Assembly: GCA_026461395.1 (NCBI GenBank)
Contig: JAPJNA010000027.1
Location: 1-45,128 of the forward strand
Source of the DNA: Chthoniobacterales bacterium
GTDB taxonomy: Bacteria > Verrucomicrobiota > Verrucomicrobiia > Chthoniobacterales > UBA6821
DNA: 45,128 bases
Reading direction: 5' to 3'
Shown here: positions 1 through 45,128 of the stretch, piece by piece
Layout of the letters: each line of letters starts with the position of its first letter
How positions within the stretch are numbered: position 1 is the first letter of the stretch
Program-made: the position numbers and the translations under genes
The notes under the pieces: model-generated
What the model was told of the DNA's origin: nothing
Database searches by the model: none
The model's input: the letters and a program-made list of their open reading frames with translations, nothing else

Positions 1-1
1 C

Positions 2-553
2 GTTTTCCATGTCACGGCGATCACGCACCGGAAGGAGGCTGTCTACCCCTGCACGATCGTCGGGATTCCGCCGATGGAGGATTTCTACATGGGAGAGGCG
101 AGCGTTCGGATCTTCCTGCCGATCTTCAAAATGAATTTCCCCGAGATCGTCGATATGGCGCTTCCGGCCGAGGGGACCTTCCACAACCTCGTCTTTGTCT
201 CGATCAAGAAGCAGTACCCCTGGCAGGCCTTCAAGGTGATGCACGGACTCTGGGGCATGGGCCAGATGATGTTCGCCAAGTACATCGTCGTCGTGGATCA
301 GGACTGCGACGTGCAGAACACCTCGGAAGTTCTTTTCCGCTGGATGGCCAATACTGACCCGCAGCGCGATAGCATCCTGACCAAGAATCCGCTTGATAGC
401 CTAGACCATGCCCCGACCGTACCCAACATGGGCGGTCACATGGGCTTCGACGCCACGAAGAAAATCCCCGGCGAAGGGTACATGCGCGGCTGGCCCGATC
501 TCGTGAAAATGGACGAGGCGACTAAGGCATGGGCGGATGGGTTCAGGGGATAG
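2..553 (+). CDS. UbiD family decarboxylase, C-terminal part (cut by window edge)
   Basis: The first 551 bases are an open frame entering from the left edge; only the last 183 residues are present. The stretch GIPPMEDFYMGEA, the later VVVDQDCDVQN and the ending with PNMGGHMGFDATKK are typical of UbiD-type non-oxidative decarboxylases, which use prenylated FMN. Members act on 4-hydroxy-3-polyprenylbenzoate (ubiquinone) or on the 1,4-dihydroxy-6-naphthoate-type intermediate in futalosine-route menaquinone synthesis. Which substrate applies here cannot be told from this fragment. The prenyl-FMN synthase partner (UbiX) is not in the window. The stop at 551-553 is followed directly by a G-rich heptad repeat tract. 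The family call is firm; the substrate is open. Confidence 0.9.
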   Translation, partial: VFHVTAITHRKEAVYPCTIVGIPPMEDFYMGEASVRIFLPIFKMNFPEIVDMALPAEGTFHNLVFVSIKKQYPWQAFKVMHGLWGMGQMMFAKYIVVVDQDCDVQNTSEVLFRWMANTDPQRDSILTKNPLDSLDHAPTVPNMGGHMGFDATKKIPGEGYMRGWPDLVKMDEATKAWADGFRG

Positions 554-597
554 GGGATAAATGGGAGCTGGGAGTTAGGAGATAGAAGTTGGGGGGA
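546..597. repeat. Degenerate heptanucleotide tract (G-rich)
   Basis: Just inside and after the UbiD stop codon the sequence reads as 7-nt units such as GGGAGCT, GGGAGTT, AGGAGAT and AGAAGTT, ending in a G run. The same style of tract recurs in most other long spacers of the window. No coding potential is seen. Confidence 0.65.
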
Positions 598-931
598 GGC
601 AGAGAGAAGGATGAAAGCTGAGTCGAAGGTCAAAAGCCTCTACCCAATGCCTTCTCTCTGCGTTCTCAGCGCCTCTGCGCGATCAATTCCGCAATCAGTT
701 TCCTGAGTTCCAGAAGCTCATTGAGCAGGCAAGCAATTCCAGATTAAAATCTGTAGTCTCAGTTTCCCGATTTCATTTCTTCTCCATCATTCGATGGGTC
801 CGAGATTCCATGACGAGCCCATCGCTGATACCTCACAAAAACAGATTGACGCGTCTTGGGGGGCTATCGTTCACTCTTCGAAAATCCACCCCCCCTTCTA
901 CCTCCCCACCTACAGACCAATTTTCAACCTT
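598..931. other. Intergenic region with dispersed repeat copy
   Basis: About 330 bases between the heptad tract and the next gene. It holds one copy of a 64-bp dispersed repeat (699-762) and, near 880-925, a C/T-rich stretch (CCCTTCTACCTCCCCACCTA) that resembles text near 22860. An open frame extends upstream to 794, but its residues before 932 look unlike a protein N-terminus. I see no convincing promoter. Confidence 0.5.
699..762 (+). repeat. 64-bp dispersed repeat, copy 1
   Basis: This 64-bp block matches 2537-2600 with three mismatches (bases 14 and 17 and one in the final GTAGTCTCAG/GTAATCTCAG). It contains a small palindrome, CAGATT-AA-AATCTG. Both copies lie in the same orientation and bracket the SUMF1-like gene and the hicBA remnant. 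Confidence 0.85.
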
Positions 932-1888
932 ATGAAGAAGCTCCTACTCGCCACAGCGCTCCTTGCTGGCGCTAGCCTCACCGCCGCCCACGCCGACAAC
1001 TTCGGAACGGGGGCTAATCAGTTCACCCTCGACTTCACCACGATTGGTAATGCCAATAACAGCGCCGACACCAACGGCTACGGTTCGGTCGGTTACGATT
1101 ATAGGATCGGAACCTATGAGATCTCTCAGTACCAGATCGATAGGGCCACGGCCTCCGGACTCTCCAATGTCGTGGCCGGAGCCTTTAGTGGCGATAGGCC
1201 TGCGGGCCTCATGACTTGGTTTGAGTCGGCGGCTTTCGTGAACTGGCTCAATACCAGCAAGGGATTTACTCCTGCCTACAATCTGACATGGAGTGGCAGC
1301 ACCTGGAGCATGGCCCTCTGGGTAGAGGGCGCTGCAGGTTATGATGCGAATAATAAATACCGCAGTTCCCTGGCCAAGTATTTCCTCCCGAGCGAGAATG
1401 AGTTCTATAAGGCGGCTTTCGGCAAGAGTGACGGGATTGGTTACTACCTGTATCCGACGGCCAGCACCAATGCCCCCACGGCTGTTGCAAGTGGAATCGC
1501 CTCAGGGACGGCTGTCTATAAACAAGAATGGGGCCAAGGACCCGCTTCTATCTATCAAGCTGGAGGACGCAGCTCCTACGGGACGATGGGTCAGGGAGGG
1601 AATATGCAGGAATGGCAGGAAAGTTCCTCGGATGGCACGAATAACAATGTGGGTGATCAACGCATGGTTAGAGGTGGTTACTGGCATTTCAACAGTGCTC
1701 CTCTCGATTCTTCGTCCCGCCCCACCTACGATCCGACCACTGGTAATGTCCCTAACCTTGGTTTCCGTGTTGCCAGCGTCAGTGGAATTGTTCCAGAAAG
1801 CCCTCTCATCCCCGAACCCTCCACCTACGCCCTCTTCGGCCTCGGTGCGCTCGCGCTGGTGATCGCCTACCGCCGGAAGACTGCCTGA
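932..1888 (+). CDS. PEP-CTERM protein with SUMF1/FGE-like fold, cysteine-free
   Basis: A 318-residue secreted protein. The start at 932 is chosen because MKKLLLATALLAGASLTAAHA is a clean signal peptide; the open frame before it is atypical. The middle follows the formylglycine-generating-enzyme / C-type-lectin-like layout: GTYEISQYQ near residue 48, a FVNWLN block near 95, FLPSENEFYKAAFG near 150, GQGGNMQEWQES near 220, then RMVRGGYWHF and NLGFRVAS. The end carries IPEPSTYALFGLG, a hydrophobic helix and an arginine-rich tail, which is a PEP-CTERM sorting signal. The protein has no cysteine at all, so it cannot use the two-cysteine chemistry of true formylglycine-generating enzyme; a structural or binding role outside the cell is more likely. 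An exosortase is expected elsewhere in the genome. A strong terminator follows. Confidence 0.88.
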   Translation: MKKLLLATALLAGASLTAAHADNFGTGANQFTLDFTTIGNANNSADTNGYGSVGYDYRIGTYEISQYQIDRATASGLSNVVAGAFSGDRPAGLMTWFESAAFVNWLNTSKGFTPAYNLTWSGSTWSMALWVEGAAGYDANNKYRSSLAKYFLPSENEFYKAAFGKSDGIGYYLYPTASTNAPTAVASGIASGTAVYKQEWGQGPASIYQAGGRSSYGTMGQGGNMQEWQESSSDGTNNNVGDQRMVRGGYWHFNSAPLDSSSRPTYDPTTGNVPNLGFRVASVSGIVPESPLIPEPSTYALFGLGALALVIAYRRKTA

Positions 1889-1920
1889 GCTCATCAGCTA
1901 AGAAGCATATAATCTGAAAG

Positions 1921-1953
1921 GCCCGTCTCCCGAAAAAGGGTGACGGGCTTTTT
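1921..1953 (+). terminator. Rho-independent terminator after the SUMF1-like gene
   Basis: The stem GCCCGTC (1921-1927) pairs with GACGGGC (1942-1948) and is followed by five T residues at 1949-1953. It lies 32 bases after the upstream stop codon. Confidence 0.85.
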
Positions 1954-2044
1954 GATTAAGAAAAGAGGAAGGGTCTTTGGGAAGGCCTGCATCGGCTCCT
2001 ATCGCCGGCTTGCTTCCCTACCTGAATTCGGTAATTTCTACGCT

Positions 2045-2263
2045 ATGAGTGAGATTATTTTCGAGGTTGTGGAGGACGAGATGGAGGGCGGATATGTCGC
2101 CACAGCATTGGGACACGCCATCGTGACGGAGGGGGGGACGCTTGAAGAACTCCGGTCGATGGTAAGAGATGCCGTGCAGTGCCATTTCGGGGATGGTTCG
2201 GTCGGGTTGATGCCCAAGGTCATCCGCCTTCACTTTGTGAGGGACGAGGTTCTGGCCGCGTGA
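2045..2263 (+). CDS. hicB: HicB-like antitoxin
   Basis: A 72-residue protein starting MSEIIFEVVEDEMEGG and continuing with GYVATALGHAIVTEGGTLEELRSMVRDAV, the beta-alpha core of the HicB family (the antitoxin that binds and neutralises the HicA mRNA interferase). ATG 2045 is chosen because the frame upstream runs back into the preceding terminator. No C-terminal DNA-binding domain is visible; this is the short form. The stop TGA (2261-2263) overlaps a GTG start for the HicA remnant as GTGA, the tight coupling usual for such pairs. The antitoxin looks intact while the toxin is broken. Confidence 0.8.
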   Translation: MSEIIFEVVEDEMEGGYVATALGHAIVTEGGTLEELRSMVRDAVQCHFGDGSVGLMPKVIRLHFVRDEVLAA

Positions 2264-2500
2264 GGACCCCTCGCGACGTCACGGGTTCCGATCTGGTCAA
2301 GGCTCTTAAGGTTCTCGGCTATGAGCGTGTGCGTCAGGAGGACTCCCACATTCGCCTCTCCACGCAGCAGGGGGGAGATTTCATGTTACGGTGCCGAATC
2401 ACTCCCGATGAGACTGGGGACATTCAAGAGCATCATCAAGCTGATCGCCGTGCATCACGGGATGACCCCGGAGGAACTTATTGGTAAGCTGGAGCTCTAG
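2260..2500 (+). pseudogene. hicA: HicA mRNA-interferase toxin, frameshifted
   Basis: From GTG 2260 the product begins with a normal HicA N-terminus: VTGSDLVKALKVLGYERVRQ followed by EDSHIRLS, which includes the conserved G-Y-x-x-V-R-Q-x-x-S-H segment with the catalytic histidine. The expected continuation VPNHSR is found only in a second frame (2391-2408), and the following RLGTFKSIIKLIAVHHGM and PEELIGKLEL only in a third (2411-2500). Two small indels are therefore needed, near 2385-2391 and near 2408-2411. Read without them, the frame stops at 2487 with a scrambled tail. HicA would cleave mRNA; this copy probably cannot. Sequencing error is possible, but two separate shifts in about 25 bases favour decay. 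Confidence 0.78.
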
Positions 2501-2536
2501 GGATCTAGCCGCCCGTTCATAAGCCGCTGCGCCCCC

Positions 2537-2600
2537 TTTCCTGAGTTCCTGATGCTCATTGAGCAGGCAAGCAATTCCAGATTAAAATCTGTAATCTCAG
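2537..2600 (+). repeat. 64-bp dispersed repeat, copy 2
   Basis: Second copy of the block at 699-762, with three mismatches. Its right end overlaps the stop codon (2597-2599, minus strand) of the squalene/phytoene synthase gene, so the repeat supplies the last codon boundary of that gene. Confidence 0.85.
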
Positions 2601-3460
2601 CTCCTCGCGGTCATCACCCGGAGCAGGAGTAGAAGTTTCCTCAAGGTGGGAACCCGGTATCGCTTGGCAAAAACATCGTATCGGTCGCGGTGCATCTGGA
2701 GCAGGAGATCTCGGTAGATGGCGCTCATGAATCGTGCGGGACGCATGAGGCGGTGTTGGTTGAGGCTCATCTCCGACCAGGCCAGCTCAGCTTTGGCAAA
2801 GTAAGAGTCGGCCCGATCGGCCTGATGGTTGAGGAGATGGGTCATGGAGGGTGACGAAGTGTTTTCCAAGATCTCGCGCTCACTCACGCCGAAGCGCTCG
2901 AAATCCTCACGGGGGATGTAGATACGGCCAATCGATGCATCCTCGGCGACATCACGCAGGATATTGGTGAGTTGCAGGGCGATGCCTAGCTGCTCCGCAT
3001 AGCGCTCCACGGCTTCTCCCTGAGCTCCAAAGATCCGTGCGCTGAGAAGCCCCACGGCCGAGGCGACGCGGCGGCAGTAGGGTTCCAGATCCGAGAACGT
3101 CACGAACCGGACCTGTCCACTATCCGCTACGTCCATGAGCATCCCACGGACGATTTCCCGGAGCAGTTCCCGGTCGAGATCTCTCCGGGCCACCATGTTG
3201 CGGAAGTCGGCAGGGAGTGCTTCTTCGTTCCCGGGCTTCAATGCCTCCAACCAGTCATCGAGCAGTTCCCGCTTCCGCTCCGGCGGATTGCCGGGCAAGT
3301 CGGCGAGGTCATCGACCGTACGGCAGAAATCGGCGAAGAGGAGGGCATCGCGTCTCTGCTCTCCGGGTAGTAGGAATAATCCCAGCACCAAATTGGAGCC
3401 CCGCCGTCGGTCCGGGGAGAGTCCCGGTCGATTACGCGAGTGAGCGTGTGATAGGTCCAT
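2597..3460 (-). CDS. Squalene/phytoene synthase family protein
   Basis: 287 residues. The family condenses two isoprenyl diphosphates head to head (presqualene, squalene or phytoene products) at the membrane. Seen here: GSNLVLGLFLLP near residue 21, the first Asp-rich motif FCRTVDDLAD with D50, D51 and D54, and the second, QLTNILRDVAED, with N166, D170 and D174. Length is normal for HpnC/HpnD/CrtB. There is no neighbouring isoprenoid gene, so hopanoid (HpnC/HpnD) and carotenoid (CrtB) roles cannot be separated. The gene is divergent from pgsA, with a 96-base spacer. The minus-strand stop lies inside the dispersed repeat at 2537-2600. Confidence 0.9.
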   Translation of the reverse strand: MDLSHAHSRNRPGLSPDRRRGSNLVLGLFLLPGEQRRDALLFADFCRTVDDLADLPGNPPERKRELLDDWLEALKPGNEEALPADFRNMVARRDLDRELLREIVRGMLMDVADSGQVRFVTFSDLEPYCRRVASAVGLLSARIFGAQGEAVERYAEQLGIALQLTNILRDVAEDASIGRIYIPREDFERFGVSEREILENTSSPSMTHLLNHQADRADSYFAKAELAWSEMSLNQHRLMRPARFMSAIYRDLLLQMHRDRYDVFAKRYRVPTLRKLLLLLRVMTARS

Positions 3461-3556
3461 GGGTCTGGATCCGTAGCGTAGGGTCTCCCTCTTCCTTGTT
3501 CAGCATTTAACTTTTAGCTTTCCGCTTTTTCCTCAGCCACGGAATGTGGCGGAAGT

Positions 3557-4156
3557 ATGACCCTTCCTAACCAGATCACTATCGCCCGGATCCTGCTGAT
3601 CCCGGTCTTTGTCGTCCTTGCGATCTATTATGGGAAGACAGCCGCTTCCGGTCACCCCGATGAGAATCTTCGCTTCGCAACCATTGCCGTTTTTCTTGCG
3701 GCCGCCCTGAGTGACGGGATTGATGGATGGCTAGCCCGCCGATTTCACCTCAAGTCACGCCTAGGCGCCATCCTGGATCCGATCGCCGACAAGGGGCTGA
3801 TGCTGACGGCAATCATCACTCTAAGTGTCACGAAGTGGCCCTACGAACTCCCTGTGTGGTACCCGGTGCTCGTGATCGCCCGTGACATCATCATTGTGGT
3901 CGGGTGTGCCATCCTGCGTCTGCTCAACGATCATCTGGAAGTGAAACCCTCGTATTTGGGCAAGGCCTCCACCTTCCTACAGATGCTGACAGTTGCCGTT
4001 GTCATGATGCAGTGGAGTCACTGCGATCTGGTGGTTTGGGTCTCCGGAGCAATCACGCTTCTGAGCGGTATCGGCTACGTCGCCTCCGGCATCAAGCAAC
4101 TCCAGGATGGCGGACACACAGTTCCCGTGACACCCTCGGATAAACCGACTTCCTAA
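3557..4156 (+). CDS. pgsA: CDP-diacylglycerol--glycerol-3-phosphate 3-phosphatidyltransferase
   Basis: 199 residues, the usual size. It makes phosphatidylglycerol phosphate from CDP-diacylglycerol and glycerol-3-phosphate, the committed step to phosphatidylglycerol and cardiolipin, in the inner membrane. The CDP-alcohol phosphotransferase signature is complete: D53-G54, D56-G57, A60-R61, G70, D74 and D78. Several hydrophobic helices surround it, and the N-terminus [14 protein letters not shown] is typical of PgsA. The der gene follows after 25 bases on the same strand, so the two are probably cotranscribed. A GGCGGAA stretch sits just before the ATG, one of the few SD-like sequences in this window. 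Confidence 0.93.
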
Positions 4157-4181
4157 GCAGGGCCAACACTTTATTTTTTTC

Positions 4182-5786
4182 ATGAGACGAGTCGCTATTG
4201 TCGGTCGCCCCAATGTGGGGAAATCCTCCCTCTTCAACCGTCTCATGGGACGGAGGGTTGCGATTGTCCATGATCAGCCGGGAGTGACCCGCGATCGTCT
4301 CGCCGGAATCTGCAAGACGGGCCCCGCGCCCTTCGAGATCATCGATACGGGTGGTATCGGCGATGCACCGGATCCTGATTTTGCCGAGGCGACCCATGTG
4401 GCCGCGCAGGTCGCGATCGCGAGTGCCGATCTGCTCCTCTTTGTTGTCGACGGCCGCGCCGGCCTCACACCTTTGGATCGCGAGCTGGCCCGGATGCTTC
4501 GATCCGGAGGGCGCCCCCTTATCCTGGTCATCAACAAGATCGATCAGGAAATGCATGAGTCGCTGGTCGCGGATTTTTTCCCACTCGGCTTTCCGGAGGT
4601 GCTGACAATCAGCGCCGCCCATGGACGCGGCACCATTGATCTGCTCGAGATGATCGGCGGCAAGCTCGGAGAGATGGCTTCTGTCGCTGTCACCGAACCT
4701 GAGGATCTCTCGGCACCCCGGCTGGCTATCGTGGGCCGTCCGAATGTCGGGAAATCCTCACTCCTGAACCGGTTGCTCGGCGAGGAGCGCAGCATCGTCA
4801 GCAACATCTCCGGCACCACCCGCGACGCCCTCGATGTCCACTGTGAGTTGGGAGGAGAGCCCTATATTCTCGTGGATACTGCCGGACTTCGTCACCGTTC
4901 CAAGCCCGACACCTCGGTGGAGATCTTCAGCGCGATGCGTTCCGAGGAAGCGATCCGACGGGCTGAAGCGGGGTTGCTCGTGGTCGATGCGACTGAGGGA
5001 GTCACCACCCAGGACAAACGCATCGCCGGCATGCTTCAGGAATCGTACAAGGCCTGCATCATCCTGCTCAACAAATGGGATCTCGTCAGCAAGGAGGACG
5101 GAGGGCGCGCCTCCCAAGGCGAACAGTCCGAGGTGATCCGCAAGGACCTCTTCTTCCTCGATTACGCGCCGGTCGTCTGCATTTCGGCCAAGACGGGCCA
5201 GGGTTTCAGTCGGATTTTCTCAGCGCTCAAGAGCGTTCGTCAGGAAACCGAAACCCGCATCTCGACGGGAGAGCTGAACCGATTCTTCCGAGACACCTTC
5301 GAGCAGCATCCTCCTCCCTCCAAGTCGGGCAAGCGCTTCAAGCTTCTCTATGCCACCCAAGTGTTGCCGGCGATCGTACGGCCGTTCAGCCCTCCCGAGT
5401 TTCTTCTCTTTGTGAATGATCCCGATCTCATCACGGATGCTTACCGCGAATACCTCTTCAATCAATTCCGGGCACGCTGGCCCTTTCCTGGTGTTCCGAT
5501 CCGCCTTCGCATGAAGGGGCGCGATAGCCGTGAGGTTCAGGATCGCAAAAAGGAGGGCCGTACGATCACTCATGCCGCAATCGCCGCGGAGGATGCAGAC
5601 TCAGTCAGGGAGAATAAAGAGCATAAGGATATTAAGGAAAAAAAGGAATCTCAGGATAAGGCTCCTCGTCGCCCTCTCCTGAAGGCGGTGCCGCGTCCCC
5701 GTCGCGCCCCCTCCCACAAGCCACAGAAGCGTCTCGGTGGGAAAAAGACAGCGGCTCCCCGCAAGGGAAGAGCCCCGCGTCGTTGA
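4182..5786 (+). CDS. der: Ribosome biogenesis GTPase Der (EngA) with long basic tail
   Basis: 534 residues. Der is an essential tandem-GTPase factor for 50S ribosome assembly. Two G domains are visible: [16 protein letters not shown] near residue 8 with DTGGIGD and NKID, and [16 protein letters not shown] near residue 183 with DTAGLRHR and NKWD. A KH-like domain follows, ending near [17 protein letters not shown]. About 75 extra residues then form a Lys/Arg-rich tail, making the protein longer than the usual 430-500. The codons for residues about 474-490 (around 5610-5660) are A-rich, unlike the GC-rich remainder, and read like an in-frame repeat insertion. The leader before the ATG is a T run without an SD sequence. 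Confidence 0.95.
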
Positions 5787-5819
5787 CAGAGCACGTAGCT
5801 CCCGATACTTCAGTTCTTC

Positions 5820-5999
5820 ATGAACAGCTTCCCTTTTCCCGCTGAGCCTTCCGAGAAGCAGAATCTCATCGAGAGCGCCATCGGGCGCTGGCTTGTCGTA
5901 GTACTGCCGGTCGTCCTGATCGGGCATCTTCTGGGAGCCTTGGCAATTGTTGCCGCTCTCATGTCGGCCAATTTCAATATCCTCGGCTGGCTGGAGTAA
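5820..5999 (+). CDS. Small single-span membrane protein, unknown
   Basis: A 59-residue frame beginning MNSFPFPAEPSEKQNLIES, followed by one hydrophobic segment from about residue 24 to 48 (WLVVVLPVVLIGHLLGALAI and onward) and a short tail NFNILGWLE. It starts 33 bases after der on the same strand, so it may be a distal gene of the pgsA-der unit. I recognise no family. The composition (amphipathic N-terminus, one helix) looks genuinely protein-like, but the length makes this call tentative. Confidence 0.55.
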   Translation: MNSFPFPAEPSEKQNLIESAIGRWLVVVLPVVLIGHLLGALAIVAALMSANFNILGWLE

Positions 6000-6005
6000 C
6001 AGTCG

Positions 6006-6103
6006 TGGGTGATCGGTGACCGGGAATGGGTGATAGGGTATAAAAACCTGGAGTCTTTTTGATCCCTATAACCCATAACCCATAGCCTATTCCCTATCCC
6101 CCA
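6006..6103. repeat. Opposed heptanucleotide tracts (inverted pair)
   Basis: Left tract at about 6006-6043 in units such as GGGTGAT, CGGTGAC, CGGGAAT and AGGGTAT; right tract at about 6064-6103 in units CCCTATA, ACCCATA, ACCCATA, GCCTATT and CCCTATC. The right tract is roughly the reverse complement of the left, so transcripts from either strand could fold into an imperfect hairpin. It lies between convergent genes. Confidence 0.75.
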
Positions 6104-6122
6104 GCCGTCGCTACGCGACGGC
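6104..6122. terminator. Perfect 8-bp GC stem with 3-nt loop
   Basis: GCCGTCGC-tac-GCGACGGC directly abuts the heptad tract and touches the minus-strand stop of the YihY-like gene. There is no T run, so terminator function is uncertain; it may belong to the repeat element. Confidence 0.45.
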
Positions 6123-7096
6123 TACGGCTCCGGATGGTCCACTGGACTTTCTCTGTCGCCCGTTGTGCGCGCTCCGATTTGGCTGTGGTTGACATAGGCA
6201 TGGCCCCGGAGATGCGCCAGCGCGGCGCAGAGACATCCCCCTCCGATGATGATCACTCCGGCGATATAGACCCAGAGTAGCAGGAACATCATGCCACCCA
6301 TCGCCCCGTAGATGGCGTTGTAGTTGATAAGCTTCGGTACAATGTTCACGAAGAAGGCTTGGCCTACCTGGAGGAGAATGGCGACGAGCAGGGCCGGAAT
6401 CCAGATCTGGACAAAGCGGATCTTAAGACGCGGCGCCAGCATGAAGAGCACTGTGAAACAATAGAAGAGTACCAGGGTGCCTCCGACATAACGACTGAAG
6501 TCCACGACGGCCAGCGCGCGGGCGACGTTGAACATGGGGAAGTATTCGGTGATCACTCTCTCCAGGGAGTGCAATAGACGCGCCACCCCTTGCAGCGTTG
6601 CTGGAACGATGGTGCCGATGAGCAAGGCTCCCGACATGGCCAGGATCAGGAGGAGATTTTTCACCGGCATCTGCCACCAGGGGAGTCGGCGTGTGCCCCA
6701 GGCGTGGTTGATCGAGAGCACAAGTGAGTGGAAGAACCGCAGGGAGGCCCACGTTAGGATAAGGATCGAGACGATGCTGACACTGCCGCGCGCTTTTTCC
6801 AGACCCCGCACCATGCTCCAAAGAAGCTCCTGCTGTTCCTCCCCAATGGGAACGAAACGGTGGATGGTGGTCAGGGCCGTGTCTCCAGGGAAAAAGTATG
6901 AACCGATGGTCAGCAGCAGTGCAACAAGAGGAACGAGCGAGAAGAGGGCATAGTAGGCGAAGGCTGCCGCGTTCTCCCCGCCGCTGATCCGCGTATAGAT
7001 CGTCACCGTCTCACGGAGCAACCGCCAGAGGTAGAGTGCAGATGTGACGACATGCCTTGGAATCAATCTTTTTTGCTCACCAGCGCGCGTTGTCAT
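6122..7096 (-). CDS. YihY/BrkB-type integral membrane protein
   Basis: 324 residues with about six hydrophobic spans. The N-terminal NAAAFAYYALFSLVPLVALL and later GGTLVLFYCFTVLFMLAP and GAMGGMMFLLLWVYIAGVII segments match the YihY/BrkB family. Older annotations call this family ribonuclease BN, but that activity belongs to another protein (RNase Z), so no enzymatic role is assigned. Members are inner-membrane proteins of unclear, possibly transport-related function. It lies upstream of nothing obvious, with pdxH transcribed in the same direction 58 bases before its start. Confidence 0.88.
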   Translation of the reverse strand: MTTRAGEQKRLIPRHVVTSALYLWRLLRETVTIYTRISGGENAAAFAYYALFSLVPLVALLLTIGSYFFPGDTALTTIHRFVPIGEEQQELLWSMVRGLEKARGSVSIVSILILTWASLRFFHSLVLSINHAWGTRRLPWWQMPVKNLLLILAMSGALLIGTIVPATLQGVARLLHSLERVITEYFPMFNVARALAVVDFSRYVGGTLVLFYCFTVLFMLAPRLKIRFVQIWIPALLVAILLQVGQAFFVNIVPKLINYNAIYGAMGGMMFLLLWVYIAGVIIIGGGCLCAALAHLRGHAYVNHSQIGARTTGDRESPVDHPEP

Positions 7097-7154
7097 GGAG
7101 CAGGTATTTGGGAGACTTAGGGCTACAAGCTACTAGGGACTAGGAGACCAAGGG

Positions 7155-7841
7155 TTACGGACTCAGGCGTTCGATGATCCAAGCCATGCCTTCGGCTGAC
7201 TCCCCCTGCTTGGGGCGTCTATAACGGAAGCGGTCGTGAAGGCGGTTTGGTCGACCCTGCCAAAACTCGATCGTACGAGGGGAGACCTGATAGCCGCTCC
7301 AGAAATCGGGCACCGGGATCTCCTGTCCTGAGTAGCGCTCCTCCAGTTCCGCTGACTGTCGATCAAGCGTCTCGCGGTCGGGGAGCACCATGCTCTGGCG
7401 GGAGGCCCATGCTCCGATGCGACTACCCCGCGGACGGCTGGCGAAGTAGGCCTCCGTCTCCGAGCGGGGCAGGAGCGAGGCAATACCGTTGATCTGAATC
7501 TGACGCTCTAAGGGCTCCCAGTAGAAGAGCAGTGAGACAAAGTTGTTGGCGGCAATCTGCAAGGCCTTGCGGCTTCCAGTATTGGTGAAGAAACGGAATC
7601 CGGTCTCATCGTATCCCTTCAGCAGCACGACACGGGAAGAGACTTCCCCCTCCGGGGAACTCGTGGAGAGAACCATGGCAGTTGATTCCAGAACTGCCGG
7701 ACAAGCCGTCGCCTCATCCAGCCACGCATGGAACTGGACAAACGGATCGGGCGCGAGGTCGGCGCTCCGCAGTTCGGCATGATGGTAGTCACGCCGGAAC
7801 GAGGCCACGTCGAGAAGGTCGGGGCGCTCGGATTGTTCCAT
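7155..7841 (-). CDS. pdxH: Pyridoxamine/pyridoxine 5'-phosphate oxidase
   Basis: 228 residues from the chosen start at 7841 (MEQSERPDLLDVASFRRDY). The frame is open further to 7958, but the added residues look random and the family is about 215-230 long. PdxH oxidises PNP/PMP to pyridoxal phosphate with FMN in the cytosol. Landmarks are RVVLLKG, FFTNTGSRKA, LLFYWEPLERQIQING, SRIGAWASRQS and the C-terminal family signature in GYQVSPRTIEFWQGR followed by RLHDRFRYRR. All expected FMN and substrate-contact segments are present. YihY follows on the same strand. Confidence 0.95.
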   Translation of the reverse strand: MEQSERPDLLDVASFRRDYHHAELRSADLAPDPFVQFHAWLDEATACPAVLESTAMVLSTSSPEGEVSSRVVLLKGYDETGFRFFTNTGSRKALQIAANNFVSLLFYWEPLERQIQINGIASLLPRSETEAYFASRPRGSRIGAWASRQSMVLPDRETLDRQSAELEERYSGQEIPVPDFWSGYQVSPRTIEFWQGRPNRLHDRFRYRRPKQGESAEGMAWIIERLSP

Positions 7842-8092
7842 TGGGTGATCATGCAACAGGCACCGCCACGGAGGCACCCCTAAAATTGAGCGCAAATTGC
7901 TTTTGACAGAAGAAGGTCCGCGAATCATTCTTCTAATCCGCTTTTTCTCGAAAAGCATCGTTGCATCGTCGTCGCTATGAACTAGTACCGACCGGTATGA
8001 CGGTCATTGCTTTTAAGGAGTTGCGGAAACGACCCTAGCATCCCGAAGGTCGCTGTTCTTTCAACAACTTGGCCGGTCTTCGGACCGGGCAG
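7842..8092. promoter_or_regulatory. Upstream region of the tRNA-Thr/tuf unit
   Basis: About 250 bases between divergent pdxH and tRNA-Thr. A TTGACA (7903-7908) could be a -35 element, but no well-spaced -10 is visible. At 8073-8088 CCGGTC-TTCG-GACCGG forms a UUCG-capped 6-bp hairpin ending four bases before the tRNA. It lacks a T tract, so it is more likely a leader or processing element than a terminator. Confidence 0.45.
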
Positions 8093-8168
<76 letters not shown>

Positions 8169-8215
8169 GAGGAACGAATCACCAAAAAACAAAACAACCA
8201 GCACAACCCAACATT

Positions 8216-9364
8216 ATGGCAAAAGAAGCCTTCAAACGCGAAAAAGATCACGTGAACATCGGCACGATCGGGCACGTTGATCACGGCAAGACCACCCTCA
8301 CCGCTGCCATCACCACCGTGCTGGCCAAGACCGGCAAGGCTCAGGCACGCGCCTACGACCAGATCGATGCGGCTCCCGAGGAAAAGGCACGTGGTATCAC
8401 GATTTCCACCGCCCACGTCGATTGCCCGGGACACGCCGATTACGTCAAGAACATGATCACCGGCGCCGCCCAGATGGATGGTGGTATCCTTGTCGTCAGC
8501 GCTGCAGACGGCCCGATGCCCCAGACCCGTGAGCACATCCTGCTTGCCCGTCAGGTTGGCGTTCCTTCCCTTGTCGTGTTCATGAACAAGGTGGATCTTG
8601 TTGACGATCCAGAGCTCCTCGACCTCGTCGAGATGGAGGTCCGCGATCTCCTCACGTCCTATGACTTCCCAGGTGACGAGATCCCCATCATCAGGGGCAG
8701 CGCCAAGAAGGCACTCGAGGGAGACGCCGAGCAGGAGAAGAACATCCTCGCCCTCATCGAGGCCGTTGATACCTACATCCCGATGCCTGAGCGTCCGAAG
8801 GATCAGCCGTTCCTCCTCCCTGTCGAGGACGTGTTCAACATCGAAGGTCGTGGCACTGTGGCCACCGGCCGCGTCGAGCGTGGTATCCTGAAGAAGGGTG
8901 AGGAAGTCGAGATCGTTGGTCTCAAGGACACCCAGAAGACCACCGTTACCGATATCGAAATGTTCCGTAAGCTCCTCGACACCGCAGAGGCCGGCGACAA
9001 CGTCGGAATTCTGCTTCGCGGTATCAAGAAGGAAGACATCGAGCGTGGACAGGTCATCGCCAAGGTCGGCTCCATCAAGCCCCACAAGAAGTTCAAGGCC
9101 GAGATCTACGTCCTGAGCAAGGAGGAAGGTGGTCGCCACACTCCGTTCTTCACGAACTATCGTCCTCAGTTCTACTTCCGCACCACCGACGTCACCGGCT
9201 CTGTCAAGCTGCCCGAGGGTGTCGAGATGGTCATGCCTGGTGATAACGTCGCCATCGAGGTCGAACTCGGTAGCCCGATCGCCATGGAGAAGACAATCCG
9301 CTTTGCAATCCGTGAAGGCGGCCGTACCGTCGGTGCGGGTCGTGTCTCCGAGATTATCGAATAA
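8216..9364 (+). CDS. tuf: Elongation factor Tu with 12-residue switch I deletion
   Basis: 382 residues from [20 protein letters not shown]; the open frame before 8216 covers the tRNA and is not coding. EF-Tu delivers aminoacyl-tRNA to the ribosome. GTP-binding motifs are present: GHVDHGKTT near residue 19, DCPGH at 69-73 and NKVD. Domains 2 and 3 are complete to [14 protein letters not shown]. The expected segment after ITIST (usually HVEYxTxxRHYA before HVDCPGH) is missing: the protein reads I63[10 protein letters not shown]. Restoring 12 residues gives 394, the normal length. The junction GCCCACGTCGA is what would remain after recombination between two short direct repeats. The loss removes a beta hairpin next to switch I, so this is either an altered second copy or a sequence artefact. 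The leader is A/C-rich with no SD near the ATG. Confidence 0.95.
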
Positions 9365-9380
9365 CACATCGCAAGAGCAT

Positions 9381-9453
9381 AGGCCAGTAGCTCAATTGGT
9401 AGAGTAGCGGTCTCCAAAACCGTTTGTTGGGGGTTCGAGTCCCTCCTGGCCTG
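9381..9453 (+). tRNA. tRNA-Trp (anticodon CCA)
   Basis: The acceptor AGGCCAG pairs with CTGGCCT, discriminator G. The anticodon stem GCGGT/ACCGT encloses loop CTCCAAA, giving anticodon CCA. T-arm GGGGGTTCGAGTCCCTC. No CCA is encoded. It sits between tuf and secE, as in many bacterial genomes. Confidence 0.95.
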
Positions 9454-9505
9454 CTCTGCATTCTTCGCTCTTCTTCATCAGTTCCGCACAGTCTTATCAC
9501 CTTGT

Positions 9506-9721
9506 ATGGCAAATAAATTCTTCTCCTACTTCGGTGAGGTCCGTACGGAACTGAAGAAGGTGCAGTGGCCTTGGGACGACAGCGAGCGCGGATTCCGCAA
9601 GTACAAAGAGCTCTGGGATTCCACGCTGGTTGTTATCATCGCCATGCTTCTGGTCGGCGGTTACATCTCCTTCTTCGATTTCATCACCATCAATGTGGTC
9701 GGATTCCTGACCAAGCCCTAA
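9506..9721 (+). CDS. secE: Preprotein translocase subunit SecE
   Basis: 71 residues, the short single-span form. The amphipathic segment FFSYFGEVRTELKKVQWP carries the conserved E-L-K-K-V-x-W-P signature of the cytoplasmic helix; one membrane helix follows (TLVVIIAMLLVGGYISFFDF). SecE clamps SecY in the translocon. It lies between tRNA-Trp and nusG, the classical order, with 36 bases to nusG. Confidence 0.95.
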   Translation: MANKFFSYFGEVRTELKKVQWPWDDSERGFRKYKELWDSTLVVIIAMLLVGGYISFFDFITINVVGFLTKP

Positions 9722-9757
9722 CCGGCACACTCCCGGTTTCTACCAAATTATCCGCTC

Positions 9758-10321
9758 ATGGCATTAGCCCCGAAAGACCAGTGGTTCGTTGTTCACGTCC
9801 TCTCCGGACAGGAAAAGAAAATCCACGCCAACATCGTCAAGAGGATCGCAACCGAGGAGCTTGGCGACCATGTCTTCGAGGTGCTCATTCCCACTGAGCG
9901 GGTGCAGGAGATCAAGCGCGGCAAGAAGACAGAGACCACGCGCAAGTTCTTTCCCGGTTACCTCATCGTCAACATGCATCTCCTCGATGAGAACAACGAA
10001 CTCATCGACAAGGCCTGGTACTTCATCAAGGACACCACTGGTGTCATCGGGTTTGCCGGCACCAAGGACAAGCCCATCCCTATGCGGAAGAAAGAGGTCG
10101 ACGCCATGCTTTCTCAGATGAAAGAGCGCGAGGACACCGTCACCGCAAAGGTCATTTACGAGGTCGGCGACAAGGTCAAGGTCTCCGACGGCCCCTTCCA
10201 GAACCAGCAGGGCATCGTCGAGGAAGTCGACCCCGAGCGCGGCAAGTTACGCGTCAGCGTCAGCATCTTCGGACGCGATACGCCTGTGGAGCTTGAGTAC
10301 TGGCAGGTCGAGAAAGCTTAA
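9758..10321 (+). CDS. nusG: Transcription termination/antitermination factor NusG
   Basis: 187 residues. The N-terminal NGN domain begins QWFVVHVLSGQEKKIHANI and includes FFPGYLIVNM; the C-terminal KOW domain reads GDKVKVSDGPFQNQQGIVEE with the ending VELEYWQVEKA. NusG couples RNA polymerase to ribosomes or Rho. A terminator 16 bases downstream ends the unit, and rplK does not follow, which breaks the usual secE-nusG-rplKAJL order at this point. Confidence 0.96.
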   Translation: MALAPKDQWFVVHVLSGQEKKIHANIVKRIATEELGDHVFEVLIPTERVQEIKRGKKTETTRKFFPGYLIVNMHLLDENNELIDKAWYFIKDTTGVIGFAGTKDKPIPMRKKEVDAMLSQMKEREDTVTAKVIYEVGDKVKVSDGPFQNQQGIVEEVDPERGKLRVSVSIFGRDTPVELEYWQVEKA

Positions 10322-10336
10322 ATAAAAGCTTAAACA

Positions 10337-10366
10337 AAAGCCTAGCCGTTCTGACGGCGGCTTTTT
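10337..10366 (+). terminator. Rho-independent terminator after nusG
   Basis: AAAGCC-ta-GCCG pairs with CGGC-GGCTTT across the loop TTCTGA, followed by more T residues to 10365. It closes the tuf-secE-nusG unit. Confidence 0.82.
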
Positions 10367-10666
10367 GCCCCGGGAGGGGCGCAGAAGATGGGAGACGGGA
10401 GATGGAAGTTAGAAGATAGCAGATTGAAGATGGGGGACTAGAAGGGTGACGTGGAAGTCGAGCGTCGAGCGTCGAGGGCTATAAAGGCTGTTAGGCGACT
10501 GCAGACCTACAGATTTTACCACAGAGACCTTCATCCTCCAGGCACTCGGTGTTCACTCGTCTCACCCATGTCTTGAACCAGTGTGTTACCTATGTCCTGA
10601 CCCACGCCCACGCCTCCCTATCTCCCATCTCCAATATCCAATCTCCCGCCCCTCCGGGGCATCCCC
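10367..10666. repeat. Intergenic heptad element with opposed arms and GC hairpin
   Basis: Left arm about 10389-10437: units GGGAGAC, GGGAGAT, GGAAGTT, AGAAGAT, AGCAGAT and TGAAGAT. At about 10457-10477 GTCGAGC is repeated. Right arm about 10614-10647: TCCCTAT, CTCCCAT, CTCCAAT, ATCCAAT, the complementary style. It ends in GCCCC-tcc-GGGGC (10648-10660), while the left edge holds GCCCCGGGAGGGGC. No ORF is credible here. The neighbouring genes converge on it. Confidence 0.7.
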
Positions 10667-10939
10667 TCACTTCGGGCTCAAGACGTCGGCCAGCATCTTC
10701 CTGGCAAGGACGAGGTCGCTATAGGGGGTGCGCTTGCGCTGGTACTTCCGCTCGAGGACTTCGATCAGCGACTCGACATCAGCCGCCGGCGGCTTGGTCT
10801 TCTTGTTGTCGTAATAGGTCCAGCGCTCCTCGTCAGACCGCTTGCTCTGGAAGCGGAAGAGGCTGGCTTCCTTGATGACACGAAGTTCCCGTTTCACGCC
10901 GTCCTCATCGCGAACTTTCCATTCATGGTTTCCTCTCAT
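10667..10939 (-). CDS. Small charged protein, unknown
   Basis: 90 residues from MRGNHEWKVRDEDGVKRELR; an upstream ATG at 10960 would add seven. It has a beta-rich start, a WTYYDNKK segment and a helical end (VESLIEVLERKYQRKRTPYS). No catalytic motif is visible and I cannot name a family. The chosen start codon overlaps the divergent CPBP start in the palindrome CATG, so the two genes leave from the same four bases. Codon pattern and sense composition favour a real gene. Confidence 0.6.
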   Translation of the reverse strand: MRGNHEWKVRDEDGVKRELRVIKEASLFRFQSKRSDEERWTYYDNKKTKPPAADVESLIEVLERKYQRKRTPYSDLVLARKMLADVLSPK

Positions 10940-11915
10940 GGCTTGTGCTGTTAGCTTCATCCGCGTGCGCTCTCTCGGGAAGATCTTTCTCTACCTTCTA
11001 CTTGTCCTGATCGGCGGGGCTCTTGCGGCAGCCTTGGCCTGGCATCTGATCCAGATGCTCCCGCCTCATCTTCTTGGTGGTCTGATCGAAAAGATACAGG
11101 GCATGCCCTTCCACCGCTATCTCTCACGAAGTCTACAGGTCGCCGCCATCCTTCTGCTTGTGCCACTGCTGCTGTCCCTGCGGATTCGTTCGTTTGCAGA
11201 GCTCGGTCTGCATGGCAGTGGCCGTCCTCTGAAGGATCTGATGGTAGGTTTGTTTTCCGGAGCCTTCTGCATCCTTCTTCTGGAGTCAGCAGCTCTTTAT
11301 TCCGGAGCCTTTGTGCTCCATCCCGGCTGGAGCACGGGATTGATGGTGGCTCTTCCCCGTTTGCTGCTGACCGCCGCTGTGGTCGCTATGTTGGAGGAAT
11401 TTCTTTTCCGGGGCGTGCTTCTGGGATTTTTCCGACAGGTGATGGTTCCGTCGGTGGCCATTATTCTCTCGGCCATAATCTTCGCCGCGGTTCATTTTTT
11501 GAATCTCCCTACGGCGGCATCGGGAGAAGCATCTCCTGAATGGTGGTCCGGACTGTCGGCCCTCAGTTCCCTCGGAAGCTCGTTGCCACCGTGGCCTGTT
11601 CTCGGCTGGGCGTTTGCGACCCTTGTTGTGGCGGGGATCATTCTGGCTTGGATGACGGTGCACACGGGTTCTCTCTGGGCGGCGATTGGACTTCATGGAA
11701 GCTGGATCCTTGGGCAACAGACATTCAACGTGGTCGCCGGCTTCCGGGTGCAGTCTCCAGAGGGTCTTTTGCCGCTGTTCGGTCCTCCCCAGTGCCACGG
11801 CATGGTGCCCGTAGGGCTGATCCCGCTGGGGGCGTTGTTGCTCGCGGGCTTTCTGGCAGTGATCTTGCTCCGTCACCGCAGGCAACCGCCACTTTATCCC
11901 CTTGGGAACCGGTGA
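10938..11915 (+). CDS. CPBP (CAAX-like) family intramembrane metalloprotease
   Basis: 325 residues from MACAVSFIRV, with about eight hydrophobic spans. The Abi/CPBP motifs are present: EExxxR as E153-E154-F-L-F-R158, and FxxxH as F182-A-A-V-H186, with a third histidine in IGLHGSW. Family members are glutamate-type intramembrane proteases related to Rce1; bacterial substrates are mostly unknown. The open frame upstream of 10938 runs antisense through the neighbouring gene and is rejected. The comF frame overlaps its end by 14 bases, suggesting translational coupling. Confidence 0.85.
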   Translation: MACAVSFIRVRSLGKIFLYLLLVLIGGALAAALAWHLIQMLPPHLLGGLIEKIQGMPFHRYLSRSLQVAAILLLVPLLLSLRIRSFAELGLHGSGRPLKDLMVGLFSGAFCILLLESAALYSGAFVLHPGWSTGLMVALPRLLLTAAVVAMLEEFLFRGVLLGFFRQVMVPSVAIILSAIIFAAVHFLNLPTAASGEASPEWWSGLSALSSLGSSLPPWPVLGWAFATLVVAGIILAWMTVHTGSLWAAIGLHGSWILGQQTFNVVAGFRVQSPEGLLPLFGPPQCHGMVPVGLIPLGALLLAGFLAVILLRHRRQPPLYPLGNR

Positions 11916-12648
11916 TTATTCCTTGCTCCGCCGAGCCGGGGCATCGTTTCTCAGTCCATTGTTGAGCCTGCTCTATCCGGCTCATTGCGCATCCTGCGGG
12001 TGCAGCATTGCGGATAGAGTCACCCGGGATGAGTTCCTTTGCGGGGAGTGCAGGAATGGAATTCTGGCTCCACCGGAACATCTGTGCCCGATGTGTTCCC
12101 ATCCGATGGTCGGTTTGGTGACCTGTCCGAACTGCGATGGTCGTAACTGGCACCTCTCCGCAATCGTGGCAGCCTGCCGCTATCAGGGGGTAGCGGGGGA
12201 GTTGGTGAAACGTTTCAAGTACGGCCGCGACCGGACACTGGCGCCTCTTCTGGGTGATCTGCTGTTCGGGGCAATGAACGATCCCAGGCTGGCAGGCAAA
12301 GAATTCGACATCATCGTTCCGGTGCCTCTCCATCGCCTGCGGGAGCGCGAACGCGAGTTCAATCAGTCGGATCTTCTGGCCGCCAGGCTTGCGAAGCATC
12401 TTGGATGCCCTGTGAAAAACCTGCTGAAGCGTACCCGTGCCACGGCCCCTCAGGCCGGACTCAGTCGTGAGGAAAGAATGCAGAATCTCGAGGGTGCCTT
12501 CGAAGTGAGAAAGAATCCGCTGGCAGGAGCTTCCCTGCTCCTGGCTGACGATGTCACGACGACTGGGGCCACGCTGGAGGCCTGCGCCGCCGTCCTGATG
12601 GAGGCCGGAGCCGCAGAAGTCTGCGCAGTGGTGGTGGCGAGAGGCTGA
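11902..12648 (+). CDS. comF: ComF family phosphoribosyltransferase-like protein
   Basis: 248 residues. Start TTG 11902 is the first usable codon in frame (no ATG nearby), overlapping the CPBP gene by 14 bases. The N-terminal zinc ribbon has paired cysteines (CASCG, CGEC, CPMC, CPNC); the C-terminal type I PRTase domain includes VPVPLHRLREREREFNQS and the PRPP loop LLADDVTTTGAT. ComF is needed for DNA uptake in naturally competent bacteria, but homologues occur widely and are also linked to DNA repair. No other competence gene is in view. Confidence 0.9.
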   Translation: MGTGDYSLLRRAGASFLSPLLSLLYPAHCASCGCSIADRVTRDEFLCGECRNGILAPPEHLCPMCSHPMVGLVTCPNCDGRNWHLSAIVAACRYQGVAGELVKRFKYGRDRTLAPLLGDLLFGAMNDPRLAGKEFDIIVPVPLHRLREREREFNQSDLLAARLAKHLGCPVKNLLKRTRATAPQAGLSREERMQNLEGAFEVRKNPLAGASLLLADDVTTTGATLEACAAVLMEAGAAEVCAVVVARG

Positions 12649-12652
12649 TCGG

Positions 12653-12774
12653 CAATGGGGAATGGGGAATGGGATATAGGTGATAGGGAAAAAAGGGGAC
12701 ACCCTCGGATCTCTTCTTTTCTATTCTCTCCCTATTACCTATCCCCTAGACCCGATACCCCTATCAGGCTTCCC
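12653..12774. repeat. Opposed heptanucleotide tracts (inverted pair)
   Basis: Left tract about 12653-12688 with units GGGGAAT, GGGGAAT, GGGATAT and AGGTGAT; right tract about 12729-12765 with units CCCTATT, ACCTATC, CCCTAGA and CCCGATA. GGGATATAGGTGATAGGG (12671-12688) is nearly the reverse complement of CCCTATTACCTATCCCC (12730-12746). It sits between the co-directional comF and accD. Confidence 0.75.
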
Positions 12775-12807
12775 ATCGACCGCTGATTTGTTGCAGAATT
12801 ATCACTC

Positions 12808-13650
12808 ATGACGATGTTCAAAAAGCCGACGCTTAAGTTTTCAGAAAAAAAGCGGCGCGAAATGCCCGAAGGCCTCTGGACGAAGTGCCCTGCATGTTCC
12901 GAGATGGTCCATCATCTCGCTGTTGAGGAAAATCTGCGTGTCTGTCCCAAATGCGGCCATCACTTCCCCATGGGAGGGCAGGAGCGGATCTCCTCACTGG
13001 TGGACGAAGGGACCTTCGTGGAGATGGATGCCACGATGTCGTCGGTGGATCCGCTGGGTTTCAGGGGAGTCGCCACCTATGAAGATCGTCTCAAGACCTA
13101 CCGGGAGAAGACCGGACTCGTCGATGCCGTGATCACCGGATTGGGGGCTATGGGGGGTCATCCTGTGGGGTTGGCCGTGATGGATTTCTCCTTTTTGGCG
13201 GCCACCATGGGCTCTGTAGTCGGTGAGAAGATTACCCGTATCATTGAGGCCTCCACCAAGGCCAAGCAGCCCGTCATCATTGTCTGTGCCTCGGGAGGTG
13301 CCCGCATGTACGAGGGGATGCTTTCCCTCATGCAGATGGCCAAGACTAGCGGCGCCTTGGCCCGTCATAGCGAGGCAGGACTCCCCTATATCGCCGTTCT
13401 GACTAATCCTACAACGGCCGGTGTCATGGCCAGCTTTGCCACTCTCGGTGATATTGCCCTGGCGGAACCGAAGGCCATGATAGGCTTCGCCGGGCCACGC
13501 GTGATCCGCGAGACCACGCATCAGGAATTACCCGAGGGATTTCAGACTGCTGAGTTCCTGCTCGAGCATGGCCTGATCGACGAGATCGTGCCACGCGCGA
13601 GAATGCGCGAGACCATCATCACGATCATCGCAAACCTGATGGGCAAGTAG
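12808..13650 (+). CDS. accD: Acetyl-CoA carboxylase carboxyltransferase subunit beta
   Basis: 280 residues. AccD with AccA transfers the carboxyl group from biotin to acetyl-CoA, making malonyl-CoA for fatty acid synthesis. The N-terminal zinc finger is complete (CPAC at about 31-34 and CPKC at about 50-53), followed by the crotonase-like domain with MDFSFLAATMGSVVGEKITR, CASGGARMYEGMLSLMQMAK and the oxyanion region GFAGPRVIRET. Length is typical. It starts after a heptad spacer and is followed by another. No SD sequence precedes the ATG. Confidence 0.96.
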   Translation: MTMFKKPTLKFSEKKRREMPEGLWTKCPACSEMVHHLAVEENLRVCPKCGHHFPMGGQERISSLVDEGTFVEMDATMSSVDPLGFRGVATYEDRLKTYREKTGLVDAVITGLGAMGGHPVGLAVMDFSFLAATMGSVVGEKITRIIEASTKAKQPVIIVCASGGARMYEGMLSLMQMAKTSGALARHSEAGLPYIAVLTNPTTAGVMASFATLGDIALAEPKAMIGFAGPRVIRETTHQELPEGFQTAEFLLEHGLIDEIVPRARMRETIITIIANLMGK

Positions 13651-13661
13651 GGGGGAGAGGG

Positions 13662-13800
13662 ATGAAACTTGAAAGCTGAAAGCTGAAGGCTGAAGACTTA
13701 AAGCTAAAGGTTCCTGGTTCATTATTGAGGGTCTTGCTGTTCACTCTCTCTGCTGATTTCTGAATGGTTCAGGTTTCACGTTTCAGCTTTCAGGTTTCCC
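13662..13800. repeat. Opposed TGAAAGC-type heptad tracts (inverted pair)
   Basis: Left tract 13662-13711 reads TGAAAGC, TGAAAGC, TGAAGGC, TGAAGAC, TTAAAGC; right tract 13767-13800 reads CAGGTTT, CACGTTT, CAGCTTT, CAGGTTT. The right tract ends immediately before the folC ATG (13802). A transcript from accD into folC could fold into a long imperfect hairpin covering the folC ribosome entry site. Confidence 0.75.
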
Positions 13801-13801
13801 C

Positions 13802-15052
13802 ATGTCTTCTGATTCCACACCCCTCGATTGGCTGATGGCCACTCAGTCACGGGGCGTCCATCCTGGACTCGAGCGGATGGAGCGCCTTCTGGTCGCGTTG
13901 GAAAATCCCGAGAAGAGGCTGCGTTGTCTCCATGTAGCCGGCACGAATGGGAAGGGCTCCGTCTGCGCCATTGCCGAATCGATACTCCGGAGCATGGGGA
14001 TCCGGACCGGACTCTACACCTCACCCCATCTGGTGGAGTTCTCCGAGCGGATCCGGATCAACGGGGAGAATATTGCTGACGCCAAGATCGATGAAGGGAT
14101 TGAGCGGTTACGGGAGATCACCAAGGAGTGGAGTGAGGAGGAGCAGCCTACGTTTTTCGAGTTGGTGACGGCCCTGGCTTTCGATCTCTTGGATCGTGAA
14201 GGCTGCGAGGTTGTTGTCTTGGAGACAGGGCTTGGCGGTCGACTCGATGCCACCAATATGGCTTCTAAGCTAGCCTGCGCTATCACACCGATCGCGCTCG
14301 ATCACTCGGAGTGGCTGGGAGAGACATTGGGTGAGATCGCGAGGGAGAAGGCAGGGATCCTCCGGGAAGGCATACCCGTCGTCATCGCTCCTCAGCAACT
14401 CGAGGTCTCGGAGGTCCTTGCGGAGAAGGCGCGGGTGATCGGCGCCCCCTGCGAGTGGATCACTACGCCGATTTCCGCTGATATCCCGCTCGGTCTGGCC
14501 GGATCTCATCAGCGCTGGAATGCCGCGGTAGCACGCTCGTTGATCCGCGCCGCCGGATTCGAGCCTACCTCTTGCGACCTTGCGAGGGGGCTCTGTGAGG
14601 TTTCCTGGCCCGGCCGTTTTCAGAAGCTTATCGCTCATGGCATGGAACTGATTCTGGATGGTGCGCACAATCTTCATGCGGTCCGCCAGCTTGTGATTAC
14701 CTGGAGGGAGGAATATGGAGTGCGCCCTTGCAGACTGATCTTTGGAGCCCTCGCAGATAAGGATCCTGACGCGATGCTTTCCGAGTTGATGCCACTGGCT
14801 TCGGAAGTCTGTCTCGTGCCGGTGGCATCTCCGCGATCGACTGATCCTTGGAAAATAGCTGCGGGAGAGTGCTTCAGTGGTTGTTCACATCCCATCCCCA
14901 AGGTCTTTGGGTCGCTTCGCGAGGCCTTGGGGGAGCTCCGGGGTCATGATTCTGACTCGGAAGCCCCTGTTCTACTGACCGGATCGCTCTTCTTGGTCGG
15001 AGAGGCTCTCTCCTTGGTTTCCGGCGGAGAGGTCATGCCGCGCAGTCAATAA
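13802..15052 (+). CDS. folC: Folylpolyglutamate synthase / dihydrofolate synthase
   Basis: 416 residues. FolC adds glutamate to dihydropteroate and to folates, using ATP, in the cytosol. The P-loop HVAGTNGKGSVCA lies near residue 42, YTSPHLVEFSERIRING follows, and the Mur-ligase signature ETGLGGRLDATN is near residue 140. DGAHN near residue 285 is the C-domain motif. Length is normal. A heptad repeat lies directly against the start codon. It may be cotranscribed with accD, as in other bacteria. Confidence 0.95.
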   Translation: MSSDSTPLDWLMATQSRGVHPGLERMERLLVALENPEKRLRCLHVAGTNGKGSVCAIAESILRSMGIRTGLYTSPHLVEFSERIRINGENIADAKIDEGIERLREITKEWSEEEQPTFFELVTALAFDLLDREGCEVVVLETGLGGRLDATNMASKLACAITPIALDHSEWLGETLGEIAREKAGILREGIPVVIAPQQLEVSEVLAEKARVIGAPCEWITTPISADIPLGLAGSHQRWNAAVARSLIRAAGFEPTSCDLARGLCEVSWPGRFQKLIAHGMELILDGAHNLHAVRQLVITWREEYGVRPCRLIFGALADKDPDAMLSELMPLASEVCLVPVASPRSTDPWKIAAGECFSGCSHPIPKVFGSLREALGELRGHDSDSEAPVLLTGSLFLVGEALSLVSGGEVMPRSQ

Positions 15053-15141
15053 GGAAGAGCCCCCTGAACCTGCCCTAGCGGGGCAATCTTTTTCCAAGTT
15101 ATAGTTATTCACAAAGCACTCTTGTGCTTGCTGAGATGATT

Positions 15142-15177
15142 CAGGGGCAGGAAAATCATGGTTCTGCCCCTGTTTTT
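15142..15177 (+). terminator. Rho-independent terminator between folC and nrdA
   Basis: The perfect 9-bp stem CAGGGGCAG (15142-15150) / CTGCCCCTG (15164-15172) is followed by TTTTT. Confidence 0.88.
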
Positions 15178-15278
15178 CACCCACGCAAAAGAGAAAAGAA
15201 AAAAGAAAATTTTCCTATAATTCTTGTTGACCCAATATTGCTACATAATCTACAAATTGCGGTCACCTCGTCCGCAAG

Positions 15279-15299
15279 ACACAACATATAGTGTATAAT
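15279..15299 (+). promoter_or_regulatory. NrdR box overlapping a TATAAT -10 element
   Basis: ACACAACATATAGTGT (15279-15294) matches the recalled NrdR consensus acaCwAtATaTwGtgt at 15 of 16 positions. TATAAT follows at 15294-15299, sharing one base. NrdR represses ribonucleotide reductase genes when dATP is high. A second box at the usual spacing (near 15248) is not convincing. The overlap with the -10 would block polymerase directly. Confidence 0.75.
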
Positions 15300-15339
15300 G
15301 GACCTTTTCCCAAAAACCCCAAAACCTCTCCCTAAATCC

Positions 15340-18219
15340 ATGGAACCATTCTCCGGACAACTCTCCCTGAGCGGAGTCGACCCCCTGCAGGGGCGCGAAT
15401 TCATCGTCCGCAAGCGCGATGGCCGTAGCGAACCCTTCAACGAGGAGCGGATCCGACTTGCCGTGGAGAGCGCCTTCAAGGCCGACCGCGATATTCCGAG
15501 TGATTATTCCCTTTCCCCGGAGGATCAAGCAGCTGCTCTTTCGGTGACGGTAGCCGTCGTCCAGCGCCTCCTCGGCCGTGCAGCCCGTGGTGAGGAACTC
15601 GAGATCGAGCGTGTTCAGGATGCCGTGGAGGAGGCCCTCATGGTGCAGGGACACGTCCAGGTGGCCCGCCGGTACATCATTTACCGTGAGGATCGCCGCA
15701 AGGCCCGCGCCTTGCGCGGCGACCGCGATCTCTCGGGCCAGGTTCAAGCTGAGCTTCATGTCACCCTTCGTGATGGGAGCAAGGAGATCCTGGAGCCTCA
15801 ACGCATCCGCCGTACCCTGATCCGTGCCTGCCGTGGGTTTGAGGACCGCTGCGAGGCCCGCGAGATGGCCGACGAGACGATGAGGAGCCTCTACGATGGC
15901 GTCCGTATCGACGAGATCGAGAAGGCGATGATTTTCGCCTCGAAGTCCCGCATCGAGCAGGATCCAGCCTATGGCTATGTGACAGCTCGTCTCCTTCTGG
16001 ATGTGATCTACGGCGAGACCCTTCCCGGCTACGAGCACTACCACGACGTCACGGTCGCCCATACTTCCCGCTTCCAAGCCTACCTCGAAGAGGGCATTGC
16101 CGCTGGACGCCTCACTCCTGGCTTGCTGGAGTTTGATCTTGTGAAGATCGCCGCGGCCCTCAAGCCCGAGCGTGATCTCCTCTTCAACTACATGGGACTG
16201 CAGACCATTTATGATCGATACCTGATTCACATTGGCGGCCACCGCCTCGAGTCACCCCAGTTCTTCTGGATGCGCGTCTGCCTCGGTCTTGCCATGAATG
16301 AGGGAGAGCAGAAGAACGAGCGCGCGATCGAGTTCTACGAACTCCTCTCCAGCTTCCTCTTCACCTCCTCCACACCGACCCTCTTTAATAGCGGCACCCT
16401 GCACCCTCAGCTCAGCTCCTGCTATCTGACGACGGTCATGGATGACCTCGACCACATCTTCAAGTGCATCAGCGATGACGCGAAGCTCTCGAAGTGGGCC
16501 GGCGGACTCGGCAATGACTGGACTAACGTCCGCGCAACCGGCTCCCTCATCAAGGGTACCAACGGTGAGAGCCAGGGAGTCATTCCATTCCTCAAGGTTG
16601 CCAATGACACCGCTGTCGCCGTCAACCAGGGCGGCAAGCGCAAAGGGGCGATGTGTGCCTACCTGGAGACCTGGCACCTCGACATCGAGGACTTCCTCGA
16701 GCTTCGCAAGAACGTGGGCGACGAGCGTCGCCGCACCCACGACATGAATACCGCCAACTGGATCCCCGACCTCTTCATGAAGCGGGTCAAGGAGAACGGC
16801 CAGTGGACCCTCTTCAGCCCGAGCGATGTTTCCGACCTGCACGACCTCTACGGCCGCGCCTTTGAGGAGCGCTATTGCGAGTATGAGGCCATGGCCGACC
16901 GCGGCGAGATCCCGCTCTTCAAGCGGGTCGAGGCATCCTCCATCTGGCGCAAGATCCTCTCCATGGTCTTCGAGACCGGCCATCCCTGGATCACCTTCAA
17001 GGATCCCTCCAACGTCCGCTCCCCACAGGATCATCAGGGAGTCGTCCACAGTTCCAACCTCTGCACCGAGATCTTGCTGAACACCTCAGCCGAGGAGACA
17101 GCCGTCTGCAATCTCGGTTCCATCGGGCTCCCTCTCCATGTCACCGAGAACGGCCTTGATCTTGCCCTTCTTGAGAAGACTATCCGCACGGCCATGCGGA
17201 TGCTCGATAACGTCATCGATATTAATTATTATCCGACCCCGGAGGCCCGGAATGCGAACCTCCGTCACCGCCCCGTTGGTCTCGGACTCATGGGATTCCA
17301 GGATGCCTTGTACAAGCTGAAGATCAGCTACGCCAGCAACGAGGCCGTCGACTTTGCCGACTCCAGCATGGAGGCGATTTCCTACTTTGCCATTCTTGCC
17401 TCCACAGAGCTAGCCGCCGAGCGTGGAGCCTACGAGAGCTACAAGGGGTCGAAGTGGGATCGCGGATTGCTTCCGATCGACACGATCGATCTCCTCGAGC
17501 AGGAGAGGGGAATGCCCGTGAGCATGGATCGCTCCTCCAGCCTCGATTGGAGTGTCATCCGCACGGCCGTCCAGAAGCATGGAATGCGCAACAGCAACAC
17601 CATGGCGATCGCCCCGACGGCCACGATCTCCAACATCACGGGTGTCTCCCAGTCGATCGAACCGACCTTCAAGAACCTCTTCGCTAAGGAAAACCTGAGT
17701 GGCGGATTCACCGTCATCAACAGTTACCTCGTCGAGGATCTCAAGGCGCTCGGCATCTGGGATCGCAAGATGCTGGAGGAACTCAAGTACAAGGATGGCT
17801 CCATCCTCGGCATCGACCGCATCCCGGAGAAGATCCGCGAGATTTACCGCACCGCCTTTGAGGTCGAGCCGGATTGGTACATCGAGTGTGCGAGCCGCCG
17901 CCAGAAGTGGATCGACATGGGCCAGTCCCTGAATCTCTACATCGCCGCCCCGAGCGGCAAGAGACTCAACGACATGTATCTCCATGCCTGGGAGACAGGT
18001 CTCAAGACCACCTACTACCTTCGTGCTACGGCCGCTTCCACAGTCGAGCAGAGCACGAGTCAGGCCCGTCCGAATTGGGTCAATCAGCCCCAGTCTCCAG
18101 CGCAATCGCCATCCCAGCCGCAGGCTGAAGGAAAGCAAAAAGAATTCACCTCAGAGGAGGCCGCGGCCTGCAGCATCGAGGCGATGCGCAACGGAGGCGA
18201 GTGCGAGGCCTGCCAATAA
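15340..18219 (+). CDS. nrdA: Ribonucleoside-diphosphate reductase, alpha (large) subunit
   Basis: 959 residues from ATG 15340. An earlier in-frame ATG at 15298 overlaps the TATAAT box and would lie upstream of the probable transcript start, so I prefer 15340. The enzyme makes deoxynucleoside diphosphates. In numbering from 15298, two ATP-cone domains span about 35-125 and 150-240. The catalytic core has C375 (SSCYLTT), N587, C589 and E591 (NLCTEI), C604 (AVCNLGS) and the radical-path tyrosines Y906-Y907. The tail ends CEACQ with redox cysteines 969 and 972. Two stacked ATP cones suggest elaborate allosteric control. nrdB follows after 137 bases. Confidence 0.95.
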
Positions 18220-18356
18220 GCTGATAACGAGCTGATAACGAGCAGACACTGATACCCTTTTTGAGATTCCCCACCCCAACCCGTCGTAAAACCCCAAAAA
18301 ACACACCAACGCTGGAAAAACGACAGTCTTCAGTTAACCTTCACTAATACACCACT

Positions 18357-19418
18357 ATGTCCTGCTGCTCCTCCACTACCCAACCCGCCACCTTTCACGA
18401 CCTCACCAAGCGGATCGACTCTGATCAGAAACGCCTAGTCAACTGCAAGCAGGTCGACGTGAACCAGCTCATGCCCCTGAAGTACACCTGGGCCTGGGAT
18501 TACTACACCAAGGGCTGCGCTAATCACTGGATGCCGAATGAGGTCCCGATGCAGCGTGATATCGAGCTCTGGAAGTCCAACAAGCTCACGGCCGATGAGC
18601 GCCAGGTCATCATGCGCAACCTCGGCTTCTTCAGCACCGCCGAGAGCCTTGTTGGGAACAACATCGTGCTCGCGATCTTCAAGCACGTTACCAATCCCGA
18701 GGCCCGTCAATACATGCTTCGTCAGGGCTTCGAAGAGGCAATCCACACACACACCTTCCAGTATATCGTCGAGAGTCTCTCGCTGGACCAGCGCGAGGTC
18801 TTCAACATGTATCACGAAGTGAATTCCATCAATGAGAAGGATGCCTTCGAGATGAGTCTCACCGCCTCCATCATGGAGGATGGGTTCTCCACCGAGACCA
18901 CGGAGGGACTCCAGACCTTCCTCAAGAACCTGGTCGGCTTCTATGTCATCATGGAGGGGATCTTCTTCTACAGCGGCTTCGTGATGCTCCTCTCCTTCAA
19001 GCGCCAGAACAAGATGGTCGGTATCGGCCAGCAGTTCGAGTACATCATGCGCGACGAGTCGATCCATCTGAACTTCGGCATCGACCTCATCAACGGTATC
19101 CGCGAAGAGAACCCCGAGGCCTGGACCCCGGAGCTCGAGGCCGAGGTGCGCACCATGATTCTGAAGGCCGTCGAGCTCGAGATTGCCTATGCCCAGGATT
19201 GCATGCCCCGAGGCATCCTCGGACTGAATGCAGGTCTCTTCCGCGAGTATGTCCAGTACATCGCCGACCGCCGCTTCGACCGCCTCAACATGCCCCAGGA
19301 GTTCGGAAGCGCCAATCCCTTCCCCTGGATGAGCGAAGTAGCCGACCTCTCCAAGGAAGCCAACTTCTTCGAGACCAAGGTCACCGCCTACCAGAACGCC
19401 AGCTCTCTCGAGTGGTAA
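18357..19418 (+). CDS. nrdB: Ribonucleotide reductase beta subunit, class Ic type (Phe at radical site)
   Basis: 353 residues. The small subunit stores the oxidising equivalent that starts catalysis in NrdA. Metal-ligand positions are E96 (TAESLVG), E127 and H130 (EEAIHTHTF), E200 ([11 protein letters not shown]), E234 and H237 (RDESIHLNF). The residue four after H130 is F134, where class Ia/Ib enzymes carry the radical tyrosine, and E96 replaces the usual aspartate. All positions equal the Chlamydia trachomatis class Ic residues (E89, E120, H123, F127, E193, E227, H230) plus seven. A tyrosyl-radical-free Mn/Fe cofactor is therefore expected. The N-terminus is MSCCSSTT, cysteine-rich. The leader is A/C-rich with no SD. 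Two hairpins follow the stop. Confidence 0.95.
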
Positions 19419-19454
19419 GTCGTCACTAAACGAATCAAGGATTTCCTCCCGAGA

Positions 19455-19518
19455 CCCCGTGGTTTTGCCATGGGGAAATCCACCCAGAGGCAGCCCGCGA
19501 CTGAAAAGTCGTGGGCTG
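19455..19518 (+). terminator. Two tandem hairpins after nrdB
   Basis: First hairpin CCCCGTGG (19455-19462) / CCATGGGG (19468-19475). Second hairpin CAGCCCGCGACT (19491-19502), GAAA loop, AGTCGTGGGCTG (19507-19518), 12 pairs with one G-T. Only two T residues follow, so termination may be weak or Rho-assisted. Confidence 0.6.
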
Positions 19519-19563
19519 TTCTGCGTCTAGGGTAATCATTGGACTTTGCAGTTCTTGCAGAAA

Positions 19564-19578
19564 TACTGATATTCAGTA
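19564..19578 (+). promoter_or_regulatory. Palindrome upstream of the AbrB/PIN pair
   Basis: TACTGA-TAT-TCAGTA is a perfect 6-bp inverted repeat ending 11 bases before the antitoxin ATG. Toxin-antitoxin operons of this type usually self-repress through such a site. Confidence 0.55.
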
Positions 19579-19589
19579 ATACTGTAAAT

Positions 19590-19847
19590 ATGACAAAGAC
19601 AATTTCCGTCAGTGAACGGGGAACTCTGACCCTTCCGAAAGAAGCCAGAAAGAGCCTAGGCATCCCTCAGGGGGGACAATTAATTGTCGAGATGGACGAG
19701 GAGGGAGCCATTACCCTTCGAGCTGGGGCAGTCATGCCATTGGAAATCTATTCTAAGGGCAGGCTTGCAGAGTTTCAGCAGATGAATGAGGGGCCGCTTG
19801 CCAGCAGGAAGATCCGCTGGTGTAAGGGCACTTCCAAGAAGCGATGA
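19590..19847 (+). CDS. AbrB/MazE-type antitoxin of a PIN-toxin pair
   Basis: 85 residues. The start at 19590 gives MTKTISVSERGTLTLPKEAR, a standard SpoVT/AbrB swapped-hairpin domain with the expected G-x-L-x-L-P-K-E-A-R and LGIPQGGQLIVEMDEEGAITL segments. These domains bind DNA as dimers, and the C-terminal tail (LAEFQQMNEGPLASRKIRW) would wrap the toxin. The frame overlaps the PIN toxin start by four bases (ATGA). The palindrome at 19564-19578 is a likely self-regulation site. Confidence 0.85.
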   Translation: MTKTISVSERGTLTLPKEARKSLGIPQGGQLIVEMDEEGAITLRAGAVMPLEIYSKGRLAEFQQMNEGPLASRKIRWCKGTSKKR

Positions 19848-20260
19848 GAGTCTTTCTCGACGCGAATATCCTCTTTTCGGCCTCTCTTCCTAAGAGTCAT
19901 CTAGCCCACTTTCTGAAGGGATTGGCAGAGCGAGCCGATCTGTTGAGTAATGCCTATGCTTGCGAAGAGGCTGAAAGAAACTTGGTTACCAAGTTTCCGA
20001 AGAGTCTTCCCTCTTTGCAAAAGCTCTGCGGAGCGATCGAACTAGTTCCGTTGGGAATCTTCGATCCTGGGGTGCAGCTTGCGGCGAAGGATCAGCCTAT
20101 TCTCTGCGGAGCCATTGCGGGGGAGGCAGATTATCTGCTGACTGGAGATAAAAAGGATTTTGGGCATCTCTTTGGGAAGAGGATTGGTGGAGTCGCGGTT
20201 GTCAGTGTGGAGCTTCTTCTAGCAGAACTCGTTGATCAGGAAGAGTTGGAGGGTCTCTAG
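19844..20260 (+). CDS. PIN-domain toxin (putative RNase)
   Basis: 138 residues. PIN domains are Mg-dependent RNases. The first acidic residue lies in MRVFLDANILFSA (D6), E41/E42 in YACEEAERN are candidates for the second, and the late acidic cluster is in GEADYLLTGDKKDFGHL. It is coupled by ATGA overlap to the AbrB-type antitoxin. Composition is more AT-rich than the nrd genes next to it, consistent with acquisition. VapC-like function is inferred from pairing and fold; the RNA target is unknown. Confidence 0.85.
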   Translation: MRVFLDANILFSASLPKSHLAHFLKGLAERADLLSNAYACEEAERNLVTKFPKSLPSLQKLCGAIELVPLGIFDPGVQLAAKDQPILCGAIAGEADYLLTGDKKDFGHLFGKRIGGVAVVSVELLLAELVDQEELEGL

Positions 20261-20365
20261 GGGTTCTAAGGTCCCTGGGAATAAGCCGTTCTTCGTATCC
20301 CCCTTGTCACTCTCAGTCTTGAGGTGAGTTGGGATGTTGCTGAAGGTGGGAACAGTTTTCTTTAC

Positions 20366-20400
20366 AGTCTAAAAGACTACAGGCCAAACAGCCTGTTTTG
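20366..20400. terminator. Bidirectional hairpins between convergent genes
   Basis: AGTCT-aaa-AGACT (20366-20378) and ACAGGC-caaaca-GCCTGT (20379-20396). On the plus strand the second stem is followed by TTTGTT. It lies between the PIN toxin and the convergent chromate transporter genes. Confidence 0.45.
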
Positions 20401-20404
20401 TTCC

Positions 20405-20950
20405 TCAGCGAAGGAAGACCCAGCTGATCAAGCCTGCCGCTCCCATCATGAGGACGGGATTGATCTTGGTGAAGAGCATCAGGATCAGCGCCACAACGCC
20501 CATGATGGCGGTGGGCAATGAATGGATCGAGGTCTTCGCGATGATCCAAGTCGCGGCCAGGATCAGACCAGTGGAGATCGGCAGGATCGCATTCATCACC
20601 GAATGCCTCCAGGGGGATTCCTTCCAGTGGTCCCACCAGTTGCCGGCGAAATAGACCAGGATCGAGCTCGGCACGAACATCGCCAGCGTCGCGACAAGCG
20701 CGCCGAGGATCGCGATCGCCGTGCCGTAGGGAAGACAAGCCTTCAGTCCGACGAGCGTCACCACCATCATCGAGGGACCGGGAGCCGCCATGCTGATTGA
20801 GAAGAGGTCCACGAACTCCTGGTTCGTCATCCAGTGATATTCGCCAACCGAAGCCTGATGCATCGAGGGCAGAACCACCTTGCCTCCGCCAAAGGCCGAG
20901 AGCGAGAGCGACGAGAAGAGACCCGCGAGCTGAAGCAGAGTCTTGTTCAT
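20405..20950 (-). CDS. Chromate transporter family protein, second half (ChrA-type)
   Basis: 181 residues from MNKTLLQLAGLFSSLSLSAFGGG; 24 further residues upstream in frame overlap the partner gene and look non-native. Family signature segments SLSAFGGGKVVLP, MAAPGPSMMVV and GALVATLAMFVPSSILVYF are present, with about five to six membrane spans. Short ChrA proteins occur as adjacent gene pairs whose products together equal one long ChrA. The start overlaps the partner stop as ATGA. Physiological substrate may be chromate or another anion; resistance is not shown by sequence. Confidence 0.88.
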   Translation of the reverse strand: MNKTLLQLAGLFSSLSLSAFGGGKVVLPSMHQASVGEYHWMTNQEFVDLFSISMAAPGPSMMVVTLVGLKACLPYGTAIAILGALVATLAMFVPSSILVYFAGNWWDHWKESPWRHSVMNAILPISTGLILAATWIIAKTSIHSLPTAIMGVVALILMLFTKINPVLMMGAAGLISWVFLR

Positions 20951-21600
20951 GAGGGCGTGGAACCTCCCGTATCGGGTGTCTTGAGCTTGGGATTGACCTT
21001 GGGCGGTCGTGGCCTGTGCCACCAGATGGCTAGGGGAGCCACGATCAGTATCACCGTGGGGACATGGAGATGGGCGAACCTCACCAGGGCGAACGTGATC
21101 AGGATCAGCACCACGTCGAAGGCCCCCTTGATCGCCTCACCTCCCGCCTCGAAGACCATGCTCGCCATCAGACCACAGGCCGCCGCGGTGACTCCTGCCA
21201 GGACCGCGTGGGCGTCGGCGGTGTGACCTGCGTGGAAGTAGAGGAATCCCAGCGCACAGGTCGATACGAACGGGGGCGCCAGCAGGGAGGCAAGAGCCAC
21301 CAGCGAGCCGACGGGGCCCTTCAGGTGATTGCCGATATAGACGGAAAGCCCCACCACATTCGCACCGGGAAGGAGCTGGACCAGCCCCAGGCCGGGCATG
21401 AACTCCTCATCGCTGAGCCATCTCTTCTGGGTGACCACCATCCGCCGGATGTAGGCGGTGATGCCGCCTCCGAAGCTCGTAAGACCGATGAAGCAGAAGA
21501 GACTGGCGATCTCCAGAAGGGATACCTTGACCCTCAAAGAAGTGGACGGAGAGGAACCCGCCACCTCTTCCCGGTCAGGATGCGGGGCTTCCCCCGACAT
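20947..21600 (-). CDS. Chromate transporter family protein, first half (ChrA-type)
   Basis: 217 residues from MSGEAPHPDREEVAG (start 21600); a longer frame to 21666 exists but overlaps the upstream gene more deeply. The motif FIGLTSFGGGITAYIRR, PGLGLVQLLPGANVVGLS and several hydrophobic spans mark the CHR family. It precedes the second half with a four-base overlap and follows the phospholipase D-like gene with a 26-base overlap, so the three genes form one tightly coupled minus-strand operon. The C-terminus is Pro/Lys-rich. Confidence 0.88.
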   Translation of the reverse strand: MSGEAPHPDREEVAGSSPSTSLRVKVSLLEIASLFCFIGLTSFGGGITAYIRRMVVTQKRWLSDEEFMPGLGLVQLLPGANVVGLSVYIGNHLKGPVGSLVALASLLAPPFVSTCALGFLYFHAGHTADAHAVLAGVTAAACGLMASMVFEAGGEAIKGAFDVVLILITFALVRFAHLHVPTVILIVAPLAIWWHRPRPPKVNPKLKTPDTGGSTPS

Positions 21601-22594
21601 TGTTGTTCGCTTTCTCGGCCAGCACCTTGGCGGCGTGCTTCTCCTTGTCGGCCTGGATACCTGCATCGGTGAGATCCATCTTCTTGGAGGTTTCCCAATC
21701 CGACTCGAAGATCTTCACCAGACGCTTGATCAGATCGGGATCGCTGAAGCGGATGCCGAGCTCGCGGCGTTCGTTGAAGCACTTGGGATAGATGTTGAAA
21801 GAGCTCAAGAGAGCACGGTGCTTGTCGGCCAGGATCAGCTTCGCATGGAGGTGGACACCATGGAGCTTGTGGACATGGATCCCGAGATCCTCGAGCAGCC
21901 TGAGTCCCGCGACCCCCTCGAGGATGTAGAAGTCCCTGAGGGAATGGACCGGCAGCGCCGTGGCGTGGACCTTCACATCCCGTTTCATCTTGGCGCGGAC
22001 GAGCGCCTCGATGACCGGCGTGTCGACATACTTCTCATGCTGGATGTAGAGCGTCTTGTTGGCCCCATCGATGAAGTTGATCACCTCCTGACGAGAGCGT
22101 CCGACGCTCCAGATCAGGTTGGAGACTGCTGGAGGGACGAAATCCTCGCGGTTCCAGTCGGCCTCGAAGCAGCCCGCCACCTCGCTGACCTCCTCGGGAT
22201 CGTTGGTCACCAGACCATAGTCGCGGGTCAGTCCGAAGTACTTCGGAGCCCAGTTCAGCGACATGATGAAGGCCTGCTTGCCATCCACGACCATCGACTT
22301 CTCATGAGTGATCGGGTACTTCGGATTCGTCTCCTTGACATTTACCTTCGCGTTCTTGAAGAGCTCGAAGGCCTCGTCATTGTCATGCTCCCCGGTGAAG
22401 CGGGAGGGATTCAGCATCACCCGGACCTTCACGCCGCGCTTGTGGGCCGCGATGACTGCCTCGATCAGGACCGGATCGGTGAACTGGAACATCTTGATGT
22501 CCAGCGAGTGCTTGGCAGTCTCGAGGGTACCAAGGATCGGGGCGATCCCGTCATCAGGTTGGACAATCAGGCTGTGAACAGAGTCTTGGAACAT
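21575..22594 (-). CDS. Phospholipase D-like domain protein with two HKD motifs
   Basis: 339 residues. Two HxKxxxxD active-site motifs are complete: THEKSMVVDG near residue 97 and HLHAKLILAD near residue 250, each followed by a strand and an asparagine (MSLNWAPK, SSFNIYPK). The superfamily includes phospholipases, cardiolipin synthases and nucleases. There is no signal peptide and no membrane span, so a cytoplasmic enzyme or nuclease is possible and the substrate is open. The last 26 bases overlap the first chromate transporter gene, an unusual partnership. The C-terminal tail is Lys/Ala-rich. Confidence 0.88.
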   Translation of the reverse strand: MFQDSVHSLIVQPDDGIAPILGTLETAKHSLDIKMFQFTDPVLIEAVIAAHKRGVKVRVMLNPSRFTGEHDNDEAFELFKNAKVNVKETNPKYPITHEKSMVVDGKQAFIMSLNWAPKYFGLTRDYGLVTNDPEEVSEVAGCFEADWNREDFVPPAVSNLIWSVGRSRQEVINFIDGANKTLYIQHEKYVDTPVIEALVRAKMKRDVKVHATALPVHSLRDFYILEGVAGLRLLEDLGIHVHKLHGVHLHAKLILADKHRALLSSFNIYPKCFNERRELGIRFSDPDLIKRLVKIFESDWETSKKMDLTDAGIQADKEKHAAKVLAEKANNNVGGSPAS

Positions 22595-22960
22595 GGAGTT
22601 GATTTCATCTGATTCAGGATCCCTGTCAACAACGTGATAAAGATGACTCCTCGAGTTTCGTCCCTCGACTGCCCATTTGACACCACTTTGTTGACTCGTT
22701 CGCCCCGCTCAGCTCGCCCCTTTGGGGCTACCTTTGGTAGTCGTACACGCCGCTTCCCAGTGGCTTGTTTGACACTACTTCGCCAATCTTCAAACTTCTA
22801 ACTCCCATCTCCGACGAGAGAGATCCGTCTCTCTGTCAAAATCCCGCGCCACATGCGCTCCCCCTTCTACCTTCCCACCTGTCACTTTCGCACCTTTTAC
22901 TAGCGTCTCCGGCTTCTTCCCAAACTTCCAAGGAAGAAAGTTGACATCATATTCATTCCG
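22595..22960. other. Spacer with heptad tract and hairpins
   Basis: GCCCC-ttt-GGGGC lies near 22715-22732. From about 22783 to 22905 the sequence reads in 7-nt units (CAATCTT, CAAACTT, CTAACTC, CCATCTC, later CTTCTAC, CTTCCCA). Between them a GACGAGAGAGATCCGTCTCTC stem-like stretch resembles 23861-23880, and GCGCCACATGCGC resembles the GCGCC-nnn-GGCGC modules. A TTGACA at 22941-22946 may serve the next gene. No ORF is supported. Confidence 0.6.
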
Positions 22961-22975
22961 ATGGAGATTCTCCAT
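22961..22975 (+). promoter_or_regulatory. Palindromic operator candidate before the RHH/PIN pair
   Basis: ATGGAG-ATT-CTCCAT is a perfect 6-bp inverted repeat ending one base before the antitoxin ATG at 22977. TTGACA (22941-22946) lies 14 bases upstream. This placement suits autorepression by a ribbon-helix-helix antitoxin. Confidence 0.6.
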
Positions 22976-22976
22976 C

Positions 22977-23210
22977 ATGATCAAGACCCAGATCCAACTG
23001 CCCGATAGTCTCTACAGGCAACTCAAGAACCTCGCCTCCGACAGAGAGTGGTCTCTAGCCGAGACGCTACGCCGCTCTGCCGAGATGTTCCTGGCAACCC
23101 AGCGGGCGACTGGAAAGCGGCTCGGTGCTTGGAAACTTCCCGAGGCCCGGCATGGCGGTGCCTTCCTTTCTCCAGAAACAGAATGGACAGAGCTTGCTCA
23201 CGGCGAGTAA
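22977..23210 (+). CDS. Ribbon-helix-helix antitoxin (VapB-like)
   Basis: 77 residues. The start MIKTQIQLPDSLYRQLKNLA followed by SLAETLRRSAEMFL is a ribbon-helix-helix fold: a short strand, then two helices. The tail (AWKLPEARHGGAFLSP) is the probable toxin-binding part. ATG 22977 is chosen because the frame upstream runs through the palindrome. The PIN toxin begins 35 bases after the stop. Its family is distinct from the AbrB-type antitoxin at 19590, so the two PIN modules are independent acquisitions. Confidence 0.85.
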   Translation: MIKTQIQLPDSLYRQLKNLASDREWSLAETLRRSAEMFLATQRATGKRLGAWKLPEARHGGAFLSPETEWTELAHGE

Positions 23211-23245
23211 CCCAATGCCACCTGCCGCCTGCCACCTGCCCGCTC

Positions 23246-23680
23246 ATGATTTCCTTCGACACAAATATCCTAGTCCACGCCTCCAACCTCGACTCTGCAG
23301 AGAACACCGCGGCTAGGGATTTCCTAGAGTCGCTCGCAGAACGCGAGGATGTGGTGGTTTGCGAACTGATGCTCGTGGAGACCTACCTCAAGCTCCGCAA
23401 CTCACGGATCATGCAAAACCCGTATTCTGCCGAGGAGGCCGGGGCATTCTGCCAAGCTCTCCGCTCCAATCCAAACTGGACCCTCGTCGAGAATGCTCCC
23501 GTCATGGGCGAGGTATGGGCCATGGCGAGCAGTCGCGACTTCGCGATTCGACGCATTATCGACGCCCGTCTTGCCACGACTCTACTGCACTTCGGGGTGA
23601 GTGAATTCGCCACCGCCAACGGCAAGGATTTCGAGGGATTCGGCTTCACGCGGGTCTGGAACCCGCTTCAGAACGTCTAG
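23246..23680 (+). CDS. PIN-domain toxin (VapC-like)
   Basis: 144 residues from MISFDTNILVHASNLDS; an open frame extends upstream to 23048 but overlaps the antitoxin in another frame. PIN acidic residues are visible: D5 in FDTNIL, E near 44 and 49 in VVCELMLVETYLKL, and D in RRIIDARLATTLLHFGV, with GKDFEGFGF at the end. The product would be a Mg-dependent RNase held in check by the preceding RHH protein. Between the genes, GCCACCTGCC is repeated. The target is unknown. Confidence 0.87.
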   Translation: MISFDTNILVHASNLDSAENTAARDFLESLAEREDVVVCELMLVETYLKLRNSRIMQNPYSAEEAGAFCQALRSNPNWTLVENAPVMGEVWAMASSRDFAIRRIIDARLATTLLHFGVSEFATANGKDFEGFGFTRVWNPLQNV

Positions 23681-23689
23681 GGACCAATC

Positions 23690-24100
23690 CCTCCTGCGTT
23701 TCCTTGCGTCCCTCGACATCCCGCTCAATCTTCGATATTCAGCGCCACAGGCGCGTCCTTCTTTCTTGTGCCTCTTGTGGCCAATGAATGCCCTAGCCGC
23801 TCGACCCTCGACTTCCCCTTCAGCCTTCAGTCCAACTTCTAGCTTCAATCTCCCATATTCGACGGGTGAAACCCGTCTCTCTGCCCATCTCCCTCGGGCG
23901 TCCCCCGTCTTTTCTGTGCCTTTTGTGCATCTTGTGGCCAATGAATGCCCTCGACACTCGACCCTCGTCCCTCGACTTCCCCCCCATCTACAATATCCAA
24001 TCTTGGATCTTCCGCGCCACAGGCGCTTCCTTGCCACCTTCCCCCCCAACTTCCATCTTCCATCTCTTCGGGTCGTTTCGGGCGGCCTGAATGACGACCC
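23690..24100. repeat. Large heptad/hairpin repeat region with internal duplication
   Basis: Contains GCGCC-aca-GGCGC twice (23742-23754 and 24014-24026), GACGGGT-gaa-ACCCGTC (23861-23877), and 7-nt-period tracts such as CTCGACC/CTCGACT and CAACTTCT/CAATCTCC. The phrase CTTGTGGCCAATGAATGCCC occurs twice (about 23774-23793 and 23931-23950), each followed by CTCGACCCTCG-type units. Frames running through it are repeat-derived and not credible genes. Confidence 0.7.
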
Positions 24101-24332
24101 GATTGTTACGAACTTGTTACAATAGAGATGATGACGATTTCCTTGGGAGAGGGCATATTTGCCGGAGTTCGGAAAACCCAACTCTCGAACTAATCACCTA
24201 CAACCCCTCATACAATCAGCCTCCACAGCTTGCCTGAACAATCAGCAACGTTCTAAAAAATTTCTCCTCGAAGTAAAAAGTCAGATGGATAAAAAAACCA
24301 GAAACGTAAAAACCCAAAACAAAAACAACACC
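24101..24332 (+). promoter_or_regulatory. Leader of the PEP-CTERM cluster
   Basis: TTGTTAC occurs twice, 11 bases apart (24103-24109 and 24114-24120), one helical turn. About 200 bases of A-rich sequence follow before the ATG, ending in CCCAAAACAAAAACAACACC. No SD sequence is present. An in-frame ATG at 24285 exists but would place a Lys-rich stretch before the signal peptide. Confidence 0.4.
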
Positions 24333-25133
24333 ATGAAAAAAACACTACTCGCCGCCCTCGCCATTGCGGGTCTCGCGGTCACCACCGGCGCTCAGGCGCA
24401 GACCAACATCGGATCGGGAAGCGCCCTCCTCTACTTCAACAAGATGGCTGACAAGCCGGATTCAGGCACGGTGAATCTCTCCAACTCGCTTGTCGTCAAC
24501 CTTGGAGATCTCTCATCGAACTTCTCCAGCTTTAACCTGAGCCTCAATACGGCACTTGTGGCCGCATATGGTGCCGGATGGGCAACTGATGACACCATCA
24601 AGTGGGCCGTTTTCGGTGGCTTCAATAGCGAAGCACCTACACCCTACTCCTACGGATTCATGTATTCACGGCAGCAGGCAAGCCTGCTGGACCTCGTGAC
24701 GGTTTACAATCTTTCCAACAAGACTGATGCGTTCTACGCCGAGGCCAACGCCCCGATCTATACGACAGGATCGATTGCTTCGAGCCTGGGAGTCAATCAC
24801 ACGACTGTTGTGATTGAGAACGGAACACTCTCAAACGAAGGTGCCGTTTCGAATGGCGCTGGGCCGTATGCCATGGATCTTAACGGATTCGACGCTTTCA
24901 ACGGTACGCTTGCCACCTTCCAGTACCAGACTAATAGCCAAAACATCTACTTCAATGGTCTCATGGACGCGCGGGGTAACTATGGCGACCAGGCTGCAAT
25001 CAAGACCGGCACGATCACCCTCGCCTCCAACGGCACTCTCTCAGTGAATTCTGTTCCAGAGCCCTCCACCTATGCCCTCTTCGGTTTCGCTGCCCTCCTC
25101 CTCATCGTGGCCTACCGCCGCGCCAACGCATAA
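24333..25133 (+). CDS. PEP-CTERM sorting domain protein
   Basis: 266 residues. The start at 24333 gives a proper signal peptide (MKKTLLAALAIAGLAVTTGA, then QAQ). The body carries LVVNLGDLSSNFSSFNLSL, AAYGAGWATDDTIKWAVFGG and other segments shared in outline with the proteins at 26569 and 28075: hydrophobic-LG, then a TYG/YG-x-x-W step, then a W/YGV strand. The end is VPEPSTYALFGFAALLLIVA plus an arginine-containing tail, a PEP-CTERM signal for exosortase processing. It is secreted and surface- or matrix-associated by inference. The exosortase is not in the window. Confidence 0.88.
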   Translation: MKKTLLAALAIAGLAVTTGAQAQTNIGSGSALLYFNKMADKPDSGTVNLSNSLVVNLGDLSSNFSSFNLSLNTALVAAYGAGWATDDTIKWAVFGGFNSEAPTPYSYGFMYSRQQASLLDLVTVYNLSNKTDAFYAEANAPIYTTGSIASSLGVNHTTVVIENGTLSNEGAVSNGAGPYAMDLNGFDAFNGTLATFQYQTNSQNIYFNGLMDARGNYGDQAAIKTGTITLASNGTLSVNSVPEPSTYALFGFAALLLIVAYRRANA

Positions 25134-25177
25134 TTCACAGTATTTCGGTCAACACAACTAAACAACCCAACAAAAAA

Positions 25178-26485
25178 ATGAACAAGAACCTGCTGATCGC
25201 CGCAATTGCGGCCATGGGCGTAGTCTCGGCTTCCGCCCAGACGACCGTCTACCTCACCGGTGCCACGGCCTTCCGTAGCGTTGTCAACAAGTCGCTCTTC
25301 GATGATTATGGCGCCAAACTCGCCGCAACAACCGGAAGCAGCTCGACGGATGATGCCGCTGCTGCGCTCCTCTTCACCAACATCAATGTCGGTGGCACAA
25401 CCGTTGATCTTTCCGTCAAGTGGTCGGGATCTGAGGCTGGAATTCGCACTGTTGCATCTCCTTCCTCCAACACTGTCACTGATACATTCTATTCACCCTC
25501 GCTGGTAAAGGCTCTTACGGGTTCATTCCCGAAGACCGCTTACGCGCTCTCTTCTGCGAATCAAACAAACGCACGTGGAGACATCGCCTTCTCAGATACC
25601 TGGCAGGCCGTCTCCAACTTCCAGGGTAAGGCCAAGGATAACCGTACCTACGCCACGCTAAACGAGGCGAAGGTAGGTGTTGTGCCATTCACCTTTGTTG
25701 CGAACAAGGGTTGCGGCATTGACAACATCAGCCTCTCCACAGCCTGCCAATTGGCAAAGGCTGGTCGCGTTCCCGCCAGCATCGTGACTGGTATCACCAA
25801 CGATATAACCGGTGGCGCTTGGTTCACGGGCCGTGATCCCTTTTCGGGAACCCGCGTAACGGCACTCATGGTTGGCAAGGTCGGCTACAATACAGCCATC
25901 AAGAACTACAAGCCCACGGTAAGCGGTGGTCTAATTACCGCTCTGGGTGATTACGCTTCCAACGCTGTGTCTGGTCTTGCTGTGACTGCGGCCGGTAATG
26001 GCGAAACCTCCGGTGGCACCCTCTGTGGTTACATGACCAACTCAATGTCCGCAACCGTCAGTGGCGTCCCTGTCACGGTGAACGGTCGTGGCAATACCAA
26101 CATCCTCATCAGCTATGCTGGTGTTGCTGACGCTGCCGCCAAATTCTCCGGTGGTCTTATTCCCCTCAAGTTTGAGGGTGTTCATGGCCGTTTCGGTCTG
26201 ACTAATGAATACAGCGCTGCCAACCCTGGTCGGCTCGATTCCGGATACACCAACATCATCAGTGGAAAGTATCCCTTCTGGTCCTATGAGCACATCCTCT
26301 GGGATTCCAGCCGCATGAGCGCCGCTGCCTCAAACACCCTCACCTATCTGACCAACACCTTCGCATCCTATGCGACAACCAACACACTGATGGCCCCGAA
26401 CATCGCCCTGGGTGACATGAAGGTTTATCGTCTGAGTGATGCAGGTGAAATCAAGTACAGCACCAACGCAGCTCTGTACCGCTAA
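25178..26485 (+). CDS. Secreted PstS-like (periplasmic-binding-fold) protein
   Basis: 435 residues with signal peptide MNKNLLIAAIAAMGVVSASAQ. Early VYLTGATAFRSVV and central WFTGRDPFSGTRVTAL resemble the phosphate-binding loop region of PstS/DING proteins (R-D-x-x-S-G-T-R), and KYPFWSYEHIL resembles the late YP-x-x-x-x hinge. It has no PEP-CTERM tail, unlike its neighbours, and no ABC transporter genes are near. Ligand binding is therefore a guess from fold. It follows the PEP-CTERM gene by 44 bases with an A/C-rich leader (CAACACAACTAAACAACCCA), so cotranscription is likely. Confidence 0.7.
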   Translation: MNKNLLIAAIAAMGVVSASAQTTVYLTGATAFRSVVNKSLFDDYGAKLAATTGSSSTDDAAAALLFTNINVGGTTVDLSVKWSGSEAGIRTVASPSSNTVTDTFYSPSLVKALTGSFPKTAYALSSANQTNARGDIAFSDTWQAVSNFQGKAKDNRTYATLNEAKVGVVPFTFVANKGCGIDNISLSTACQLAKAGRVPASIVTGITNDITGGAWFTGRDPFSGTRVTALMVGKVGYNTAIKNYKPTVSGGLITALGDYASNAVSGLAVTAAGNGETSGGTLCGYMTNSMSATVSGVPVTVNGRGNTNILISYAGVADAAAKFSGGLIPLKFEGVHGRFGLTNEYSAANPGRLDSGYTNIISGKYPFWSYEHILWDSSRMSAAASNTLTYLTNTFASYATTNTLMAPNIALGDMKVYRLSDAGEIKYSTNAALYR

Positions 26486-26506
26486 TCAGTAAAAAATTAA
26501 TTGACA

Positions 26507-26534
26507 CCCCTGAGTATTAAACAATACTCAGGGG
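26507..26534. terminator. Perfect 12-bp hairpin
   Basis: CCCCTGAGTATT (26507-26518), loop AAAC, AATACTCAGGGG (26523-26534). No T run follows on the plus strand; on the minus strand an A/T-rich stretch with TTTTTT follows. It lies 22 bases after the PstS-like stop codon and 35 bases before the next start, so it may terminate, stabilise the upstream 3' end, or bind a regulator. Confidence 0.6.
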
Positions 26535-26568
26535 GGATCAATTTACCTCCAACAAATCATCGCAAACC

Positions 26569-27348
26569 ATGAAAAACTCACTCGCGGCATTTATCATTCT
26601 TGCTGGTAGCGTAGCCGCCTCTGCGGCTGTCTCGACTCCAGGAAATCTCGTTCTTGGTTTCCGTGCTGAAACTGGGACGACGGGAGAAAGCAACAACGTT
26701 GTTATCGATCTTGGAGCTCTTTCCAGCATCATTACTGACACACGCAATACATACAATCTCAGCGGCGCTAGCTCCATTCTCAGCACAACGTATGGAACTA
26801 ACTGGTTCAATCGTACGGATCTTTATTATGGCGTAATTGCTAATGATGCCTACGAGATCAATGGTGGAGATGATTACTACCAGTCATTCGCTTCCACTCG
26901 TCTCGCCAACAGTGGTTCTGTCACGCTTGATGCTATTTCCGTTTATACAGCTCAGCCTACGTTCCAGCAGTTTGCGTTGAATAATTCTTCAACAGCGCTT
27001 TCAAGTGGTACGATCAGTGGGGCCACTCGTGGTGGGGGCTTCCTCACCAGCGATTACCTTGTTCTCGATAGCGCCGACTCAGCATCATGGTCTACTCTCA
27101 GCGCTGCGGGTTGGGGAGGGCTTTTCACTGAATCGCAGGATAATCTGGTCACTTCCTACACATCATCAACGAGTGCTCTGGGAATTTATACGGCTGCTGG
27201 TGGTTTGAATGACTTCAATCAGACGATTCCAGCCGCTGTTTATATTCAGAGCGGTTATCTCGTGGTCGTTCCCGAACCTTCGACCTACATGCTTCTTGCT
27301 TTGTCTGGAGTTGCTCTTCTCTACATTGCTCGTCGAAAGAAGGCCTGA
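26569..27348 (+). CDS. PEP-CTERM protein, founder of the shared N-domain
   Basis: 259 residues with signal peptide MKNSLAAFIILAGSVAASAA. The mature start TPGNLVLGFRAE, NNVVIDLG, YNLSGASSILSTTYGTNWF and RTDLYYGV align residue by residue with the N-terminal part of the 1458-residue protein at 28075. The tail is VPEPSTYMLLALSGVALLYI with a KKA end, a PEP-CTERM signal. Function is unknown; secretion and sorting follow from the signals. A strong terminator ends it. Codon use is more AT-rich than the housekeeping genes. Confidence 0.88.
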   Translation: MKNSLAAFIILAGSVAASAAVSTPGNLVLGFRAETGTTGESNNVVIDLGALSSIITDTRNTYNLSGASSILSTTYGTNWFNRTDLYYGVIANDAYEINGGDDYYQSFASTRLANSGSVTLDAISVYTAQPTFQQFALNNSSTALSSGTISGATRGGGFLTSDYLVLDSADSASWSTLSAAGWGGLFTESQDNLVTSYTSSTSALGIYTAAGGLNDFNQTIPAAVYIQSGYLVVVPEPSTYMLLALSGVALLYIARRKKA

Positions 27349-27383
27349 AAGCTACTCTGAGTAATTAATAGTACATTCAACTG

Positions 27384-27417
27384 GAAGGCCCCCGTCACGG
27401 GGGCCTTCTTTATTTTT
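27384..27417 (+). terminator. Strong Rho-independent terminator
   Basis: GAAGGCCCCCG (27384-27394), TCA loop, CGGGGGCCTTC (27398-27408), an 11-bp perfect stem followed by TTTATTTTT. Confidence 0.93.
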
Positions 27418-27466
27418 ACTCCAAAAGCTCATAGGCGGGTCTGATATTCTATCGGTATTATTCCCT

Positions 27467-28018
27467 ATGAAATCCTCCTTTATCAATCATTGGCTGGTGA
27501 GATTGTTACTCACGATAATGCTGCTGCTGACTTGCGTTCTTGCATATCTCATCTGTCAAGAAATACGTGACGTGTCCGTAATGGCTGACCACTCATCTTC
27601 TTCAAATGCGCAGGGGCTTCCTGAAAAGACTCACCTCACAACCAAGACTTCAGTTTCTCAAAATGTCTATGCTGAAATAAATGGGATACAGGGTTATGCC
27701 TCACAGGCGTCCCCCAAGGTGGGTAGCGAGGCATCCCTTGAAGTGAGCGCATCAGATCCTGTGGTCGAGGCCTCCGAGGATGCGCCTGATATTGCACCTC
27801 CTTTTCTTTATGAGATCAAACCCTCTAAAATGGCTCTGCTTGATCAGGATCAACAGCTTGCTGTTCAGAAGGCCTTTGAGTCTTACCTGGCATTCCAACA
27901 AGCAGGCGGGGGAAATACCGATTTGCGCGTGCTCAAGGAATCATCTGAAAAACTCAAGGAACAGCTTGCTGCCGAGATCGGTCCTATTGCGGTCCATGAT
28001 TTGATGCAAGGGGAGTGA
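27467..28018 (+). CDS. Membrane-anchored protein, unknown
   Basis: 183 residues. One hydrophobic segment (residues about 9-31, VRLLLTIMLLLTCVLAYLIC) anchors a Ser/Thr-rich, low-complexity middle and a helical, charged end (DQQLAVQKAFESYLAFQQ, then LKESSEKLKEQLAAEIG). No family recognised. It lies 56 bases before the large beta-repeat protein on the same strand and after a terminator, so it may belong to the same surface module. A secretion-helper role is only a guess from position. Confidence 0.65.
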   Translation: MKSSFINHWLVRLLLTIMLLLTCVLAYLICQEIRDVSVMADHSSSSNAQGLPEKTHLTTKTSVSQNVYAEINGIQGYASQASPKVGSEASLEVSASDPVVEASEDAPDIAPPFLYEIKPSKMALLDQDQQLAVQKAFESYLAFQQAGGGNTDLRVLKESSEKLKEQLAAEIGPIAVHDLMQGE

Positions 28019-28055
28019 TGTGACGAATCTGTAACGGGATTTCAGCGTTCAAGGT

Positions 28056-28063
28056 GCTATAAT
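28056..28063 (+). promoter_or_regulatory. Extended -10 promoter element
   Basis: GCTATAAT preceded by T gives the extended -10 TGCTATAAT (TG at 28055-28056, TATAAT at 28058-28063). The ATG of the next gene is at 28075, so the transcript would start about five bases before it. No good -35 is seen. Confidence 0.5.
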
Positions 28064-28074
28064 AAGAATCTACC

Positions 28075-31000
28075 ATGCCCTACAAGTCGCTCTTGCGCTG
28101 CTTTTTCATACCTCTCCTGAATCTACGGAGGTTTTTCAGTGGCTTTCTTATTTTGGTAACCTTGTGTTCTTCTCCTGCTCTCTTGGCTGTGGCGGGAGAT
28201 ACTCCCGGAAACCTTTTGTTGTTCTTCCGTGAAACGGATTCCACAGCACCAATTGGTGCCAATGATAACATGGCTATCGATCTCGGATCTTTCCCGGCAA
28301 ATCAAACGGGTTTTCGATACGATTTCTCTGGCAACTCAATTATTTCGCGGACGTATGGAAATGATTGGTTCCAGCGGGAAACATTGTTCTGGGGCATTAT
28401 GGGATTTGTTCCTTACCCTGAAGAGACCGACGAAGGTCTCGCCAAAATGAAGCTGTTCATTTCGCGGGAATCATCATCCACAGTGTTGGGTCAGATAACT
28501 GGAGTCTCATTGTATAATCTGGCGCAACCGTGGCCTGCTCTTATAAATGAAATGATCTATGGTAGTGGTGGTACTGCGAATGTTTCCGGTGCTGACTTAT
28601 CCTATACGGTGTTTACGAAAGGTGAGAGCGCTTGGAGTGGCATGCAGGAGAACTCCTCCGGGGCCTTCAGCGGGTCCATTTCTTACACTGGCAATTCGGA
28701 TCATCAGATTACGATAAGCCGCGATCTGATTCTCTCACAGTACACGCCTGATCTTGTCGATTTCGGCAATGTTGCCATTTCTGCCGATCTGCTCTCGATA
28801 CGATTCACCAATGGAATTCTCTCTGCCACTGCCATCTCGGGTGGAGGAGGTTCTGGCGGTGCTTACTCTGGACCTTGGAACTGGACGGCGGGCTCGGGCA
28901 ACTGGGACGCTACGAACAACTGGACGAGCAATCAGGTAGCCTCTAACGGCTACGCCGCCTGGATCACAGGTGTTGCGGGCGGAGGGACGATCACGAACAA
29001 TGGTGTCTCAAGCCTCTCTAGCCTCACCTTCAGCAATGGTGCAGGATCCTTCACATTGACCGGCACCAATCCCGGCCAGACCCTGACAATCTCAAGCGGC
29101 ATCAATAACAACTCGAGTAATACCCAGACGATCGATCTCTCGATAGCCGGAGCAGGAGGTGTCACCCAATCAGGCTCAGGCACCACCGTGCTGGTCAAGA
29201 GCAACTCCTACGTCGGTGGTACGACCCTGAACAATGGAGCGGTGGTGATCGGTAATAACAACGCTCTCGGCTCTGGCGCGGTGACTGTCACGGGTGCCTC
29301 ATCCCTGATCGCGGGCGTGGCCAATCTCTCCACAACGAATGACATGGTGCTCAACGCTGCAACAACCATCAATACGGAGGCAAACCGCTGGACCAATGCT
29401 GGCACGCTCTCGGGATTGGGATCGCTGACCAAGACTGGGTCGGCGACTTTGACTCTTAGTGGGACGAGTGCGAGTTATTCTGGAGCCTCGACCATCAATG
29501 CCGGTGCGATGCAGGTTACTGGGAATCTTGGAACAGGAACCGTGACGGTGAGCAATGGGGCCTCTCTCTCCGGATCGGGAAGAGTCGGTGGTATCACAGT
29601 GGCCTCCGGCGGCGCAGTCATGGCTGGAAGCGATACGGCGATCGGAACCCTGACTGTGACAGGCAATGGGATCTGGAGTGGGGGGGGCATTTACAACTGG
29701 AAGATCTCCGATGCCTCAGAGAATGAGGGCGTCGGTTACGACTTGATCTCGATCGGAGGAGCGCTGGATCTCTCGGGAGTGACTTCACTCAACAAGTTCC
29801 AGATCAATCTCTGGTCCTTGGGGGGCAATGCCGCCAACTTTAATCAGGATATCGACGGGGCTTGGAAGATCGCCTCTTTCTCTTCGCTCAACGGTAGTTT
29901 CTCTACCAACCTCTTCTCGGTTAACCTTGGGGCCACCAATGGTACGGGAGGTTTCCCGAACGCCACGAACGGGACATTCTCCCTCTCCTCCTCGGTAGAT
30001 GCCTTATTCCTGCAATACAAGACGCGGGCCGCCACGGAGACATCAGGAATCTGGTCAGCTGGCTCGGGAAACCTGACCGGGATCACCAATGGTTCCCTGC
30101 TTCAGTTCACTGGAGTAGGGGGATCGGTCACCAATCAGTCCGTCACCGATCTGACCGGGATCTCTTACGGATCCTTGGCGGGAGGTTACACCCTCTCCGG
30201 AACGAATATCACCCTCTCCGGTAATGTGACGAATGCCTCTTCATCCCAGCAGAACATCTCCTCTAGGATTAACTTGGCCACCAACGCAGCCATCACGGCC
30301 CAGAACGGGGCTATGCAACTGGCAGGGGCCGTAGCGCTGGACTCCAATAACCTGACGATCTCCGGTGACCGACAGACCACGCTCGCAGGCGACATCGCGG
30401 GATCAGGGACTCTCATCAAGCAGGGAGCCGGCACTCTGGTTCTATCAGGGGTCTCTTCCAATGCCGGCGGTCTTGCTGTCGAGTCAGGTCGGGCGATCCT
30501 CTCAGGAGGGGATGACAGGCTCTCATCCAACGGGAGGCTCTCGGTGTCGAGTGATGCAGTCGTGGACCTCGGCACCAATAGCCAACGCTTCGTGGCGCTC
30601 TCAGGATCGGGGACCATCACGGGTGGAAGCGGTTCGATCACGTTCGCCCCATCGAATGCCATCTCCTATGCCGGAACAATCGGGGGGCAGAAAGCCGTCG
30701 TGCAGAACGGATCCGGTACCACCACCCTCACCGGTTCCAACAGCTATACGGGAGGAACCATTGTCTTCGCAGGGACTCTCGTCGCGGGATCCAGCAATGC
30801 CTTGGGTGCCAATCTCTCCCCGGTATCTGTGAGAGGTGGCACACTCGATCTGGGGGGGGGAACCCGGACAATGGGCTCGGTGACCCTCACAGCGGGTGAG
30901 ATCTCCAACGGATCCATCACTGCCAATCTCATGGCTTGCGTGGCATCGGGCCAGCAGGCCACGATCTCCGCCACGCTGGCGGGGAATAGGGGATTCTGGA

Positions 31001-32451
31001 AGTTGGGAGCGGGAACCCTGAACCTCCTTTCAGCGATGCCAACCGGAACGAATATCGTGATGTCTGGCGCCCTCAAAACATCCGGATCAGTGATGGGAGT
31101 CGCCAGCAATGCTCTCGGTAAAATCATCCTGGGAGGCACATCCAGTCCTGCTCTCTGGACGAACGAAGGGAATCTGACGCTGGCTACAAACGGAAAGACG
31201 ATCTTGGAGTTGAGGGATGCCGCCACACTCCGAACCGGTGATCTCACCCTCGCCGCAGCGAAATCTTCGCAGGGAACGCTCCTTCTCACCGGAACGGGAA
31301 CCAATGGTGGAACCACGATCGAGGTCGGTTCGGGAACGATCACCTTCGGCGCCGGTGCGGGGAAGATCGATTACAAGAAGTCATCCTCCTCCACCCTCTC
31401 CCAGGCACTCTCCGGCAAAGGGATGGTCACGGTCTCCGGCATGGGAACCCTGACCCTCGCCGGGAATAACTCCGGATTTGCCGGAACCAACTACCTCACC
31501 TCCGGAGGGATGGTGATCGGCGCCAACACCCTCAACGGGGGTGTGGCACTCGTTTCTGGTAAGAAAAGCACACTCACGCTCCAGCAGGGAGCCAGCCTCT
31601 CAAGCACCAATGCCCTGCATGCCGTTGGGGGCAAGCTGATTGACAATTCGGGCCTGGCGTTTACCAACTCGATCCGCTCCTCCAGAATCGTTACCAATGG
31701 AGCGCTACGCCCCGGAATCTTGCTTGCCACAGGAGGTACGCTTGAGAAGAGCTACACCGCCACCAACGATGTGACAAGGAATGTGGCGGGTTTCGGCGCG
31801 GGATATGGATCGGGTAAATCCTTCCAGATTCTCTCCGGTGCCGTCGCGGGCGCCTCGACACTCACGGCCCTGTCGGATGCCAATGGAAGGTTGGATCTCC
31901 ACGGAACGGGCAGCAATCCCTTCGTCATGGCGATGACCGATGCGAGCTTCACAGCCACAAGGAACCAGATCCAGTGGCTCTACACAAACAGTGCCACTCC
32001 GTATTGGACGAACACCATTGCGGGTAATATCCAAGGAAGTAACAAGACTGCAGCGATCAGCGGGATGAATGGACTCTCTTTTGCTGGGAGCTTCAATAGC
32101 TTCCTTCTCCAGACGAGTCTCAAGACGGCTGGGATTACGAGTGACCCAAGCGACACCCTTGTCGAACTGAATGATCTGGGGACTGACAGCATCGCCGGGT
32201 TGCTCAATAAAATCATGGGGGCGTACGGTTACGACAGCGCCACCAAGACGGCATGGGCTGTCATCAACCACAACAGCCTCTTCGATTCCCAGCCAGGAAT
32301 CGACACGGATCCCGGCCTTGCGCCTCTGGATATGGGAGCATCCTCAGTGACCACGCAGACCGTCCCGGAACCGGGAACCTGGGCCCTGATGATTATTGGA
32401 TCGGTGGCTCTGCTTTTCGCAATAAAGGCCAAAAACCGGAAGAAGATTTAA
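28075..32451 (+). CDS. Large autotransporter-type beta-strand repeat protein with PEP-CTERM
   Basis: 1458 residues. A long basic signal peptide (residues 1-40) precedes a domain homologous to the protein at 26569 (DTPGNLLLFFRETD, then MAIDLG, SGNSIISRTYGNDWFQRE). A glycine-rich linker near residue 255 leads to a W-rich start (GPWNWTAGSGNWDATNNWTS) and then beta-helix repeats of the autotransporter-associated type: NSYVGGTTLNNGAVVIG, SLTKTGSATLTLSG, GAGTLVLSG, NSYTGGTIVFAGTL, MGTLTLAGNN. The end is VPEPGTWALMIIGSVALLFA with a basic tail, so the protein is PEP-CTERM sorted and has no classical autotransporter barrel. It is a probable extracellular adhesin or matrix protein. GC content rises sharply at the repeat part (about 28840), consistent with a domain fusion. 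Confidence 0.9.
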   Translation: MPYKSLLRCFFIPLLNLRRFFSGFLILVTLCSSPALLAVAGDTPGNLLLFFRETDSTAPIGANDNMAIDLGSFPANQTGFRYDFSGNSIISRTYGNDWFQRETLFWGIMGFVPYPEETDEGLAKMKLFISRESSSTVLGQITGVSLYNLAQPWPALINEMIYGSGGTANVSGADLSYTVFTKGESAWSGMQENSSGAFSGSISYTGNSDHQITISRDLILSQYTPDLVDFGNVAISADLLSIRFTNGILSATAISGGGGSGGAYSGPWNWTAGSGNWDATNNWTSNQVASNGYAAWITGVAGGGTITNNGVSSLSSLTFSNGAGSFTLTGTNPGQTLTISSGINNNSSNTQTIDLSIAGAGGVTQSGSGTTVLVKSNSYVGGTTLNNGAVVIGNNNALGSGAVTVTGASSLIAGVANLSTTNDMVLNAATTINTEANRWTNAGTLSGLGSLTKTGSATLTLSGTSASYSGASTINAGAMQVTGNLGTGTVTVSNGASLSGSGRVGGITVASGGAVMAGSDTAIGTLTVTGNGIWSGGGIYNWKISDASENEGVGYDLISIGGALDLSGVTSLNKFQINLWSLGGNAANFNQDIDGAWKIASFSSLNGSFSTNLFSVNLGATNGTGGFPNATNGTFSLSSSVDALFLQYKTRAATETSGIWSAGSGNLTGITNGSLLQFTGVGGSVTNQSVTDLTGISYGSLAGGYTLSGTNITLSGNVTNASSSQQNISSRINLATNAAITAQNGAMQLAGAVALDSNNLTISGDRQTTLAGDIAGSGTLIKQGAGTLVLSGVSSNAGGLAVESGRAILSGGDDRLSSNGRLSVSSDAVVDLGTNSQRFVALSGSGTITGGSGSITFAPSNAISYAGTIGGQKAVVQNGSGTTTLTGSNSYTGGTIVFAGTLVAGSSNALGANLSPVSVRGGTLDLGGGTRTMGSVTLTAGEISNGSITANLMACVASGQQATISATLAGNRGFWKLGAGTLNLLSAMPTGTNIVMSGALKTSGSVMGVASNALGKIILGGTSSPALWTNEGNLTLATNGKTILELRDAATLRTGDLTLAAAKSSQGTLLLTGTGTNGGTTIEVGSGTITFGAGAGKIDYKKSSSSTLSQALSGKGMVTVSGMGTLTLAGNNSGFAGTNYLTSGGMVIGANTLNGGVALVSGKKSTLTLQQGASLSSTNALHAVGGKLIDNSGLAFTNSIRSSRIVTNGALRPGILLATGGTLEKSYTATNDVTRNVAGFGAGYGSGKSFQILSGAVAGASTLTALSDANGRLDLHGTGSNPFVMAMTDASFTATRNQIQWLYTNSATPYWTNTIAGNIQGSNKTAAISGMNGLSFAGSFNSFLLQTSLKTAGITSDPSDTLVELNDLGTDSIAGLLNKIMGAYGYDSATKTAWAVINHNSLFDSQPGIDTDPGLAPLDMGASSVTTQTVPEPGTWALMIIGSVALLFAIKAKNRKKI

Positions 32452-33049
32452 ACCACCAAGAGATATCCAAGGGAATCCGATTATTCACCACTAAGGGGGA
32501 TCCAAGTGGGATCCAAGTTAGAGAATCCAAGTGGGGGATTAGGGGGAGCAAGTGGCATGGGCTCCGAGTATCGGAGCTGGCTTGTCGAATGAGTGCCTCT
32601 GCAAGCGAGCTTGCGAGAGCACATCATCTCGACAAACCTCACCGCAGTACCTTCGGCACTGCGTCCATGCCAAGCCCTCGACGCGCGACTTCCCTACTCA
32701 GTTCCTTTTCGGGAAAACTTTGCCGGTCCTTGGCTGTTTCCTTGGTGGTAAATTCCTTCCATGCCCCTTTAGCGTAGCTACCTACTAGCTACTGGGCACC
32801 CACTTTCTCACCTTCGCACCTTCCCACTTTATACTGCCCGCTACTTTTTGCTCTCGACGCTCGACCTTCGTCCCTCGACTTCTCCGGTCTCTCCCCAAAC
32901 TTCCATATTCATACTTCTATATTCCGCGCCCCAGGCGCTCCCTTCGCCGGCACTTGGTGGTAGAAAATGCAGCCTGCAGATCTCCTTTTCTTTTATGTCG
33001 GAATTGTAACACTTGAAGCCATCTTTTTAGGGTAGTCTTTCAGACCAGA
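32452..33049. other. Spacer with repeats and hairpins before the giant exoprotein
   Basis: ATCCAAG-type direct repeats at 32463-32535; GCTCCGA-gta-TCGGAGC at 32561-32577; a long imperfect hairpin at 32581-32636; heptad tracts near 32795-32830 and 32855-32925 (CTCGACG, CTCGACC, TTCGTCC; AACTTCC, ATATTCA); and GCGCC-cca-GGCGC at 32926-32938. TTGTAAC at 33004-33010 may belong to the promoter. No credible gene. Confidence 0.65.
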
Positions 33050-36000
33050 ATGAGGATTCTTCACCAGTTCACCGAAGGGCTTCTTCGCTTGTTGCGAAGA
33101 GGGCCTTATGCTGTTGAAAACGTATCGTATCACATAAGCGCCAAGTCTCGCCTGAGATGCCCTCCCCCCCTGGTCAGATTCCTGGCTCTGATGCAGGCGG
33201 TTCTGGTTGTTTTCTCGGGAAGCCCTCCTCTCCTTGCCATCACGATGTCGGGGATCAGGGCCGGTACAGCGACTCCCGGATCCGGCGGACAAGGATCCTA
33301 CTCCAATCTCCAGAACGCCGGTGCCGCCTCGGCGGCCCTAACAGCCGCGATGGCTCAGGGGAACCTGAAGAAGGCCAACGACATTATCACGGCGATGCGT
33401 CAGGTGCAGGCTGAAGCCAGAAACGCAGCAACGGGCAAACTTCCAAACGGATTATCCATTCCTAATGGACTGAAGCCCGGTGGGTTGGAGGTTTACAATC
33501 CCAGCGGACAAGTCACTGCCAGCGGCAATGTGCCGATCACTTGGAGCGGTGTTTCCTCCTTGGCTGAGATAAGAGCCGCTGCCTCCGACTCCGCAGCGGC
33601 GACGGTGAACGTCACCCAGGGGCAGCAGAGTGCCTATCTCTACTGGAATAAGTTCAATGTCGGCCCTCAGACGACCCTCAACTTCCATCTCGCCGAGAAC
33701 CTCAAAGCGAATCCCGGTCAGAATATCGCCTTTAACAAGGTGATGAGCCCCTCATCCGCCTCCCACATTTTCGGCAAGATCAAAGCCGATGGTCAGGTCT
33801 ACATCCTCAACCAGAACGGGATCCTCTTCCACAACGGCTCTGCCGTGAACACCCGATCCCTCGTCGCCTCCACCCTTCCGATCAATGAAAACCTTGCAGG
33901 CTCCGCGACTAAGGCGGGACGGGGTATAGCCAATAACCCCGACTATCAGTTCCTCTTTTCGGCTCTGGAGGTTCCTGCAGGCAAGAATGGCCCTACCGAG
34001 AAATTCACACCGCAGGTATTTAACTCGGGAAAGGTTGGAAATGTTGTTGTTGAAAGGGGTGCCACCATCACCTCCCCGAAGGATGACAATAACTCAGGAG
34101 GTCTTGTAGCTCTCGTCGGTCCGGGGGTGAGTAACGAGGGAACGATCAGCACGGCTAACGGACAGACAATCCTTGCGGCAGGCCTTCAGGTAGGCTTGTT
34201 CCCTCACGCTTCTTCGGATCCAAGTCTTCGCGGTCTGGATGTCTACATTGGAAAGGTTGATGACAAATCGATCAGTACCGAGGACTTGTCAGGCGGCAAG
34301 GGCGCGGGCACAGCGGTTAATTCAGGCGTGATTGATGTGCCCCAAGGAAGTGTCACCATGGCTGGAAAGACCATTCTCCAGAAAGGGGCCATCGATGGGA
34401 CGACGTCCGTGTCATTAAACGGACGCGTGGATCTCCTGGCCAACTATGATTCAGAGATCAACACAGCGTATTTGCCGAATAACTCTCAGGGACCGCCCGT
34501 GTTCTTCACCAAGACGGGTCTTGTTGAGAGTGGGCCGGGAAGTGTCATCCGGATTCTGCCAGAGTGGGGGAGTGCGGAAAAAGTGATCGGAGATACCCTT
34601 GCCCTTAACTCCGCGGTTTCCATTTTGGGACAAAATGTCCGCTTTGGTCAGGGAGCTCTTCTTCTTGCTCCCGGCGCCGTGAAAACCTCCGGTGCCCTCT
34701 CACAGTTTTCATCGTTAGACGGAAGTCGTTCGTTCCTGAGTGACGGGGTGACCGTCGATGCGGGCAACTGGGTCAAGACATCGGCCACCACGGTGCGATT
34801 AGTCCACGATGGAGGGCAAATCTTTCTGGATGAGAATTCCGTCATCGATGTTGCCGGTTCGACGGGTGTGGAGGTCAGCAGTTCAGTGAATTTCATCACA
34901 CTCCAACTTCGTGGCTCCGAACTGGCGAGCAGTCCCCTGCAACGGGAAAGCGTCATCAGGGGCAAAAACATCACGATCGATATCCGCAGGAATGGCACCT
35001 ACGAAGGGCGCTACTGGGCAGGGACCCCGCTGGGAGATGCAACGGGCTACGTTGGTCTGATCGAGAAGACGGTCGGGCCTCTCACCATTGCAGGTGGAAG
35101 CGTTTCCCTGACAGCGGGTGACTCCGTTGTCATGAGAAACGGATCTCAAGTGAATGTCTCCGGAGGATGGATGAGATATATGGGCGGTAGCTTCAGCACC
35201 TCCAAGCTCACGACTTCAAGAGGTGAGATCATCGATATCTCCCAAGCCACACCCGATCTTATTTACAGTGGGATTATCAAGGATTCGCCGAAGTTTTACG
35301 ATCCCGCCTACTACCGTGGAGGTGACGGAGGGACATTGGCCATTCAGTCTGCAGCCATGGCGCTCGATGGCAGAGCGCAGGGAGCCACGGTGGTTGGTTT
35401 CCGGCAGTTGAGTCCGCTCTCCTCCATGGAGAGCACACTTCCGGCTGCTTCTTCATTATCTCTTGCAATATTCTCGGAGAAGTTCCTCAGCGACCTCAAT
35501 GCGGTGGTTCGCCAATCACTCTACCAACCCGTAATCCGTATCGCGGCTGCGCCTGACTACGCCGCGCCACGCCCTGAGTTCCTCTCATCCCTTCCAACCG
35601 AGCGCACTTCCGGGATCACTCTGGATCGGGGGCTTTTTGGAGAGTCTGGATTCGGGGAGTTGTCCGTTGATAATAAAAACGGGAGTTTTTTGCTGGATCG
35701 AGGTGTTTCGATGTACCTAGGTGGTGGAGGCAGGCTCGATGTGAGTGCTGGTACGATCGATATCGGCGGGGGGATTTACGCCCCAGGTGGATTGATGAAA
35801 CTGAAGTCCTCTTCCCTGACGTATGCTGACCTGCTGTTGTTGGATTCCACCACGTTGCTGGACGGGCCTGTTACCGATCTCTGGACGCTGAAACAGACTG
35901 GTGAAACGGTCATGGAAGTGGGCAGGACTCCGGACGGCATGATCCTTCTTCAGGGACAAGCGCCCGTCACTCAAGATCAGTTAACGGCTCGGAATACCGG

Positions 36001-39000
36001 CAGGATTATACTCGGAGAAAGTGCAGTCTTGGACACGTCCGGCCTTCTGACTGACTTTTATTTATCCCGAGGATCCGCTCCCGTGATCATGAACGGGGGA
36101 GGTGTCATGTTAAATGCCTATCGGACAGATCTCCGTCCAGGTAGTGTAATCAATGTCTCGGGCGGGGCCTCCCTACTTCCGGGAAAAACGAGTTATGGGA
36201 AGGCTGGATCCATCTCGATCAGCGGAGGGTATGATCCCGACAAAGACTCGGTTTTCTCCACCGGAGAGCTTCGCTTCAACGGTGCATTGAAGGGGTTCTC
36301 CGGTATAGGTCAGTCAGGAGGAAGCCTCTCCCTTGCGGGTAGGGCCTTTCAGATCGGCGGGATCGCTCCAACCGGCGTCATCGGCCTGAGTCCTTCCTTC
36401 TTCAACCAAGGAGGCTTCTCCTCCTTCACGATTCAGGGGCAGGGCCTTCCCACTGCATCTCCCGATAACTGGATTCCTGCCGTGGCCGTGGCTCCAGGCA
36501 CAATCCTCTCTCCCAAGCCGATCTCTCTGATTCTTTCCTCCTCGGGCGGGAGGCGAACGCTGGTGCCTTTTTCCATGCCGGCAAGCCTGGCTCCTAATGT
36601 CTCGCTGACTTTTCGAGGCGCTCCCGTCCGTGAAGTCAAGACCCAACGAGCTATGGATAATGGCAATGACATGGTTGTTCGTTCCGACATCATGATTGGC
36701 AAGGATGCGATGCTAGAGGCAAAACCAATGCTGGTTTCCTCATCCCTTGAGCATGAGGCCGGATCGATCGTGCTGGATGCTCAAACCGTATCCCTTGAAG
36801 GAACGCTCTCGGCACCGGGTGGATCAATCGTTATTTCTGCGTCAAAAAACACCGATAGGTATGCACGCACTAGTTTGGATAACTACGCGGATGCCCAGTT
36901 TACACTGATTTTAGGAGACCGCTCCTCGATTTCGGCTTCCGGGATTCCCCTCCTGACGCCGGACCCCTTGGGTATCCGTGGAACAGTGGGTGTGGTTCTT
37001 CCCGGCGGAGAGGTAGAATTAAGCGGAAATATCCTGGCACTCCCCGGTTCCTCGATCTCTGCATCGGGAGCGAGCGCCGATTTACGTTATTTCCCCAACC
37101 AGCTCGGAGCCAGCAAGGGAGGCGTTCGCACGATCCGTGTCGACTCAGCGGGGGGAAGTATCTCGTTGCATGGAGGCCAGATGCTTTATTCCGCCGCAAT
37201 GCTAAACGCCAAGTCAGGGGGGAGTTCGGCGAATGGTGGAAAACTCCAGATTGATTCTTCCTTTTACTTCAGAGACCGTATTGATGAGGGAAGCGGGGGA
37301 ACGGCGGGATTCGACCGCTATAGCGTGAGAATCCAGGGATCAGAAGCGGATCTCTTCTCGAGTATTGATCAACTTGGTGTTTCAAAGGTGGCGAGTAATC
37401 CACGGAAAAAAGTCACTGATGGCGGCGCTTATCTTTCGCTTGCCGCGATTCAGTTGGGTGGTTTTGACCGGGTTGCCCTCGACGGGAATGTGGCGTTCGA
37501 GGGACTCGGGGTGGTGGATGCCACCCTCCGGATTCCCGGAATCCTGAAAGTAGCATCTGGAGGTCTCCTGAGGTCGGACGGGGGAATTACCCTGGAAGCC
37601 GATTCGGTCTCCCTGGGACAGCCTCTGAGTGTTCCTCTGATTGGTATTGACCGCGCAAACACGACCATCATTTCTACAAGCTATGGATTGACAGCAGATC
37701 AATATATCGCACTGACTGCTGGCCCAGGCTCTGTGACGGTTAAGGCGGATCAAATCGATATCGGCAATCTCTCACTCCAGAACGCCTCCAAACTGCGTCT
37801 TCTCGCACAGAATGGTTCTGTCCGTGGGGATGGTACGCTGGATCTTGCCGGCGATCTCCTGATCGAGGCGGGAGCGGTTTATCCCGCTTCCGGGACCACA
37901 TTCCAGATATTCGCCTATGACTCGGGAGTGGGAGGATCGCCGGGATCAATCAAGATCAGTCAGACGGGAGGGGTCAGCGTTTCGCCTCTTTCAGCAGCAG
38001 GATCCCTCGCGCTCTATGCGTCAAGCATCGATCAGGGAGGGACTCTCCTTGCCCCTTTTGGTAAGATTACGCTCGGTTGGGATGGCGCTGGAGCGATGCC
38101 GAAGGATCCTCTCAGCGGTGCTGGCTTCTCTTTACGTGCTCAAGCGGTTCCCGAAACGGACTCCATCCGCCTGCGGGCCGTTTCTGTCACTTCCGTTGCG
38201 GGCAGGGATCCCGTCTCGGGCCGCGAATGGATCATCCCCTACGGTACCTCTGCGGATGGTGGAAGTTGGATCGCTCCGGGAGGAATCGATATCACCTCCT
38301 CCGGTCTTCCGGGCAAGTCTGTGTCGCTGGCCTCCCGCGGATCGATAGTCATGGATTCAGGTTCGATGATTGATCTCCGGGGAGGTGGTCAGGCTACCGC
38401 CTACCAGTGGATTCCCGGGATTGGAGGAAAGAACAATCTTCTTTCCGAGGCATCGCCATCCTACGTGTCCGGGAGTTCCTATCTGCCGGGAGAGATCGTT
38501 CGCTACGAGGGCAGGCTCTGGTCCGCCAATGTCAGGATCGATCCGAAAAAAAATGCACCCTCTCCCTCAGAGGGCATCTATTGGACAAGGATTCCGGAAC
38601 GCTATGCGATCATTCCGGGATATTCAGGATCGCCTGATCCCACGGGCTACGGAGGATTGCCAGAGACAGGTCAAATGATCCGTCTCTCCTCCGGAATCCC
38701 GGGACTCTCAGCCGGTGATTACACACTCCTTCCAGCCAGTTATGCGTCCCAGCCCGGCGCTTATCTCCTCTCGGTACCGGAGTCACTGCCTTCATCACCC
38801 ACTCCCATGTCGATGCCTGATGGAACTTTCCTGAATTACGGGGTTAGGTTTGATGCCTATGGTTCCTCCTCAAGCATTGCCCAACTTGGCAACTACTTCA
38901 CAGTCACTCCTCCGGCGGCACTGTCAAAAAGGGTCGAATTCAAAAATCTTTCTGCCGGTGAATTTTTCAATAATCAAGGAGCCAGTGATCCGGCACATGC

Positions 39001-42000
39001 CGCCGATCTGACCTTGGTAGCTGCCAGGTCAATGGATCTCCGTTCCAACATCAGGTCATCGGGTAGAACCGAAGGCCTCGATGCCCGGATCGGCATCTCC
39101 TCACCTCTAGATTTCAGGATCGTTGCGAGTAGCTCGGGGCGTACTCCGGGATCCGGAGAAATCCTGCTAGATGCGGGCGTCCTCAATTCCTGGAATGCCG
39201 GGGGTCTCTTAATCGGTGGAGTCCGATCTAATCCTGATAACGAAGGACCCGTGAAACTTTCCGTCACTTCTGCATCAGTTATTATGGAGGATGCGGATCT
39301 GATGGTGCAGGATTTGATCTTTGCGGCTACCGGTAAGGTTGAATTGGAATCCGGTGCCTCGATTGTCAGCACGGCAACGACCAGCCCCCTGAATGACCAA
39401 AGTCTTTTCCTCTCTGGGAATGGAGCATTGCTCAGGGTTAGCGGAGATCCCGAAATCAGCATTTCCAGAGGAAGAGTTGGAAGTATTGCCGACCCGGCCA
39501 GTCTACTTATCGGGAATAATAGCTCACTGCGTGGTGGTTCGATCCTTCTGGATTCGAGTTCACTCATGAATCTGGCCGACACGGCAACCTTCACCGCAGG
39601 ATCCGTGAGCATGGCGGCTGGTTCGGTGGCGATAGTCGGAAGGGCCTCGGATCCCATTCCCAGGGATCAGTCCGATGACGTCAGCTTGATCATCGGCGGA
39701 CGACTACTTGATTCCTTGGAGAAGGCTACAGCGCTGGCAATTACGAGTTACTCGACCCTCTCTCTCTATGGATCCGATTCCATCGCAGGAGACTCGCTCC
39801 GCACGCTGAAACTCAATGCCTCCGCCATCCGGGGCTTCCTCCCCGAGGATGGAATCTTCGGCTTCAGGGCGGAGACGATCCTTCTTGGGAATAGTGCGGG
39901 AGAGGCCGCTTCTAAGACTGCCATGGATTTACCTTCCGGAAGCCTAAGTGGCTGGTCAGGTTTTAAGGTGCTTGAATTTGAAGCATCCCAGTTCGTTCTT
40001 GGAAAAAACAATCTCCGACTCGACAACTTCACTCAGGTGAATATCACGGCCGCAAAAGGGATCCAGCTCTCCGCCTCGGGTGGTTTGGATGCTGGAACGG
40101 CTAGCAATCTGTATCACCCCTCGGAGGGTGAAAATGCCGACATCATTACCCTTGTCTCGGGAGTCACTCCGTCTGATCTTGTCGTGAAGGATCGTGATGG
40201 GGCCACGCTCTCGGGAGATGTTCTGCTGGATCTGCCTGCCGGTAGCAGTGTCCTGATCCCACAACTAACGCAACTGAGCATCTCGACACCTTTTGTCTCC
40301 GGTGCCTCTGGAGTATCCTCCGGGATACGTGCGTCCGGTGGGCTTGTGTTTGACGGATCGGGTTACTCCGCTACACCGAGTGACTCCGGCCTTGGAGTAG
40401 CCTTGGCATTACAGGGCTCTTCCGTGGAAATTCTCAACACGCGCTTCGACCTGACTGCTGGCTCACTCTCTGCAACGGCAAGATCCGGCGATATCCTGGT
40501 AGGCTCGGGAGCTTTCATCTCGGTACGTGGCGGTGACATCAAGGTTCAGGACACGCGTGTCACCACGGATGCAGGGAAGGTTTCCCTCGCTTCGTCCCTT
40601 GGAAAAATTGAGATCGCCGCTGGATCAGCTATTGATCTGAGTGCGCCCTCCGGCAAATCACTCGGAACCTTTTCGTTAAGTGCTCCGGGCTTGGGCGATT
40701 CGGACAACGAAATTCTCCCCGGCGGAGTGGCCATCATGCCGGGAGCGAAGTTCATAACTGGGGGAACAGGAGGTGCTTCGCTAAATCTGGATCTTGGATC
40801 CTTGGAATCGTTTTCCAGTCTGCGATTCGGCCTGAACCGGGAAGGGAATCCGGCAAGCTTTTCCGAGGCTGGCTTCACGGGGCGGGTGACAGTCAGGGTG
40901 TGCGGTGGGGATGTCGTGCTGGATGACCTCGTTCAGGCACGTCAGTTCAGTCTCTCCGCAGATCGTGGATCCATCACCGTGGCACCCTACGCAGGAGTGA
41001 ATGCCTCTGGCCAAACCGGAGGGACGATCAGCATCGTGGCCTCCGGGAGTCTCTCCCTAGAGCCCGGCGCCTTTCTTAGCGTTCAAGGTGAAAAGTATGA
41101 CACTTCAGGGAAAGGCGGAAGTATCCTCCTCTCCGCCGGAGCAGCTGTTGACGGGCAGATCGATCAATCAGCGATGCTGGGTCTCACTCTCGGTTCGGAG
41201 ATCGATCTGGGGGTAGATCAGATTAGCAATGGGGTTGATCAATTCGGTGGCACACTCCATCTCAGAGCCCCGGTCATCGAATCCGTTGATGGCCTGGGGA
41301 TCCAGATCTCGATGCTGGACTCCGCTATCGTGGGGGCATCAAGCGTTGCAGTGGAGGGATACCGTCTCTATGAGTTGGGCGGCACAGTGGCCGACCTGAA
41401 TAGTGCTAAACCGCTCAAGGTCGACGGAGGGGACTACGATGGGGATCAGACAGTTCTTGAGTTAGCCAAGCAGGATGCCCTTCGGTTCGGTAGTCAAATG
41501 GATGCCATTCTGGAGCGTCTCATTCCCGAGGAGACGCCGAACACGGAATTATGGAAGCCATTCACGGGAATCCCTATCCTCAACCTCACGGCTGGGATTG
41601 AAATCATCAACCGTGAGGGCTCCATCAAGCTCTCCTCCGACTGGGATCTTGCCGATGGCGTGGCATTGGGTGTGCCGCAATACCGTTACGGAAGCCGCAA
41701 GGCCCCTGGATTCCTGACTCTACGGGCCGCCAGCGATCTCGTCCTTGAGGCGACCTTATCAGATGGATTCACTGCAAATCCTGTTCCGAAAGAGAGTGGG
41801 GCGCGCTCGGGGTCGGATAATATGGCGATCCTGCTCGATCGGAATCCTGATTTGCCATTGAATTTCCAGTCTTGGAGCTATGATCTCACGGCAGGGGCTG
41901 ATCTCGCTTCCGCCTCTACCGTCATGACCAGTCCTCAGCAGGGTAGGGGTGACGTCAAACTCGGCAAGGTGACTTCAAAGTCGAACATTCTCCCCGTTGG

Positions 42001-45000
42001 AAATTCAACGACTGGCCTCGGGTCGTTCGGGGCGGATAATCTGACCACGTCGGCATTATCGGCAGAGGAGGGAAATTATCAGGTCATTCGGACCGGCAGC
42101 GGGAACATCACGGTGAATGCTGCGGGTGACGTGCGGTTCCTGAATCAATTTGCCTCCATCTACACAGCCGGCACAAAACTGGATGACCAGAGTCTTGGCG
42201 GCCGCTTCGACCTGCCTAATGTGAAATCCCTCACCGCAGGAACAATACCGGAAGATGCCTTGGGAAAGCCCCAGGAATCCCTGCAATATATGGCCCAGTT
42301 CTCCGCTTCAGGCGGCAATGTCTCGCTGCAGGCAGGGAGGAATATCGCGCAACTCCAGAAACGACTTTTCTACACGGACTCCGGCAAGAAGGTTTCGCCT
42401 CTACAACCCTACGAATATGATGAAGAATTGACAGCTGACAGTTCATGGCAATTGCCGACCAGTTGGCTGATGCGACGTGGTGGCTCATCGAAAGGACAAT
42501 GGAATAGCCGAGAGGGATTCTTCCTCAAGGCCGATGGATCGTATTCAGAGGACATCCAATCCGAAATCATGAGTACGGCTTGGTGGGTGAATTTCGCCAA
42601 CTACTTGGGAGGAATTGCCACGCTCGGAGGAGGTAATGTGTCGGTCGAGGCCGGTGGGACTGTTGCAAATGTCGCTATTTCCCTGCCTACCCAGATGCGT
42701 GCGACGTCTCGCAAGATGATAGGTAGAGATGGGAACGAGATGCTTGTTGAGGCTCTATCCTCGGAAAGCGTTGTCTATCAGACGGGTGGAGGAAACCTGA
42801 TTCTCCGAACTGGCAAGAACCTCGATGCGGGAAGCATCTATTTGGAACGCGGAGATGCCTCGATCCGAGTGAATGGGGACGTGGTAAGCAACGAAACCCG
42901 CAATGTCTGGTCTGAGCTGCTTTACTTCCTGAGTAACCCAACGGCAAGCCGAACCCCTTATGCAAGTTCCCCATCACGATATTGGGCGCCGACTGCGTTC
43001 TTTCAGGGAGTCGGGGCAATAGATCTTCAAGCAGGTGGCAGGATCGACTCGCTGGGGATGCCGGGGAGTGTCTTCTCACTGCCGCAGGGATACTCCAATG
43101 ATATGGAGTACAGGAATTATTTCACAACGTTTGATGCTGCGATTTCCCAGGTTGCCAGTCCCTCGTTCCGTGTGACTGCATTGGGGGGCGATATCACGCT
43201 GACCACTAAGATTGACGGCCTTCCGACCTACCAGGCCATGGCGCGTGCCGCCTCGCTTGGGAAAAAGGAGTCTTCCCCCTACGCTGGTGCCTATCAACCC
43301 TGGATCCGAGTCGTGGAGTCATCGCCCGGAACCCCGGAACTGGGGGGGTTGATGGGATTGACCTCCCCAAAACTGGAAATCATTGCTCCTGCGGGCGATG
43401 TGAATTTTGCGGGTGATCTGACGCTCTATCCGGCTGCCTATGGAAATTTGATCGTAGCGGCTGGTGGAAATGTCGTCGGCCTCAGTCGTCAGGGCGATCC
43501 TAATGGATCGACTGCGACCGATTGGACCTTTGCTACGATTAACCTCTCTGATGCCGATGCATCGAAGTTGCCGACTCAACTGGCTCCCGTAGGTCAAGCC
43601 GCAGAGGGAGGAGCCTATACCTCGACAAGGGCAGAGTATCTTCTCTCTGCACTCCTGGGGCTTGTGGAAAGCGGGAGTTATTCCGGTCAAAATTCCTCCC
43701 AGAGCCTCCAGTTGGCAAGGCATGCCAAAGATCTCCATCGTGGGGATAGTAGCCCATTAGTGATTTCTTCGGGTCAGGATGTATCGGGAATTCAGCTTTT
43801 CAGCCCTAAACTTACCCGGGTCACGAGTCACGGGGACATCCGCGACGTCTCCTTCTATCTGCAACACAACTCCGCAGACGATATCAGCGTGGTTCGGGCG
43901 TCTGGAAATATCATTCCTTATGATGTCACCACCGAATCTCAACAAAAGGCCAGGGCTACGATCAATGACGAAAAGCCGAAGGCCAGGATCGTGCAAAGCG
44001 GTGATATCCAGATCGCTGGTCCTGGTGCGCTTATGCTCTTGGCTGGTGGGAATATCGATCTGGGTACAGCACCGGATCGTGCTTGGTCCACCGATCCCTA
44101 TGATTCCACCATCTGGAATGGCATCACGAGCATAGGAAATGCCCGCAATCCGTCTCTGCCTTTTGAGGGTGCTGATATTACTGTTACTGCTGGTGCCACT
44201 CTTGCTGCGGAATCGGCATCTGGAGGAACCAGTGGCTTCCTTGAATTTGCCAGGACTTTGCTAAATGGCCCTAGAGGGCAAGAGTACCTTGTCGACCTTG
44301 CCAAATCATTCAGGTATTCGGGATCGAGAATTAGCGATTTCTTCACTTACTCCAAAGACGGAGTGGAAGAAATCAGGATCACCAAGGATGATGTGCTGAC
44401 GAGTACGGGCCTTTTCAATGAGGAGGAGCGTTTAGAATTGAATCTGAATCTGCTTTTCCTAGCGATTAAGAATTCGGCAAAAGACTATTATGATGAAACA
44501 TCTCCTAACTACAAAACCTACCGAGAGGGAAAAGATGCCATTACGAAATTCTTTGCGTCAACAGGGCCGGGTGATGTGCTCACAAGAACACGAGATATTC
44601 GCACAAAGAACGGTGGCAATATCAGTATTCTGGCCCCGGGCGGAGGTGTGACTCTCGATAGCGTCGATCCCTATTCTAAAGACCCTCCCTTCGGAATCAT
44701 CACCGCGTACGGGGGAGGGATTAATATCCTTGCCAAGGAAAGCGTAGGAATAGGCATCGGCCGAATCTTCACACTTCGTGGTGGCGACATTACGATCTGG
44801 TCAGATGTCTCGATTGCGGCCGGAGCCTCAGCCAAGACGGTGGCATCTGCTCCTCCCACTCGTGTCTTGATCGATCCCCAGAGTGCTAGTGTATTGAGTG
44901 ATCTCGCCAGTTTGTCCACCGGTGGCGGTATTGGAACTCTTCAAGTCATCAAGGGGGTGCCGATTGCGGACGTAACCCTTGTCGCGCCCCTCGTCGACGC

Positions 45001-45128
45001 GGGTGATGCTGGCATTCGATCAAGTGGCAATCTGCTCGTGGCTGCTGAGAAAATTCTTAATGCAGACAATATTATGGTTGCTGGACTGAGCGTGGGAGTT
45101 CCTCCTCCTGCAGTGGCCGCTTCTGCTC
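33050..45128 (+). CDS. Giant filamentous-haemagglutinin (TpsA)-like exoprotein, C-terminus cut by window edge
   Basis: An open frame of more than 4020 codons with no stop to the right edge, sampled at many points. The long N-terminus has an extended signal peptide with its hydrophobic core at about 41-64 (LVRFLALMQAVLVVFSG). Residues about 187-280 match the haemagglutination activity (two-partner secretion) domain: YLYWNKFNVGPQTTLNFH, HIFGKIKADGQVYILNQN, GILFHNGSAVNTRSLVAST. The middle is a beta-helix of Gly/Ser-rich repeats. Near 1804-1850 lies a carbohydrate-binding-like insert, followed by AGDYTLLPASYASQPGAYLL, a phrase usual in this family. From about residue 2985 the sequence resembles DUF3739 (NITVNAAGDVRFLNQFASIY, then VAPLVDAGDAGIRSSGNL). 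It is probably exported by a TpsB partner outside the window. Role: adhesion or matrix, by inference. Confidence 0.92.
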   Translation, partial: MRILHQFTEGLLRLLRRGPYAVENVSYHISAKSRLRCPPPLVRFLALMQAVLVVFSGSPPLLAITMSGIRAGTATPGSGGQGSYSNLQNAGAASAALTAAMAQGNLKKANDIITAMRQVQAEARNAATGKLPNGLSIPNGLKPGGLEVYNPSGQVTASGNVPITWSGVSSLAEIRAAASDSAAATVNVTQGQQSAYLYWNKFNVGPQTTLNFHLAENLKANPGQNIAFNKVMSPSSASHIFGKIKADGQVYILNQNGILFHNGSAVNTRSLVASTLPINENLAGSATKAGRGIANNPDYQFLFSALEVPAGKNGPTEKFTPQVFNSGKVGNVVVERGATITSPKDDNNSGGLVALVGPGVSNEGTISTANGQTILAAGLQVGLFPHASSDPSLRGLDVYIGKVDDKSISTEDLSGGKGAGTAVNSGVIDVPQGSVTMAGKTILQKGAIDGTTSVSLNGRVDLLANYDSEINTAYLPNNSQGPPVFFTKTGLVESGPGSVIRILPEWGSAEKVIGDTLALNSAVSILGQNVRFGQGALLLAPGAVKTSGALSQFSSLDGSRSFLSDGVTVDAGNWVKTSATTVRLVHDGGQIFLDENSVIDVAGSTGVEVSSSVNFITLQLRGSELASSPLQRESVIRGKNITIDIRRNGTYEGRYWAGTPLGDATGYVGLIEKTVGPLTIAGGSVSLTAGDSVVMRNGSQVNVSGGWMRYMGGSFSTSKLTTSRGEIIDISQATPDLIYSGIIKDSPKFYDPAYYRGGDGGTLAIQSAAMALDGRAQGATVVGFRQLSPLSSMESTLPAASSLSLAIFSEKFLSDLNAVVRQSLYQPVIRIAAAPDYAAPRPEFLSSLPTERTSGITLDRGLFGESGFGELSVDNKNGSFLLDRGVSMYLGGGGRLDVSAGTIDIGGGIYAPGGLMKLKSSSLTYADLLLLDSTTLLDGPVTDLWTLKQTGETVMEVGRTPDGMILLQGQAPVTQDQLTARNTGRIILGESAVLDTSGLLTDFYLSRGSAPVIMNGGGVMLNAYRTDLRPGSVINVSGGASLLPGKTSYGKAGSISISGGYDPDKDSVFSTGELRFNGALKGFSGIGQSGGSLSLAGRAFQIGGIAPTGVIGLSPSFFNQGGFSSFTIQGQGLPTASPDNWIPAVAVAPGTILSPKPISLILSSSGGRRTLVPFSMPASLAPNVSLTFRGAPVREVKTQRAMDNGNDMVVRSDIMIGKDAMLEAKPMLVSSSLEHEAGSIVLDAQTVSLEGTLSAPGGSIVISASKNTDRYARTSLDNYADAQFTLILGDRSSISASGIPLLTPDPLGIRGTVGVVLPGGEVELSGNILALPGSSISASGASADLRYFPNQLGASKGGVRTIRVDSAGGSISLHGGQMLYSAAMLNAKSGGSSANGGKLQIDSSFYFRDRIDEGSGGTAGFDRYSVRIQGSEADLFSSIDQLGVSKVASNPRKKVTDGGAYLSLAAIQLGGFDRVALDGNVAFEGLGVVDATLRIPGILKVASGGLLRSDGGITLEADSVSLGQPLSVPLIGIDRANTTIISTSYGLTADQYIALTAGPGSVTVKADQIDIGNLSLQNASKLRLLAQNGSVRGDGTLDLAGDLLIEAGAVYPASGTTFQIFAYDSGVGGSPGSIKISQTGGVSVSPLSAAGSLALYASSIDQGGTLLAPFGKITLGWDGAGAMPKDPLSGAGFSLRAQAVPETDSIRLRAVSVTSVAGRDPVSGREWIIPYGTSADGGSWIAPGGIDITSSGLPGKSVSLASRGSIVMDSGSMIDLRGGGQATAYQWIPGIGGKNNLLSEASPSYVSGSSYLPGEIVRYEGRLWSANVRIDPKKNAPSPSEGIYWTRIPERYAIIPGYSGSPDPTGYGGLPETGQMIRLSSGIPGLSAGDYTLLPASYASQPGAYLLSVPESLPSSPTPMSMPDGTFLNYGVRFDAYGSSSSIAQLGNYFTVTPPAALSKRVEFKNLSAGEFFNNQGASDPAHAADLTLVAARSMDLRSNIRSSGRTEGLDARIGISSPLDFRIVASSSGRTPGSGEILLDAGVLNSWNAGGLLIGGVRSNPDNEGPVKLSVTSASVIMEDADLMVQDLIFAATGKVELESGASIVSTATTSPLNDQSLFLSGNGALLRVSGDPEISISRGRVGSIADPASLLIGNNSSLRGGSILLDSSSLMNLADTATFTAGSVSMAAGSVAIVGRASDPIPRDQSDDVSLIIGGRLLDSLEKATALAITSYSTLSLYGSDSIAGDSLRTLKLNASAIRGFLPEDGIFGFRAETILLGNSAGEAASKTAMDLPSGSLSGWSGFKVLEFEASQFVLGKNNLRLDNFTQVNITAAKGIQLSASGGLDAGTASNLYHPSEGENADIITLVSGVTPSDLVVKDRDGATLSGDVLLDLPAGSSVLIPQLTQLSISTPFVSGASGVSSGIRASGGLVFDGSGYSATPSDSGLGVALALQGSSVEILNTRFDLTAGSLSATARSGDILVGSGAFISVRGGDIKVQDTRVTTDAGKVSLASSLGKIEIAAGSAIDLSAPSGKSLGTFSLSAPGLGDSDNEILPGGVAIMPGAKFITGGTGGASLNLDLGSLESFSSLRFGLNREGNPASFSEAGFTGRVTVRVCGGDVVLDDLVQARQFSLSADRGSITVAPYAGVNASGQTGGTISIVASGSLSLEPGAFLSVQGEKYDTSGKGGSILLSAGAAVDGQIDQSAMLGLTLGSEIDLGVDQISNGVDQFGGTLHLRAPVIESVDGLGIQISMLDSAIVGASSVAVEGYRLYELGGTVADLNSAKPLKVDGGDYDGDQTVLELAKQDALRFGSQMDAILERLIPEETPNTELWKPFTGIPILNLTAGIEIINREGSIKLSSDWDLADGVALGVPQYRYGSRKAPGFLTLRAASDLVLEATLSDGFTANPVPKESGARSGSDNMAILLDRNPDLPLNFQSWSYDLTAGADLASASTVMTSPQQGRGDVKLGKVTSKSNILPVGNSTTGLGSFGADNLTTSALSAEEGNYQVIRTGSGNITVNAAGDVRFLNQFASIYTAGTKLDDQSLGGRFDLPNVKSLTAGTIPEDALGKPQESLQYMAQFSASGGNVSLQAGRNIAQLQKRLFYTDSGKKVSPLQPYEYDEELTADSSWQLPTSWLMRRGGSSKGQWNSREGFFLKADGSYSEDIQSEIMSTAWWVNFANYLGGIATLGGGNVSVEAGGTVANVAISLPTQMRATSRKMIGRDGNEMLVEALSSESVVYQTGGGNLILRTGKNLDAGSIYLERGDASIRVNGDVVSNETRNVWSELLYFLSNPTASRTPYASSPSRYWAPTAFFQGVGAIDLQAGGRIDSLGMPGSVFSLPQGYSNDMEYRNYFTTFDAAISQVASPSFRVTALGGDITLTTKIDGLPTYQAMARAASLGKKESSPYAGAYQPWIRVVESSPGTPELGGLMGLTSPKLEIIAPAGDVNFAGDLTLYPAAYGNLIVAAGGNVVGLSRQGDPNGSTATDWTFATINLSDADASKLPTQLAPVGQAAEGGAYTSTRAEYLLSALLGLVESGSYSGQNSSQSLQLARHAKDLHRGDSSPLVISSGQDVSGIQLFSPKLTRVTSHGDIRDVSFYLQHNSADDISVVRASGNIIPYDVTTESQQKARATINDEKPKARIVQSGDIQIAGPGALMLLAGGNIDLGTAPDRAWSTDPYDSTIWNGITSIGNARNPSLPFEGADITVTAGATLAAESASGGTSGFLEFARTLLNGPRGQEYLVDLAKSFRYSGSRISDFFTYSKDGVEEIRITKDDVLTSTGLFNEEERLELNLNLLFLAIKNSAKDYYDETSPNYKTYREGKDAITKFFASTGPGDVLTRTRDIRTKNGGNISILAPGGGVTLDSVDPYSKDPPFGIITAYGGGINILAKESVGIGIGRIFTLRGGDITIWSDVSIAAGASAKTVASAPPTRVLIDPQSASVLSDLASLSTGGGIGTLQVIKGVPIADVTLVAPLVDAGDAGIRSSGNLLVAAEKILNADNIMVAGLSVGVPPPAVAASA

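Follow-up and report, generated by a model that had tools for sequence, protein, structure and literature searches.

Heptad tracts and hairpins across the window

The window, that is, the whole 45,128-nt stretch of DNA analysed here, comes from a Chthoniobacterales bacterium whose lineage is a little-studied, lake-dwelling group of Verrucomicrobiota. Its intergenic spacers carry tracts of degenerate 7-nt repeats (heptads), in one case together with 8-nt repeats (octads), and hairpins are found at many of these tracts. A PIN-domain gene and its small partner have such modules on either side, including copies of two hairpin families named here M1 and M2. The features are as follows.

6001..6106, unstranded: inverted-repeat spacer between convergent genes, with heptad arms (purine left 6001-6043, pyrimidine right 6054-6106)
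6103..6123, unstranded: hairpin AGCCGTCGC-tac-GCGACGGCT, on the tract's outer edge
10367-10380, unstranded: hairpin GCCCC-ggga-GGGGC (4-nt loop) beside a purine tract
10374..10444, unstranded: purine heptad tract 3' of nusG, adjoining the preceding hairpin
10601..10660, unstranded: pyrimidine heptad tract ending in the next hairpin
10648-10660, unstranded: hairpin GCCCC-tcc-GGGGC at the end of the pyrimidine tract
12630..12761, unstranded: purine/pyrimidine heptad arms with no 3-nt-loop hairpin
13642..13814, unstranded: purine/pyrimidine heptad arms AAGCTGA / TTTCAGG with no 3-nt-loop hairpin
22686..22773, + strand: decayed M2 copy (covariance model R1, 55.5 bits, E = 5e-13; family alignment A1)
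22716-22728 and 22728-22740, + strand: stems GCCCC-ttt-GGGGC and CTACC-ttt-GGTAG inside that copy
22779..22822, + strand: pyrimidine-strand heptad tract 3' of M2 (lag analysis)
22817..22834, + strand: hairpin AGAGAGA-tccg-TCTCTCT (4-nt loop) at the tract edge
22846..22858, + strand: decayed M1 copy GCGCCACATGCGC (GCGC-cacat-GCGC)
22977-23210: small partner gene upstream of the PIN-domain gene
23246..23680, + strand: PIN-domain (VapC-like) gene (PF01850, E = 3.7e-6)
23742..23754, + strand: M1 hairpin GCGCC-aca-GGCGC, 62 nt 3' of the PIN gene
23791..23860, + strand: mixed heptad tract of CTCGACC, TTCAGCC and ATCTCCC types (lag analysis)
23861..23877, + strand: hairpin GACGGGT-gaa-ACCCGTC, adjoining a tract
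23947..24013, + strand: heptad tract CTCGACN, then ATATCCAATCTTG, reaching the next M1 hairpin
24014..24026, + strand: M1 hairpin GCGCC-aca-GGCGC, immediately 3' of ...AATATCCAATCTTGGATCTTCC
32787..32925, + strand: octads of CTTCCCAC type with CTCGACG/CTTCCAT heptads, reaching the last M1 hairpin
32926..32938, + strand: M1 hairpin GCGCC-cca-GGCGC, immediately 3' of ...CCATATTCATACTTCTATATTCC

The heptad periodicity is real. In a sample of stretches totalling about 0.95 Mb of the source genome (583 spacers), 33 spacers reach the threshold at lag 7 and 22 at lag 8, compared with 0-8 at each other lag from 4 to 15. The tracts are polar, with purines leaving the left flank and pyrimidines entering the right regardless of gene orientation (44/49, p = 2e-8), a polarity that any inverted-repeat spacer would also give. 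In being tandem, intergenic, 7 nt in period and strand-polarised near the ends of genes, they agree with heptamer families of the GGGNATC/STRR type. A single orthologous spacer holds different heptad families across 15 sister species. The two arms of a spacer may share one heptad family, a pattern plain at the locus designated B, and the corresponding test within the source genome gave p = 0.053 on 6 pairs only.

M1 and the small-loop hairpins

The initial annotation had described three perfect copies of GCGCC-nnn-GGCGC, each following an ATATTC/ATCTTC-like unit, with a decayed copy near 22845. All four were recovered at the positions listed above, the perfect ones preceded by ATATTC(A/C) or ATCTTCC. 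This 13-bp motif, M1, occurs three times in the window where dinucleotide shuffles predict 0.06 copies, and none of 100 shuffles reached three. Across the genome there are nine copies of GCGCCnnnGGCGC, eight of which lie directly 3' of a heptad run on the pyrimidine strand. M1 also lies at tract edges in relatives throughout the genus, and the copy at 32926..32938 has an orthologue, flank included, in species G004 (L095:15545). Its position at the edge of heptad runs at 8/9 genome sites and in relatives therefore identifies M1 as a real module. The stem is constant while the loop letters vary, no constant tag accompanies the 13 nt, and many copies of M1 and of the other stems are decayed.

The remaining stems attributed to the tracts (at 6103-6123, 10648, 22716 and 23861) were likewise all located, and the GACGGGT-gaa-ACCCGTC hairpin is shared with another species (G002, L099) in a comparable spacer. 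In orthologous spacers, the 6103..6123 hairpin accompanies only some heptad families. A broader rule, according to which loops are always three bases long, fails in the window itself, where 4-nt loops occur at 10367 and 22817-22834, and 4-6-nt loops are found at tracts elsewhere as well. The proposed enrichment of 3-nt-loop stems near lag-7 tracts did not survive the comparison with heptad-free spacers, since these are about equally rich: density is 2.0/kb within 50 nt of tracts and 1.59/kb in other spacers, no real enrichment. In the source-genome sample, taken without the window, C67 and two further hit-selected contig pieces, none of 29 GC-rich 3-nt-loop stems in spacers adjoined such a heptad run (random positions do so in 0.8%). 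The tracts at 12630-12761 and 13642-13814 rank among the best in the window, yet they have no such hairpin. Generic stem enrichment was accordingly rejected. The idea of a modular unit of heptads plus a mini-hairpin holds for M1, for M2 and for an excess of small-loop hairpins at outer tract edges, but not as a general 3-nt-loop rule.

It could be argued that GC-skewed spacers contain GC-rich stems by chance, and intrinsic terminators as well, and that these were seen because they were sought. The missing general enrichment fits this, as do the roughly 80 perfect 3-nt-loop stems of at least 5 bp in the window, which lie mostly within genes. For M1 this reading is refuted by the shuffles and by the genus-wide recurrence at tract edges, and for M2 by a defined family with strong covariation (below), so that as a whole it is highly improbable.

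M2, a structured repeat in register with the tracts

The GCCCC-ttt-GGGGC stem at 22716 is part of a larger element of about 90 nt with several stem-loops, M2, which the initial annotation did not contain. The stems reported earlier are mostly pieces of two short palindromic DNA families, M1 and M2, lying in 7-/8-nt intergenic tracts. nhmmer recovered 41 copies of M2, and the covariance model R1 gave 42 matches within 82 loci, with E-values down to 1e-26. Fifteen of the 16 species of the genus carry it in 3-73 copies each (0-73 across species), the source genome in 23, while 42 genomes from other genera have almost none. The folded shape is kept while the letters change: 95.0% of cells are paired (74.2% when shuffled), double-change cells number 99 compared with 30.4, and the covariation score is 0.498 compared with 0.149 for shuffles, of which 0/500 reached the observed score; slid controls score at most 0.077. 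Compensatory changes in excess of controls are a feature of a structured RNA or of a single-stranded DNA element.

M2 lies within heptad or octad tracts. The best lag-7/8 score of its flanks is 0.485, compared with 0.337 at random spacer sites (p = 4e-10), and 39% of flanks score at least 0.5, compared with 2.7%. In 30/31 copies M2 is on the pyrimidine strand of the tract. The 7 nt before and the 7 nt after its core match at 0.52 at offset 0 alone, with 0.20-0.27 at other offsets and 0.34 against other copies; perfect 7/7 flank repeats surround four copies (L109, L110 and two tandem copies in L103). Insertion into any pre-existing heptad array would likewise give in-register flanks. Like MITEs, M2 is dispersed and varies in presence from one orthologous site to another: it is missing from orthologous spacers in the comparisons of G009 with G003 and of G002 with G014 (loci L114 vs L082, L148 vs L154). 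Neither comparison gave a clean insertion by a single event with a defined duplication, as spacers without M2 differ in their tracts too. The element also occurs in a few phages, on IMG/VR contigs whose genes include those for portal, head protease and major head proteins, whereas blastn with a single copy as query found none on public plasmids or annotated phages.

The hairpins may instead act as RNA, as terminators, 3'-end stabilisers or leader structures. Transcript selection would then keep the stems while the loops drift, and the purine and pyrimidine arms would pair as long imperfect intergenic hairpins. The covariation of M2 is equally expected for RNA, and all phage copies found lie in gene direction shortly upstream of start codons, which fits an RNA role. 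Two further loci point the same way. A hairpin directly 3' of a tRNA shows compensatory changes in several species (CTCCAGCC/GGCTGGAG, GTC/GAC) and is followed by a T run in G005, and at locus B a hairpin directly after the stop codon is kept in several orthologues although its loops differ. Host copies of M2, however, are randomly oriented to neighbouring genes (5' side 23 same/15 opposite; 3' side 18/16), and M2 was rejected as a transcript-linked element in hosts. No Rfam model matches M2, decay is common among the copies of M1 and of the stems, and tracts with junction hairpins lie in frame within an open glycosyltransferase gene. An RNA function is a live rival, with perhaps somewhat better than one chance in four.

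Origin of the modules and their known counterparts

Another live rival, a little less probable again, regards tracts and junction hairpins as scars that error-prone repair has left. On both sides of a break, the 3' end would fold back with a 3-5-nt loop, copy a few bases of its own flank and be extended with purine-rich 7/8-nt repeats. Among 165 tracts sampled without bias from the genus, 12 hairpins with 3-5-nt loops mark the outer (5') edge of a purine tract and 1 the inner edge (p = 0.003), while those with 6-8-nt loops divide 6 to 7. The glycosyltransferase site suits this model as well: its outer arm is native coding sequence, its inner arm an inverted copy, the arms differ between species (source genome, TGCCGAC-caa-GTCGGCA; G012, CGATCGC-ttg-GCGATCG; G007, a stem of 17 bp around a 4-nt loop), and the site is empty in distant relatives. 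Tract polarity independent of gene direction is also in keeping with it, but would be expected of any inverted-repeat spacer. Only about 12 of the 165 tracts fit, and M1 and M2 share sequence across loci, which independent scars would not. For the hairpin at the tRNA locus, where the flank is 99% identical but the loop differs, a fold-back origin was dropped because the flank is conserved tRNA and the stem shows compensatory changes in other species. Since Ku is absent from the genus and reverse transcriptase from the source genome, repair has no candidate enzyme, and both Ku/NHEJ and reverse transcriptase were rejected as tract makers.

The favoured reading, held tentatively at slightly under even odds, sees in M2, and probably in M1 as well, non-autonomous mobile elements of a REP/MITE-like kind, recognised by their folding and nested in hypervariable, strand-polarised tracts. 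What a trans-acting recombinase or transposase would recognise is the fold of the single strand, not a set sequence. The pyrimidine strand of the heptad tract may be its preferred landing site, which would place M2 copies in register and in fixed orientation to the tract, and slippage, insertion or break repair would keep the tracts in fast turnover. Counted against mobility are the 13-bp length of M1, the phage copies in gene direction, the lack of a clean insertion and that of a linked enzyme. M2 has neither a transposase nor a recombinase linked to it, its family alignment shows no long terminal inverted repeats, and inspection by eye found no integron attC boxes (RYYYAAC...GTTRRRY) at its ends. 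The REP-associated transposase (TnpA-REP) suggested as worth seeking was not encountered in the source genome, a 95%-complete MAG without Y1_Tnp (RAYT; PF01797), and Y1_Tnp occurs in only 2/16 species of the genus compared with 15/16 for M2. In G007, no M2 flanks the RAYT within the L302/L305 region, the nearest being about 3.5 kb off on C33, and the one Y1_Tnp copy inspected, on C70, is framed by its own inverted repeat AAAAGGGGTCGGTCATTCA. Being absent here and rare in the genus, the REP transposase was rejected as the mover. A bolder and rather unlikely version holds that the 7-/8-nt tracts are accumulated target-duplication footprints of M2-like elements inserting and excising, and moving between host and phage without a known transposase family. 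If true, one process would explain heptads, octads, purine/pyrimidine polarity and nested hairpins.

Several known repeats invite comparison. The STRR heptamer repeats of cyanobacteria, tandem heptamers between genes, resemble the tracts by description, and Rickettsia palindromic elements, palindromic repeats able to sit in frame within genes, recall the glycosyltransferase inserts, although the latter are hypervariable heptad tracts with no copies of a single sequence. The Rickettsia elements are named in a study (PMC3733652) that also reports Opitutus terrae (Verrucomicrobia) to be rich in GTAG REPs. Like the REP/BIME palindromes described there, with GTAG or CGTC tags, M2 is a lineage-restricted short palindromic intergenic repeat present in tens of copies, with heterogeneous stems that keep their pairing. 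It differs from the 20-40-nt single REP hairpin with an unpaired GTAG or CGTC tag in its length of about 90 nt, its several stem-loops, its place on one strand of heptad tracts and the lack of a RAYT in most carriers. The GGGNATC heptamers of Xanthomonas and Nostoc (PMC4692102) are likewise degenerate intergenic tracts near gene ends. Their polarity agrees with that found here, the G-rich strand being the coding one after stops and the non-coding one before starts, whereas the present genomes combine many heptad families with octads, few of them G4-like, and hold nested hairpin modules. The TAACTGA heptamers of marine Beggiatoaceae (PMC4679880) resemble the tracts in being directly repeated a short way 5' of start codons. 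They are a single fixed heptamer, as opposed to many here, and the part of that study considered describes no hairpin modules.

A literature search on repeats in this Verrucomicrobiota lineage found nothing. Degenerate heptamer tracts are known from several phyla without an accepted origin. A covariation-supported element lying in register inside such tracts, a strand polarity blind to gene direction and the exchange of heptad families between sister species together connect palindromic repeats with heptamer tracts, with toxin-antitoxin/defence islands and with phages in ways that can be tested, and covariance model R1 can be used for tracing M2.

Periodic tracts and their polarity

The window, contig C80, belongs to a genome of 2.03 Mb (80 contigs, 95% complete), which is placed on the Chthoniobacterales side of Verrucomicrobiota because its NusG is 96% identical to those of 'Spartobacteria bacterium' MAGs. 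It was compared with 15 further species of the genus (G001-G015). Genome-level statistics come from sampled stretches, relatives' stretches picked for containing hits were excluded from unbiased tests, genes were called with our own simple caller, and MAG incompleteness weakens every absence.

By repeat lag, 33 spacers fall at lag 7, 22 at lag 8 and 0-8 at other lags. Several heptad unit families (CTCGACC, TTTCAGG, ATTATGA, CCTATTC, ATCTCCC) coexist, together with octad units, CTTTTTCAC and GCGCAGAG among them. In several spacers of the genome (L022, L024, L050, L054), octads of GGCGCAGA and TTCCTGAG type form a separate repeat class, which resembles runs from other phyla. Outside the window, purine tracts occupy the left spacer end and pyrimidine tracts the right in 44 of 49 cases (Fisher p = 2e-8), a polarity that is the same in all four gene orientations. 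GGGNATC heptamers of Xanthomonas and Nostoc have their own positional rule at gene ends, the same as that of these tracts (PMC4692102).

At the spacer at 6001-6122, most orthologues from 15 species carry a purine-rich tract directly behind one of the two stop codons, and ahead of the other stop codon the stretch is pyrimidine-rich; the unit family varies by species, both arms changing together, and the hairpin CCGTCGC-nnn-GCGACGG is tied to one family only. The sister genus sample (G016) contained no lag-7 tract. A recurring GCGTGGGTCAGGACATAGGTAACAC...GGTTCAAGACATGGGT near tracts (window 10560-10610; L065:2325-2375; L010 about 5935) resembles the end or a remnant of an insertion sequence.

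Hairpins at tract edges

The initial annotation tied 3-nt-loop stems to heptad tracts, and all the stems it named were found in the window, where the module GCGCC-nnn-GGCGC (M1) is far above chance (3 observed versus 0.06 expected). The genome holds 9 such sites, against 4 for the reversed control pattern. Eight of the nine directly adjoin a heptad run of the pyrimidine strand (ATMTYCC or, on contig C24, CATTCCCC); four of the eight are on contig C67. This arrangement is repeated in G004, G014 and G002 with different loop letters, and exact matches in other genomes are mostly in unrelated sequence.

As a general rule, the association failed: of 29 GC-rich stems with 3-nt loops in sampled spacers of the genome, exclusive of the window and of pieces selected for hits, none adjoins a heptad run. 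Stem density is just slightly higher near tracts than in spacers elsewhere, and loops, supposedly always of three bases, also reach 4 or more at tracts. What survives is a directional excess at the outer edge. With the purine strand of 165 unbiased genus tracts turned 5' to 3', stems of at least 5 bp with loops of 3-5 number 12 at the 5' (outer) edge versus 1 at the 3' edge (p = 0.003); loops of 6-8 have no bias (6 versus 7).

An open glycosyltransferase ORF (P0001, contig C17) carries a tract and junction hairpin in frame after SVADQ. Two in-frame heptad-tract inserts are present in this glycosyltransferase-type ORF (L014:1219-4068). The first insert site is occupied by different tracts in the G007, G012 and G015 orthologues and is empty in G037, G021 and G036. 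Of the hairpin's two arms, the outer belongs to the native coding sequence and the inner is an inverted copy of it, and the arms track the codons of the species concerned (TGCCGAC-caa-GTCGGCA in the window's genome, G000; TTGCTTCAGTGGCTGAT-caga-ATCAGCCACTGAAGCAA in G007). This hairpin is the best evidence that fold-back copying may occur. A tRNA-locus hairpin, considered as further evidence, was dropped, as structural selection explains it better. Break-repair scars are a serious rival explanation, though an unlikely one; no Ku was found in the genus, an absence weakened by MAG incompleteness.

A structured repeat, its range and its placement

The GCCCC-ttt-GGGGC stem at 22716 is part of M2, a dispersed repeat of ~90 nt.

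22686-22773: decayed M2 copy in the window (55.5 bits, E = 5e-13)

M2 reads TTGACGGCAC[CTTGCC-nCCC-GGCAAG]CnGTGCC, followed by CCC-tnn-GGG, a further stem, TCTTCCGCG, and lastly CCnn-TTCCC-AnnGG and CTTGG. Double changes affect 12 of 16 modelled pairs, 95.0% of alignment cells pair (74.2% when shuffled), and the covariation score is 0.498 versus 0.149 shuffled and at most 0.077 for slid versions. The second stem has a 3-nt loop in 20 of 25 scorable copies, and this is where the three-base impression has its real basis. That the hairpins and M2 function as RNA is a serious rival, if on the improbable side; M2 matched no Rfam model.

Of the 16 genus genomes, 15 carry M2, with 3-73 copies each (23 in G000), and genomes of other genera have almost none. 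Pattern search found it in eight stretches of seven IMG/VR contigs, of which six checked stretches scored 89-98 bits, with at most 3 copies per stretch. L310 has genes for portal, head protease and major head proteins; L311 has one for a tape-measure-like protein. One copy, on L311, precedes TTCAGCT-TTTAGCT-TTTAGCT heptads and then a start codon; therefore, tract and M2 occur together in a phage too. On L309-L314, M2 elements sit a short way upstream of start codons, and these phages have head and tail genes.

M2 flanks have strong 7/8 periodicity (p = 4e-10), and in 30 of 31 copies their M2 strand is rich in pyrimidines. The two 7-nt stretches bordering the core match each other at offset 0 only. 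Orientation relative to genes is random, and orthologous spacers without M2 are present. In G004 (L161:14590-14900), M2 lies within a second partial copy of a tRNA 3' end, GGGTTCGATT[M2...]CCCTTCACCCGCTCCA, which is not present in the G000 orthologue.

M1 and M2 are common on C67, a toxin-antitoxin/defence island (DNA methylase, DUF4268, RloB with AAA_21, HepT with nucleotidyltransferase, DUF3368), where the modules stand between gene sets in a single orientation (L027). They are also frequent around the window's PIN gene, and the same neighbourhood in G002 and G004 has different small gene sets between these modules. The region of the reported stems holds the PIN-domain gene and a small partner, then PEP-CTERM genes, downstream of which a very long called ORF (33190-45127) runs beyond the window end.

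The reading we favour, tentatively and at somewhat under even chances, is a non-autonomous mobile element whose folded DNA would be what is recognised, and which would land on the pyrimidine strand of tracts. The suggested REP transposase was not found, Y1_Tnp being undetected in the 95%-complete G000 MAG, as was reverse transcriptase; 2 of 16 genus species have Y1_Tnp. The three readings may apply to different parts: M2 may be mobile, some single hairpins RNA-structural, and tract junctions may arise via fold-back.

Follow-up and report, generated by a model that had tools for sequence, protein, structure and literature searches.

A giant TpsA-type exoprotein gene in a Pdt-like, putatively phosphate-controlled two-partner secretion island of a Chthoniobacterales bacterium

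Results

The giant tpsA frame and its neighbors

The window, the whole 45,128-nucleotide stretch that was analyzed, is the entire contig C80 of a Chthoniobacterales genome (G000) that comprises 80 contigs and 2.03 Mb and is 95.16% complete. The genome probably belongs to the Spartobacteria, judging by a named relative at 40% identity; a closer named relative carries a Proteobacteria label and was taken for a mislabelled bin. The following features lie in its right-hand part:

24104..24120, + strand: PhoB-box-like direct repeat TGTTACGAACTTGTTAC, exact, upstream of the PEP-CTERM/PstS-fold cluster
24333..25133, + strand: 266-residue PEP-CTERM protein (Pfam/NCBIfam)
25178..26485, + strand: PstS-fold protein (AlphaFold, Foldseek, VIA-align, family alignment), homologues in many islands
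26569..27348, + strand: 259-residue PEP-CTERM protein (Pfam), related to the N-terminus of the 1458-residue protein
27467..28018, + strand: 183-residue protein of no known family, homologue at the same place in G003
28019..28035, + strand: PhoB-box-like direct repeat TGTGACGAATCTGTAAC, exact, 39 bases before the gene of the 1458-residue protein
28075..32451, + strand: 1458-residue PATR beta-repeat protein with a marginal PEP-CTERM end (Pfam), homologues upstream of tpsA in G004, G014 and G009
32994..33010, + strand: degenerate, weak PhoB-box-like site with 2 mismatches, 39 bases before tpsA
33050..45127, + strand: TpsA-type exoprotein, ATG start, 4026 codons seen, 3' end lost at the contig end
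33587..34183, + strand: TPS secretion domain, residues 180-378 (PF05860, TIGR01901)
44780..45103, + strand: DUF3739, residues 3911-4018 (Pfam)

From the ATG at 33050 a single open frame of 4026 codons runs to base 45127 and is still open where the contig ends. The sequence-only reading of this DNA had claimed more than 4020 codons in one frame, a two-partner secretion (TPS) domain near the start and a TpsA-like identity, and all three points were borne out: Pfam places the TPS domain at residues 180-378 (PF05860, E 5.3e-14, 53.2 bits against a cut-off of 33.5), the NCBIfam family adhes_NPXG (TIGR01901) matches at residues 198-276, and DUF3739 occupies residues 3911-4018 (E 1e-23). The further claim that DUF3739-like sequence extends to the end held for the last ~110 residues and for no more of the frame. 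No other Pfam domain was found in the window TpsA; ESPR gave no Pfam match there and is present in the Aquabacterium relative, and a hydrophobic stretch was read from the sequence near residues 42-64. By its domains the frame is a TpsA-type exoprotein of a TPS (type Vb) system.

Given that frames of the same kind occur in relatives, mostly of ~3,750-4,150 codons, and that dN/dS against the nearest of them (G003; 72% identity over 3237 aligned codons, no stop) is only ~0.05-0.16 in four full blocks, the giant frame did not arise by chance. A frameshift or pseudogene, the first of which the earlier reading had allowed for, was ruled out by the dN/dS values and the intact frames of the relatives, and no frameshift was seen in the sequence itself. 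On these comparisons the frame is a real, conserved and nearly whole gene, with ~47-89 residues predicted from the relatives' tails (71 in the nearest relative) to be missing past the contig edge.

Upstream of tpsA, the PEP-CTERM score of the 1458-residue protein (20.6 bits) falls just below the Pfam cut-off of 20.7, and both the 259- and 266-residue proteins score above it. The placement of tpsA and the 1458-residue protein in one island, as first proposed, agrees with the synteny in G004, G014 and G009 and with the Pho-like box that precedes the PATR gene both in the window and in G003, where the window's gene order upstream of tpsA is repeated, including both Pho-like boxes.

Apart from this, the N-terminus of the 1458-residue protein (28075-28530) is ~33% identical over ~140 residues to the PEP-CTERM protein at 26569-27348, as if the large PATR protein had been derived from the small one by insertion of beta repeats. 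A formylglycine-generating-enzyme-like protein with a PEP-CTERM signal of its own is encoded at window positions 794-1888.

A window protein with the PstS fold

The protein encoded at 25178-26485 matched no Pfam or NCBIfam family, those of PstS included. Its AlphaFold model (mean pLDDT 78.7) retrieved phosphate-binding proteins in Foldseek (E 3.6e-11), and VIA-align gave a Z of 25.3 with an rmsd of 2.8 over 258 residues, the top 38 rows being phosphate-binding or DING proteins throughout. By this model the protein has the fold of periplasmic phosphate-binding proteins (PstS); given the absence of a family match in the sequence, we named it PstS-fold rather than PstS. Near the exoproteins of Methylosinus and Methylomagnum lie PBP_like_2 substrate-binding proteins.

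The tpsB operon lies on separate contigs

The sequence-only reading had proposed looking past the right edge of the window for a stop codon and a TpsB gene. The stop is not reached, as the contig ends, and TpsB, whose absence from the genome was to count against that reading, is present: the one above-cut-off match to the ShlB family in the genome is on contig C75. There the order is TpsB (POTRA_2, ShlB), a 610-residue DUF2341/LamG/MotA_ExbB fusion, ExbD and the start of TonB. The TonB gene, which carries a TonB_2 domain, spans C75 and C29, whose ends share 20 bases; behind it on C29 come a porin (838 aa), a 228-aa protein and a PPIase, the families of these three being assigned from their homologues in G014. 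Pfam identifies the porin as Porin_5, without a plug, and the LamG/DUF2341 part of the ExbB fusion is presumably periplasmic.

No overlap was found between the ends of C80 and C75, and their junction was drawn from synteny. Given that C75:506-1021 and 1444-2832 match, at 93-96%, the sequence that directly follows tpsA in G004, C75 was placed beside C80, and tpsA and tpsB would thus be adjacent in this genome.

The island in relatives and in other phyla

In G004 and G014 the whole arrangement is found in one stretch: PstS-fold, PEP-CTERM, PATR and small protein, TpsA, a second TpsA, and then the operon in the order TpsB, LamG-ExbB, ExbD, TonB, porin, unknown, PPIase. In G012 TpsA is immediately upstream of TpsB, and in G014 the tpsA copies are separated by a type II secretion (T2SS) set (GspD, E, F, K and a weak J). 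In most of the loci read, though not in Methylomagnum, the gene right after tonB is of the porin type.

A survey of 58 genomes from the order found DUF3739 in 30, full-length LamG-ExbB in 31 and a strong TpsB in 32. DUF3739 and LamG-ExbB occurred together in 29 (Fisher p 6e-13, uncorrected for kinship); the pairing breaks down in G012, which is 76% complete and has no full ExbB, and in G031 and G015, which have ExbB but no DUF3739. Beyond the phylum, the same operon is carried by Methylosinus and Klebsiella plasmids (pOB3b1 of Methylosinus trichosporium OB3b encodes a DUF3739 exoprotein), most of it is found in Aquabacterium, and Methylomagnum has its parts in two nearby groups; sigma-factor and FecR-like genes lie beside the proteobacterial relatives of the island. 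Five plasmids, for which the plasmid records alone were covered, carry DUF3739 and have no full-length LamG-ExbB on the same record.

Phosphate-box-like repeats

We searched for the pattern TGTNAC-N5-TGTNAC, which has the 11-base period of the PhoB box, with the reversed pattern as control. In this genome there were 7 matches against 1 for the control, and three of the 7 fall in the island, at 24104, at 28019 and at C75:2802, the last of these before tpsB. Across 16 genomes of the genus the pattern matched 111 times against 9 for the control, 14 of the 111 being second-strand readings of one place, so that 97 distinct places are involved.

Counted within 350 bases before a gene, with genes having less than 200 bases upstream left out, boxes preceded tpsB in 7/17 cases exactly and in 14/17 at one mismatch or fewer (control 0 and 1), tpsA in 3/23 and 7/23 (control 0 and 0), and the PstS-fold gene in 3/16 and 4/16 (control 0 and 0); before the operon-internal exbB there were none (0/16). 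Outside the island, a box lies 72 bases before a PHO4 phosphate transporter gene in this genome and another before PHO4 in G002, and one precedes a PstS-type gene in G008. What is new here is the presence of such boxes ahead of the PEP-CTERM cluster, of the gene for the 1458-residue protein and of tpsB, as well as, outside the island, ahead of pstS and of a phosphate transporter gene.

The boxes on C12, C22 and C77 of this genome had no convincing target gene. Many genes behind the relatives' boxes were also without an evident phosphate role, for example glycogen-debranching-like and DNA-polymerase-X-like genes (by eye), among 20 box regions that were chosen by core sequence rather than at random and in which few downstream genes were Pfam-scanned. 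We regard control of the island by phosphate starvation as probable, with a PhoB-like protein as the likely ligand of the boxes.

A conserved motif in the TpsA tail

The complete TpsA tails of the relatives continue after DUF3739 with an Ala/Pro/Asn-rich linker, the motif P-S-x-x-x-[VI]-[ED]-[VI]-[LMIV]-G-[YF]-G and a variable end. The motif (PSxxxVEVLGYG) was present in 24/24 Chthoniobacterales tails (one with A for P) and also in Klebsiella and Methylosinus. Nine of 10 further proteobacterial plasmid records carry it in forms such as TVRVLGFG, SVQVEGFG and TVEVIGYG, one with GNG for GFG; in the remaining record the reading frame diverges beyond LPSVFTVRV. The beta-proteobacterial tails have R or Q at the acidic residue, the Methylomagnum tail reads VDVVGFG, and the Aquabacterium tail has a degenerate form. 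In an AlphaFold model the tail was disordered, with pLDDT <50 from residue 255 of 330.

The motif resembles a TonB box in sequence. TonB boxes pair with TonB as a beta strand, with local structure outweighing side chains (PMC11658791), and the TonB box of a SusC protein is VDEVVV (PMC7782687). The C-termini of several TpsA proteins are described as remaining in the periplasm (PMC5422565), and the tail of this TpsA would lie there too.

Receptors with a Plug domain number 0 or 1 per genome in the genus, with 11/16 genomes having one; such receptors are missing from G005 and G015, each 95% complete, which do possess the TPS-linked ExbB. In G000, G002, G004 and G014 the single Plug gene is within ~2 kb of another ExbB-like match, and no plug-bearing receptor was noticed in the island operon. 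With so few receptors the island's Ton complex has no obvious client, and we infer that the TpsA tail is a candidate for that role.

The only Plug match of this genome, on contig C22, adjoins a separate small ExbB-like match (31716-32015 and 33686-33967).

Discussion

A verrucomicrobial form of the Pdt locus

In Pseudomonas aeruginosa the PUMA3 regulon comprises pdtA, phdA, pdtB, exbB2, exbD2, tonB4, a putative porin, an unknown gene, YbjN and a PpiC-type PPIase, and its genes (including PA0696..PA0699, under VreI/PhoB control) lie beside the Hxc T2SS and LapA (PMC2729926, PMC7035377). PhoB-bound Pho boxes have been described at the promoters of pdtA and of phdA/pdtB-exbB2D2-tonB4 (PMC4971064), PdtA ranks with the most strongly enriched proteins when phosphate is limiting (PMC9769906), and the TonB system of the regulon is called uncharacterized (PMC7035377).

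Compared by published gene order rather than by sequence, the island shares with this locus a giant TpsA and the order TpsB-ExbB-ExbD-TonB-porin-unknown-PPIase. It also shares Pho boxes ahead of both the exoprotein part and the tpsB operon, although the window tpsA's own box is degenerate, together with nearby phosphate-type binding proteins and, in G014, a T2SS between the tpsA copies. On the other hand, the island is verrucomicrobial and includes PEP-CTERM and PATR proteins, and has a PstS-fold protein instead of LapA; no YbjN gene was seen in those verrucomicrobial loci that were read, and none like VreA, VreI or VreR was noticed among the window genes scanned with Pfam. We are therefore highly confident that the window and its genome hold a verrucomicrobial island of the Pdt type of TPS systems, a known kind of locus in what appears to be a new form.

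The TPS domain of TpsA and the POTRA/ShlB-type TpsB are shared with FHA/FhaC, HMW1/HMW1B and HxuA/HxuB, from which the island differs in its DUF3739 end, TonB-box-like tail and dedicated Ton complex. With classic Ton systems and their receptors it shares the MotA_ExbB, ExbD and TonB_2 domains, but its ExbB is fused to LamG/DUF2341 and no plug receptor was noticed in the operon. We found no literature that names DUF3739 and none on two-partner secretion with ExbD, or with PEP-CTERM, in Verrucomicrobi, and the accessible parts of the literature on DUF2341 with ExbB yielded no TPS link. The PstS-fold window protein, the conserved, disordered, TonB-box-like TpsA tail and the count of 0-1 TonB-dependent receptors are also new here.

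A possible motor for the exoprotein

Taken as a whole, the likely reading is that the window holds the exoprotein end of a Pdt-type TPS island that is switched on by phosphate starvation and has a motor at work on the tail. A PhoB-like regulator on the 11-base direct repeats would turn on the PEP-CTERM/PstS-fold cluster, the PATR protein and tpsA, and through a separate box the operon tpsB - LamG/DUF2341-exbB - exbD - tonB - porin - coiled coil - PPIase. TpsA, of ~4,100 residues, would pass through Sec, be kept unfolded in the periplasm with help from the PPIase, and be threaded N-first through TpsB to fold outside as a long solenoid. This would form a surface structure together with the secreted PstS-fold and PEP-CTERM proteins, for which a role in phosphate scavenging or adhesion may be envisaged. 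The flexible C-terminal tail would remain in the periplasm, where the dedicated TonB would grip its TonB-box-like strand and the ExbB-ExbD motor would pull, hold or release the exoprotein.

The motor step itself we put forward tentatively, as a possibility weaker than the reading that contains it. In its fuller form, a proton-driven ExbB-ExbD-TonB complex with a lectin-like periplasmic head might pull on the tail to finish, anchor, release or signal, an idea to which we attach slightly less weight still. A review holds that type V translocation has no energy source and describes FHA secretion in vitro into FhaC proteoliposomes (PMC5422565), both of which count against a motor. P. aeruginosa transposon mutants in tpsA, tpsB, the tonB homologue and PA0696 had wild-type virulence in zebrafish embryos (PMC2729926), so that no phenotype there speaks for motor coupling. 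The R or Q in the beta-proteobacterial motif, the degenerate Aquabacterium tail, the degenerate box of the window tpsA, the C80-C75 junction drawn from synteny and the plasmids without LamG-ExbB also weigh against the proposed mechanism.

About as credible as the motor is that TpsA and TpsB form an ordinary adhesin system, with ExbB, ExbD, TonB and the porin serving a co-regulated uptake of phosphate esters or complexes and the porin as the TonB client. The porin-type gene right after tonB in most loci, the conserved stretch of its own in the porin N-terminal segments, and the direction in which the PstS-fold protein and Pho boxes point, namely phosphate acquisition, would all fit, and TPS generally needs no motor (PMC5422565). 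Less easily accommodated are the identification of the porin as Porin_5 rather than a plug-bearing receptor, the conservation of the tail motif across phyla within an otherwise variable, disordered tail, and the full-length LamG-ExbB that accompanies DUF3739 in 29/30 genomes.

Somewhat unlikely, in our estimate, is that the conserved tail offers a strand to the POTRA domains of TpsB, or acts as an anchor, rather than being a ligand of TonB. In HMW1 and HxuA, TpsB keeps the C-terminus in the periplasm (PMC5422565), and any edge strand could serve as partner for a hydrophobic beta-strand motif; yet the disulfide loop of HMW1 (PMC5422565) was not seen here, and V-E-V-L-G-Y-G resembles TonB boxes such as the SusC VDEVVV.

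The sequence-only reading had envisaged an outer matrix of TpsA and the PEP-CTERM beta-repeat protein built by two export routes; the phosphate link, the PstS-fold partner and the dedicated Ton complex had no place in it. Its neighbors proved syntenic in several genomes, and Pho-like boxes lie along this stretch, but for the PEP-CTERM route no match to exosortase (PF09721) was found in this 95.16%-complete genome, and of the island loci compared, only G004, G014 and G009 also have a PATR protein near tpsA; as a structural matrix the pair therefore seems improbable. An exosortase is found in 14/16 genomes of the genus, and one in G000 may lie in the missing part of the assembly; several PEP-CTERM proteins are present in G000 despite the lack of a match.

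Contact-dependent, CdiA-like toxin delivery, which a very large TpsA plus TpsB might suggest, is hardly credible, since Pfam gives only TPS and DUF3739 and the relatives' tails (the window's own is cut off) are short and conserved, with no variable C-terminal toxin.

Should the motor reading be right, TonB would have a substrate outside the plug-type receptors and the colicins, and the rule of energy-free type V secretion would have an exception. What pulls or pushes the chain through TpsB is named as an unanswered question in the review (PMC5422565), and with a conserved motor in the operon and a conserved candidate grip on the substrate, the question of the driving force can be put to the test by removing genes. 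From the boxes, the PstS-fold companion and the recurrence of the operon in distant phyla, Pdt-type systems would seem to serve environmental bacteria in general as surface systems for phosphate starvation, and not to be the virulence peculiarity of one species.

Sequence mosaic around the tpsA-tpsB gap

Compared with G004, ExbD is 100% and LamG-ExbB 94% identical (C75 4707-6978), with TpsB at 62% and TpsA at 39%. This pattern suggests mosaic evolution, by exchange of the motor cassette or by fast change of the exoprotein. At C75 1508-2660, between tpsA and tpsB, lie two features named by eye, a nucleotidyltransferase-like gene and a toxin-antitoxin pair of VapBC-like type; their DNA is 93% identical to G004, and the genes next to them are far more divergent. 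An intergenic repeat of ~160 bases is dispersed around the island, at window positions 32592-32743 and at C75 105-264 and 1213-1373, and may be the cause of the assembly break.
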